This document shows, piece after piece, positions 1-64,000 of a stretch of 64,000 nt of DNA; the stretch's first letter is position 1; every line of letters begins with the position of its first letter. Source of the DNA: Isoetes taiwanensis (taxonomy: Eukaryota > Streptophyta > Lycopodiopsida > Isoetales > Isoetaceae); contig JAJEKV010000001.1 of assembly GCA_021234155.1 (NCBI GenBank), positions 1,115,927 through 1,179,926 of the forward strand, read 5' to 3'. Made by a program: the position numbers and the translations under genes. The notes below the pieces were generated by a model, which worked only from the letters and a program-made list of their open reading frames with translations, was not told the origin of the DNA and did no database searches.

Positions 1-400
1 TTTGTTATAACGTGTTGCAAAGGGATGAAGAGTACCTTAGAAGTGTAAATTTTGTATGAAATTGATAAACTTTTGATAAACTTAAATGTTGTATTAAGTA
101 AAGGGTTAATAATTACCTTGCGTGGATTAAAGTTATGAAATCATAAGTTAATTGGATAATGAAATGATGCACGTAATGTCTTAAACATTACCTTAGAGTA
201 ATTCTAATAATTAAGATGAAGTAAGTATGTAATTATAGATATTGTAAAATTATCTGAGTTTTAAGGTCACGAAGGCTTGCAACACAAAATTTTTGTTGGA
301 ATGTGTCACCTTAAATAATAATTGTATGTGAAAGTGTTAAATTGTGATAAACTAAATGTTGTGATACTTGTGAGGAGACTAATAAATTACCTTGTTTTAA
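1..400. other. AT-rich flank with degenerate tandem motif, no gene
   Basis: No coding signal. The stretch contains imperfect repeats of a motif of roughly 130-250 bp, built from phrases such as 'gcaacacaaa.tttgtt', 'ataaactaaatgttgt' and 'attaccttagagtaat'. The same phrases recur at 25900-26300 and, more weakly, near 25260-25300 and 6920-6950. It is the host sequence into which the CACTAG-ended transposon inserted. Confidence 0.5.
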
Positions 401-2942
401 CACTAGAGTTGTCCGAAGAAACCATTTAGGTGACCGAGAAATGGTCCACCTACATAAAAGCGATATATCTCACAAGATAAATTTTAATTTTTAAAATATA
501 CCACCACTATTTGAGTCTTCATGATTCTTATGACACAGTGAAATTTCATGACCATTGGATACACCTTTATATTGGTATGGTTGTTCAAACTTTGAAGAAT
601 TTGGCAGTTTTCTGACACTCCTAAAGCGCATTCTTCATTTTCTATAAAAGTGTCTAAACCTTGCTAAATATGAAATTAATTGATGTATTATGATAAAACA
701 TATCAATTTGCATGTTTCCATGTTTTGCCACTATCATTTGATTTTTAATTGAGAATTATGCAAGAAACTATTTTGCTTAAAAATGCTGCATGAGTTCAAA
801 ATTATTTCTCTTTATTATTATAAGTTTTGACTTAGTTTTTGTGACAATGAGTCCTTAACTAGGTAACCTATAGTCCAAAAGAATTTTTTATGTTTATATG
901 TTTTATTAGTATCGTTATTAATTTAAGAAATTATTGTCTGAATTCAAAATAAAAATATGGGTTAAAATTGCTTCAATAAATCCATCCATAAATCTCATAA
1001 GGATAGTAAATGATGCATTCTAATCAACTCTATGTGGAATTTACTTTATCAACATAAATATAGTGTAACTAGGGTATAACCATGGGTTATCTGGATCTAA
1101 GCGAGGCTCTAATATAACAGGATGAACACAAAGAAAGGTTCAAAGTGCATTGATTATACCTTTATAAGTCTAAAACTCAACAATAATGTAGGTAGTGATA
1201 GTTTATTGATGAATAGGGGACAATATCACGAAGTTTAGCCATGACTATAAATAAATAGATCAAAAAAGACTTTTCAGGTACTGTTTTTCTAGTTCATCTC
1301 AAAAATTAACTTATTGCACTATAATTCTTCCATAAGCCTTTTAAATGGGCGCATGTATGATAAAAGGGATATTGAGATCCTTGTTGTGGTCTTATTAGGA
1401 AAAAAAATGAAAAACACCTTACTTTCCAATATTATAAAGGAACTAGACAATATGTGGCTGCTCAAAATGTTGTAGTCTAAGTGGGACTTTTTATGATAAG
1501 GCTACCTTTGTTGGCAATATATATCTCAAATTTCATGTTAGGATAATATATTATATACAAGATTTGAATATAAATAAGCATGGACTATGTATGGGTCGAG
1601 GATTAAACCAAATGGATTGAGAAAATTTCTCTATTTATTTGCATTGGCTCTATTCATTTTTGTTCCCCTCAATAATATTATGATTTCTCATAAATGCAAT
1701 AGATAATCTTTGAAAGGTGTAAAGTGGACTTTCTCATACATTCAAAGTAGCCCTTAACTACTTAATTTTTGTGCTCGTATCACCTTTTAGATAGACAATC
1801 CTCCCTAATCAACAAATGTTATCATATATAATGTGATATAAACTATATTCTAAAGAATTGATTAAGATGATGATGTTCTTAACTTTTAAGCGAGAGGTCA
1901 TGTGGACCAATAATTGGCATCGTCATAGTCATGATCCTAGCTTGATCTTCTTTAGGCATATCTTTTCATATTTTTCCTTGGTTCATCTTGCATTGCTATC
2001 TTAACTTTGGGAAGCTTTGGAAATATGGTGTTTGGCGTTCATTTTCAAGGCACAAATCTAGAGATCAAATATGGAAAATATTTGATGATAACTTGGAACT
2101 AATACTAAAAGTTTAGCCCAAACCTAGCAATAGATATTTTTAGTGATAGAGGGATCTCATGAAATATTAATATCCTCAAATTAGGCGAGATCCAATAAGG
2201 TAAAAGAGTTATTGATTTAAAATGAACACAATGGACGATGTGGTCTTATGTCTACGAAAAAACAGCTGATTGATTTATCATGATGGAATGCCTTTTGCTC
2301 TTTTCTTTACTTGTTTTTCATTGGTTTCATATCCATGTAAAGCATTATATATTACTAATATGCTTGATTGCCCAGTTCTTTGCTGAAGTTTTGTAATCTG
2401 TAAATGATAATCCTGCTGATTCACTTTGGAAACCACGATGTCTTGACTTTGTTCACTCTTAATCTAATGCATGATATCAAGTGTTATATGCAACTCCACT
2501 TTTAATATCTTCTCAACTGTCATGTTAGATCAATAGGCAATATCTCATAGCCAAGACATAAGGCAAGGCTATAAAGAATCTATACTGCGTGAAATCTCTA
2601 TCTATGAGAGAGGTGAACACTTTTATCGTCCATAGATTGTATTCACGACTTTGGAAATAGTTCACAAAGCTTTTATAGACAATGGTTGGTTCATTGGAGC
2701 TTTGCCTGAACAGTAAAGGTACAACCACATCCTTGAAAACCACCCCTTTTTGAGGTTTAATTTCCATTCCATTCATGACATTTGCTTTCCACTAAACCAC
2801 CAAATCAAATCTGGTTTTGTTCATGATACCAATAAGAACTTACATAATATTTTACCTAATGAAGTAAGACCAATTGGTAAGACTAAGGAGAATGGAAAAG
2901 ATAAAGTAATGAAACACATGCAATAAAACTTACATAATGTCA

Positions 2943-3095
2943 TCGATAATTAATAGCAATGGTTGAAAATTCCAAATGCCTACCTCAAGTTCATGTAGCA
3001 ATAGTAATTAATAACAATGGTTTAGAAAATTCCAAATGCCTACCTCAAGTTCATGTAGCAATAATGGTAAAATTTTAAACGCCTACCTCAAAGTT
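2943..3095. repeat. Tandem repeat, about 60-bp unit x ~2.5
   Basis: Three successive phrases contain 'aaaattccaaatgcctacct' followed by 'caagttcatgtagcaata'. The third is diverged ('ttttaaacgcctacctcaaa'). It lies inside Helitron B and is repeated at 28850-28990 in the duplicate copy. Confidence 0.8.
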
Positions 3096-3779
3096 CATGC
3101 ATAAAAGAAACATGGAGTTTTCCTTGGGATGGGTTTTCCCCACCTTGTATATGATCTCTTGTTCATTTTCTAAATATTCAAGTGACAATTTACTTAATAA
3201 AAGAAGAGTATATTTTAAAGCCGTCTTCTATATCCATCTTCTATACCCACATAAGTTTCAAGGATCATCCTCAAGGCCATTTCAAATCACAATTATTAAA
3301 TGCTTGTAGTCAAAGCGTAATTCTGAGTCAAGCATGCAACATCTAATAAAATTCACCCCCATATAACAAAGGCAAAATTCAAAGTTTATTTTATTTTCAA
3401 ATGAACTTTGTGTAGATAATAATATCTTGCATGGTTCAAAACTTAGACAAAAAAATATTTGCATAGAAAAAAATACTTGCACAACATAATCCCACACCCA
3501 GCTAGAAGTAACAATTCACATTAAGGCGTCGGGTGCCAATTTTCCATTTTATGATAGCTAGCATAAGATCCATATTAGCTAGCATAAGATGCGCATCTTG
3601 CAAGTTGTTTGGCTCCACGGGCAATAAAACTTTTCTGAGTCTGCATTATTCTATGTAAAATCATCCACAAAAATGATGATGGATATGTTTCTTCATTGGC
3701 CATATTCAAAACCATCATTTTATCTGCAATAAGTTATAAGGCATCAAGTCAATGCATAAATTATGCTATATATCATTAA

Positions 3780-3908
3780 AAAAAGGTAAAACTGATCGAT
3801 GCTTGGTTTAAGCTTTGTAACTTATGAACATTAAAGCTGTAGAAAAAAAGGTAAAACTAATCGATGTGGTTCAAGCTTTTGTAACTTATAAACATTAAAG
3901 CTTTGTAG
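3780..3908. repeat. Tandem repeat, about 60-bp unit x 2
   Basis: Two consecutive units contain 'aaaaaaggtaaaact', then 'aagctttgtaactta' and 'aacattaaagc'. It is inside Helitron B, with its counterpart at 29690-29815. Confidence 0.75.
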
Positions 3909-4483
3909 ATACTTGTTTCCGAAACCATTTCTTTTGCATTGTGTTGTCTTGTTGCTTGAATCTCAGCTTTTGCTCTCCTTTTTTGTCACCACATTTTAGT
4001 CACCACATAGGATATTAAATATGAGGGATTTGGTAGATTCGCTCCTTCCCACTTAAGCGCCCAATTATATCATAGGCTTTGGATACATAATACAACCAGT
4101 TTGAATAATTGAAGCTAAGTATTTTGCTCGATAGGAGGCCGGAGAGGGCAGGAGAATAACGCTCCTCAAGTGTTCCGTGATAGATGAGATTGAGATAAGT
4201 CCAAGATTTACGAAGGCTCTAACTAAGGCATATTTTCTTCTAGATTCATGATTCAAACCATTGTCAAATAAATAGAGATGTCTTTTTGTGCCCTGGTAGA
4301 GTTCCCATTTTGCCGCTCATTGTGACAAAATCAAGTAGAAACCCTATTAAAAGAACAACTCAAACTTGAATATCTTAGCCATAAGCATCAATCACGATCA
4401 AAGGTCGTTCTTGGATCCTGCCAAATGTCCTCTTTTTCCTTCACCGGTCTTTGTCGATTATTATGTCTAGCTAATTGTGTGAC

Positions 4484-5045
4484 TTAAACATTTTTAGCTC
4501 GATTATAACAAAACTTACATGGAAATCTCATTTCCATTGGACGGCTTAGGGCTCCCAAGGATATTTCCCTTGCAATCTTTGGTCTTGAAGCGAGAATACA
4601 ACAAAATTGGAAATAGTGAGACTCTTTTTGAATAGTCGGCGTCTTGAGCAAGCTGCCATCACAAAAATATGTGTCGCATTGTCGCGAGGCGAAAACCACG
4701 GAACAAAGGGTGCTTAGCTCTCTTGAAGAAAAACTCTTTTGTTTTTATTTTAATTGATCAATATGGGCGCCGCGAGGAGCTCACAAAGCCAAAAGCCTAC
4801 CACGGTTTTTGATACGCCATAACTTCGGTACTGGCGGATGGCACCTCAACCCTCGCCTCAGCGTCTTCTCATCAGTTAGAGTGAAAACTTTCTTCCGCGC
4901 CCGATTACAAATCATTGATTTCTTAATAAACCTTTGCCTCATTGCACAAAGCTGTCTCTCACTTTATCTTAATGGAAGCTCCTCATGGTGTGATCAGCTC
5001 TGCATTGCTTTTCCACGGTTGCCAGAGGAGAATTTCCATTAATTG
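4484..5045 (-). pseudogene. Coding-like captured fragment in Helitron B, copy 1
   Basis: On the minus strand, which is also the Helitron sense strand, 4699-4484 can be read as protein-like sequence (TYFCDGSLLKT..., then ISLGALSRPMEMRFPCK). It ends at a good splice donor (CAT/GTAAGTT). The counterpart at 30419-30966 gives a 91-residue open frame rich in charged residues, which is broken here. I do not recognise the family. Gene-fragment capture is well known for plant Helitrons, so a captured multi-exon host fragment is a reasonable inference, but homology was not tested. Confidence 0.35.
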
Positions 5046-5054
5046 TTTGCTCAT

Positions 5055-5262
5055 ATGAAGTTTTGAAATTTTGATTTTCGCGAGTGAATCTCCAGCTTGC
5101 AATTTATGTCAAGACTCTATGCTAGTTGTTCTCTATTACGCAAAGGAAGCTTCTCTCACTTCTAAATAGTAAAAATTTTTGATTTTTGAGAGTGAATCTC
5201 CAACTTGCAATTTATAATGCAAGGCTCTATGCTGATTCTCTATTACGTGAAGGAAGCTTCCA
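5055..5262. repeat. Tandem repeat, about 105-115-bp unit x 2
   Basis: Two units share 'gagtgaatctccarcttgca', 'ctctatgct' and 'aaggaagctt'. The counterpart is at 30995-31195. The two copies differ in phrases such as 'ctattacgcaaagg' versus 'ctattctgcaaagg', an example of the CAG/CTG-word discordance described in the findings. Confidence 0.75.
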
Positions 5263-6859
5263 AATAATGGCGAGGGATGCTACATGAGGAATGAATGGAG
5301 GATAAGAACAAGCGCAAGACCCCACAACATATCTCAAACTATCAAAATGGAAGAAACATGCAAACATAAAACATTAATGCATTAGCGTCAAACTATGAGT
5401 AGCTATGCCATGAATTAATAGATTCTCTAAGCATACATTTATTTAAGTTTTGAGAGCACAATTAAGGCACATGCCATAGATGTCAACAAACAAAAACTTC
5501 TACTTGCCTCGCCATAGAAAATCCATGGGGCCAATATTTTTGCAAATCATGCGGGCCTCTAAGAAAAAAGCTATACCTTATTTGAGCTATAAGCCCTCAT
5601 TTCATCAAAGTAAAGAAATTTTGCTTCCTGTTTTGCTTTGCGGAGACGGAACTTCAAACACCTTGATTTCTAATCTATGATCTACGAATTTACGGACAAT
5701 TATTCTTTCTACATGCACACAAATCGGCATTTGCGAGAAAAAGTTGTAAATAGAGGTTCATAGCCAAAATCTGAATATATAAATATTATGGTGATATGAA
5801 TTGGATATTAAGATTGAGGAGACAATTTCCTAAAGAGGCGCCCTCGCCCGATTTTGATTCTTGATGGCATGGCGGTTATAAAGAATACTTAATTTCTTGA
5901 TGGCATGGAGCTCGAAGTTAATGTTGGTAGCGAGAAGCGGTTTTAAAACCTAGGAAGATTAAGTGATAAGTCCAGCTGCTAAGTTAGTAGCATTATGCAA
6001 TGAAATATCGTGTTTGTTCCACCCTAAATGCAACGTGCAATGCGGTAGAAAGGATTCCGACTATAACTCATATTTTAAGCCCGGAAATTGAAATAAGCGT
6101 GGAAAAATGCTTTACAGTCCAAGATTGGACGATCGACCATCCGATAGCTAAGATCTTATCTCCTGAAGTCTAGATTAGAGCGGGGATGCAACACCCTATA
6201 ACATTATAATATAGGATTTTTCAATGACATACTATTTCAATAAATTTCTTTCAAATATAACAAAATAGACATCAATTAAAGTTGCTTAAAAGTGTTATTA
6301 TAAGTTAAAATTTTGAACTTCAAATTACATTAACAAATATTTTTTATGCATGGACCAATTAGTCAAGTACTTATATACCAAATTTGAGTAAAAAAATCAT
6401 TTTTCATGCAAAAGTTATAGAATTTTAATTGAAAGCGACCTTGGGAACCATTATTGGTCCACGAGAAGGCCGAGAAAAACTGTTTTGACCACAGCATGTT
6501 TGGTAGCTATATCTTCCTTTCTAGACTTGGTTGGAACAAGGTTTTTTTTGTAGTAATCCTTATCTCGTATAGAAAATATCATTATAATGAAAAAAATAAA
6601 AAAAATCCTTTTATTGAGGGCCAGGTTTTACATTATGTAAACATGAAACAAAGCGGACTTGACCCCCTTGATTCACCTAAACATAACTTTCAATTTTGGG
6701 GGTATATGCATTTTTTTAACTATTTTCTGTGCAACATGACTGCCATATATTAACATGTAGAAAGGTTTAACTGAATTTTATGTCATTGATTTTATATGAA
6801 TTTTAAAAACGAACTGTACAAATGAACCATTTATGGTCCATCAAGGGACAACTCTAGTG

Positions 6860-7250
6860 TTAATAGGATTCTGATTTGACAAGTTATTTGATAATGTAAT
6901 GGGCGTAATAATGATTTAAAAATATTACCTTAAGGTAATCTTAATAAATGTGTTAGTATTATGAGTATAGTATATTGTATGCATCGGGTTGATTGCGGAG
7001 GTTAGGGAAGATTCCAAGGTGGGGAGACTCCGCGATCTGCGCGGACGACATCATTTCAAAGTGGGGAGAATGTAGCGTTCCGGTCACGATATCGGTCTCA
7101 AGGCGTATCACCGTACTTGCGAAAATCATCGCATTACCGCCCAGCCAGATCAATGTCAACGATGTCGCGCGTGTACCCAAGCAAAGGTAAGCCCTGGGGG
7201 CAACTTTGCAATGGTGCACACTTAACAATCTTGGCGCGCTTTTAGACCTT
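6860..7250. other. Intervening sequence between TIR element and LTR, no gene
   Basis: Immediately after the transposon the host sequence resumes ('gatttgacaagttatttgat'). It then becomes more GC-rich from about 6980. The equivalent stretch of copy 2 (32790-33330) is longer and only patchily alignable ('gattccaa', 'gtgtacccaagcaa'). Open frames here overlap on both strands and look incidental. No promoter or RNA gene is recognised. Confidence 0.4.
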
Positions 7251-7629
7251 TAACCCATTAAAGGTAGACCAAAGTCATGAAACCCTAAACCTAGCGATAG
7301 CCTACATAAGGCGCAAACCCTAACTTTCCTTTTGCCCTGGACCTTAGGGCTCCGATTCGGCGAGGAGTCAATTCCAACTCCCACGATCGTCCGGTGCGCT
7401 GACTTGTCGGATCGTCCTCCATCCACATTTCAAAGCGAGCGAGACATGGACACCTTTGGATCGAGGAGGAGTGAACCGGGGATCGGTGTTTGGTTCGATC
7501 AAATAGCATAAACCTTACTCTAGCGAATGATGGGTTTAGCCTATTAGATCACCCCTAGCAATAAAGTAGATCCAGAGATTGACCTAACTAAAGAACCCTA
7601 ACTCTATGAGATAGATTAGTTCTTTATTA

Positions 7630-10488
7630 TCTTATATTATAATGTTGTGTAATGGACCAGCCTAATGTGGGCCGGCTTAGATCTATTTGGGCCCGCGTGG
7701 CATCATCGGCACATTCTTCCAAAACTATCTTCTAGGTAAAAGTTATCCAAGAGCATGGCGGCCATGTTGCAAAAACTAAGCTCACTTTGAATCAATCTTC
7801 TACCTTGAGGTTGAAGAGATAGTCCAAGATGGTCGGAAATTGAAGCTTTAGTTCCAGATAGTCAAGATAGGATATATAGGATCATTCGGTGGGTCGGAGG
7901 CGAGCGGGGACTAGGGTTTTGTTGGGCCATTTAGCGTCCACGGAGATAGCCGCAGGGAGGCATTTTGTTTCAGCTTCCTTAGGAGTCTTTGTTTGTATCG
8001 ATTTGGAAGGATGCGGTACCCACATGCCAAGAATGCATGTTTTATTAGGGGTTGAATCTAAACCTTGTGTCTTTGGTTAAGCTTCTCGTGTTGTAGCCGA
8101 GTCCTCTATCGACAATCTTTTGCCAACTTGCGTATCTTATAAAACTTATCACGATTTTTCTATCTTATATACGTTCTCCTATCTGAGGAGGAAAGATAAC
8201 CCGGCACAAAAACACTTGAGGTAGCTTTCTCTGCGCCTTACACTTTGTTACGGCACTTAGAAACCGCAGTGGCAACCCTTCTGACTTTGTGATCTACGAG
8301 GATTTTAGTCTTGAATTGCACTCGCTCAAGCGCGGCCGAGATGATTTGAGCAAGATTTGGCTGAGAAAAATACTCCGTTCTTGCATCTCAACCCGCGAGT
8401 AATTTGTGTTTACCAAAGACCCTTTGTTGGATGATGATACCATCGGCCTTGAAAATTTCTTTTTTGCCTCTGGAAGGATGGAAGAGGCAGTCTTGGTCCT
8501 CCCGAAGAGAAAACTCAAGAAGAGCAGATTTAGTTCGGACTGAGGAGCATCTGGGGTGGAGATAAAATGTTGGGTTGCCCACGAGATGATGTTGTGGGCT
8601 TGTAGATATTAGTCACGAGGGAAGAGCTTGAAATTGCGGTGTGTTGTGGCTTTAAAAGATATGAGCGTGATGCAAATAGGGTAGGGTTGATCACGGAAGT
8701 GCGTGCCAAAAGGAGGTCAAGGAAGATGGCATTTCATGAGAATAATCTGGCGGTTACACTAGCGGTTCTTTGGGCCAATCTTTGCTTAAGATGCGGCTAA
8801 AAAATTTAGGATCACGGGGACCACGGATGCTCGTTTGCTGCTATCTGGCACAAGTTAAGATAGCTTGAAAATGGCAATACGGTAGAACCGGGCGCCATTC
8901 AAGCTATCTTAAGGTTATCTCGAGGATGGTTCCTGCATTACTGCATGAATGAAGAAATAAACCTATGTTGCTACATGAAAGAATTACGCCTTTTCTTTGG
9001 AGTAAAACATGAAAAGTATGGATTAACGCTTCCACAATGCGGTGCCAAGCTGTTTCCCGTGGTTGTGCTAGAAGCCATTTAATGTGGATGGGATTCAAAA
9101 TCACTCGAATAGATTCATGTCGGCGGATATTGAGTCGTAACACTATTTGACAAATAAAGGTATGTTGTGGGAAAGGTCTATTTGTAAGAAGGCGATTTGA
9201 ACTCAATGCATGGAAAGCATATGGCTATGACTCTTTACATTAATTATTAAATTTGAAAGATAAAAACGCCCCTTTTTGCTATATGTAGGACAATAATGGT
9301 AGTCAATCAACATTTTGATCCACATACCTTCTTCTTGCGATGTGTTTTGAACAAAAAAATTCTATGTGAAAATCGACGTTCTGTATCTTTAATGTGGCCA
9401 CTCATCGCTCCTTCAGCCTGCTATTTCTTCCTTAGGTTTATCTTAACCAATTATTATCAGCACATAATGTTGCAAACTGAAACTGGTAAATAACGTATAT
9501 GTGCTTGGTTCGATTTTGAGGTTATGACTCTTTGAGCCTCCTATCTTCTCTTGGATTATAAGGTCTGTGATTATACTATACTCGGTATAATAGGGTTATC
9601 TGCATAGGCATCCTCTTTCTAGCTAATTGTTAGAGAGAAAGCATGCCCATGCGGACGGAAATTATTATTTGCGAGGGATTCTTGGGTGTTTCCATGCAAT
9701 CGGTTTGCATCTTTCGTGAAGCGAAGAATTATGCATATCAGGCCAAAGGCTTTCCATCTAAGTGCTATGGTGGTGCAAATCGGGCCAAGGCTTCCCATCT
9801 AAGTGCTATGGTGGTGCAAATGGAACAAAGTCTTTCCATCTGTGTGTTTGTTTGCCAATAAATTCCTCTTATGTATTCTACTTTATCATCAATGGAGGAG
9901 GTATTTGGGCAACCCGGTGAATCAAAGGTTTGTATGGCCCTTAATTTCATATCTCACATTTATCGAGAGCCTCATGGAGCAACAAACAATATGGCGCAAT
10001 TTCATATCTCACATTTATATCGAGGCCTCATGGGCACAACAAACAAACATCGATTGCATTAGCCTCATGGGCACAACAAACAAAAGATCGATTGCATTAG
10101 CGGGAGGTAAGATGAAACAAAAGCGCTTCTCCTTTTCTGACAATGCGAGACTTAATTCTTGGGTTGCTTCAACTTGCAACCACAATTCACAGTTATGTTG
10201 TATATTGGCATACAAGCAATAAGATCATAATAAGATCATATTGATATGGCCCGATTAATGTAGTTGGAATGATCTTTAACATTTTTTAAAATTGCTTATA
10301 GCAATGCATAAAAATGAAGTGATGATATTGGAAAGTTCATTCAATGCTATAAAATGGATAGTTCTATATCCAAGGTGAAAAACATTGAGCATTAGAAAAA
10401 CATTGTCTTTTTAGCATTGTCCAAGCTTTTTTAACAATCTTTGTCTACAATCACATGTAAAGCCCACCAGCGATGGGCAATTTACTAG
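7630..10488 (+). mobile_element. Non-autonomous Helitron A, copy 1 (2859 bp)
   Basis: It starts TCTTATATTATAATGTTGTG after host A (7629). It ends with the hairpin GCCCACCAGCGATGGGC (10462-10478), a 6-nt spacer AATTTA and CTAG (10485-10488), followed by host T. These are the textbook Helitron signatures: 5' TC, a 3' hairpin shortly before CTRR, insertion between A and T, and no target-site duplication. The Helitron-free LTR at 18864/18865 joins the two flanks exactly, base for base. No RepHel open frame is present. The cargo has coding-like scraps near 8300-8850 and several short tandem repeats (9745-10090). Confidence 0.9.
9740..10095. repeat. Short tandem repeats within Helitron A
   Basis: A unit of about 43 bp containing 'ccatctaagtgctatggtgg' is repeated about 2.5 times (9745-9842). 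Further on, 'atttcatatctcacatttat' occurs twice and 'cctcatgggcacaacaaaca' twice (9945-10090). Equivalent arrays sit at 36150-36500. Such minisatellites are common inside plant Helitrons. Confidence 0.75.
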
Positions 10489-11400
10489 TTTATTATGTTG
10501 ATATGATGGGTGGATGGATTACGTGAACTCATTGTATGGGAAGGGGGTAGAGACTTAAAGCTTAGTAGATGATGCTCCTAGTTAGTCCCTCTTAGTGCAT
10601 TACTAGATTTATTTTATTGTACAAGAACCCCACACAGTTGTGGGTGAAGGGGCGAGGCCCGGCTTAGAATGAGGTTAGGTGTTAGACCCTTGGCCGATCC
10701 CTCACGGTGTGTAAGGCCTAGGGATCGAGTGACTAGGTGCAATGGCTTGCCAGCGGAGTGTGGGTAAGGCATGGGCTCGACACCGTGGGGTGGAGTTCAC
10801 CTTCCGATGGGTTAAAAGTCGAATAAGGCGGTGGCCCTCTAGTCACCTGGGTCAGCATGTAAGATCTCCCGGAGGGGTGAGCCCTATGCGCCCCATCGGG
10901 ACTGGGAGATGTAACCAGGGAATAGCCCCTTTGGCTATGCCGCGGTCAGGAGTCCCAACACTTTTCAACCTACTGCGCAAAGTGTGCGCGAGGGGGGAGG
11001 CGGATGGGTGGACAACCCAATGCCATGTTCTTATGCGGCCCAATCCATTGTCATGATTAAATGCGCAATGAACTCACGGGAGGCCCAAGCTTGTCGGTCT
11101 ATCCACGTGTGCGAGCCTTGGGTAGGAACTTCCTTTGTATTGTCTTTGATCTTTGTCTATCTGCGGATATGTGGTGAGCCATCCTTGAGATGGTCATGAT
11201 GTGCTTTGATGTATATGTACTTACATATGTTTACGCTTCCGCGACTAGGTAGGCCAGGAGGCGGGGTAAAATGCCCGCCTTCATTCTTCCCCTTTGGATT
11301 GCGATGATGTGTGGAGGGCCTTGTATCGCGTGGGCTGGTATAGGGGATGAACTCTGTTTGTATCACGATGGGTGCAAAGTATATGAGTAGGGGCGTCACA

Positions 11401-12345
11401 TCACCTATTGAGGGAGTCATATCTACTACCATGGGGAGTTTACTCCCACCTTCTACCATTTTCAAAATATTGTATATTTGAGAAAATATTCTATTTTTTC
11501 TTGAGATGCTTACCACGAGCATCTAGAACATGCCTGAGTCACCCCAGTGTGAATATGCCCAAACCAAAGGGGTTTTAGGGGAATTCTAATTTAAAGGTTA
11601 AGATGTAATGGTTTTGTGTTAAATAATGTTAGCGTAGTTATCGTTGGTGTAGTTATATTTAAAAAATAAAATTAGACCCTTTGGGTCCTAACAAAAAGCA
11701 AACATGGTAAGCTTTAAAAATTTAGTCATAACATCATTTAAAACAATAGTTCTTCATTGTTTGATGAAGAATTCATGTACATGCATGCAATGGCAAGTGA
11801 CCTTTCTCCGTCCTTCACATATATCATTATAAAACATAATAAGTATACATTTAGAATGAATAATGGTATTATTATTATATTCCAATAAAAAAAACACAAG
11901 CTTAGGGGGTTCACATGCAGCGATTAATTGGGAGAGGGGCCTGTTATACCCTTTGCATATTGGTGATGATGTGATGGTGGGCATATACATGGCCAGTGAA
12001 GGCGCGATGGTGCATGTGAATCCGGCCTTAACAGCGAATGAAGTGGAGATGTTTTATCTTTGAGGATTTCCACATGAAAGTCATCTCACTTATTGGATCT
12101 GATGAATAAAAATGTGAAGAGAGGTTGCAAGACAATACTTGATATTTTAGGAAGTCAATGCTTGGAGAAGAAGATTTAATATTTGTGCGCTCCCTATGCG
12201 AAGGACATCATGATATCAACATTTCATACAAATAACTTCAAAGATATGAAATCACTATTTCATACGAGGATAACTAACGAGATAAATGCTTAGGCATACC
12301 TAGGTCTGTCGGTTGGGTGCCCATGGGTTGGTGTTGAACTATGTC
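11401..12345. other. Tail of duplication copy 1, no gene recognised
   Basis: A/T-rich sequence shared with 37824-38785. It begins 'tcacctattgagg', where a primer binding site would be expected if this were a 5' LTR, and none is present. It includes the dispersed repeat at 11536-11700. An open frame at 11863-12063 is short, is not preserved in copy 2, and I do not regard it as a gene. Confidence 0.5.
11536..11700 (+). repeat. Dispersed repeat family R1 (GTCACCCC...AAACCAAAGGGG)
   Basis: The sequence gagtcacccc-(gtgtgaatatg)-cccaaaccaaaggggttt, followed by a T/G-rich tail with 'ggtttgtgtta' and 'gaccctttgggtcc', recurs at 37960-38120 (same strand). It also recurs in reverse complement at 15790-15975 and 57931-58190. 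The order of conserved blocks is the same in all four. It may be the end of an unrecognised element. No coding is seen. Confidence 0.6.
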
Positions 12346-12995
12346 ATCAATTAGAATAGAGCAATATTATCTTGTAGGGTATGACTTGAGTAGTCTAAGG
12401 CCTATAAATACGTATAATCAACAAAAGAAACAAACAATTTTAGTAGGGATATATATTTTTATGAAATAGTATAGACAAAAGGACAAGATAAAAGCGGTCC
12501 AAAATCGTGAAAGGAAGTGAACAAAACCAAAGTCCTTACGATTTTGAGACCTAAGATCATAATGATAATGGAGATGGAAAGTCTGAAAATAAGAGATGTG
12601 AAAGTCGATCGCCCGAGAAGGAGCATAACCCTAAAAATTTAGAAACAAACAAAAAAAAAAAGTTACCGCAAATACGAGGAGGAAAAGAACTTAAATGGTT
12701 AAAGTGAAAAGAAGAGAAGGAGGACAAAAGCTCAAGACTTCAAGGTGAGATGATGAAGATTGGCCCCAAAAGGTGTTTGATAGAAGAAGAAAATGGGAAA
12801 AGTCTAAAATTAAAAGCGTGAACATGAAATAAACAACATTCTTGCTATATTAGGGCGACATTCCATTGTCATATGAAGGCAGGATCAAAAAAAAGTGAAT
12901 TCAAAAATTAGAAAGAAGCAATGCAAGAGCAAATGAGTTCATTTGAAAAAACACATATGAATTAGTAAAAATATCGAGGAGGGCAAAAATATTGT
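12346..12995. other. A-rich intergenic sequence, no gene recognised
   Basis: Purine-rich, with many frames closed by stops. Part may be decayed copia sequence between integrase and reverse transcriptase, because the next recognisable block is a copia reverse transcriptase in the same orientation. No individual motif supports this. Confidence 0.3.
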
Positions 12996-13262
12996 TTTGA
13001 AACAAATGGATATTCAAAGGTCAAAACTAGGCCAAATGGAAAATCTAAGTAATACAAAGCTTCGGCTAGTGGCACAAGTTTTCTCAAAAGAAAGAGATAG
13101 AATATGATGAGACCTTTTCTTTTTTAGTCAAATTAGCAAGTTATGCACATGCATATAAACTGGATATGCACCACATGGATGTCAAAACAACCTTTCTAAA
13201 TGCAAATTTAGAAAATGAAATCTTTATGAAGCAAGCCTCACGGTTATGGAATTGGAAATGAT
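12996..13262 (+). pseudogene. Ty1/copia reverse transcriptase fragment
   Basis: Across several frames the translation gives the copia RT landmarks in order. First is NKWIFK followed by RPNG-K. Next is a degraded YKA(RL)VAQ-FS, then YDET-F. In the last block one frame reads VKLASYAHAYKLDMHHMD then VKTTFLNANLENEIFMKQ. The MDVKTAFLNG-like motif is the family's hallmark catalytic neighbourhood. At least three frameshifts or stops break it. It continues, after an interruption, into the RNase H part at 15997. Confidence 0.8.
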
Positions 13263-15715
13263 ATGGTTTGGAGATTAGGGAAGGCTATGTATGGGCTGGA
13301 AATAGTCACTTAGATAATGGTATTTTTAATGCAGGGAAATTATAGAATGATGAAAATCTTTATGTGTTTCAGCAAAGGCAAAAACACTGCATAATAGCAC
13401 TATATCTTGGCGATTACATGCAGGAAATGCGAGAACACAAGAAGTTCTTGAAAAAGAAGTATCTAATATCTAGCATTATAACGGGGTTTTGTGATTTTAT
13501 TGTGCTTTTGGCATGGTTTTCATATGATTTCATGGGCGTATTACGAGGTATATCTTCCGATTATATCTAGAGTGCATGCATATTTCAATGGCATATTATC
13601 TATGGTTTTACAATGGTTTTGCATTGCATATTTATACCTTCAGAAATAACTTATCTCTTTACTCCCAAAAATACATGCAAAGTATCGAGACCCTTTACTT
13701 TAGGGTTCGTGGAAGAAAGGATTTTAAGGTTTAGCATTTAATGTGAGGAAGAAAAGAAAAGATTCGGCGGAGAAGATTGGCGTTCATAGTGAAATGATCT
13801 GATATTATTCGTTAAAAGTGGCGTTCATAGTGGAAATGATCTGATATTATTCGTTAATGGTTCCAGTGTTGGGCAAAGTCTGCGGCACTATACAAATCCT
13901 CCGTCTAGGTTTGCGATTTGATTGTTCAACATCAATATGTCGGATTCTGCTTCCGTCCACTAAAATCATAGTTTAGGACTTTGGCCGGTACACTTTTCTC
14001 CAACTGGAATTTATAGGGTTTTATGTGAAGAAACTAGGGTCTGCTGAAGATTTTGACTGCCTGTTATCACCGTAGCTATGCATGATAAGTTCAGTATTCT
14101 GCTTCCACTTTGAACTTCTGCAATAGAAGAAAGGGCATTCATCTCTATATCTTTTTGTTCTTAGATTTCTCTGATTTGGGTGAAAGATTACCTACCAAGG
14201 CAGCATTTGCGTTGGCCTATTTGCTTCTGGGTATTGATGCTTCATTCTCTGATTTTTCCTTTTAAGTAGAGGCTTCTATTATGGCCCATTCTTTGTTTTA
14301 TCTGGGGACGATTTGATAGTTGGGTGATGAGTTTTTGGTGGGCTGCATCCTGGATCTGCAACGAAGTGATTCACACAAGCTTCCTTTGTGCCCTTTGATC
14401 TTCACAGCCTCCTTCAACAAACTTCCTCTCTGCCCTTTGATCCGCAGGCTTGCAATCGACTCATTTAGCAATAGGAGTAGCCGATTAAAGTTTTAAAATC
14501 CGATTAACTTGAGAAGGAGCAAGAAATTTTCCAATAGGGTGCAAAATATTTGCCTTAACACTGTGGTTTACCTTGTGCATAATTTATCAGTCTTGAATCA
14601 GAAGTTATTGGGTGGACTTTTTTTTGGAAAGATGGCAGAGGTTAGTTTGAAAATTAGCATACATGGTCGCAAAGCTGGGCTCCAGGGATTAGCTGCCAAG
14701 GCTAATTGTAGAGGATGTGTAACTCTGGAGAAGGTATCCTTTTTTTCTTTATCAGATTATGGGCGCAATGCAATCTTAATGTTTGTCTTGTAAAAGACTC
14801 TCCCATGAAGATTTTGGAGCTATTTTTAGCTTCCAGAGTTGGGAGACATTCTTCAAGGAGGCCTTCATGTGGAGATGCCTTTGAATGATTGGGTATTTGA
14901 AGGATTCAAACAATCTAATGAGCTCTACAGACTACTGAGAGGCCCTCTTCTAGATCTCTGGACCAATTCCTATTGATAGTCAATTTGAATACTTTTGTTT
15001 TACAGACCATCAGGCCTTTATAACAGAGGATTGTAGTCAGGTTTATAAGAAATTAGGCATGGAAATTAATAGAAAGTAAATTAGGTGATTTGAAATGCAA
15101 ACTTTGGGGGTTTGAATTGAGCAATATAATCATAACCTGGCATGCTTTGGTTTCTTTCTTGCTGGATACAGATCATAGAAGGATATCAAGCCTACAAGCT
15201 TGTATTATCTGCTTATCATGTGAAGCATTAACGTTTTGGACTTGTTTTCTGATTGTTGGTGTAGAAATTTTTACATTCTTTGATGAGTAGTGCCCTCCTC
15301 AATTTTGTACAATACCGGTTGGCTACATGAAATTGAACTAATATACGCTACTCAGCGGAACATTTGATGTCCTTAGATTTGTCACTTGTGTGGAATTTTT
15401 ACATTGATGATGAATAGTTTTATCTAGATCAGCGAGGTCAGATAACATGTTTTACCATAAATGATGTAATATTATTCTATAATGTTTTAACTTGTCGTTA
15501 AGATTCTCATGTAGCTGATGGTATGGTGGTGTTTCCGACCAAGATATATGTAACATCGCTTATGTGGGCTGCAAATGGTTCACGGTGTTCAACTTGCATG
15601 ATTAACCGATCAAAAACCGTTAGAAGAAGGGGAGTGAGGAGCATTGATGCTTTCCTTGACACTTGATGCATAAGTAGCAAATCACCATATTCTTCTGCAG
15701 GTTGTTTATTTTTTG
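13263..15715. other. Insertion-like stretch separating copia RT and RNase H, no gene recognised
   Basis: In intact copia elements RT and RNase H lie roughly 1 kb apart. Here they are 2.7 kb apart, so much of this stretch is probably inserted or foreign. It holds a 38-bp tandem duplication ('gcgttcatagtg', 'gatctgatattattcgttaa') at about 13780-13858. It also has an open frame at 14509-14793 with no recognisable domain. Text-like C/T-rich exonic composition around 14000-14500 hints at a gene fragment, but nothing is identifiable. Confidence 0.35.
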
Positions 15716-15789
15716 GCACTTATGTAGTTACATAAACAACCTCTATAGTGTATATTTCTTGGCACTTATACACTTACATAAGCGAACAA

Positions 15790-15975
15790 ACTAGCCCATA
15801 AAAGTTTACCTATGTTTTGCTTTAGTTAAGGCAGAAGGGCCAAATTTTAATATAACAATCAACACACAACTATCATTAACATTATTAACACAAACCATTG
15901 CATTTAACACATTTAAATTAAAATCCCCTTAAACCCCCTTTGGTTTGGGTGCATATTCACCGCGGGGGGTTCACG
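15790..15975 (-). repeat. Dispersed repeat family R1, reverse orientation
   Basis: Contains 'taaaccccctttggtttggg' then 'tgcatattcacc', the reverse complement of the R1 core. It is preceded by the A-rich 'aacacaaaccat' tail as in the copy at 57931-58190. Similarity continues weakly into 'gagcatattgccctttattcc'. Confidence 0.6.
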
Positions 15976-15996
15976 TAGAGGCGGCGAATTTGTCGG

Positions 15997-16560
15997 ATGA
16001 GCATATTGCCCTTTATTCCAAGATCTGGACCCGTAAGCATCAATATTAATACAATCTGCTTGAGGAAGTTTGGCATGATTGGTGCAAGTTTACCGCACAC
16101 CACTAGTACTGAACACAAGATTTCAGCTATTATGAGGCCCAAAATTGAGCAAGCAATTATAGACATATCAAATGTACCATACATGGAGCTAATAGGGCTC
16201 CCTTCTTCTTTGTATGTTAGAAACTATACAAGGCGACATATCTTTTGTTGTGAATTTACTATTAGATATTCTAACAATCTTGGAAGGCAACTTGGATATT
16301 TTGCAAAAGGAATTTTAAGATATCTGAAGGGAAGCCAAGAAGAAGGTATATTGTACAAAAATGGCGATCTTGTTCTACATGCTTATTGTCATGTAAATTG
16401 GACAAGTAATCTTCATCATAGAAAGTCTACATTACAGTTTTGCTTAATGCTTGGAGGAGGAGTTGTTGCCTGGAAATGTAAGAACCAAATGTTGCAATGT
16501 CTTTAGTAGAAGCAAAATATGCTGCATCTAGTTTAGTAGCTAAAAAGAAATTATCACGGT
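15997..16560 (+). pseudogene. Ty1/copia RNase H domain fragment
   Basis: The frame 15997-16506 gives 169 residues. From about residue 52 they follow copia RNase H: VPYMELIG-L, then YFAKGILRYLKGSQEEGILY, then GDLVLHAYCHVNWTSNL, then RKST and GGGVVAWKCKNQ. After a +1 shift the next frame continues as AMSLVEAKYAASSLVAKK, the usual VALSSTEAEY-like block. Catalytic acidic residues are partly replaced (CHVNW for the usual DADWAGD). It is therefore a dead copy even apart from the frameshift. Confidence 0.85.
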
Positions 16561-18586
16561 GCTAGAAGATTACTAGATAAAATGTGGTTTGATTCAAAGA
16601 GATACCCGCAGTTTTTTGGTATATAACGATCTCGATTGCATTGCTCAACATAAAATTACGTCTTCTTCAAAGAACCAAGCACATTGAGTCATATGTACAT
16701 TTTATTGGAGGAATGGTGGCCAAAAAGTGTGTTTCTCTCTAATCGTTAGCACCGGGGAAGAGATTGTAGACATACTTTCAAAAGCAACATTCTTGGAAAA
16801 GTTTATGCTATTTAAACACAACTGGGAGTTCTGGATCTAAGTCAAGGCAAAGCTTAGGGGAAAAGCAGGATATCACGAATATCATATGAAAGGGGAAGAT
16901 GCAATATTTCATGTGCACATTAAATGTTATTTGATTTAATAGTCCATGGTTCATATTCAACCTGTATGAACTTGTTTTTTAAATGTTGAAGATTCAAAGG
17001 GTCAAATGACCTAGTGACCGAGATAAAAATTTAAATTTAGAAGCATGCTAAATCAAAATTTGTTGTGTTGTCCGGATTCTCCAAACCTACAACTTGATTT
17101 CGAAATTGATATATTACTCGGTGTCAAAGGAAATGGCGGGATGAGAATGATGTAAGCCAAGGCAAAATGTTTCAATGCTTTCCAAAATTAATAGTGCAAG
17201 TTTTGAATCCATTATGAACAATATTTCTATGGTCTAAAAGCTTGTTATAGAGAGAGTTTGAATGGTTTATACCACAAGTGCTTTGCAACCATTGAACCTT
17301 GTCTTTTCATAAGTTTACAACAACCTCAACCTCATAGAATGGTTATTTAATGAGGGTGATAAAATGAGTTTTTTGGAAGATCTGAAAATTTTTTGGCATC
17401 AAAGAAGGCCAAAAGATTTTAATCCAGAATGACTTGAGAGAATATTAAAAAGTTCTCCACCACCAGAAAAAAATAGAAGCTATAGCCATTAGATATTTAG
17501 TTACCCAAAATATACCCCAACATGCCAAAGCTCACTAACGAATTGTCCCTTAATAGGGTCAATTCGAAAGATATATAATTGCGACTCAAATGGGCAAACG
17601 ATCTATTAAGATTTCCACACCTTTTCAACCATAAACTAGAAATGCTACAATTTTTGTTATGTGACAGTCTCAGTTGCATTGCTCTTACAAAAACTCCAGA
17701 CGTCTTCGAAGAACTAAGCAAATTGAGTCATATGTACATTTTATTAGAGACATGGTGGCCAAGAAGTACATTTTGGTCTAATACATTAGCACATAGGAGC
17801 GGACTCTAGACATACTTACAAAAGCAGCATTCTTGAAAAGTTTACGTTATTCAAATGCAAGCCCGAAAGTCCGCGGTTCTAGATCAAGGCAAAGCTTAGA
17901 GAAAAACAAACATCTGAATATGATATGAAAGGAAAAGATGAAGTAGTTCATGTGCACATTAGATGTTATTTGATTTAGTAGTTAGGATTCAAAGCGTCGA
18001 ATGACCTAGTGATAGATAAAAATTTAAATCTAAAACATGCTAAATCAGAGCATTTGTATTATCTCAATTCTCAGACCCTACAACTTGATTTTGAAATTGA
18101 TATATTGCTCCATGTGGAGGAAATGACAAGATCTTGAGAATGATGTAAGACAAGACAAAATGTTTTAATGCTTTTCAAAATGAATAGTGCAAGTTTTGAA
18201 TCCATTATGAACAATATTCTGTGGTCTAAAGTTTGTTGTAGAGAGAGTTTGAATGGTGATACCACAAATGCCTTGCAAACATTGAACCTTGTCTTTTCAT
18301 AACTTTACAATAAGCCTCAACCTCCCTCAAATTAGGTAGAATGCTTTTTGTAATGAGGGTGATAAAATGAGTTTTTTCGGCAGATCTGAAATTTTTTTGG
18401 CATCGGAGGCCAAAGACCTTGAATCCACAATCATTTGAGAAGATACTAGAAGGTTCTCCATCATCAAAGAAAGAACTAGAAGCTATAGCGGTTAGATGTT
18501 TAGATATATCAAAATATACTCCAAGATGCCAAAACTTACTATGAATTACCCCTTGGCGGGGTCAATTCTAAAGATACCCACAATTC
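16561..18586 (+). repeat. Two tandem ~1-kb copies of a copia 3' end
   Basis: Units 16561-17585 and 17586-18586 align along their length. Each has a copia C-terminal coding remnant ('tgcattgct', 'gaactaagcaaattgagtca', 'tagacatacttacaaaagca'), then 'gggaaaagatg..catgtgcacattag', then a noncoding tail ending '(cc)ttrrygggtcaattc'. The translated remnant corresponds to the copia phrase DNQSAIAL...HIDVRYHFIRD...VADIFTKAL. Unit 1 continues from the RNase H fragment at 15997, so the second unit is a tandem duplication of the element's end. Both units are non-functional. Confidence 0.7.
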
Positions 18587-19794
18587 GGCTTTGAGGAGTC
18601 AATTCCAACTCCACGATCTGATAAGTGCGCCCGACTTGTCGAGATCGTCCTCTAAACCGCATTTTGAAGCGAAGCGAGACATGGACACCTTTGGATCGAG
18701 AGGAGTGAACCGGGGATCAGGTATTTGGTCGATCAAATAGCATAAACCTTACTCCGACCTTGAATCGGTGGGTTTAGCCTATTAGATCACCTAGCAGCCA
18801 AGTAGATCGAGAGATTGACCTAACTAAAGAACCTAACTCTATGAGATAGATTAGTTCTTTATTATTTATTATGTTGATATGATGGGCGGATGGATTACGT
18901 GAACTCATTGTATGGGAAGGGGGTAGAGACTTAAAAGCTTAGTAGATGATGCTCCTAGTTAGTCCCTCTTAGTGCATTACTAGATTTAGGCACATGTGTA
19001 CAAGAACCCCACACGGTTGTGTGGCGAAGGGGCAGGCCCAGCTTAGAATGAGGTTAAATGTTCGACCCTTGGCCGTCCCTGCGGTGTGTAAAGGCCTATG
19101 GGGATGAGTGACTAGGTCTAATGGCTTGCCAGCGAGTGTGGGTAAGGCATGGGCTCGACACATCGTGGGGTGGAGTTCACCTTTCGATGGGTTAAGTCGA
19201 GAATAAAGGCGGTGGCCCTCTAGTCACCTGGAGTCCGACATGTAGATCTCTGCGGAGGGAGTGATCCCTACACGCCCCATCGGAATTTGGGAGATGTAAC
19301 CGAGGGAATAGCCCCCTTTGGCTATGCACCGTGAGCCGGATCGAGTCCCAACACTTTTCAACCTACTACGCAAAGTGTGCACGGGGAGGCGGATGGAGTG
19401 GACAACCCAATGCCATGTTCTTATGCGGCCCAATCCATTGTCATGATTAAATGCGCAATGAACTCGAAGGCCCAAGCTTGTCGGTCTATCCACATATATG
19501 CGAGCCTTGGGTAGGAACTTCCTTTGTATTGTCTTTGATCTTTGTCTATGCAGATATGTGGTGAGCCATCCTTGAGATGGTCATGATGTGCTTTGATGTA
19601 TATGTACTTACATATGTTTACGCTTCAGCGACTAGGTAGGCCACGAGGAGGCGGGGGTAAATGACACCTTCATTCTTCCCCTTTGGATTTGCGGTGATGT
19701 GTGGAGAGCCTTGTATCGGCGTGGGCTGGTATAGGGGATGAACTCTGTTTGTATATCGATGAGTGCACCGTATATGAGTAGGGGATGTCCGCGG
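18587..19794 (+). mobile_element. 5' LTR (copy 3), 5'-truncated, Helitron-free
   Basis: It begins at 'attcggctttgaggagtcaa', joined abruptly to the copia tail, and follows copies 1 and 2 to '(tat)gagtaggggatgtccgc'. At 18864/18865 it reads ttctttatta|tttattatg. Copies 1 and 2 carry Helitron A at exactly that point, so this is the unoccupied state. A primer-binding-site match follows directly, which marks this LTR as the 5' LTR of an element running rightwards. Confidence 0.75.
18864..18865. other. Empty insertion site of Helitron A
   Basis: The junction A|T between 'ttctttatta' and 'tttattatgttgatatgatg' equals the left flank plus right flank of Helitron A in both duplicated LTR copies, with no lost or gained base. 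Confidence 0.9.
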
Positions 19795-19806
19795 TGGTAT
19801 CGAGCA
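19795..19806 (+). other. Primer binding site, initiator tRNA-Met type
   Basis: tggtatcgagc matches the common plant retrotransposon PBS TGGTATCAGAGC except for one missing A. It lies directly after the LTR end. The missing base falls in a CAG word, the class of word that is inconsistent between the duplicate copies here. That makes a sequencing slip plausible. Confidence 0.65.
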
Positions 19807-19989
19807 ATGTTCTTGGAGACCAGAGCAAAGCAACGACCATGCTACTTGACCATGCTTCGGTAGTACTAACTTGATAGGATCCTCAAACCTCGAAAAGTGG
19901 GAAAATGTTTTCTCATTTTTGTAGTTTGTGCTAAGCTAGTAACAATTAAGCGAATTGGAACTTAATAAGACTAAAAAGAATGAGCCAAA

Positions 19990-20315
19990 AATTTGCCAGG
20001 TAAGGTGGTCTCACATTTCGTGCACTGGTCGAAGAAGAACTAAACTCGGTTCTTGGCGAGGCTTGCGGGTAAAGGTAAGGTGGTCTCACGGCTCGGCGCT
20101 GGTGAAGAACTAAACTTCATAAGGTAAAGGTGGTCTCGCGGCTTCGGCGCTGGTGAAGAACTAAACTTCAATTCTTGAAGGTGGTCTCCGGCTTCGGCGT
20201 CGGTCGAAGAACTAAGCGGTCGAAGAACTAAACTTCAATTCTTGAAGGTGGTCTCCGCGATTTCGCGCTGGTCGAAGAACTAAACTTCAATTCTTGGCGA
20301 GCACTAAACTTCAAT
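19990..20315 (+). repeat. Minisatellite, ~60-bp unit x 5, in LTR-element leader
   Basis: The unit is built from 'aaggtggtctc', 'ggcttcggcgctggt', 'gaagaactaaacttcaatt' and 'cttggcgag'. About five units vary in length by deletions, and a relic lies at 20478-20515. It sits in the untranslated leader between PBS and the presumed gag start. It contains no open frame. Confidence 0.85.
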
Positions 20316-21280
20316 TCTTCATACCTAGACCATGTCCAAACTAGTCAAAACACCTCCAAATTGACCAAGTAAAAGGAGTCCATTACGCCTAACTTCGAGG
20401 AGACTAGCATGAATAGACCTTTAGATCACCCAAATTGGACAAGTTTAACCCAATTTACAGCCCAATGTCTCCACTGGCAGCGCTGGTCAAAGAACTAAAC
20501 TTTAGTTTTTGGCGAGGGCGCAACTATGAACCTCAAACTTTGAACTTCCATAACTTGAGCTCTGAGGCTCCAAATCGCTGAAAATTGTTGCAATAGGACC
20601 ATTAGACAGCCTAGAATCCATTTGTGAGCTCAAATTAGGCTAGAAATGTCAAACCCCAACTCAAAATGACCAAAAATTGTTCAAACCCTTGAATTGTTTT
20701 TCCAAACTATGGTTTGTTTGTAAATAGAAGCATACCTCATTAGTAGCTCATAAGTATTGCTCTCATTTCGAAGCTGATGCCTTACTCCTAGATAGAAGTG
20801 CCCAAGAACACCCCTTTGTTATAGTCATCTAGACCTCGACATACCAACCCAAGTCCAAATTTTGTTGGTACATCACCTCTGGTCATGCCAAAGCATAAAC
20901 CTTGACCTAATTCGGTGTCCTCCTAATAGAGTTTGACTTATATAGCCGCCACATTGACACTCCCTATTGCCGAGATACCTAGAAAGGAGCTAGAGTCTAG
21001 AGCTGCCCAAGTCACCTCATGTGTAGAGATTGGACTCCCCAAACCAACTTTGTTAGGACCTTAGAGTATGCCTCAAACATCATGGAGGTTTTGCAAAACA
21101 ACCCTCATGTCATGCCATACCACCGTCCTAATATCCATAGACTTGGATATTATAGATATGTCTCGATAATGTCTTTGCTTTCGAGCCATCTTGCTTGTTT
21201 ATAGAGCCCAAAATGTTGTAGAAGAGCCCTTCAAGTAGACCCTTAGACTCTAGAACATACAAAAGCGTTACTTTCGAGAA
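20316..21280 (+). other. Presumed leader of LTR element, no gene
   Basis: Continues from the PBS and minisatellite. Stop codons occur in all frames. An open frame at 21019-21204 has no recognisable domain. Nothing else is seen. Confidence 0.4.
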
Positions 21281-23970
21281 GGGCGGGGCTAGAACCCGCG
21301 AGAAGAGGAGGTAGAGGCGCAACCCCTTCAAGACATCAAGGTCAAGAGAGGGAAGCACAGCGACAAACACCTAAAGCCCGACAAGCGGTAGAGAGCGGGA
21401 CACCATCGGCCTAGCATCAATCTTCATCAAATGGGAAGGATATTTGGTAACAAAGCGGCATCAAAAATTTTCTAGATGCAACCTCTAAACTACCTGCGTC
21501 CATGAGCTCACATCGGAAAAGAGGATCTCGGCGCCTTCACCAACTTCGCGCACATGAGTTTCAAATGGAAGAAAGCAAAGGCGACAAAATACAGTGCGGG
21601 GAAAGGCGTTAGAATCGATATCGCGTAGCATCATGAGCTAGGGCGGCGAAGGCATAATCTTACTGTCAGGAGAGAAGTCATGGCGACGGGGGGCGTATAG
21701 AAACCGGAGGAAAGACCACCGCGACCTTGCGGCCCGGTAGCTCAGCGAATGTCAAGCAATGTCAACAAAAGGAGCAACCAAGCTACGCAACCACAAAGCA
21801 CCTAAGGCTGACCTAGGACAAGCTTCCGGCTCCCTTGCACCGGCGGAGAACTTTCATCGGTTCAAAAAGTAGGAGACCATGAGGGGAGGATGCATATCGG
21901 GGAAGGAACATCTGGAGCTTGAAGGCCTATATCGGCATTAGGGGCAAGATCAAGGAGGGAGCATATTCTGCTCGAACAAAATTCGGACCCGAAACACCTA
22001 GAAACCAAAGGAAGAACGACCTTACTATGTCGCCCCGAGTCACGAGACTTCGAATGGATAGGACCCAAAGGGCCGGAGAGCGACCTAGCCGGGCCGGTAC
22101 AAATCACACAAAGGCGACGGAAAGGGCTATGATAGGTGCAATGGAGATGACCATACTTCGGAGCACGGGGAGGCACCTCGGAATGTAGCAAAGCCCAAGC
22201 AGCGGGAAAGTACTTTTCGAGAAATTCAACATGCACCGGAGGAATGACAATGCACGCCCTCACGCGACCACAATCTGGGCTGTGAAGACATTCAAGAATG
22301 CCATTTGGCTGCCTTGGCCGGTGATTCTACTCAAGCGATCAAGCGGCACGCACGCCGGCAACCACAGCGAAACCGCGCATGTAGGGGCGTTGGCGGTCAC
22401 CGCATTCCTCACGGCGAATATACACATTAAGGAGGAGCATCTTTCTCAAGGGATCACATCGGCCGAACACTCTTTGGCTGGCGTGGCGAGCTCGGATCGG
22501 ACATGAAGCTCAACAATAGTAGCGGCATCTCAAAGGAATCACGGAGTCAACGAGAACAAAGAAGATGCGGCAAAACCAAGGGGTCAAGCGATAGGATAGG
22601 AGGAAACCCTAAAGGAGTATAAACAATTAAGTAGATCTTAAGTAGTTGTTTTGAAAAAGTGGATGAATTAAAATCCCAATGTAAATGCGTATAGGTCTAT
22701 TGTATATCTCGGGTGCTCCACGGATATAGTGGAGAAACATGAGTTTAAAGTCATGTTTTACGGTTTAGTGCTTAGATCGAGGGAAGCTCCTTCGCCGACT
22801 ACCAAAGAGGAAGCAAGGAAGCACAACTATAGCCCAAGATCAAAATGGAAGAGCAAGTCACGAGGGAAAGCGACTGGAGGCCAAGCAAACCGCCGACTCC
22901 AAACACTTAGGAAGTGCCCTAAAGTAGAAAACGGCTTCGTCCACCCAATGTCGAGAATAAGAGACAACATCGGTCATGTCAAGATCATGTATTTGCACGG
23001 GACATCGTCGGGGCCAACACTACATCTCGTGGCAGCGGCAACACTTGGCGAACTTATGACCACGAGGGCCTCAACAATAGAAGGAGGAATGCCCGAGCAT
23101 CAGCGAGCCAACTAAGAAGGCAACATCTCGACAACCATAATTCCACCTTGTGGTAGTATAGGGTGATGCGCTATGACACATATATTAGATGGAGATGCAC
23201 TTACGAAAACGCTGCGGCGAGAGATATGCCTTCAACAACTAAGTGATGGCCGTCGGTACTTCTACCGATAATTAGAAGAGAAGAAGCCCGATCATATCTC
23301 CGACATGTAGCGCGTCAAGCGCCCAAGGTAGAAGCATTCGACACCTTAATGACAAGGATAGCAAGCTGAAGCACGCCCGGCAAAAAGAGTTCAAGATAAT
23401 AGCCAAGCTATTCAGCGACAAGAGTATATCTAAAGCGGTACTTCTTCAACTCAAGGATCAAAGGCTGCCGGATATAAGGATCCATCATCACGACAACATA
23501 GCCCGTGAGGGGAGGAGAGCCATGATGCCTTACTTGCCGGGGAGACCGACATGCATAGAGGGACAAAGGTGAGGGCGAAAGGCGGGAAGTGCTAGCAACC
23601 GACTTCTTCCACGAGCTTCCTAGGCAGCGGGAGAATCAAAGCCCGGCGAGCACAATCAAAGCCACCGGAAGGTACCTCAAAGAAGAAGGCGGCGCCAGCG
23701 TGGGCGTGACAGCGTCAAGCCATGTGTCGAGGGGATCAAACAAGGAAGTTTGGAAGCTTCGATGAAGCGAGCGATGACTTGCAGCGGACTTGCATGCAAC
23801 TTGGTGAACCAAGGATGGGCCGATCAAGAACAAGCTGCGAGAAGAGAACAACTCAGGAGGAGTATAGCCAAAGGAATCGCCTGACCTCAAAGAGGCGCCT
23901 TCAAATAGCTCCAAGTATCATGAAGGGGAACAATTCTTTGCCAGGAAACGAGGATTGGGAAGGAAATGCA
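21281..23970 (+). pseudogene. GC-rich, gag-like interior of LTR element, frames broken
   Basis: GC content rises sharply here relative to the surroundings. The text is rich in Arg, Lys, Gly, Glu and Ser codons. Frames of 80-130 codons on the plus strand (21919-22188, 22231-22506, 22729-23115, 23722-23973) are highly basic, as expected of a gag nucleocapsid tail. No CCHC zinc knuckle, protease or RT motif could be made out, so the gag label is inferred from position only: downstream of LTR, PBS and leader, on the same strand. Coding may be present but scrambled by indels. Confidence 0.35.
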
Positions 23971-25915
23971 TAGGAGTAACTATAATTTATACGATTGTTA
24001 TGAGACATCAATGTATTGAAACCACTTGGTGAGATTGATCTCCTCGCTAAGAAGGAATCATTACTAGGATAATTGTTAACCATGTATAAATCTAGTACCT
24101 CAAAGAATAATCAACGAAAGAAAAGAAGTAATCTAACAAGTCAGGCCAACTTGTTGCGATGACATCAATTCGATTGGTAGGAATATTCAAGAGCTAAATA
24201 ACTAAGAAAGGGGAATCTCTAGAATATAAAAAAATAGTACATGTAAGATACATCTAAAATAACAATTATAGTAATCAAATAGTCTTTTTGAGACAAAAGG
24301 AATTGTCATGATGACAAAACCTTGTGGTTTAGAATCGTTCTAACTAAGTAGGTAACCCATAACTAGATTGAAATAAATATGTGCATCCATCTTAGATGAT
24401 TATATATATCAGCTAAGGCTAGTAAATTAATGCGCTAAGTAAGAAAGCGTATAACCTCTTAAGGGGAGAGAATAGATATGGCGTTGTGTACAAGCGTCAT
24501 TAAAATCTTGAGGACCATTTTCTTTTTGAAGAAAGTGGGAGGGCTCAATCTTATGATTGAGCGTACTTGCATCAAATTGACCGACCCGGTAGAATAGAGT
24601 TCACTCGGCAATGGCGAAGAGAATAGGCGTAAGCTAGATAGATACCTTAGTGCTCGGTGGCCTTCAGCGTGCGAGGCCAGACCGGCGTAGTAGCTAACTA
24701 CACCAAGGAATGGAGCAAAACTATGGGAACAGCATAGCGACCAAGTCATCTCCAAATTACTCGGCTGTGGCTCAATGGGTGGATGCATTCTAGCCTTAGG
24801 TAAGGCGTGTGCATGCATTACAAGCTTTAATGTATCTTATAAATAAGTTACATATAGATCCTAATAATTGCATAAAGTGCATGCGTATTATATGTAAGAA
24901 ATAAGTTAAATAACAACGATAATGGAGGTAGCATGTTAATTAATCCTTCGCAAGGATGAAATTCCTTCAAGGATAGCTATATGACCTCGGGGTCCTTATA
25001 AATATAAATAGAAAATAGAATTCGGATATACTTAAGTGCATCTTAGGGATATACTTCCAAAGGGTAATGCAAGACCCAAGGAAGAGAATAAAAAGCACAT
25101 CTAATTCTTGTGTATGATAATTAAAACCTTCTCTATGTAACAATAGGTCTAAAATGGGGTTATTGTTTAAATAATCGCGATCTAAAAGTAATTAAATATT
25201 GTAAAGCTTAGAGTAAATATAATTGTACTATCGGAAGTAATGCATCCGATGCTATGATAATGTTAATTCATAAATATTACCTTAGGGTAATTATGTAAAT
25301 CACATGCATTAAAGGAGCAGCAAAAAAATCGGATTAGGGCATGTCGATTTGTGTAGATCTATAGCTTGCCTAGTTAAGTATAATCTCACGCATGCAACCT
25401 ATGAGGTAAGGGTTGCATGCGTTATTCTGCGATGATGAGATTACTACGGTGATCTCTGGGGCGTGATGGTGTAATGTCAATGTAGGCATGACCGCGGTTC
25501 CGCTTGGAAAGTCTCTTACATCCCGCGGAAGTAGGCGACCTCGAAGAAAGGAGGTCATTGAGGAATGCATTGATAGGAAAAGCACCTCTAGCCCCATATA
25601 TGCTTTGATAGGAGGAATCGGCCTTCCGCCCCATATATGGGGAAGGACCTATCCTCTACGTTGGGCAACTAAAGGTGTAGGCATGGCTGTACATACGGGC
25701 ATTATAGAGGCTGTCTCCCGGCCACGATGGAAGAATCATCCTCTTCCTATCTTAGAGAGATTAGCCATGCATTCATGTAGATAGGTGGGGTGGTCACCAT
25801 ATAACCAAAAATTTTAATTAATATAAATGGTAATAGCGTAGTGTTGACACTGCGAGGGCCAATAAGAGCTCACGGAGGGCCACGGTCGAACTGACTGAAG
25901 ACATGCAACACAAAT
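23971..25915. other. AT-rich intergenic sequence, no gene recognised
   Basis: The GC-rich block ends abruptly at about 23970. The rest has short incidental frames on both strands. An imperfect 11-bp-stem palindrome around CCCCATATATGGGG lies at 25624-25647. From about 25260 phrases such as 'attaccttagggtaattat' belong to the flank motif that also surrounds the TIR transposons. Confidence 0.4.
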
Positions 25916-28257
25916 TTTGTTATAACGTGTTGCAAGGGATGAAGAGTACCTTAGAAGTGTAAATTTTGTATGAAATTGATAAACTTTGATAAACTTAAAT
26001 GTTGTATTAAGTAAGGTTAATAATTACCTTGCGTGGATTAAGTTATGAAATCATAAGTTAATTGGATAATGAAATAGTACAGTAATGTCTTAAACATTAC
26101 CTTAGAGTAATTCTAATAATTAAGATAGTAAGTATGTAATTATAGATATTGTAAAATTAATACAGGATTTTAAGGTGCGAAGACTTGCAACACAAATTTT
26201 GTTGGAATGTGTCACCTTAAATAATAATTGTATATGAAAGTGTTAAATTGTGATAAACTAAATGTTGTGATAACGGAGACTAATAAGTACCTTGTTTTAA
26301 CACTAGAGTTGTCCCGAAGACCATTTCTGGTGACCAGAAATGGTCCACCATACCCCCTGCCACTTAAACCGATATATCTCACAAGATAAATTTTAATTTT
26401 AAAATATACCACCACTATTTGAGTCTTCACTTGATTCTTAACGACCTGTGAGAATTTCATGACCATTGGATACACCTTTATATTGGTATGATTGTTCAAA
26501 CTTTGAAGAATTTGGCAGTTTTTACAGCACTCTAAAACTGCATTCTTCAATTTTCTAGCATAAAAGTGTCTAAACCTTGCTAAATATGAAATTAATTGAT
26601 GTATTATGATAAAACATATCAATTTGCATGTTTCCATGTTTTGCCACTATCATTTGATTTTAATTGAAGTCGCCAAACCCTATTTTGCTTAAAAATCTTT
26701 GCATGAGGTTCAAAATTATTTCTCTCTTATTATTATAAGTTTTGACTTAGTTTTTGTGACAATGAGTCCTTAACTAGGTAACCTATAGTCCAAAAAATTT
26801 TTTTATGTTTATATGTTTTATTAGTATCGTTATTAATTTAAGAAATTATTTATGAGAATTCAAAATAAAAATATGGGTTAAAGTGCTTCAATAAATCCCA
26901 TCCATAAGTCTCATAAGGATAGTAAATGATGCATTCTAATCAACTCTATGTAGGAATTTACTTTATCAACATAAATATAGTGTAACTAGGGTATAACCAT
27001 GCATTATCTAGATCTAAACGAGCTCTAATATAACAGGATGAACACAAAGAAAGGTTCCAAAGTGCATTGATTATACCTTTATAGGTCTAAAACTCAACAA
27101 TAATGTAGGTAGTGATAGTTATTGATGAATAGAGGACAATATCACGAAGTTTAGCCATGACTATAAATAAATAGATCAAAAGACTTTCCGTACCTGTTTT
27201 TCTAGTTCATCTCAAAAATTAACTTATTGCACTATAATTCTTCCATAAGCCTTTTAAATGGCGCAATGTATGATAAAAAGGGATATTGAGATCCTTGTTG
27301 TGGTCTTATTAGGAAAAAAAAATGAAGAAACCTGCTTACTTTCCAATATTATAAAGTTAGACAATGTGTGGCTGCTCCAAAATGTTGTAGTCTAAGTAGG
27401 ACTTTTATGATAGGCTACCTTTGTTGGCAATATATATCTCAAATTTCATGTTAGGATAATATATTATATACAAGATTTGAATATAAATAAGCATGGACTA
27501 TGTATAGGTCCAGGATTAAACCAAATGGATTGAGAAAATTTCTCTATTTATTTGCATTGGCTCTATTCATTTTGTTCCCTACAATAATATTATGATTTCT
27601 CATCGTCTGTAAGATAATCTTTGAAAGGTGTAAGTGGACTTTCTCATACATTCAAAGTAGCCCTTAACTACTTAATTTTTGTGCTCCGATATCACCTTTT
27701 AGATAGACAATCCTCCCTAATCAACAAATGTTATCATATATAATGTGATATAAACTATATTCTAAAGAATTGATTAAGATGATGATGTTCTTAACTTTTA
27801 ACTGAGAGGTCATGTGGACCAATAATTGGCATCGTCATAGCAGTCTAGCTTGATCTTCTTTAGGCATATCTTTTCATATTTTTCCTTGGTTCATCTTGCA
27901 TTGCTATCTTAACTTTGGGAAGCTTTGAAATATGGTGTTTGACGTTCATTTTCAAGGCACAAATCTAGAGATCAAATATGGAAAATATTTGATGATAACT
28001 TGGAACTAATACTAAAAGTTTTAGCCCAAACCTAGCAATAGATATTTTTTAGTGATAGAGGATCTCATGAAATATTAATATCCTCAAACCCGCTTTGAGA
28101 TCAATAAGGTAAAAAGTTATTGATTTAAAATGAACACATGGACCCGATAATGGTCTTATGTCTGAAACCTTTATTGATTTATCATGATCGTGCCTTTTGC
28201 TCTTTTTCTTTACTTGTTTTTTCATTGGTTTCATATCCATGTAAGCATTATATATTA

Positions 28258-31200
28258 CTAGTAACAGTGCCCAGCGTTGCTGGCAGAAGTTTGTAATCTG
28301 TAAATGATAATCCTGCAGATTCACTTTGGAAACACGATGTCTTGACTTTGTTCACTCTTAATCTAATGCATGATATCAAGTGTTATATGCAACTCCCACT
28401 TTTTAATATCTTCTCACTGTCATGTTAGATCAATAGGCAATATCTCATAGCCAAGACATAAGGCAAGGCTATAAGAAATCTATACACGTAGAAATCTCTA
28501 TCTATGAGAAGGTGAACACTTTATCGTCCCATGAATTGTATTCACGACTTTGGAAATAGTTCACAAAGCTTTTTGCATAGACAATGGTTGGTTCATTGAG
28601 CTTTGCCTAGACAATGGTACAACCACATCCTTGAAAACCACCCCTTTTTGAGGTTTAATTTCATTACATTCATGACATTTGCTTTCCACTAAACCACCAA
28701 ATCAAATCTGGTTTGTTCATGATACCAATAAGAACTTACATAATATTTTACCTTAATGATAAGACCGGTGGTAAGACTAAGGAGAATGGAAAGATAAGTA
28801 ATGAAACACATGCAATAAAACTTACATAATGTCATCAGTAATTAATAGCAATGGTTGAAAATTCCAAATGCCTACCTCAAGTTCATGTAGCAATAGTAAT
28901 TAATAACAATGGTTGAAAATTCCAAATGCCTACCTCAAGTTCATGTAGCAATAGTAGAAAATTTTAAACGCCTACCTCAAGTTCATGCATAAAGAAACAT
29001 GGAGTTTTCCCTTGGGATGGAGTTTTCCCCACCTTTGTATATGATCTCTTGTTCATTTTCTAAATATTCAAGTGACAATTTACTTAATAAAAAGAAGAGT
29101 ATATTTTAAAGCACGTCTTCTATATCCGCATCTTCTATACCCACATCGTTTCCAAGGATCATCCTCCAAGGCCATTTCCAAATACAGGTATTACGTAACT
29201 GTAGTCAAACAGCAATTGCAGTCAAACAGCAACATCTAACTAAAATTCACCATATAACAAAGGCAAAATTCAAGCTGTTATTTTATTTTCAAATGAACTT
29301 TGTGTAGATAATAATAATACTGTACATGGTTCAAAACTTAGACAAAAAAAAAATATTTGCACTTAGAAAAAAAATACTTGCACAACATAATCACACCAGC
29401 TAGAAGTAACAATTCACATTCGCACTGAGGCGTCAGTGCCAATTTTTTCCATTTTATGATAGCTAGCATAAGATCCATATTAGCTAGCATAAGATCTGCA
29501 TCTTGCAAGTTGTTTGGCTCACAGGCAATAAAACTTTCTAGTCTGCATTATTCTATGGCAAATCATCCACCAAAAATGATGATGGATATGTTTCTTCATT
29601 GGCCATATTCCAAAACCATACGTACATCTCTGCAATAGTTATAAGGCATCAAGTCAATGCATAAATTATGCTATATATCATTAAAAAAAAAGGTAAAACT
29701 GATCAGTAACAGTTGCAAGCTTTGTAACTTATGAACATTAAAGCCTGTAGAAAAAAAGGTAAAACTAATCAGTGACAGTTCCAAGCTTTGTAACTTATAA
29801 ACATTAAAGCCTGTAGATACTTGTTTCCAGAAACACGCATTTCTTTTGCATTGTGTTGTCTTGTTGCTTGAATCTCCAGCTTTTGCTCTCCTTTTTGTCA
29901 CCACATTTTTAGTCACCACATAGGATATTAAATATGAGGATTTCGTAGATTAACTGGATCACTTAACCGCTTAATTATATCATAGGCTTTCAGATACATA
30001 ATACAACAGTTTGAATAATTCGAAGCTAAGTATTTTGCTCCTGATAGGAGACGGAGAAGACGGAGAAGATGCTGCTCCTCCAAGTGTTCACGTGATAGAT
30101 GAGATTGCAGATAAGTCCAAGATTTACACGGCTCTAACTAAGGCATATTTTCTTCTAGATTCATGATTCAAACCATTGTCAAATAAATAGAGATGTCTTT
30201 TTGTGCCCTGAGGTAAGTTCCCATTTGCCAGACTGCTCATGACAAAATCAAGTAGAAACCCTATTAAAGACAACTCAAACTTGAATATCTTAGCCATAAG
30301 CATCAATCTGATCAAGGTCGTTCTTGGATCCCTGCAAATGTCCTCTTTTCCTTTACGGTGCTGTCCCAGTGATATGTCTAGCTAATTGTGTGACTTAAAC
30401 ATTTTAGCTCGATTATAACCAAAACTTACATGGAAATCTCAGCTCAGATTGGACGCTTAGGAGCTCCCAAGGATATTTCCCTTGCAATGCTGGTCTTCAA
30501 GCTCGAATACAACAAAATTGGAAATAGTGAGACTCTTTTGAATAGTCGCGTCTTGAGCAAGCTGCCATCACAAAAATATGTATGCGGTAATACTGAGAGG
30601 CGAAAACCCTGGAACAAAGGGTGCTTAGCTCTACTGAAGAAAAAACTCTTTTGTTTTTTTATTTTAATTGATCAATGTGGGCCGCCCGGCACAGAGCTCA
30701 CAAAGCCCAAAAGCCTACCACGGTTTTTGATCTGCCATAACTCAGAGCTGCAAGCAGATGACGCCACCTCAACCCTCTGCCTCAACGTCTTCTCATCAGT
30801 TAGAGTAACTTTTTCTTCACGCCAGTACAAATCATTCAGTTTCTTAATAAGCACTGCCTCATTGCACAAACTGTCTCTCACTTGTATCTTAATGGAAAGC
30901 TCCTCATCGTGTGATCCCAGCTCTGCATTGCTTTTCACAGTGCCCAAGCGGAGGAATTTCCATTAATTGTTTGCTCATATGAGCGTTTTGAGAATTTTGA
31001 TTTTGCGAGTGAATCTCCAACTTGCAATTTATAATGCAAGACTCTATGCTAGTTGTTCTCTATTCTGCAAAGGAAGCTTATCTCACTTCTAAATAGTAAG
31101 AATTTTGATTTTTGAGAGTGAATCTCCAACTTGCAATTTATAATGCAAGGCTCTATGCTAGTTCTCTATTCTGTGAAGGAAGCTTCCAAATAATGGCAGG

Positions 31201-32141
31201 ATGCTACATGGGAATGAATGGAGGATAAGAACAACTGCAAGACCCCACAACATATCTCCAAACTATCAAAATGGAAGAAACATGCAAACATAAAACATTA
31301 ATGCATTAGCGTCAAACTATGAGTAGCTATGCCATGAATTAATAGATTCTCTAAGCATACATTTATTTCGTTTGAGAGCACAATTAAGAGCACATGCCAT
31401 AGATGTCAACAAACAAAAACTTCTTTCTGCCTCTGCCATAGAAAATCACGCAGGGCCAATATTTTGCAAATCATGCAGGCCTCTAAGAAAAAAAGCTATG
31501 CCGCTGAAGCTATAGCGACTCATTTCATCAAAGTAAAGGTTGCTTCTGTTGTTTTGCGGGGACGGACTTCAAACACGCTTGATTTCTAATCTGCGGATCT
31601 CACAAATTACGGACAATTATTCTTTCTACATGCACACAAATCAGCATTTGCACAGAAAAAGTTGTAAATAGAAGGTTCATAGCCAAAATCTAGATATATA
31701 AATATTATGACTGATATGAATTGGATATTAAGATTGAGGAGACAATTTCCTAAAAGAGGCGCCTACGCCAGATTTTGATTTACTGATGGCATGGCCAGGT
31801 TATAAAGAATACTTAATTTACTGATGGCATGGAGCTCGAAGTTAATGTTGGTAGCAGAGCAGTTTTAAAACCTAGGAAGATTGCAGCAGAGTAAGTCCAC
31901 TGCTAAGTTAGTAGCATTATGCAATGAAATATCTGTGTTTGTTCCACCTAAATGCAACGTGCAATGCAGCCGAAAGGATTCCCGACTATAACTCTGTATT
32001 TTAAGCCCAGAAATTGAAATAAACGTGGAAAAATGCTTACCTGGTCAAGATTGGAACGATCTGACCATCCGATAGCTAGATCTTATCTCCACCGTCTAGA
32101 TTAGGGCGGGATGCAACACCCTATAACATTATAATATAGGA
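28258..32141 (-). mobile_element. Non-autonomous Helitron B, copy 2 (3884 bp)
   Basis: On the minus strand the element starts TCCTATATTATAATGTTATA at 32141, preceded by A. It ends with the hairpin GCCAGCAACGCTGGGC (28284-28269), a spacer and CTAG at 28261-28258, followed by T. The related transposon at 53-55.6 kb has the unoccupied junction near 55036/55037 ('...aatgtga' then 'ttttttggagg'), which supports the limits. Its ends resemble those of Helitrons A and C. There is no Rep or helicase coding. Confidence 0.88.
30419..30966 (-). pseudogene. Coding-like captured fragment in Helitron B, copy 2
   Basis: An open frame of 91 codons (30947-30672) reads from GTVKSNAELGSHDEE through KIQVRDSLCNEAVLIKKLN to ELWQIKNRG. 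It continues upstream in frame to at least EIPPL. After stops, the downstream part reads like a second piece ending at a GTAAGT donor. Its orientation matches the Helitron. I do not recognise the protein. The fragment could be host exons captured by the element, or an element-specific frame. Confidence 0.35.
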
Positions 32142-32793
32142 TTTTTTCAATGACATACTATTTCAATAAATTTCTTTCAAATATAACAAAATAGACATCA
32201 ATTAAAAGTTGCTTAAAAGTGTTATTATAAGTTAAAGCTGAAGCTTCAAATTACAGCCCAACAAATATTTTTTATGCATGGACCAATTAGTCAAGTACTT
32301 ATATACCAAATTTGAAGTAAAAAATCATTTTCATGCAAAAGTTATAGAATTTTAATTGAAATGACCTTACGGGAACCATTATTGGTCCTAAGAGAATGAA
32401 ACTTTTTTGACCACTGTCATGTTTGGTGGCTATATCTTCCTTTCTAGACTTCGGATTGGAACAAGGTTTTTTGTGTATTAATCCTTATCTCGTATAGAAA
32501 AATATCATTATAATGAAAAAAAATAAAAAAAATCCTTTTATTGAGACAGTTTTACATTATGTAAACATGAAGCAAACTGGACTTGACCCCCCTTGATTCA
32601 TCTAAACATAACTTTCAATTTTGGGGGTATATGCATTTTTAACTATTTTTTCCCCTGTGCAACATGACTGCCATATATTAACATGTAGAAAGGGTTTAAG
32701 CTTGAATTTTATGTCATTGATTTTATATGAATTTTAAAACGAACTGTACAAATGAACCATTTATGGTCCATCAAGGGACAACTCTAGTGTTAA

Positions 32794-33330
32794 TAGAAGT
32801 TACGATTTGACAAGTTATTTGATAATGTAATGGCATAATAATGATTTAATAAAATCCATTCTAGATTAAGCTATATAATATCTAGATCAAATATATAATA
32901 TCGTTATATCAAACAAAGTATAGCAATGCTAGGCAATTTTTCAATTATCAAAATTGGACAATGGGCGTGTAAAAACCCTAGAAGATTCCAATGTTGGGGC
33001 CTCATTCTAAGAACTTAAATTATTCTTGAATACTTGAAACAACATCAGTGTTGCCCATATGGGGCGTCAACTATGATGTAAAATAGTCGTTAGAAGGGAT
33101 TATACGGTTTAAATTCAAGGAAGTTATAGTGGGCGTGTATGTATGTACAATTTTAGTAGCTTATTGCCCTAGGACTAGATGGTTAGTAAAAGATCTTGAT
33201 TTGAGTGCAAAGGCGCCCACCTTATATTGCCAACATATGCCCGGCGTGTACCCAAGCAAGGCCTTCGAATTCCATGTGTGGGGGGCCACTTGCAATATAT
33301 CCATCAATGCCTTAGAAACATTTTTCACAA
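32794..33330. other. Sequence between TIR element and LTR, no gene
   Basis: The host flank after the transposon. It is AT-rich and only partly alignable to 6864-7250. Open frames at 33129-33353 and 33161-33346 overlap on opposite strands and are not credible genes. Confidence 0.4.
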
Positions 33331-33914
33331 CAGTTTTTAAGCACAATCTTTAACCCATTAAAGGTCTCCATCTTTGGGTCTTTGACCATCTTAGTAAACC
33401 CTAAGGATAAGGCATAGTATCATCAATTTATAAAAGCCTTTACATAAGGCACCAAACCCTAACATCATTTTTCCTTTTTGCCATTTTTTTTCAATTTAAC
33501 TTTAACATCGTTTAACATCGTTTAACACTTGAGGCGTCAACCTCAACTCCCACTTGAATAGGGAGAGGTGCGCCAGGCAGCTTTGTAATGGATCGTCCAA
33601 AAACGTAAGAGTAATGGTGCACATGGCCCCACATTTCAAAGACCGTTCCTCGGCCCAATTAATGAGATCGACATGGACACCTTTGGATGCAATTGACAGG
33701 AGTGAATCCAAACTAGGGATCAGGTATTTGTGGGTCGACCCGGTTCAAATATTGTGTCATAAACCTATATCCATCGATAGCCATAAATAATGTGCAGCCT
33801 TTTAGCCTATTAGATGTCAATCCCTAACCTCAGTCTCCATCTTAGATCTTACTTGTGAGATTAACCTAACTAAAGAACCTAACTCATCATATCAGATAGA
33901 TTAGTTCTTTATTA

Positions 33915-36900
33915 TCTTATATTATAATGTCATCATAATGGACCATCGCCTAATGTGGAATGGGCTTAGATCTATTTGGGCCACGTGGCATCATCGCCTG
34001 TTCTTCCCAAAACTATCTTCTAGAGTAAAAGTTATCCAAGAGCATGGCGGCCATGTTGCGAAAACTGCCGCTCACTTTTTGAATCAATCTTCTCTGCGCG
34101 GTTGAAGAGATAGTCCAAGATGGTCGGAAATTGAAGCGCTTTTGGTTCGGATAGTCCAAGATAGGATATATAGGATCATTCCGGTAGGTCGGAGGAGGCG
34201 GGGACTAGGGTTTTGTTGGGCCATTTTAGCGTCCTGAGAGATAGCACGGGGAGGCATTTTGTTTCAACGCTTCATAGAGTCTTTGTTTGTATCGATTTGG
34301 AAGGATGCGTACCCACATGCCAAGAATCTGTGTTTATTAGGGGTTGAATCTAAACCTTGTGTGCCGGATTCGCCTATCGTGTTGTGACGAAGTCCTCTAT
34401 CAACAATCTTGCAACTTGCGTATCTTATAAAACTTATGCGTTTTTTCTATCTTATATAACGTTCTCCTATCTGAGAGGAAAGATAACCCGGCACAAAAAA
34501 AACACTTCAGGTAAGCTTTCTCTACGCCTTACACTTTGTTACGGCACTTAGAGAGCACGAAAGTGGCAACCCTTCCCGGCTTTGTGATCTCTCGAGGATT
34601 TTTAGTCTTTGAATTGCACTTTCGCTCACTGCGGTAGAGATGATTTGAGCAAGATTTGGCCGAGAAAAATACTCCGGTTCTTGCATCTCAACCCGGAAGT
34701 AATTTGTGTTGCAAAGACCCCTTTGTTGGATGATACCATCGGCCTTGAAAATTTCTTTTTGCCTGAGGAAGGATGGGAGAGAGGCAGTCTTGGTCCCCGA
34801 GAAAACTCAAGAAGGCAGATGATTTAGGAAAATGAGCATCTGCAGAGGTCGAGATGAAATGTTGGGTTGCCACGAGATGATGTTGTGGGCTTGTAGATAA
34901 TGATGGGGAAGAGCTTTGATTTGCCCGGTTGTGTTGTGGCTTTAAAGATATGAAGCGTGATGCAAATAGGGTAGATTTGATCGCGGAAGTGCGTGCCAAA
35001 AAGGAGGTCAAGAAGATGGCATTTCATGAGAATAATGCAGATTTTGCTGATTCTTTGGGCCAATCTTTGCTTAAGATGGCGCTAAAAATTTCGGATGCGG
35101 GGAAACCACGGATGCTCATTTTTGCTGCTATCTCGCACAAGTTAAGATAGCTTGAAAATGGCACTTCCTCGGGTTTGTAGAACCAGGCGCCATTTCAAAT
35201 CTATCTTACAATGTTGTTGTTTCTACCTTTATAAAAATGGTTCACGTTTTTAAAGGATTTTTATGATTTACCGCAAAAATAAAAAAAATAAACCTATGTT
35301 CTTTTTACTTTGCTTTATTGGATATATGTGCTATGGTTTTTATTTTACTAAAACATGAAGATGTATGGATTGCGCTTCCAAAAATTTATCTGCTACTAGC
35401 TATTAAGTTCAAAGTTTCCCATCATAGTTGTTTTGTCATGCTAGAAGCCATTTAATGTGGATGGGATTCAAGAAAATCAATTTCGAATAGATTCATGTTC
35501 AAAGAATATTATATATTTGAATAAACAAAAACACTATTTTTTAAAGCCAAGGTATGTTATGAAAAGGTCTATTTAAAGAAGGGGCAAAATTTGAACTCAA
35601 TGCATAAAAACGTTTTTTTTAAAAGATATGGCTATGAAGGTTTTACATTAATTATTAGAATTTGAAAGAACCTAAAACGCCCCTTTGCTATATGTAGGAC
35701 AATAATGGTAGTCAATCAACATTTTGATCCACATACCTTCTTCTTGATGTGTTTGAACAAAAATTCTATGTGAAAATGCAACGATTCTGTATCTTTAATG
35801 TGGCCACTCATCGCTCCTTGACCGCTATTTCTTCCTTAGGTTTATCTTAACCAATTATTATCAGCACATAATGTTGCAAACTGGTAAAATAACATTATAT
35901 GTGCTTGGTTCGATTTTGAGGTTATGACTGCTTCTGAGCCTCCTATCTTCTCTTGGATTATAGGGTCGTGATTATACTATACTCATTATAATAGGGTATC
36001 TCTGCATAGGCATCCTCTTTTCGCTAATTGTTAGAGAGAAAGCATGCCCATGCAGACGTAATTATTATTTGGAGATTTCTTTGGGTGTTTCCATGCAATC
36101 AGATTTGCATCTTTGGTAGAGCGAAGAATTATGCATATCGGGCAAAGGCTTTTCCATCTAAGTGCTATGGTGGTGCAAATCAGGCCAAGGCTTCCCATCT
36201 AAGTGCTATGGTGGTGCAAATGAGACAAAGTCTTTCCATCTGTGTGTTTGTTTGCCAATAAATTCCTCTTATGTATTCTACTTTTATCATCAATGGAGGA
36301 GGTATTTGGGCAACCTGGGGGTGAATGCAAAGGTTTGTATGGCGCAATTTCATATCTCACATTTATCGAGAGAGCCTCATGGGACGCAACAAACAATATG
36401 ACGCAATTTCATATCTCACATTTATATCTGAGCCTCATGGGCACAACAAACAAACATCAGTGCATTAGCCTCATGGGCACAACAAACAAAGATCAGTGCA
36501 TTAGCGGGGAGGTAAGATGAAGCAAACGCTTCTCCTTTTTCTGACAATGAATGCACGAGACTTGATTCTTGGGTTGCTTCAACTTGCAACCACAATTACA
36601 GATTATGTTGTATATTGGCATACAAGCAATAAGATCATAATAAGATCATATTGATATGACAGTTAATGTAGTTGGAATGATCTTTAACATTTTTAAAATT
36701 GCTTATAGCAATGCATAAAAATGAAGTGATGATGCATTGGAAAGTTCATTCAATGCTATAAAAATGGATGGTTCTATATCCAAGGTGAAAAAACATTGAG
36801 CATTAGAAAAACATTGTCTTTTTTAGCATTGTCCAAGCTTTTTTAACAATCTTTGTCTACAATCACATGTAAAGCCCACCAACGATGGGCAATTTACTAG
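33915..36900 (+). mobile_element. Non-autonomous Helitron A, copy 2 (2986 bp)
   Basis: It starts TCTTATATTATAATGTCATC after host A. It ends with the hairpin GCCCACCAACGATGGGC (36874-36890), AATTTA and CTAG (36897-36900) before host T. The insertion point is identical to copy 1, so the insertion predates the duplication. It is about 127 bp longer than copy 1 through many small indels. The coding-like run 34640-35150 (plus strand) includes RDANRVDLIAEVRAKKEVKK and SLGQSLLKMALKISDAGKPR. It is unrecognised and broken by stops. Confidence 0.9.
36150..36500. repeat. Short tandem repeats within Helitron A, copy 2
   Basis: The same units as at 9740-10095: 'ccatctaagtgctatggtgg' and 'cctcatgggcacaacaaaca'. 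Confidence 0.75.
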
Positions 36901-37959
36901 TTTATTATGTTGATATGATGGACGGATGGATTCTGTGAACTCATTGTATGGGGAAGGGGGGTAGAGACTTAAAGCTTAGTAGATGATGCTCCTAGTTAGT
37001 CCCTCTTAGTGCATTACTAGATTTCGGCCTGTGTACAAGAACCCCACCTGGTTGTGGGTGAAGGGGCCGACCGGGCTTAGAATGAGGTTCGATGTTCGAC
37101 CCTTGACCAGATCCCTCTCGGTGTGTAAGGCCTCACCGGGGATCGAGAGTGACTAGGTCTAATGGCTTGCCACTGAGTGTGGGTAAGGCATGGGCTCGAC
37201 ACCGTGGGGTGGAGTTCACCTTCCAGATGGGTTAAGTCGAATAAGGGCGTTGGCCCTCTAGTCACCTTGGGTCAGCATGTAGATCTCGGAGGGAGTGAGC
37301 CCCTATCTGCCCCATCGGGACTGGGGAGATGTAACCCAGAATAGCCCTTTGGCTATGCCACGGTCAGTCCCAACACTTTTCAACCTACTCCCCGCAAAGT
37401 GTGCATGGGAGGGGGCGGATGGAGTGGACAACCCAATGCCATGTTCTTATGCCAGCCCAATCCATTGTCATGATTCATGCACGCAATGAACTCGAGGCCC
37501 AAGCTTGTAAGGGTCTATCCACAGTAATGCGAGCCTTGGGTAGGAACTTCCCTTTGTATTGTGCTGATCTTTGTCTATGCAGAGATATGTGGTGAGCCAT
37601 CCTTCGAGATGGTCATGATGTGCTTTGATGTATATGTACTTACATATGTTTACGCTTCCGCAGCTAGGTAGGCCCTGAGGGAGACAGGGTAAATGACACC
37701 TTCATTCTTCCCACTGGATTGCAGTGATGTGTGGAGGGCCTTGTATCAGCGTGGAGCTGGTATAGGGGATGAACTCCTGTTTGTATACGATGAGTGCACC
37801 GTATATGAGTAGGGGACGTCACATCACCTATTGAGGAGTCATATCTACTACCCATGGGGAGTTTACTCCCACCTTCTACCATTTTCAAAATATTGTATAT
37901 TTCAGAAAATATTCTATTTTTTACTGAGATGCTTACCCTGAGCATCTAGAACATGCCTG

Positions 37960-38120
37960 GAGTCACCCCCCGTGTGAATATGCGCCCAAACCAAAGGGGG
38001 TTTTAGGGGAATTCTAATTTAAAGGTTCTGAATGTAATGGTTTGTGTTAAATAATGTTAACGTAGTTATGCGTTGGTGGTTATATTTAAAAAATAAAATT
38101 AGACCCTTTGGGTCCTAACA
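37960..38120 (+). repeat. Dispersed repeat family R1
   Basis: gagtcacccc-cgtgtgaatatg followed by 'cccaaaccaaagggggtttt'. It is the duplicate of 11536-11700. Confidence 0.6.
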
Positions 38121-38785
38121 AAAGCAAACATGGTAAGCTTTAAAAATTTAGTCATAACATCATTTAAAACAATAGTTCTTCATTGTTTGATGAAGAATTC
38201 ATGTACATGCATGCAATGGCAACTGACCTTTCTCCGTCCTTCACATATATCGTATAAAACATAATAAGTATACATTTAGAATAGATAATGGTATTATTAT
38301 TATATTCCAACCAAAAAAACACAAGCTTAGAGCGGGTTCACATGCAACAGTGGTCGGAGAGGGGCCCTGTTATACCCTTTGCATATTGGTGATGATCGGC
38401 GATGGTGGGCATATACATGACGGTGAAGGCCGCGATGGTGCATGTGAATCCAGCCTTAACAACGAATGAAGTGGAGATGTTTTATCACTGAGGATTTCCA
38501 CATGAAAGTCATCTCACTTATTGGATCTGATGAATAAAAATGTGAAGAGAGGTTGCAAGACAATACTTGATATTTTAGGAAGTCAATGCTTGGAGAAGAA
38601 GAGATTTAATATTTGTGCGCTCCCTATGCCAAAGGACATCATGATATCAACATTTCATACAAATAACTAAGAACATCATGAAATCACTATTTCATACAGA
38701 TAACTTGCAGATAAATGGCAAGCATACCTGGAATGCAATCAGGAATTTGGTGCCCATGCGTTGGTGTTGAACTATGTCATCAATG

Positions 38786-39403
38786 CAAGAAACTGGCTTA
38801 ATCCTTGACAGAAACAACAAATATGGAACCCCTTTCAATGTTTAGAGTGTTGTTGGCAATGCGCTTATAGCTCAAAGATAACCTTGCACTTGTTTTCTTT
38901 CTGAAATTTGTAAATAAGAACAAAGACACTAGTTGCATGAATGCTTCAACAGCCACAAATAGGTTATCATGGTTTGTACTACACCAAGACTTACGAAGGC
39001 AAATGCAAAAATCCCTGCTATGATTGCCAAAATCACAGAATTCCAACTACAATAAGATATAGAGATATGTCAACACATTTGCAGAGCAAGTTTAGAAAGG
39101 ACCAACATACGAAGACACGTTTTTTCTGCTCTTGTAAGCTGTTTGTATATGCTGTGTATGTTAAATTCATGTGCATGTTCAATTCGTGCTTCAATGCTTC
39201 TGCAACAACACCCTTTGATGGAGGAAGCAACTAAATCAGCGATTCACCGCAATACCAAATCTTCCAGCTAGAAAAGCCAGAGCTGCAGTGCAGCCAACAT
39301 AAAAAAAATTAAGCATGCTCTTTTTAGATTCGGTAGCAGATATATTATGCATTTATGCACATCTCATGCAAAATTAGAGAGTCTTGGGAACCTGTATCTC
39401 TTT
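38786..39403 (-). pseudogene. Exon-like fragments, possible membrane protein, unrecognised
   Basis: On the minus strand 39298-39245 reads VGCTAALAFLAGRFGIA and ends at a plausible donor (GCG/GTGAAT). About 200 bp further on, 39050-39000 reads WNSVILAIIAGIFAFAF and ends at a strong donor (TTC/GTAAGT). Both are hydrophobic, as in membrane spans, and both sit between acceptor-like and donor-like sites. This is the pattern of two short exons of a multi-exon gene, or a captured fragment of one. The 39046-38798 open frame is in a different frame and is probably incidental. No family is recognised. Confidence 0.3.
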
Positions 39404-40140
39404 CCTTAACACACTGCCCCTCAAGTTCATTAGAGGTAATTTGAGATCTCCTTTTGTCCCCATAAGAATCCTCCAATAGAATGAGTACTCTACATCAAAC
39501 TGCAATTAATGCAGCATTAACAACTTCATTGTTGTTGTTTTTTCCCTATAACTTTTGATCTACTCATGAAAATGCTGCGGCGTTTGGTGCATTAGATGCA
39601 GAATGAAAAGATCTTTCAAGTGATATATGGTTATGACATATTTCAATACAAGCCATATGTGTAAATCTTAAAAATATGGTTTTTTGCTCTTTTCTTATAT
39701 ATTTACATCCCAAAAGATATAACAATGGGTTGTCATTAGAAAGATCTTGAGGAGACGAATCCATTGCCACAAATAGTATTCGAATCGGAGTTTTTGATCA
39801 AAAGTTATAGTAGAAAATGACACCGCAAAAGTTAGTTAGAACTGCATTAATTACTACCGCCACATATCTTTGGAATAAAATGCACGGAGCTCTTCTCTTA
39901 TTGGACGCTTTTAAAAAGCTGATGTGGCTTTTTAAGCATCCCTTAATGGGACAAAATGAGATCTCAAATTACCTCTAATGTATAGTGATCCAACGGCTCA
40001 GATCAATCTTGATCAGTGTGTTACTGGAGCTATAACACACTACAACTCCATAACACCCTAGGATGTTATGAAATGGACGGATCCAGATCGATTTTGATAA
40101 TGATCGGATGGCCCAAAACTCTCGGGGCAGTGTGTTAAGG
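39404..40140. mobile_element. Small TIR element with 17-bp perfect ends
   Basis: CCTTAACACACTGCCCC (39404-39420) is exactly inverted at 40124-40140. A second inverted pair lies inside: 'agaggtaatttgagatctcc' around 39432-39451 against 39953-39977 ('gagatctcaaattacctcta'). A further 'cagtgtgtta' lies at about 40013. It therefore looks like one MITE-like element nested in or extended by another. No clear target-site duplication outside the 17-bp ends is seen; TTAA inside the repeat could serve as one. There is no coding. Confidence 0.6.
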
Positions 40141-40142
40141 GC

Positions 40143-40285
40143 GATAACGCCCTGGCCCTCGGGTGTTACTTCAAAAAAAATTTTCGGGCCATCAAAATCT
40201 AAGTGCGCTTACGCGCACACCCACCGCCATTTTGATGGCCCTCAAATTTTTTTTTTCAGTAACACCCTCGGCCCAGGGCGTTATC
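40143..40285. repeat. Foldback element / long hairpin
   Basis: The arms 40143-40198 and 40229-40285 are inverted copies of each other: 'gataacgccctgg', 'gggtgttac', a run of A or T, then 'gggccatcaaaat'. They are separated by 30 bases rich in CpG ('gtgcgcttacgcgcac', itself a short palindrome). It could be a MITE or foldback transposon. As RNA it would form a near-complete hairpin of about 56 bp. Confidence 0.8.
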
Positions 40286-40289
40286 TACT

Positions 40290-40690
40290 CCATATCTCTG
40301 CCAACAAGACTTGCAACACCATATTCTATGAAGTCTGTTCTGTCCATTCTTGCAAACCTTTACTCTGTATTCACTCACGGAGGCAAAACGGACGAATTTG
40401 GCTATGATGGCAGTAGTCTCACGACTTCCATATGTGAGACAAGCCACTTCTCCAATGAAGATTCTCTGAATTTTCCTGTTCATCACCTTTCCTAGTATCC
40501 TTTCTGGACTTTCAAAATGTATAACTAGCTCATCGGCTTTCTTCTGCAGCAGAGTTACGGATTTTAGTACAGTCTTAACTGCATCTTGCTCGTAAGCCAA
40601 TTGAAGCCTGGCCTGAAGAGTGCCGCAATCTACATCAACTTTCCATTTTGTCTGATGTATCAGCTTTACCTTCAATCTACATAATAGGTC
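40290..40690 (-). pseudogene. Coding-like fragment, unrecognised
   Basis: An open minus-strand frame (40675-40256) includes DCGTLQARLQLAYEQDAVKT, LLQKKADELVIHFESPERIL and IFIGEVACLTYGSRETTAII. It meets a strong splice donor (CTCC/GTGAGT) at about 40378. Beyond this a different frame reads RMDRTDFIEYGVASLVGRDM up to the foldback element. Codon-like composition argues for real exons or a captured piece, but I cannot name a family. It may belong with the exon-like pieces at 38.9-39.3 kb on the same strand, with the inverted-repeat elements inserted between. Confidence 0.35.
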
Positions 40691-42860
40691 TAAGATCCTC
40701 GCACTTTCCGTTTCGTCTGCTCTACCAACTGTACCTTACAATCCGCTTAACAGGTCTAAGATCCTCGATTGCCTTTATCATGCAAAGAAATATAAATCTG
40801 TAGATGGTTACATATCTAGCATCACGAAGCTGGAGCTCTGGACAGGGTCGACAGGCTGTGTCGCCATAGCTGGAACCTTGCAGAGTTCTGATCTTAGGAT
40901 TCGACCGAACAATTTTTTTTTAAAGAATTGGGCTATGAATATCTAGCATAAAACACTAAAATAATTTGAAACCCTAAATGGACATCCCCATGGCTCTAAA
41001 ATTTGAGAGAGCACAACTACAGGATTGCATTTCTTATTCAAAATCAACGACTCAAAAATACTGCACTCTTAAAATACTATTTAATACACCTGCGTGAATA
41101 CAACAACAAAATCATAGAAAAACTATATGAAAAAGCATATAAAACTATCTGTTATTATGCTAGATATTCCTCTGTTAGTTGTGCTACATATTCTAAACGA
41201 GGGCTGCCACAGTCGTCAGATCTGTCGATCCTATGGCTCAAACCATATCATGGAGCCTCTGGGCACCTCTTATTTCGCTTATGGTCATTTGTGATGGGGC
41301 GCACCTATGATTTTGAAATGTCAAATACGAGTTTGCCTAAGGTTTTGATGTAATATGGAGCCTCTATACAGCTTTGCCTAAGGTTTTGGAATATGAAATG
41401 CGGGGGTCGAACCTCTATCAAAATAACGCAATATCCTAATAAGCCTACTTTAACCAATCTAACCAGTCAACCCATTCAATTATTTTAGGGATTAAGGCTA
41501 TGGCTTTAGGAACTATATATCTATATCAAATCCCCCTAGAACCCCCTGTTATTGTGCTATATATTCCCTTTATCATTCAACAGATTCTTGAAAAGAAGCA
41601 ACAGAATAACTATTAATCAAGTAAAAGCAATAATTAATAAGAAGTATTTTATACCTAAATCCATGCCATATTCTTAAATATTCAAGCTACATTCTTGCTG
41701 ATTTTCAAGCTTTTGAACTGGTAGATAGAATGAGGTAAACCACAAAGGCCTCTCTCACTTCCAATAATGGAATAAATAACTAAGGCCTACATGGAGCTTA
41801 TTCTGTCTGTACAACATTATAGATTCACAAATACTAGATAGTGAAGATCAAAGCTAGCCCAATGCACAAAGCTTCGGCACCTAATCCATGGATAGATTTA
41901 TAAAGCTTTCGCAAAATTCCAAAGCATATCATCACTGGACCTTAAAATTTATTGCCGCGAAGTCACAAGTTCAGGTATGACCAATTGGTCCTGTAATAGA
42001 GACTTTAAACCTACCATATGTACTAGATAATCACATGCAAAGCAGCCCCTAGCATAAGGTATTGTGGCTATAGTGGACTGGCTTCCATGTGATACGTAGA
42101 ATACTTATGATGTGATAGTGAATAGATTGACGTCCTTCAATAAAAAAAATCGCTGGATTTCATAAACTAAAGCCATGTGAAGTAGATCTACAACAATGCA
42201 AAATGCCCTAGGTTTGAGGCCTATTAAAACTGGCACTGTTGAAATAGATATCCACATTGAAATGTAATAAAGTAAACCAATTTGCAATTGCCCATACATG
42301 TACACTTCCAATTTTCTTTATGTATCAAAATTGTGCAGTGGACGCTGCAAGAAGTGCCAAGCATAGTTAAAGAACCATAGCAAGACAACAATTGCTGCTG
42401 CTGATGCTATTACTTTATTGATTCTAATAGCCTAAGAGCACGCTTCAATAATCCACACTTTTATAACCTATATGCATAAGGGTTTCTACCTTTACGTGTA
42501 TAATACATGAAGAAAATAAAACATACCAAAGCTAGGTCTTCGCGTTTCATAAGAAGTCTGTTCTTTGAAGTTTTACTCGAGGACCTGATATTAACAGGAC
42601 GGATGCTGCACTTCTGCTTCACACACTTGATATCTGGTAGCTAAGAACGACCCTCATTTACATCCTAGGGGGTGCACCTAACGTAAAGTCTATATGGCAT
42701 GTGCATGCATACGGTTAAGAGAAATTATCCCTTACACAAAAATTTCGTAAAACAATATATCTCATATTTCATATACCCCTACCATATTTCTTATATATAT
42801 ATACAAGTGTCTGTAATATGAAGGACTGTACGAATTGACCCTTCAAAACACACCTAGCAT
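40691..42860. other. Intergenic sequence, no gene recognised
   Basis: Short incidental frames only. Local near-repeats include 'tgcctaaggttttg' (twice, about 41334 and 41374) and 'atggagcctct' (three times, 41250-41370). Nothing else could be supported. Confidence 0.4.
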
Positions 42861-43280
42861 GAAAGATTTCCTTAGATTCATAAGATTCTCTAGAGATCCC
42901 CTAGGTATTCAAAGATTGTCCTAAGATTCCTCTAGATATGTAGATTCTTCTAGATTCCCTTAGATTTTATGAAGATTCCCCTAGATTCTCAAAGATTTAT
43001 GAAAACTCCCATAAACTCTTAACAAAGATTCTTTTGAGATTCCCCTATATTCCTATAGATTATCCCAAGATTCCTCTTCATAGTCCAAGATTCTATCTAG
43101 ATTTTCTTAGATTTATTAACATTAAGATTTCCTTAGATTCTGAGATATTCTCTTGATACTCCCATACATTGCTTAAGATTCTCATGAGATTCCTCTAGAT
43201 TCCTTAAAATTCTATAACCATTACCCTAGATTCTTCAAAATTCTACGGATATTCCCTAGATTCTTCCTAGATTTCCCTAT
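42861..43280. repeat. Degenerate AGATTC minisatellite, block 1
   Basis: More than 20 occurrences of 'agattc' or 'agatt' spaced about 10-20 bp apart, with linkers such as 'ccctt', 'ctctag', 'cctag' and 'tcaa'. An example is 'agattcccctagattctcaa'. No strict period, so it is an eroded short-unit array. Same family as 45511-46480. Confidence 0.8.
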
Positions 43281-43790
43281 TTGTTATGTTGCTTCTTATT
43301 TACGCTTTTTGATTTAGCATGTGAACGGTTTAGTCACATCTTTGTCAATGCATAAGTAGTGCTTATCAAATACAAAATTACCCGATGTTATTCATGACCA
43401 TGGGGGCGAGATTAGTCACGTGGTGTAAATGGCCAAGCAAAGGCTTATCAAATACAAAGCACCTAATGCTATTCATTACCATGCGACAAGAAAAAGTTGT
43501 TGAAGCCTAAGTTGCCAAGAAAATGCTTGAGAAAGAAATAGAAGAGCTGAAGTTTGTATTTGCATACCCAATTCTGCCATGGCGGGGAACATAGTTCTTC
43601 AGCCAGGAGATTTAGGGCATTTTTAATGGCTATGCTCTTCTCCCCAACCTTCCAAGGCATATTTGTTATGTTGCTTTTTGATTCAGCGTGTAAACCAGTT
43701 AAGTCACATGCTATCAATGGCCATGCAGTGCTTATCAAATACAAAATCACCTGATGTTATCCATGATCATGGGAACATAGTTTAAGTCTA
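43278..43790. repeat. Direct repeat, ~120-bp unit, three partial copies
   Basis: The blocks 'tttgttatgttgctt', then '(ca)gtgcttatcaaatacaaaa' and 'gatgttatycatgaycatgg' occur at 43278-43405 and 43659-43775. A third partial match ('ggcttatcaaatacaaa', 'ctattcattaccatgcgac') lies at 43441-43490. No gene is recognised in or around it. Confidence 0.7.
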
Positions 43791-44515
43791 TTCTTCAGCT
43801 AGGTGATTTACGACATTTTTAAGGTCTTTACTTTGGCAACTGCAATATTCAAGATGCAGATATTTCTCATGGATATTCATTCCATGGTATTCCTAGGTAT
43901 TAATGCCACAATTTGCTTGCATTGTTGTAGTGTGTCGTTTAATTATTGAAATGGTCCTCCTCAATATGTACTTTTGAAAATTGGATAAGCAAATCGTTTG
44001 ACAAGCTACAGGAAGATTGTGTGCTTTGATTGCTGTGCTTTGATTGTTGTGCTATCCTATACAAGCTCATCTTACATATGGACAAGGGCATTTACCCAGA
44101 CCAATGTCCTTTTGTAACTCCACCTTAGTTGAGTAATTGTTGAATGTACACGCTCTTGACTTATGCCCAATCAACACGTTCCTAACTACGTTGACATGTT
44201 CTTAACTATGTATAGCAAAGATTGATCCTTAATTGAAATGAAGAAGAATGAGCTCCAATTCACCAGAGCACACATGCACACGAGAACATCAAAATGAACA
44301 ACTTTGTATTATCTGGGTTCTTGATTGCATGTTCTGCCACTCTACCATGTTCACATAGTAAATAATGGCATTGCCACATCAAACAAAGTGGTCTGCTTCA
44401 CCCAATGGTTTGGGGAACTTAGAATAGTGTTTAATTTATAGACCTACTTATATAGACAACAAACTGCGTAGAATGTACTATTCAGTTTAAATGCATGATA
44501 TTGTCGAGTGTGAAC
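43791..44515. other. Intergenic sequence, no gene recognised
   Basis: AT-rich. It includes a short direct repeat 'gctttgattg(ct/tt)tgtgc' at about 44020-44050. No coding evidence. Confidence 0.4.
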
Positions 44516-44740
44516 AGTGACTTGGTTCTATCATTAATGGGTTTCCAACTTTGCCTAGGTAAACAAGGCAAAAAAAGTTTGGACCGTAATTATTCAAATG
44601 TAAGGCAATTTGGTTCTATCATTAACATGATTCCAACTTTGGCTGAGTAAACAAGGCCATAAAAATTTGGACTATAATATCCAAATGTAAGGCTAGAAAA
44701 GTTAAGACCATAATATTCAAATGTAAGGCGACTAAAGTGA
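44516..44740. repeat. Tandem repeat, ~87-bp unit x 2.5
   Basis: The unit contains 'ttggttctatcattaa', 'ttccaactttg', 'gtaaacaaggc' and 'caaatgtaagg'. Two full units and a 3' partial one are present. Confidence 0.75.
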
Positions 44741-45256
44741 TACCATAATAGTAGCAGCACTAGGACAATGACATTATTAATGTTCAACTTCATAACAATC
44801 CGACAATATTCACATACTAAATTTTGAATTAATATTTTGACATTAGTGTTTCACCACAACATTTTGAGCATGTAGCTATGATCTTTATTTATACTGAGGA
44901 TGATAACTCCAGTTCATCATTTACAATGTCCCACCTCATGCCCGGCCTCACAAAGAGTAATAGACTTTGACTATAGCCTCACCTTAAAACCTGCTCAGAT
45001 GAACACTCTACTCCCACTCAAGTTTCCTATAAACAAGCACCGTGTTGTTCTATTCAAAGCTATCAGAGATACCGATGCAGCATTATCTAACATGAAGAAG
45101 CTAAGTTGCTTTTAAATGTTGTTAAATCTTTAGATATTTTCGTTATAATAAAAGGTTACAAATATTGGATTATTACTGCACACATTTCCCATTGCGGTCA
45201 AAAGATGTGCATACTTCCAACTTATGCCCAAAGAACGTTGGCAATCAAGTATTAGT
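44741..45256. other. Intergenic sequence, no gene recognised
   Basis: It contains a 71-codon open frame at 44900-45115 (plus) without recognisable domain. Its last third (KHRVVLFKAIRDTDAALSNM) is mildly protein-like. Not supported further. Confidence 0.3.
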
Positions 45257-45510
45257 TTGATATAAAAACTTAATGGCTAGGATTTATCCTCACCTTTTAA
45301 TCTAACTGGCTAAGATATGCTGCACCAAATCCGCTTTAAGGGACCTTCCTTGCGACTTTTTAAAAATTCAAGGGCTAGGATTTCTCTTTCCCTTTTTAAT
45401 CCAACGGTCTAAGGATGTGGTGCATGCCCCCCATGCATGCCCATACATGCCCTCATCAAAATCCAAAGGCTTGGATGTGCCACCTCACCAACTTTTTATT
45501 CACGGGCGCC
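45257..45510. repeat. Direct repeat flanking the AGATTC block (left copy)
   Basis: From 'ttgatataaaaacttaatgg' through 'ggctaagatatgctgcacca' and 'gatgtggtgcatgcc' to 'cctcaccaactttttattca'. It matches 46735-46953 with a 35-base difference in the 'catgccc' region. The two copies bracket the larger minisatellite. Confidence 0.85.
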
Positions 45511-46480
45511 CCTAGATTTTTAAAGATCTTATGAACATTCCTTTAGATTCCCCTAGATTTCTAAAGACTCTCTTCAGATTCCCTAGATTCCCCTACATTC
45601 CCAAAGATTATCCCATGATTCGTTTAGATTTTCCAAGATTCTATGTAGATTCTCCAAGATTCTATTAGATAATATGAAGATTCTCTTAGATTCTTCAAGA
45701 TTCCACATGATCCACTAGATTCTCAAAGATTCTAGAAAGATTCTCTCGATTCCATTAGATCTCCAAAGATTTTCTTAAGATTCCTCTACATTCACTAAGA
45801 TCTTATAAAGATTTTGCTAGATTCTCCAAGCTTGCATGAAGAGTCCCCTAGATTCTCAAAGCTTTATGAAGATTCCCTTAGATTTCCCTAGATTCCCATA
45901 GATTTTGAAGGATTGTCTTGAGATTCCCATAGATTCCCTCAGACTTTGATGAGATTCCTCTAGATTCTCAAAGATTATCCCAAGATTCATATAGATTCCC
46001 CAAGATTCTATGTAGACCTCCTAGATTCTTATAGATTCTATGAAGATTCTTCTAGATCCCCTTGGCCTTCCCTTAGATTCCTTATTCTACAAAGATTCCC
46101 CTACATTCTTATGATTTTACAAAGATTCTCTAAAATTCCATCAAGATTACCCTAGATACTCAAAGATCTTAGGAGGATTCCTTTTGATTCCCCTAGATTT
46201 CTCAAGATTCTCTTGAGATTCCCATAGATTCCTTAAGATTCTTTTTTTCAGATTCCTTTAGATTCTCCATCCTAGGAAGATTCCTCTAGATTCTCCAAGA
46301 TTCCTCTAGATTCTCTAAGTGTTTATGAAGATTCTGGTAGATTCCCATAGATTCCCTTTAGATTCCCTAAGATTCTCTTGAAATTCCTCTAGATTCTCTT
46401 AAGATCCTCTGAAGATTCCCTAGATTGTTATAATTCGCGTGAGATTCGGCCAAAATTCTAAGATTAGAGAAGATTCTTAA
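45511..46480. repeat. Degenerate AGATTC minisatellite, block 2 (~1 kb)
   Basis: About 60 or more occurrences of 'agattc'-like words over roughly 970 bp. Recurrent phrases include 'agattcccctagattctc', 'aaagattctatgaag' and 'ccctagattc'. It ends into 'gagaagattcttaaaattgacc'. There are no open frames of note. Confidence 0.85.
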
Positions 46481-46734
46481 AATTGACCACATTGATCGCA
46501 GAATCGCAATGAAACGATGCCAAAACACCACTCATTAGAAAGCAGTCGATGAGAGGAATCTAAAGACATAGGTTCCATCTTCATCCGACCCCTCTATTGC
46601 AAGTTATGTGCCTTTGAAGGCGGTTTAAGAAAAGGAAGCTTCCTTGAAAGTCGACTTATAAATGCTTTGCCACTTCAACACCTTCTTATTAATAAGAGTG
46701 CCACCTCACCTTCTTTAAAATAAAAAATTGTAAT
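46481..46734. other. Intervening sequence
   Basis: Lies between the minisatellite and the right flanking repeat. No feature recognised. Confidence 0.3.
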
Positions 46735-46953
46735 TTGATATAAAAACTTAATGGCTAGGATTTATCCTCACTTTTTAATCTAACGGCTAAGATATGCTGC
46801 ACCAAATCCACTTTAAGGGATCTTCCTTACAGGAATCAAGGGCTAGGATTTCTCTTTTCCTTTTGATCCAACGGTCTAGGGATGTGGTGCATGCCCCCAT
46901 CTAAATCGAAAGGCTTCAGATGTGCCACCTCACCAACTTTTTATTCAAGCGCC
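46735..46953. repeat. Direct repeat flanking the AGATTC block (right copy)
   Basis: See 45257-45510. This copy is shorter, lacking the 'catgcatgcccatacatgcc' insertion. Confidence 0.85.
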
Positions 46954-47945
46954 AAGATCAAAGGTTTATATATAATGTGCTATTTTGTAACCAGTCCCAT
47001 GAGTTTCTATCAGTTATATATCTCATTTATATCTATACAATTGTATATTTTGCCCCTTATAATGAGATTTTCGTGTCATCGCGGTGGGCCGCCCGGACTC
47101 GAGATCGACGGCCGGATGGTGCCACCTCAAAACACCCCAAGCATCCCCTTGTTGTTAGAGATTGAGGTGTCGCCCGCCACTTTGACCGGCCGAACGCGGC
47201 GAGATCGACAAGGGGATAGAGCCATCTCGCGGATGCCTCAAGCGTGCCCTTTATTTAGGGCTTTTCATCTAGGCCATTGGATTTAGAAGATTGATCTTGT
47301 CCATTCATACAAAGGTCATTGAAATTAAATATCATCTTAAGATGGCGCCACCTTATATGTTGTATTGTTTTTTCCTAGTTTTTTTTTTTTTTTTTTTAAC
47401 GCGGCGTTGCCATACTTCAATTTTTCTTTGGCGTGTCTCAAAAGCTAATGATAAGCTAATGACACATTTACTGATTTGCTTGGGTCGTGGCAAAAAGAAA
47501 AAGAAAAAAAGAAAAAGGGGGTAAGTGGAATTTTTTAGTATCGGACGATTCGGTCCGGATACTGCGACAAAGCTCTAAGGGTTCCCTTTACGCTCGCAAA
47601 GCAGCAATAAAGGAATTCAGAGAGAACCGGCTTTCTCTTTGCTTTTTGGATTTCCGGCTTCAACTCCATGGATGCCTTTGTGGCAAAATTGAGTTTGCAA
47701 ATATTTTGCTACGCAAAGAACTTTTGGAATTTGCATGGCAGTGGTGTATTGACGTATTCACTTTAACAGAGGTTTTAAAAATTTTGTTGGACGAAATGTA
47801 GATCATCATGTAAATTGTTGGTGGCAAATCTACGGGCAGATCACCCCGACAAAGGCAAAATGGGCGCAGAGTTCGCGACCAAATGAATTTTTGATCCAAA
47901 CATCGAAGGCCCACCTACTCAGTGAATATCTCTGCAAATACCCCC
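46954..47945. other. Mixed sequence, no gene recognised
   Basis: It has a GC-rich segment (47080-47270), a T tract (47381-47397) and an open frame at 47487-47801 (104 codons) starting with a Lys/Arg/Glu-rich leader from a GAAA-rich tract. Several frames are open because of low complexity. I cannot support a gene. Confidence 0.3.
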
Positions 47946-47949
47946 GATG

Positions 47950-49300
47950 GCAAAATGGGGCATGACTAAGTTATTCATATAACTTAGCTAACCTTAGGTT
48001 AAAACCATTTCCACATGGCCTTAACCTATTGGGCACTCGCCACGCGGAAGCACCTTATTGGAGCCACGTGGCAGTCACATCAACCCTAAATGGCCAAACC
48101 CTAACCCTAGGCCATTTTTCTGGCTCCAAGAGTTTGGGAACCCTATTCGTGCTCGAAACTCCGTTTTGAGAACCGTCTGCTGTGGCACAACATAGCACAG
48201 CAGCCCCCAGAGCGTGAGCGCATTAGTAGGAGTGGAAGCTACTTCGACCCCTTGAAGACCATGGAGACATCGGGAGCAGGAGGGCGTTCCTCAGGCGCAT
48301 GTGTTTGGGTTAGAGTTCTTCGTAGGTCATCTGAAAGTAGGACTCTAGATGAGATAGAATTTTGTATCTCTAGTAGAGCCTTCCTAGAACCCTTAGTCTA
48401 GATCTTGAACCCTAATCAATGAACCGCAACTGTATGTTAGATATATATGATTAGGTTTAAATGTTATTCTCATAATTATCATGTTATGTGGATATGTGAT
48501 GTTGGTTGATCATGTTTACTCCTCTTGTATTAGGAAGGGGGGTAGAGACCTAGTAGCCATTACTTAGTGATGCTCCTAGTTTAGACCCCTTAGTTCCTAT
48601 TATATGCGGCTTGTGCATAGGAACCCAATGGGCTATGGGGGCTATGATGTGACTATGGGGCTAGAGGCAAAGTGGAGGGAGGTCCCTGCTGAGTGCGGCT
48701 ACTGGGGACCCATAGCGGGCTAGGCCTATAGCCGGTCACTTCGAGTGGGCCGAGTATGGGTCCGACACCTCCTGGGGCAATGGTGTCGCCCTGCCTCTCA
48801 AGAGTTGGAGGTGTCGGCCTGACTCTTATTTTGGGGGGTTCAATCGGGTAAGAATCATGTGTCGCCATGATTCGAATCGTGTGTCGCCATGATTCTCTAG
48901 CCACCCGTGGAGCCTCTAGACCCTGGGAAGGGAGATGCAACCTTTCCTGCCTCATCGGACTGGGGAGATGCAACCCGGAGTAGTCTCGATGGGGATACCA
49001 TGACATTGCGTATTTGGCAGGCTATAGTCGTGCTAGAGCCCGATTTAGCGGATGGAGTGGTCAACCCTAGCCATTGTCTATAGCCAGCCCCGCCATTGTT
49101 ATGCCTCGATCCGATCTACCTTGTAGCCTAGCCGTCAGTCTACCTCCCCATGAGTCTGAACCTTGGGTAGGAGCTCTCAAGTTTTATGGCGTATGTTTAT
49201 CTCTATTGTATCTATGGATGTATGGATGCGCTACCCTTCGAGGTAGTTCAGTGTATTGTTGTTGTTAGTGCTGACATTGTTATGTTTCCGCTGTTATAGG
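47950..49300 (+). mobile_element. Solo LTR-like repeat, related to the 18.6-kb LTR
   Basis: Block order parallels the LTR at 18587-19794: 'aaccctaa..', then 'aggaaggggggtagagacct', 'gtgatgctcctagtt', '(g)tgcataggaacccaatgg', 'gggtccgacacc', 'ggagatgcaacc', '(g)ccttgggtaggagct' and finally 'tgttatgtttccgctgtta'. The likely start is near 'tgactaagttattcatataa', which contains the palindrome ctaagtta..taacttag. Divergence from the other LTRs is large, so it is a different subfamily. No internal region is seen on either side. Boundaries and duplication of the target are not resolved. Confidence 0.55.
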
Positions 49301-49689
49301 AGAAATGATATATCTAGCAACTAAGCCACCAAGTACAGTTATCCACTTCAGATTCGGATCTAGCATGAATGACAATCGACAAAAAATCATCACGAGAATG
49401 ACATTATAAGTTGCAAAACAAATCCAGCCATACTCAATTCTCGTGATGTTCGATTAGTCTTTTGGAATTTAAATCTGAAGCAATGAACTAAAGTATAGTC
49501 AAGGTTTCAATTCAAGCACTCAAGTCCTCGGTATTACTTTCCATGGGCTACATATCACTTGCCTATTATAATAGGTAGAGATGTTTTGTATAAGATGCTT
49601 GGATTTTAGAAAAAGTAGGCAAACATTTTTTATATAGAATTAAAAAAGAAGACATTTTAACGTCCACAAAGGGTTGTGACGAAAATACT
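49301..49689. other. Intergenic sequence, no gene recognised
   Basis: AT-rich. It contains 'ctcgtgatgttcgat' and its rough inverse 'atcatcacgagaatgac' (about 49390 and 49440), a weak inverted repeat. No coding. Confidence 0.3.
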
Positions 49690-51125
49690 CTGCGAAGGCA
49701 GGAGATACTCGTGAAGGATGAACCCCAACGTAGTAGAACTTTCTTTGATACATGTTCACTATGGTCCATTCATGCAACCTGATATAGATAGGATATGCAG
49801 GTGTCTACTAGGCTTGATTGTCTGGTGACTTCCTCATATAGACCTTAAATTAAAAACATAAAAAATACTCGTGACTTCCTAAGGCGGGAGATATCTCTGC
49901 CCTACAAAGTATGCATGTACCACAAAAGTTTCGCTCAACGGATGTGTGGCATGTGGCGAGTTGGTGTAGACTTAGTGATTCCTAAGACTTGCGCACTTTG
50001 GTCAGGGGTTCAAACCCTGCCTTAGATGTGATTTCTTGATGGGAGTTGCTCACTTTGGTCAGGGGTTCAAACCCTGTCTTAGATGCGATTTCTTGATGGG
50101 AGTTGCTAGGGGTTATATTAATGATGAACTCTAACGTAGTAAAATTGTCTTTTGATACATCTTCACTATGGTCCATTCGGCGCAACACGATTTTTGATAC
50201 ATCTTCACTATGGTCCATTCGGCGCAACCCGATTTGGATAGGATATGTAGGTGTCTACTAGGCTTGGCTGTCTGGTGACTTTCTAATATGGACCTTAGAC
50301 AAAAACATAAAAAATACTCGTGACTTCCTAAGGCGGAGAGATATTTCTGCCTACAAAATGTGCATGTACCATAAAGGTTTTGCTCAACGGATGTGTGGCA
50401 AGTTTGTATAGGCCTAGTGATGCCTAAGACTTATGCACTTTGGTCAGGGGTTCAAACCCTGCTTTAGATGTCACTTTTTGATGGGAGCTGCTAGGGGTTA
50501 TATTAATGATGAACCCCGACGTAGTAGAACTTTCTGTTGACACATGTTCACTATGAACCATTAAGCGCAACCCGATATGGATAGGATATGTAGGTGTCTA
50601 CTAGGCTTGGTCCTAATATGGACCTTAAACAAAAACATAAAAAGTACTCGTGACTTCCTAAGGTGGAAGATATCTCTGCCTACAAAGTGCGCATGTACCA
50701 CAAAAATTTTGCTCAACGGATGTGTGACGAGTTGGTATAGACCAGGCTTGGTTGTCTAGTGACTTTCTAATGTGGACCTTAAACAAAAACATAAAAAATA
50801 CTCTTGACTTCCTAAGGCGAAATATATCTCTGCCTACAAAGTGTGCATGTACCACAAAAATTTTGCTCAATGGATGTGTGGCGAGTTTGTATAGACCTAT
50901 TGATGCCTAAGATTTGTGCACTTTAGTTAGGGGTTCAAACCCTGCCTTAGATGTCATTTCTTGATGGGAGTTACTAGGGGTTATATTAATAATGAACCCC
51001 GGCGTGAGTAGAACCTGTCTGTTGATACATATTCAATATGGTGCATTGGGATTAAATCCTTCGATATGGATAGGATATGTATGTGTCTACTAGGCTTGGC
51101 TGTCTGGTGACTTCCTAATATGGAT
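49690..51125 (+). repeat. Tandem array of a SINE-like unit with Pol III box A/B
   Basis: Units recur at 'ggcttggytgtctrgtgact' (about 49808, 50257, 50601 truncated, 50742 and 51090), giving spacings of about 140-490 bp because of internal deletions and duplications. The full unit holds 'aaaaatactcgtgacttcct', 'atgtaccacaaa', 'gctcaacggatgtgtggc', a box A-like TGGCGAGTTGG (49954-49964) and 43 bp later GGTTCAAACCC (50007-50017), a perfect tRNA B box. Then follow 'gatgggagttgctaggggtt' and 'tgatacatgttcactatgg'. The B-box segment is repeated at 50055-50065, 50449-50459 and 50932-50942. tRNA-derived SINEs have this promoter layout. A tandem rather than dispersed state is unusual. Confidence 0.7.
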
Positions 51126-51798
51126 GTGCTTCTGTCTCTCCTCCAGATAGTCTTTGGCCCTCCCCTTTGCTGTTTCTTTTCCCTTTTGATTGCGAGGTAG
51201 GAGACGATATCAGATAGTTTGGCCCTTTCCTGCCTCTTTCCGCTTTTAATTACGTGGAGGAGGGAAATATGCTCAAAGCCACCAAAGGACTAGCTACTAG
51301 ACCACAGGGAGGGAACAAATCGCTTGCTGAATCTTTATCTTCATATGACGCACCCCTATCCCATCCGCACATGCGCATTTATATCTTCATATGACGCACC
51401 CCTATCCCATCCGCACATGCGCATTTACCCTCAAGCTGTAATCCAACACCGAAATTCGACATTAATATCGATGCAGGTTCCAGTAAACAAAATTGAATGG
51501 CTAGGATTGATGCCCCCGTGATACGAATATACAAATAGTATCTTCCTACAATCATTATATATGTTTAGAAAACTCCCCATAAAAATGCACATCATGTTAC
51601 ATGTCCCAAACAAAAGAATGATGCTACTTATAATAAAGAATGGCACGTCATGGATGTGCCATATACATGGGGTTTAGAACTTAATTGAATTGATCTGAAT
51701 ATTTAGAGTAATCATTTAGACGTTATAGTGTTGACTTGTGAGAGTCCACTTAGAGAGATGTCAATCCAAGCAACGAAGACAACGGAATTTATTCACTT
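51126..51798. other. Sequence with a 52-bp tandem duplication, no gene
   Basis: At 51331-51430 the phrase 'tatcttcatatgacgcaccc', 'ctatcccatccgcacatgcg', 'catttatatc' is present twice. Otherwise no recognisable feature. Confidence 0.6.
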
Positions 51799-51885
51799 AC
51801 CTTTTCTTTTTCTTTTTCTTTTTCTTTTTCTTTTTCTTTTTCTTTTTCTTTTTCTTTTTCTTTTTCTTTTTCTTTTTCTTTTTAT

Positions 51886-51917
<32 letters not shown>

Positions 51918-51992
51918 TTTCTTTTTCTTTTTCTTTTTCTTTTTCTTTTTCTTTTTCTTTTTCTTTTTCTTTTCTTTTTTTTTCTTTTTTTT
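51799..51992. repeat. (CTTTTT)n hexanucleotide microsatellite
   Basis: About 190 bp of CTTTTT repeats with few interruptions (e.g. 'tatttttttttttc' at about 51884). Open frames across it encode only Phe/Leu/Ser runs. It lies about 130 bp beyond the stop codon of the exostosin gene, on the 3' side. Confidence 0.97.
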
Positions 51993-52122
51993 AAAACTTT
52001 GTAAAACTTAAATGTTGGTCCAATAAATTAACATGGAAAAGTCACATTGTCTTAAATACCCAACATAATGAAATCAATAATTGAGAAACACGTATTTTTA
52101 ATATCAAGAAAGATTCCACACT

Positions 52123-53008
52123 TTAATACAGAGATGATCTTTCTATGGCATTTTCAACGACAATTTGAAATGCATCTTTCATTCCAGAATTGAAACTCGT
52201 ATATCCTGGCTTTGCATAAATAATCCTTGGAATCATCTGAAGAAGTTTTTCTTGCAAACTCGTAGTAACAGATGTATAGATCTTAGCTAGGTACTTTATT
52301 ATGTTGACACTCTCAGGAGCATTGAGTAGTTGTTTATATGGATAAAAAATAGAATAAGTGCTTGCGTTGTATGGAAGGTGCCAAAGATATTGATCATGTG
52401 CAGATTGCTCTGAGAATAGCACAGGAATGCAACCAGCTATCATCGAATCAAAGATGGCTTTACGTGTAGGGGTGTCTCTAGGAGGCATCAAACAAAATAC
52501 TGACTGAAGATACAAAGAAGTCACTAAGTAAGGATCGTGAGCACAGTCCACCTTGTCACATCTAAGCATGGTACAATTAGGGGAATGTTCACATTCTTCT
52601 TGCAAGAGGTTACGAAGAATAGCGACTGAACTGTTTCCACGTCGTGGAGCAGCAGAATAAGCTACCAATACATTTCGGTTGGAAGTAGAGACTATTTTTT
52701 GCCACTCTTGAATTTCTAATTCAGAAGAAGGATGGAAACCAGTCGGATAAGGGATAGCAATTTGAGAATCCTTAGGGGTCCATAAATTTCGTTCAGTAAG
52801 CACCACAGTGACATTCTTAAGCTCTGGAAACAAAAGAAGAGGACTACCCCAACCCATACCATCTTGTGGTCTGATGAAATTTCCAGCATCAGAGCCAACG
52901 ACAAGTAGATGATCCATACCATGATGGCGGTGGAAGTATGGAGATGCAAGCAACCAACCAGCAAGTCGTTGAGCAAGCCTATCACGAACTTGTAATTGGG
53001 AGTTAACA
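52123..53008 (-). CDS. Exostosin-family xyloglucan galactosyltransferase (GT47), C-terminal part
   Basis: An uninterrupted minus-strand frame ends at the stop 52123-52125. The catalytic domain features of plant GT47 MUR3/KATAMARI1-type enzymes appear in order: VRDRLAQRLAGWLLASPYF, HHGMDHLLVVG, the acceptor-region IPYPTGFHPSSE, RNVLVAYSAAPRRGNSS, then FCLMPPRDTPTRKAIFDSMI-AGCIPVLF (the most conserved block), then HDQYLWHLPYN, and a C-terminal DAF. Such enzymes are Golgi type II membrane proteins that add galactose (or other sugars) to xyloglucan side chains. The exact acceptor cannot be read from sequence. Codons upstream of VNSQLQ belong to the inserted transposon. The frame is intact here, unlike the N-terminal half. 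Sister families in GT47 clade A remain possible. Confidence 0.9.
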
Positions 53009-55642
53009 CTAGACCTGTCCCTGGGACCATTCCTGATCCATGGACCAGAACTGGCCCTTATGACCTCTGCCACTTAAACCCATGTAACTCACGAAAGAAA
53101 TTTCAATTTTATAATATAACACCATCATTTGAGTCTTCACTTATTTCTTAATGACCTCTGAGAATTTCAAGACCAATGGGCTCACCTATACCTTGTGGTG
53201 ATTGCTCAAACATTGGAGAATTTGGCAGTTTCTGCACCAGTCCAGAACTGCCTTCTTCAATCTTTCTAGCATAAAGTGACCTAAACCTTGCTAAAGTTGG
53301 AGGTATTTGCCTGTTTATCATAGAACACATTGAGTTTTATGTTCCCATGTTTTCTTGCTATCATCTGACATTGGTGGAAGCCGCCAAACACTATTTTCGT
53401 CAAAAAAGCTGCTTGAGGTTCAAGAATTGTTACTCTCTCATTATAACAAGTTTTGATTTAATTCTTGTGGCCAATGAAGTTGCTAACTATACGAAAGCTA
53501 TTTCATGATTTTTGGAGTGTTCATAAGTCATGTTAACCTCAATATCTACTAAAAGAATCTACTATATGCATTCGGACAAAAGTATATGTTAAAATGCTCC
53601 AATCACAACCATCCATAATGCCATGTGTGTAATAAATGATGCGTTCTATTTATATCTACATAGAACATAACTCTTATCAACTTACATATAGTGTAACTAG
53701 GGTGTAACCATGCAATTTTTGGAATTCAAACATGATGTACAGCAGCCGGATTAACACATTAGAGCATAAAAAGTTGGGTCAACTCCATAATTATAGGTCC
53801 AAAACCTCACAATGATTAAGTTAGTGATGTTTATTGATGAATTCAAGTGGATGTTGTGAAATTTAGCCATGTCATAATATAAATAGACCACATAACATTT
53901 CATATATACTTCTTTGGTTCATAGAAAAAGACACTACTTTTCCCTAAATATGCCTTTAAAATAGTTCAAAATGTGAGAAATGACATATATAGACACCTCT
54001 TATATAGGTTGTATGGTCTTATTGAAAAAAAATACCATGAAATCTACTTATTTCTTACTAGGATAAACTTCATATCTGTGTTACTGCTATAAAGCATTGT
54101 CATCCAAGTAGAATAATATTACATGTAAGTTATCTTTCATGTATATTATATTTTTTATGGATGCAAATCTTTCTTGGCAACAGAAATCTTTCGTTGCATG
54201 TTAAAGTAACATGTTATTTCAAAGGTTTTAATTTTAATAAGCACGCATCACCATTTATGGTCCACGAGACCAATTGTATAGAGCATATATCTCTCACTAA
54301 CCTTATCCATTTTTCTCCAGAGAATGATACTATGACTTTTTAGCTTCTATCATATGATTTTTGAAAGGTGTAAGTGAAATTCCATGTAGGTTCAATTGGT
54401 CATAAATACCTTATAAGTTCTCAATTTTTGTGCTTCAACCTTACCCTTAAATTATGCAAACTAACCTAATCAATTAATTTTGTCCTATAGAGAATCATAC
54501 AAGTAAACTATATGTGAAAGTTGAGATCAAAATTGATTAAGATGGCACCATTAATGATTTTCAAACTTTCAGTCTTTTGGACCAATGATGGTCTGCAACT
54601 GAACTGCAAGTAGCAGTCTATCTTTATTTTTTATAGTAAATGTTTTCCATATTTTTCCTTGGTTCTTTTTGCATTGGTTTCTTGACATGGGATATTTTGA
54701 GGATGTGATTTTGTAAAGTCACACCTTATAGCACAAATCTAAAATAAACATGGAAGATATAATATAATTGATGTTATCTATTCTAGTACAATCCTCAAGA
54801 TAACGAACAACAAATATTTTTTGTAAACAAAGTGGTCCAAGAGCTACTCATGTCCCAAAACTCAACTTGAAATGGACTAACATAAGGATATTATCAATTT
54901 TTAAATGAACTATGGACCAAGAATGGGCGTGTACGCAGAGTAATTTTTTGATTTTTTTTTTTTACTACGTCTTTTGCTCTTTTTACAAGTTTGTTTTTGC
55001 ATTAGTTTCACATCCTTATAAGCTTTCATAATGTGATTTTTTGGAGGACAACCTAGATTCATATGTAGCAATGTTATCCATTTATATAAATTCCCTAAAA
55101 TTGAAAATAGAAATAAAAGTCAAAACATCAAATTCAAACTCAACGAACATTTTTCTAGGATGGAGGATCTTGTGAACTACTTATATGCCAAATTTGAACT
55201 TAAAATTAATTTCCTTCTCAAAGTTGTTGTTTTTATATCACAACTGCTTTCTGGGAACCAGTACTGGTTCCCAGAAGGCAGAAGACAGTTTTGACCCTGT
55301 CATGTTTGAATTGCTCTATCTTCCTTCACAAAGTTCCAATTGAGATGTGGTTTTTTGTGCCTTGCTCTATATCTCGTGTAGAAAAATAACATTATAACCA
55401 AAAAAATCAAAAAAATCTTTTCATCAAGACAGTTTTACTTTGTGTGAACATGAAGCTTTTGGTACTTGACCCCCTTGGGTTTGCTAGAGCATAACTCACA
55501 AGAATGGGAGCTGATATATTTTTGTGTATTTTTTATGTGAAGCATGACTGCCATATATGAATTCTTAAAAAGGGTTTGGCTAGTTTTTGCGTTCTTGATT
55601 TTATATGATTTTTTTTGTGAACCTTCAAAATGCCCTTTATGT
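53007..55642. mobile_element. TIR DNA transposon (CACTAG family) inserted in the exostosin gene, one end lost
   Basis: It aligns along its length to the element at 26301-32789 minus its Helitron: the left end CACTAGACCTGTCCC next to TTAA (53003-53006), then 'tttgagtcttcactt', 'tgagaatttca', 'gaatttggcagttt' and so on, to 'tttatatga' before the exon at 55643. It is about 2.64 kb. The expected right end (about 30 bp including the inverted repeat) is missing. TTAA at the left lies within exon codons (Val-Asn), so insertion was into coding sequence or at an exon edge. A 28-bp perfect palindrome with centre 55262/55263 (half-site TTCTGGGAACCAGT) is a subterminal hairpin. No transposase frame. Confidence 0.85.
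55249..55276. repeat. 28-bp perfect palindrome (subterminal hairpin of TIR element)
   Basis: The half-site TTCTGGGAACCAGT is followed immediately by its reverse complement, with no loop. The related copies have decayed versions (about 32369 and 6446). The opposite end of copy 2 has its own 13-bp-stem palindrome at 26319-26345. Paired subterminal palindromes are typical of transposase-binding regions. Confidence 0.9.
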
Positions 55643-56158
55643 TGATTGAGATCTAACAAGGGGTAGTAAGGAATGAAGAAGAGTCGAGCATGTTGGGGGT
55701 CCATGGTGCGGCAAGGATAGAGTTTGAAACGCTCTCGAAAAATGACTTCTAGTGTGTATTGAAAAGTTTGATACCATGCATTTTTTGGCAGTACGGGAGA
55801 ATTTTCCTTCAATCCAAAGCCACCATTTTGAAAATACTGGCATTAAAGTATAAGCAGCCTCTGAGTCATTGCAAGCTCTAAAGACTAGATCATCATTAAA
55901 TTCTGGAGGTAAGTCATATACATAGACTAGCCTACCTTGACAATGGTCAGGGGTATGGGTACCCTTTTCTGATCTAAACAATGTAATAAAACTAGTCCCG
56001 AAATAATTGATCTTTAAACCAAATAGTACCTCCAAGATGAAAATTACAAGCACTATGCATAATATGCTCAATTTCATACACGAACTGAAACTCTTGCTCT
56101 GTTGTTTGGTTGTCTTCAAATTATGGCTTGTTCCCATCTTCGTCTTGTTGTCCTTCAT
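55643..56158 (-). CDS. Exostosin-family xyloglucan galactosyltransferase (GT47), N-terminal part, frameshifted
   Basis: From ATG at 56158 the product begins with a short Lys/Thr-rich cytosolic tail. A signal-anchor helix follows (residues ~28-50, MKLSILCIVLVIFILEVLFG), then a stem and CQGRLVYVYDLPPEFNDDLV, the start of the GT47 exostosin domain. After MPVFS the frame shifts at an A4 run (55826-55829). The other frame continues with NGGFGLKENSPVLPKNAWYQ, TFQYTLEVIFRERF, CRTMDPQHARLFFIPYYPLL and DLNQ, which is canonical for the family. About five residues before VNSQLQ of the next part appear lost at the transposon boundary. GT-AG sites exist at the transposon edges but do not join the two conserved frames in phase. 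The gene is therefore probably disrupted, unless the frameshift is a sequencing error and unseen splicing rescues it. Confidence 0.82.
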
Positions 56159-56305
56159 TTTTTAAACGCCTATCCGTGTAGCGTAGGGATGCCTCAAAAG
56201 ATGTTGTTTGGTTGTCCTCAAATTATGAGTTGTTCCCATCTTCATCTTGTTGTCCTCCATTTTTTAAATGCCTATGCGTGTATATTACGGGGATGCCTCA
56301 AAAGA
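56100..56305. repeat. 102-bp tandem duplication across the exostosin start codon
   Basis: Units 56100-56201 and 56202-56305 both run from 'tgttgtttggttgtc' through 'cccatctt' to 'gggatgcctcaaaaga'. The unit carries the ATG and first codons of the gene, so a second ATG lies 102 bp upstream (56260). Confidence 0.9.
56162..56260 (-). promoter_or_regulatory. Upstream ORF made by the tandem duplication
   Basis: An ATG at 56260, in the same frame as the main ATG, opens 32 codons beginning MEDNKMKMGTTHNLRTTKQ, clearly a copy of the gene's own N-terminus. It stops at TAA (56164-56162), one codon before the main ATG (TAA AAA ATG). If transcribed, this uORF would favour reinitiation or reduce translation. 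It also shows that 56158 is the first usable start. Confidence 0.6.
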
Positions 56306-57015
56306 TCTCAAGACTACATTTCGGAGAACTTGCACATAGTCCAAGGTAAGTTTTGAATCTAATGCTAGAAGTTCCTGGCAAAATTATTTATTTTACGTGT
56401 CACGTTGCACATGCACATTTATGACTAATATATAATATGTAGCGATAAAAATTTGCTTTGACAAGTAGAATTTATTATTCATAATATCTCATATACTATG
56501 TCTCCTTTTCTCATTGGACATAGTAAAGTCCACGGATGAATTTAAGACTTTTTACCTTGAAGATGTACAAGCTGGGACCCTTTAGCATTTACAGACCAAA
56601 CCACTCTCTCGAGTTCATGACAACCTCATTGACATCTCATGCAATTTTCCTTGAAGGAGGGAAAGGCCACCCATATCATAGATGGCCTTGGACATCTCTA
56701 AGTTTGTCTAGTTCATGGCAAGTGCCCTTGCGCTCTCTAATGTTTCCTCAAAGCATTGAATAAATGTTGGAGCAGCAAAACATTTCCTAGGAAGTTTAAG
56801 TGTTGTACACTGACATCTCATAAATTTCTTGTCAGTTCACTCAACTGCTCAATATGTAGCATAATAACAGAAGGTTTTCTTTATGTTTTTTGCACGCTTT
56901 TCACTAAGGTTTTCCTATGATTTATTGATGTATTAAATGGATGTACTATCGCGGCTGCATATCTAGAGTAACCATTTTCCGAGCCATTGATTTTAGCCTT
57001 TTTTTTTCAATGATC
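56306..57015. other. Region 5' of the exostosin gene, no other gene recognised
   Basis: AT-rich sequence upstream of the minus-strand gene. No TATA box can be assigned with confidence. An open frame at 56536-56763 (plus) is without recognisable domain. Confidence 0.3.
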
Positions 57016-57273
57016 AACAACCAATGGCTCACAACAAAAGCCCTTTTTTTGTGCGTGTGGTGCATAATGGTCAACAACCAATGGCTCACAACAAAAGCCC
57101 TCTTTTTGTGTGTGTGGTGCATAATGGGCACATGAAGGGCTTGAAAATCAATGGCTCACAACAAAAGCCTTTTTTTTTTGCGTGTGGTGCATAATGGTCA
57201 ACAACCAATGGCTCACAACAAAAGCCCTCTTTTTGTGTGTGTGGTGCATAATGGGCACATGAAGGGCTTGAAG
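57016..57273. repeat. Tandem repeat with two-unit higher order
   Basis: Four units are built on 'caatggctcacaacaaaagc', '(c)ttttttgtg' and 'gtgtggtgcataatgg'. Units alternate short/long, so the array is really two ~128-bp copies (57020-57146 and 57147-57273). The long type adds 'gcacatgaagggcttgaa'. Confidence 0.85.
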
Positions 57274-57930
57274 GGCACATGTAGTGCGGTTTCGCCGCCG
57301 CAACACATTTCTTATCATAACTTCCGATCCGAGCTCGTTTTGAGATGATTTTTATTGCGTTGGAAAGCTCTCTCCGAGATCTTTTTTATAGTGTATGATA
57401 TGGATATGTTTGGTTAAGTTATTTATGCTAAAACAGCAATTTTTCGGTCGGATTTGGTAGGCTTTCACATCCTACCCGGTGATTATCTGAGATTGTGCTA
57501 TTGGATATTGTTTTATGGCTCATTCGAATGAAGCTTTGCAAAAATTACCATGCATTTTTAGATTTTGAGGCAGTTATTAAGCAAATTCCAAGGCTTCTAG
57601 ATCCTTGTGCTAACAAGCAGAAAAGTTTTCCACTTTGGTTTCTCACCACAAGAATCCATGGAGGCCAAAGGCTGCTGTTAAATTCCAGTTGAAAAATGTT
57701 TGTGTATGGGTGTTGCAAATTTTATGACTTTCAGAATAATAGGATCAATCTGCTCTATCTTTATGGTAACTTTTACTTATGTTTTATTTGTTTTATTGTG
57801 ATGAAATTCAAAAGCTACAGGTGATGAAAGCCTCAAATGAATTCTAGTTTTTTTCTGGTTTGAATTCTAAAATTTTTGTCTCAAATGAATTCTAGTTTTT
57901 TTCTGGTTTGAATTCTAAAATTTTTGTCAC
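57274..57930. other. Sequence with a 47-bp tandem repeat, no gene recognised
   Basis: 'caaatgaattctagtttttt' plus 'tctggtttgaattctaaaat' is present twice in tandem at 57834-57927. Upstream, 57285-57480 resembles conserved retrotransposon leader or LTR text ('cgttggaaagctctctc'), but no structure could be closed. The open frame 57495-57692 is unrecognised. Confidence 0.4.
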
Positions 57931-58190
57931 ATGGGGGGGGTGACATCCCTAAGGCCCCGAAGGGGCCAAATTTTTTTTTTTTGCAACACAAACCATTAAC
58001 ATCCAACATATTAAAATTAAATCCCCCAACACATAACAACCAACACATAACAACTATTGACATTAACAACCAACACATAACTACCATTGACATTAATTAA
58101 CATAACCATTGGGTCCAGCAAATTTAAATTAAAATCCCCCTTAAACCCCCTTTGGTTTGGGTGCATATTCACATGGGGGGTGACTCCGGG
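57931..58190 (-). repeat. Dispersed repeat family R1, longest copy
   Basis: Bounded by 'cacatggggggggtgac' at the left and 'cacatggggggtgactcc' at the right, in direct orientation. Between them are 'aaggccccgaaggggcc' (a hairpin), a T tract, 'gcaacacaaaccattaacat', and repeats of 'caaccaacacataac'. The direct short repeats at both ends could be a target duplication of a small element. Confidence 0.6.
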
Positions 58191-58734
58191 CAACGAGAGC
58201 TGTTGGATAGGCATATTCACCCCTTATTCCTTAATCTACACCGTACGTAAAGTTCCTCGTTTGTGGGGTATGCAAGTACAAAATTTGCTATACTGTTTAG
58301 GGATGTCTGCCATCTAGACAAGGCTAGATGAACATGGCAAAACATAAAAATAGAGATGTTAAAACTGAAATCAAAACATTATGCTTAACCTGGCATCCTA
58401 TTCCAAACAAAAAAAGAGCTTTTGCGAGACCTTTAACTTATGCATAGAAAAACCAGCAAATCAAGAGCTAAAAGAAGACCAAAAACAAGAAAGCAAAAAT
58501 TTATAAGCAAAACATTTGTAGAGAAGGTTGATCACTAGTTTCTGGATTTGGGTGATTTGTCTTCAACATCCTGGTAGAGGTCAAGAACGGCCAGTCTCTT
58601 GCAATTGCTATGAGTAAAAGAACTATGCAGGTTGATTATTGCAGTAGAAGTCCTATCAGTCTCATGACAACATCATATTTTAAAGATGCAGGGAGAATGC
58701 CCTGACATAAAAGAACTTCTTATTCTTATTGTAA
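58191..58734. other. Intergenic sequence left of Helitron C, no gene
   Basis: The first ~60 bp still resemble the stretch after R1 near 15975-16020. The rest is A-rich without recognised features. Confidence 0.3.
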
Positions 58735-61700
58735 CTAGTAACGGTGCCCAGCGTTGCTGGGCTTAAGTTGGGAGCCTATCAATGTTTTGGCCGCAATGAC
58801 TTTCTAACATAACTCTTTCATGTTAGATAGTGTTAATTACGATGAAAACACACAATCTAAATAGCAGTCAATATAAAATACCATTGTGAAGTGAAGAATA
58901 GATACATGTATATGGATGTGTATGCAAGAAATGTTGAAAGGGTGTAGTGGCAATAAACAACTTTGAGTTGGCATGTGCAAAAGCTTCTTAGCTAATTTTC
59001 TTAATCTTCCTATATATCTCAAGCATCAAGCTAATGTCAATAGGAGTAAAATCTCCATGTTTTGCATAAAGAAAATGTGTATACCTGTTTAATTGGAATT
59101 GTGAGTGCAATTATACTTGGTGGGCATTGGCAACCCAACATCTCAGCTAGATATCGTGGGAGTTTTACATGTGTACATGACAACGTGCTCTTTGGTGGGA
59201 TCAATTGACTCTATATTGAGTATCATTGCTCTGGCAAGGCATCACAACATGGTTGTCATGAATCATACTAACCTGCAAGACAACGCTGAAATATCAATAT
59301 CTTTTGTTGCATATATGGCAGGTTGGTTCATTTGGTTATAGTGGCGTACTATCTCACATGTTAGAAACATGGCCATGAAATGTAACTTGTATCTTACATG
59401 CACCTTTGCAAGTGCTGACATCTTAGATGCATTTGGTTGCAAGAAGTTTCTTTCAAAAAATGTAAATTGTAACAATATACAACTGAGGACATACGCACCC
59501 TAACATAGTCAAATGCACCCTAACATAGTCAAATCAGAAATCGCACAACAAATGGCAAGAAGAATTTCCAAACCAAAGAGTATTTTTCATGGTCAGTGTT
59601 CCATACCCAAGGCCATTTTAAGTGAGTTGAAAAGGAGGGGTCAAAATATTAAAGCATTTCATACCTTATAATAGGTCACAAATGTATTTTCCTGCTCTAT
59701 GTAGAAGATTGAAGATATGGCTTCACATAATTTTCTAGGCCAATCAATATCATTCGTCAATTCTGGTAAATATTATCATGGAAGGCTTCTACTCTTCCAA
59801 GAGGGATCCTATCCTTTCTCTGATTCCTTTAAGTTCATGGGATGGAAAAAATGTACATATAAAGGAAGAGCGAGTTCAAATATCACAAAAGATAGCTATA
59901 AACACTGGCAGAAGTTATGCATTGCCTAAAGCACGCACCATTTGCTTGAAAGAAGAAGGAAAGCTTAGTGTTTTTAGCATTTGTGAAGTTTTTTGTGCTT
60001 CGATAAAAAAAGAATATTCACAAATGAACCCAAGAACTAAAAAAAAAAAAGAATCTTCCTTACATGAAATTGGCAGAACCTTATTTTGTTGGAAAATAAA
60101 TACACAAAGGTTTTACCTGCTAGAATATGTTAGGTTATTCCATGGCTTACAAAATCAGTGATTACAATCAATTCTTCAAGTATCACTGCAACAGAAACCC
60201 TTGCTATCAGTCACCTGTGATCTTAATCTCAAAGCTTCATGCACTGGTCTTGGCAGCGATGGCGTTTTTAGTTTTGGCTTCGCCAGAAGGAAAGCTCCCT
60301 GTTTTTTGGAAGAGATCCGTCTGGGCCATAGTCCTAAACTACCAGATGTTCATATGCATCCTACTATATTCACTTGTCTAGACTTCTTCTTTCCACAAAA
60401 TGTGGATATCAGCACCTAAGCTTTCACTGCACTTTTCCTAGTGCTCCGAATAATATCAAGAAACTTTAGAACCATGCCAAGACTACAATTGCTGCTAAAA
60501 TGAAACACAATGAATTCCATCTATACAGACCTTCACATCTACCTTAGAAAATATAGAAGCAATCTGCCTGAAAATATTGAAGCCTGAAGATTCAATGTTC
60601 TGGAAAAGAAGCCAATAAATTATAGTGTGCTTCAAGATCTACTATGGTAAAGAAAGGGCTGGCATATTTGTAGTGGGCTTCCTCGAAAACCATGTCATCC
60701 AAAAACAGAGCTACTTTTGCTTGTTGTACCTTGCTATAAAGGAAACAAAAAAGGGATTCTATCAATGCTGCAAAGTTGCTTATCTTACTTTCGAACTCAA
60801 CATTTTCCTTCTTCCACATCTGAACATAAGGAACATGATATTGAATGCTAATTCCCAGAAGATGCGTCGGCTGAAGAATAAATGCCATATCATAATCATT
60901 ACTGGCATCTTCTTACTGGAGTTCAGACAGAATTAAAGGTGAAACATACCCTATAATCATGCATGTACAACCCCATAATCATGGCTGTACAACAGAATAG
61001 TATCAAGAACAGATTGTGAAGCAAAATTAACAAACACAATTAACATCTACACATAGTTAAAAGAGGAGTACTGATGCAAAAGAAGACCAAAGAAGACCAA
61101 GAGTAATAACCCATGCTGTGACAAATATAAAAACAAAGGCCGAGCAAGGGATGTTCTTATATGAAAACATTTTTAAAATTGTTAGGCATCATAAATGAAC
61201 ATCGATTCAACTTTTACATACAGAATAGGGATGCTGAAAGTATGCTTGCATTATGAACAATCAGGGCGAAAATTGAGGTGCTTGCAATGTTTTGCAACTT
61301 TCAACAGCATAAATAAATCTCATATCAAGCCTAAAGGGATACCAGTTTGGGGAACTGACAGTTGCATCAAAAGCATGAATACATCAAATAGGTCCCTAGA
61401 AAATGAGAAATTACAAATACCAACGATTTGTGCAAGCTAACCGAAACTCTTTGATGAAGCTCAAAACAAAGAAGACATACCTTGTTAGTAGCAGATGCAA
61501 AAGAGATGGCCATGCAGGGCATTATCTTATTAGTCACTGGTGTTGTGTGGGACATACCATGCTAATAGGAGATGCAAGAGCGATGGTCGTTTATCAGGAA
61601 ACCCCAGAAGCATTCGAGAAGAACTATGATAACCGTGAGCATGGCCTTACTCTAACCCATGTCATTTGAAAGATTAGAGCCCTAAATGCCAGAAAACTTA

Positions 61701-62328
61701 CACCCTCATGCATTGAGTCTGCCGCCATGGACATCTGCTTCAAGCTCAAAGCTGGGATCCGTATGCAGCCACTCCACCATTCATCAGATCTAAAATAAAA
61801 CTACAGATTTTGACCGTCGAAATTAAATTTCAACCCATCTCAGCACTACCATATGCTGAAAGAGGGCTTTATGCCTGAGAGGTTCAATATGAGAAACAAC
61901 AATAAAAACTGCCCTTGTTGAGCAATGCAAGGCCGATGCATTGCAGAGCTCTTGCAGTGAAGTCACACAACAAGAAAATTTGTGATGTTCATTTGATCTT
62001 CCAGCCTTTTCCTGCTTTGATGAAGAATTTGAACGCTTTTATTTCAAATATATGCTCTTGCAGGAGCAGTCAAACGAACATGCCATTGCTGCTGCAGAGA
62101 ATCAATTATATGAGATCTGGAGTTTTCATTGCCTGGAAGCGGATGGTGATGCCGAGGTTTGCCTCCATGGCTGCTGCAGACCTTCCCGCTTTCCCATAGC
62201 TCAGGAAGCCCTAAATCGTTAGAACGAAAATTAAAGGGCTATCTCGACCGTCCAATTTTCTACTCAAATCTTGACCATCAGATCTAGGGCGTGGTCCATT
62301 ACTTGCACTAAAACATTATAATATAAGA
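58735..62328 (-). mobile_element. Non-autonomous Helitron C (3594 bp)
   Basis: On the minus strand it starts TCTTATATTATAATGTTTTA at 62328. It ends with the perfect hairpin GCCCAGCAACGCTGGGC (58762-58746), a short spacer and CTAG (58738-58735), followed by T. The first 17 bases equal those of Helitron A except one, and the 3' end equals Helitron B's apart from one stem base and a T/C. No Rep/helicase coding. The interior has coding-like pieces. On plus, about 60190-60417 reads LGSDGVFSFGFARRKAPCFL. On minus, 61565-61490 has two successive donor-like 'GTATGT' segments with similar sequence before them. None is identified. Confidence 0.9.
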
Positions 62329-62409
62329 TATATCATAAATAATTCCTAGTAACTCATAACCTTACCTACAACCTCAATCATGCAGCGAAAATGCTTCCTT
62401 TCCAATCCT

Positions 62410-63585
62410 AAGCTCCATAGATAAGAAGAGAGGAGAGTCGCCTTCCTCTCTCCAATCCGGCACTGTCACCTCCATCCTGGTGCCTGCAGATATTAGGAAA
62501 GTGCTAGCAAGGCAGGACAATCCATTTCAAAATTTCTGGAAAAAGATCTGCACAAATCGCATTTTTCTTCTCCTCTCTGGCGGAGATAATCTGGATCTTT
62601 TTTGGGGAAACAGGTAACCACAAACGTGGTTCTTTTCTTTGATGTTTTTGCATTATTTCCATCTCCTTTCTTGAAGATGGTCACGCCGAAATGGTTTGCC
62701 CAATTGGGACACTGGCCTATAAGGTGAAGAGAAGAATAGTTTCTCAGCAAGATTCAGGTTGTGGAGATGTGACATCATGTAATTTTTGCAGTGAAAACCC
62801 TCTGATCCGAATGGAATTTCTTGGAATGAATTCTATTTTGCCATTATCTCTTCACTCTTTCTTACTAGCAGGAAGATCCAGTCTTTGCAAATGATGATTA
62901 GAAAGATTATGTTTTGTCGAGAGAGCTATGCGGATGAATCCAGAATTATTGATTTATATTGAAGAGGCAAAGGACAATTAGATATATGGCGTGACTAAAA
63001 ATCTAAATGCTTAAGTACTGAAGCTTGAGCATAGAAGATTGAGCACAGAAGCACCTAGGTTTCTTTTTAAGCACTGCTAAGCTTGAGAAGCCACTCAAAT
63101 ACTTAAATTTGGGTGAAAATTTGGTACTGATGCCAAATTACCTTGGCTTTCCATATGGAATTAGCATGCGAGCATCGCTATGTCCGAGCATGTGCTTCTT
63201 CAGTCTTGATATGCCCTGTTCGTGTCATATTTGGTTGTTGTCTTATAGTCTGGGGACGTATATCTTCTTTCTACTTCAGCAATTCAGGTTATTTGTGTGT
63301 TTCTCAGGCCAACAGGAATTATTTCGGGAGCCATTGGCTCTTCCTGATCATCTTGCAGCTTCTGGTTCCGATGTGGAGAGACATCTCTGTGCCTTAATGC
63401 AGATTTGCTATTAGAGCTTTTAATAAGTTTCTGCAGTTAAGGGAATGAAGATGTTGAGTCTACTCCTGTAGTAGTTCTCTTGCTGTAATGAAGCATTGTA
63501 ATTTCTTTTCTATATAATATAAAAAAAACCACCACCGTTCTCTCAAAAAAAAAAAAAAAAAAAAAAAAAAAAGAAGCTCCATAGA
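62410..63585 (+). mobile_element. Poly-A retroposon with 12-bp target-site duplication
   Basis: AAGCTCCATAGA occurs at 62410-62421 and again at 63574-63585. Between them, the insert ends '(t)ataaaaaaaaccaccaccg' then a 28-A tract (63545-63572). A target duplication plus a 3' A tail is the mark of LINE-driven target-primed insertion. The 1.15-kb body is either a 5'-truncated LINE or a processed copy of a host transcript. No RT motif was found, and the open frames (63109-63414 and overlapping) are not recognisable. Confidence 0.8.
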
Positions 63586-64000
63586 CACATTAACAACACT
63601 GATCTACATGTAGCAATATCTAGATCCTAAGGGTTTTACCTAAACTGAATGTTCTGACAACCTTTTGCTGGTTCCACATCATTTCACCCAGTTATAAATA
63701 TATTAGAGCTACATATTCGATGTTCCAAAAGATTTGAGAACATACACTCATTTGCCTCCACAAATGAAAAGCAAAGACTTTTGACACCTCCAAATGAACT
63801 GTAGTTATCAATTTAAAAGCAATATAAAGAAAGAAAAAAGTGGGTGCAGTAAAATATAGACCCTAAAGCATGTTTAAATGCCTATGCTCACAATGAGGAA
63901 AGAAAATATAGTAACGGACCAAATAAGGACTTCTAGAGAAAGGTATCTAGCTATATGTATGGTCAAGGTCTTCTAATGGAACGTATCTAGCTATATCTGT
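63586..64000. other. Intergenic sequence to window end, no gene
   Basis: AT-rich. 'gtatctagctatat' occurs twice near the end (63941 and 63983). Nothing else recognised. Confidence 0.3.

Follow-up and report, generated by a model that had tools for sequence, protein, structure and literature searches.

Helitron Copies and Neighboring Features in the Window

The window, a stretch of 64,000 nucleotides from Isoetes taiwanensis (C907:1115927-1179926, within an assembly of 1.66 Gb), contains five copies of three Helitrons, i.e., two of Helitron A on the forward strand (A1, 7630-10488, 2859 bp; A2, 33915-36900), two of Helitron B on the reverse strand (B1, 28258-32141, 3884 bp; B2, 2355-6216), and one of Helitron C on the reverse strand (58735-62328, 3594 bp). 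The window also harbors an exostosin GT47 frame (52123-53070; PF03016, 5.3e-40), beside which lies a 12-bp tandem repeat of about 20 units (51764-52022). The stretch above this frame (53003-54760) has relatives at 67-70% in duplicated blocks of the window (457-1262 and 26297-27988), and the frame together with these relatives is probably a tandem gene cluster.

As the preliminary description of this DNA had proposed, the five Helitron copies share their 5' pattern: all open with TCYTATATTATAATGTT right after an A, on the forward strand at 7630-7646 (A1) and, with one mismatch, at 33915-33931 (A2), and on the reverse strand at 32125-32141 (B1), 6200-6216 (B2), and 62312-62328 (C). With up to three mismatches allowed, this pattern has eight matches in the window, five of which are the copies of A, B, and C; 100 shuffles gave 1.5 matches on average and 6 at most. 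The shared 3' pattern claimed for the same copies exists in four of the five, where CTAG stands before a T and a GC-rich palindrome lies upstream. It has been lost in B2, which lacks an intact hairpin, terminates in TTAG instead of CTAG, and shows 54-62% identity in its last 30 bp to the other ends compared. The terminator of C (58735-58762, reverse strand) consists of GCCCAGC-AAC-GCTGGGC, with a stem of 7 bp and a loop of 3 nt, a spacer, and CTAG, and that of A1 (10462-10488, forward strand) of GCCCA-N7-TGGGC, a spacer, and CTAG. Folding of the hairpin is clear for C (-8.4 kcal/mol, z -3.9) and A (z -3.4) and weak for B1 (z -0.8), whose stem has one mismatch.

The 3' end of A had been listed under one pattern with those of B and C, but it is of a different subtype: relatives of A possess GCCCACC-AAC-GGTGGGC (type II), of which A1 has a changed form, whereas B1 and C are of the GCCCAGC-AAC-GCTGGGC kind (type I), intact in C. 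Ends were compared over 30 bp against 2000 random 30-mers (mean 46, maximum 71), the usual line for one family being 80% identity in the last 30 bp. The last 30 bp of A are 70-80% like type I ends (74-80% for A1 and A2 versus C and L015), hence at or below this line, and 90-93% like the type II end of the element at locus L029; those of C are 96% identical to L015, which B1 matches at 87% and C at 83%. At the other side, the first 30 bp of A1 are 100% identical to L018 and 93% to L015, which is an element with RepHel coding. Helitron A combines a type II 3' end with a 5' end of the L018/L015 kind.

Segmental Duplication and the Empty Site

Similarity between A1 and A2 and between B1 and B2 crosses the element boundaries because the surrounding blocks are duplicated. 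Block 1-6925, which contains B, is a segmental duplicate of 25916-32855 (90%), and block 7575-12351, which contains A, is a duplicate of 33857-38784 in two blastn pieces (85 and 89%). A1 and A2 are 86.2% identical inside the element and 88.6-88.8% in the right flank; for B1 and B2 the values are 91.2% inside and 92.1 and 93.4% in the flanks. On the left side of A, blastn similarity of the two copies ends about 55 bp from the element, and 200-280 bp there align at 68%. This self-comparison of the window contradicts a reading of the five copies as separate insertions: with both pairs being segmental duplicates, the window records three insertion events, and five independent ones are ruled out by the duplicated blocks and by the like divergence inside and outside the elements.

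An empty site for A lies between bases 18864 and 18865, within a paralog of the A1 flanks (18583-19789) that matches A1 on both sides and in which the flanks are joined exactly, reading TTATTA|TTTATTAT. The site is thus as described, although it falls one base short of the claimed precision for the ends: a T opens the element as well as the right flank, and the empty site alone permits a shift by one base. Over the right flank that all three have in common, the empty paralog shows 91.3% identity to A1 and 89.7% to A2, so that next to the value for A1 and A2 it is not an outlier, and the order of duplication and insertion is therefore not simple. Gene conversion would account for these identities.

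Genome-Wide Occurrence and Pairing of the Ends

The 5' 17-mer occurs in 4179 exact copies in the genome, compared with one copy of its reversed control, and 3691 of them directly follow an A. The type I 3' end of C (GCCCAGCAACGCTGGGC-N7-CTAG) was found 4931 times and the type II 3' end (GCCCACCAACGGTGGGC-N6-CTAG) 300 times, with a control count of 0 in both cases. What distinguishes the two stems is a paired change, AGC/GCT versus ACC/GGT, that leaves the length of 7 bp intact, and this argues for the hairpin as the conserved feature.

Pairing was studied for 98 of 100 listed 5' places (two on C50 were omitted) using the listed type I and type II ends on the same contigs. Within 4 kb, an exact 3' end in the same orientation lies downstream in 31 cases and upstream in 3, and the other strand contributes 1 and 5; when the distance is extended to 8 kb, the counts become 36 downstream, 4 upstream, and 4 and 9 on the other strand. 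The ends therefore co-occur genome-wide and in a directional manner, as would be expected if those seen in the window delimit mobile elements. In a detailed sample of 20 stretches of 10 kb, which hold the first 21 listed 5' ends, all 21 ends follow an A and 16 have a 3' hairpin in the same orientation downstream. Fifteen of these 16 paired elements end in CTAG before a T, the remaining one (L017) in CTAT before a G, so that the A and T flanks proposed for the copies are common at both sides. No matching 3' end was encountered downstream in L009, L011, L021, and L023 (9.5 kb) or for the second 5' end of L014 (3 kb). Pseudo 3' hairpins followed by CTAT precede the true hairpin by 92-108 bp in L015, L019, L028, and L030.

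In the same-body pairs L013/L014 and L024/L025, 95 and 94% alike, respectively, similarity stops at the proposed ends, and the flanks are unrelated. Among the flanks of the 16 of 20 stretches with both ends, the matches obtained were self-matches within L013, L014, and L022, plus one at 71% that links L019 and L022 on their left sides and is out of register with the ends. The element in L013 is bordered on its two sides by stretches of 400 bp that match each other at 87% in direct orientation, and insertion there perhaps took place at the joint of a tandem repeat.

The placement of A1/A2 and B1/B2 inside duplicated blocks might suggest that the proposed ends are chance motifs at block edges and do not belong to mobile elements. 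This reading can practically be dismissed: it is refuted by thousands of ends with A and T flanks, by their directional pairing, by near-zero controls, and by the exact empty site.

RepHel Coding

None of the window's Helitrons encodes RepHel, in agreement with the preliminary description: the RepHel pieces of L015 are without a match in the window (tblastn, E 0.01), and ten of the longer open frames in these elements gave no Pfam match above cut-off (best sub-threshold E 0.015), these scans thereby showing no sign of a captured host gene either. The autonomous relative with the same ends that had been anticipated was found in a damaged state. L015 is an element of 7652 bp with the family's ends and three open stretches, in which the domains Helitron_like_N (PF14214, 4.9e-14) and PIF1 (PF05970, 1.9e-19) were detected, i.e., both the Rep (HUH/Y2) and the PIF1-type helicase parts of RepHel, but its reading frame is broken, since the open stretches are in different frames with stops between them. 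The third open stretch matches no Pfam family at 0.01. A second RepHel element, the left unit of L038 (C23:224092), has the family's 3' end. Matches to PF14214 number at least 150 in the genome (150 of 1813 candidates scored), all those listed being above cut-off and several lying in frames reported with more than 1000 codons, and are absent from all 14 control genomes.

Unrelated, Repeated, and Possibly Exchanged Interiors

The bodies of A, B, and C have no mutual blastn match of at least 60 bp at 1e-5, which bears out the different interiors assigned to them. Comparison of 16 sampled elements and the five window copies extends this picture: at the 5' side, the shared portion commonly measures 55-130 bp, in one case 181 bp, and at the 3' side 64-141 bp. 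Most interiors are unrelated, the exceptions listed being a pyrimidine-rich group (L012, L013, L014, L016, and L019), L024/L025, the two window pairs, and stretches of 63-72 bp common to L027 and some other elements. As often only these ends are shared, interiors can be replaced, and the proposal that bodies are swapped with ends kept is supported by the comparison. Outside its own pair, A has no match of at least 60 bp, ends included, with any other element compared.

The body of A was found at six places, all within 0.46 Mb (C907:761116-1216749), when the best 40 of 331 candidates were considered, and no copy outside this neighborhood was among them. Two of the six are whole, and four occur as two halves with much of the middle 260 bp missing. 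Since its body is confined in this way, A is best read as a single insertion whose copies arose by local duplication. Within A, about 430 bp (window 9185-9616; query 1466-1897) occur at 78-83% identity in at least 34 other genomic places and are probably another, nested repeat. For the body of C, the best 40 of 204 candidates include long, fragmented matches on the contigs C889, C1022, and C1031; many partial matches comprise query positions 22-140 and 205-904 near the 3' side and, alone, 3029-3396 near the 5' side. Such a mosaic is what module exchange would leave.

Members of one subgroup (L012, L013, L014, L016, L019, L039, and L040) are characterized by a body of about 1.7-2.2 kb that is rich in pyrimidines and repeated internally; in the five that were measured, one strand contains long open frames. 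The element in L026 (501-4480) carries an aspartyl protease fragment (TAXi_C, 7e-8), probably a captured piece of a host gene, and a RepHel remnant is situated outside this element on the other strand (5590-6730).

Assignment to Canonical Helitrons

Helentrons (Helitron2) insert between two T residues and possess asymmetric terminal inverted repeats. This class is rejected for A, B, and C on the grounds of their insertion between A and T. The features of canonical Helitrons are present instead, i.e., 5' TC and 3' CTRR, here CTAG (four of five window copies, 15 of 16 paired sampled elements), a GC-rich hairpin that precedes the 3' end by about 10-12 nt (A and C; weak in B1, none in B2), insertion at A|T with no duplication of the target, ends without terminal inverted repeats as judged by eye, and RepHel coding in L015, though in a broken frame. 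With a probability of roughly 0.93, we consider A, B, and C to be non-autonomous canonical Helitrons of one very large group, which would depend on RepHel in trans and whose interiors are replaceable. As the sole RepHel copy found with both ends is broken, we infer their mobilization in trans by related RepHel elements. A RepHel enzyme from such elements would nick at A|TC, peel off one strand, and halt at the hairpin plus CTAG, and the copy would be inserted at a new A|T.

Head-to-Tail Junctions

Tandem Helitron arrays at plant centromeres have reportedly been described by Xiong and colleagues. In the present genome, exact CTAG|TCYTATATTATAATGTT sequences, in which the 3' end of one element is joined head to tail to the 5' end of another (CTAG|TC), occur 194 times, with a control count of 0. 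An even distribution of newcomers over A|T sites would yield about 0.1 such pairs, an expectation derived from the counts 3691 and 4931 and the AT dinucleotide frequency in the window (0.098), in which a preference for AT-rich DNA or for Helitron-rich regions is left out of account.

Some of the 194 junctions belong to homotypic arrays. In L029, units of about 2.95 kb that are 92-93% alike are connected by three exact junctions, and such an exact array may be read as a footprint, though no more than that, of rolling-circle transposition through circles. It also agrees with the idea that the junctions were produced by rolling-circle concatenation of a single element, which seems improbable as a general account: among nine junctions viewed in long context, at hand-picked and thus non-random loci, six (from five loci) join different members or unrelated bodies. 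The two units of L036 are identical at 38 of 38 5' bases and 35 of 36 3' positions and have unrelated bodies; in L038, a RepHel element is joined to a pyrimidine-repeat element; unlike units are also joined in L037 and at the two junctions of L039; and L040 unites two pyrimidine-repeat members that are roughly 65-70% alike. In L037 and L038, the 3' end of the right unit lies beyond the fetched stretch. These heterotypic junctions refute concatemers as the sole source.

The first base of a resident's TC makes up an A|T site together with the A that precedes it, and insertion there gives a CTAG|TC junction. A second class of junctions, CTAG|TATTATAATGTT, was encountered 67 times (control 1), and here the resident 5' end is split at TCTTA|TATT. 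For 9 of the 40 split junctions on contigs up to C1025, an exact left remnant was located upstream on the same strand at a distance of 1.9-7.9 kb, the comparison involving the first 100 entries listed for left remnants (198 in total) and for head-to-tail junctions (194 in total). L040 falls among the other 31 because the end of its newcomer is inexact. The opposite orientation is rare: no exact head-to-head case was detected at the boundary and two were detected at the split site, counts that rest on exact motifs of different length, whereas up to about 44 and about 15, respectively, would be expected if orientation were free (an estimate in which 9/40 serves as the proportion of newcomers whose end is exact). 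Loss of palindromes from genomes or assemblies could lower the counts for the opposite orientation.

TCTTA directly before a complete 5' end (TCTTA|TCTTATATTATAATGTT) occurs in 198 copies (control 0), more than there are split ends, with examples in L018, L020, and L023; in 8 of 100 listed places it is followed by an exact CTAG|TC junction within 8 kb.

An identical CTAG|TC junction would arise if the newcomer inserted at G|T just after the 3' end of a resident, and according to the accessible part of PMC2267711, maize lines with the left element of such a pair alone exist, whereas none of the lines tested had the right element alone. We consider insertion at G|T unlikely, as the 67 split-end junctions sit inside the resident 5' end (L040 is a case in point), where insertion at a 3' end cannot place them, and as such a site would be an exception among 5' ends that follow A in 3691 of 4179 instances. 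Somewhat less doubtful is homologous recombination of a circular Helitron intermediate with the shared 5' or 3' end of a resident, which accounts for exact junctions, single orientation, and unrelated bodies; Helitron circles have been reported (PMC4778049, PMC5876387, and PMC13286980, as far as their available text goes). The shared ends are short for such recombination, however, and it cannot produce the 67 CTAG|TATTATAATGTT junctions, which makes it the main rival for the 194 junctions and not for the 67.

Because CTAG|TATTATAATGTT splits a resident 5' end, only landing on that end explains it, and the 67 split ends together with the rarity of opposite orientations therefore favor strand-specific landing on resident 5' ends. 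There is about an even chance that resident 5' ends are preferred, strand-specific landing sites at A|TC and TCTTA|TATT, with unrelated elements stacked head to tail in a single orientation, in a hundreds-fold excess over the uniform random expectation. The enzyme would recognize and open A|TC at the resident 5' end, and a newcomer joined at the resident nick would yield an exact CTAG|TC head-to-tail pair with unrelated bodies. Such stacking could set up paired ends from which interiors can be exchanged.

Comparison With Known Helitrons

Classification of Helitrons by 30-bp ends is in use (PMC4683698, PMC13286980, in their accessible parts). Helitrons that have their ends in common and differ in their interiors have already been published, as have tandem arrays, insertions close to another Helitron, and pseudo 3' ends without CTAG, 28.7% of maize HelAs having multiple termini (accessible parts of PMC3288121, PMC4683698, PMC2267711, and PMC5876387). 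As far as can be seen from portions of PMC3288121 and PMC2267711, maize HelA resembles the present group in its TC and CTAG ends, hairpin, conserved termini, differing interiors with gene fragments, and pseudo 3' ends lacking CTAG, and it provides one heterotypic CTAG|TC pair, for which the landing side could not be settled (PMC2267711). It is another family, however, and the 194 CTAG|TC and 67 split-5'-end junctions described here come from one genome. Rice Mothra, in the available text of PMC4683698, is likewise a high-copy non-autonomous group that is tied by its ends to a coding element and has tandem-repeat bodies; its putative mother element is without RepHel, whereas a RepHel element, although broken, is present here. 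Wheat Xuan-Feng comprises non-autonomous and RepHel members grouped by 30-bp ends, with AT insertion and a hairpin 11 nt from the 3' end, as in the present case; in contrast to the family described here, which is known from sequence alone, its mobilization has been observed (PMC13286980, accessible part). Helraiser/Helibat1 shares TC...CTAG, the 3' hairpin terminator, the A|T target, and a head-to-tail circle junction (PMC4778049 and PMC5876387, in part); it is a bat element and is likened by features, not by sequence.

The literal end sequences of the family have no match in the literature searched. Repeated landing at resident 5' ends was not described in any paper found, most subscription papers lying outside the literature searched. 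The family itself is ordinary, consisting of real canonical Helitrons that extend the knowledge from maize, rice, and wheat. Its scale is useful, as the 194 and 67 junctions constitute a data set on where a Helitron lands upon another Helitron. If true, strand-specific targeting of 5' ends would show what the enzyme recognizes in its target and would offer a route for the exchange of bodies.
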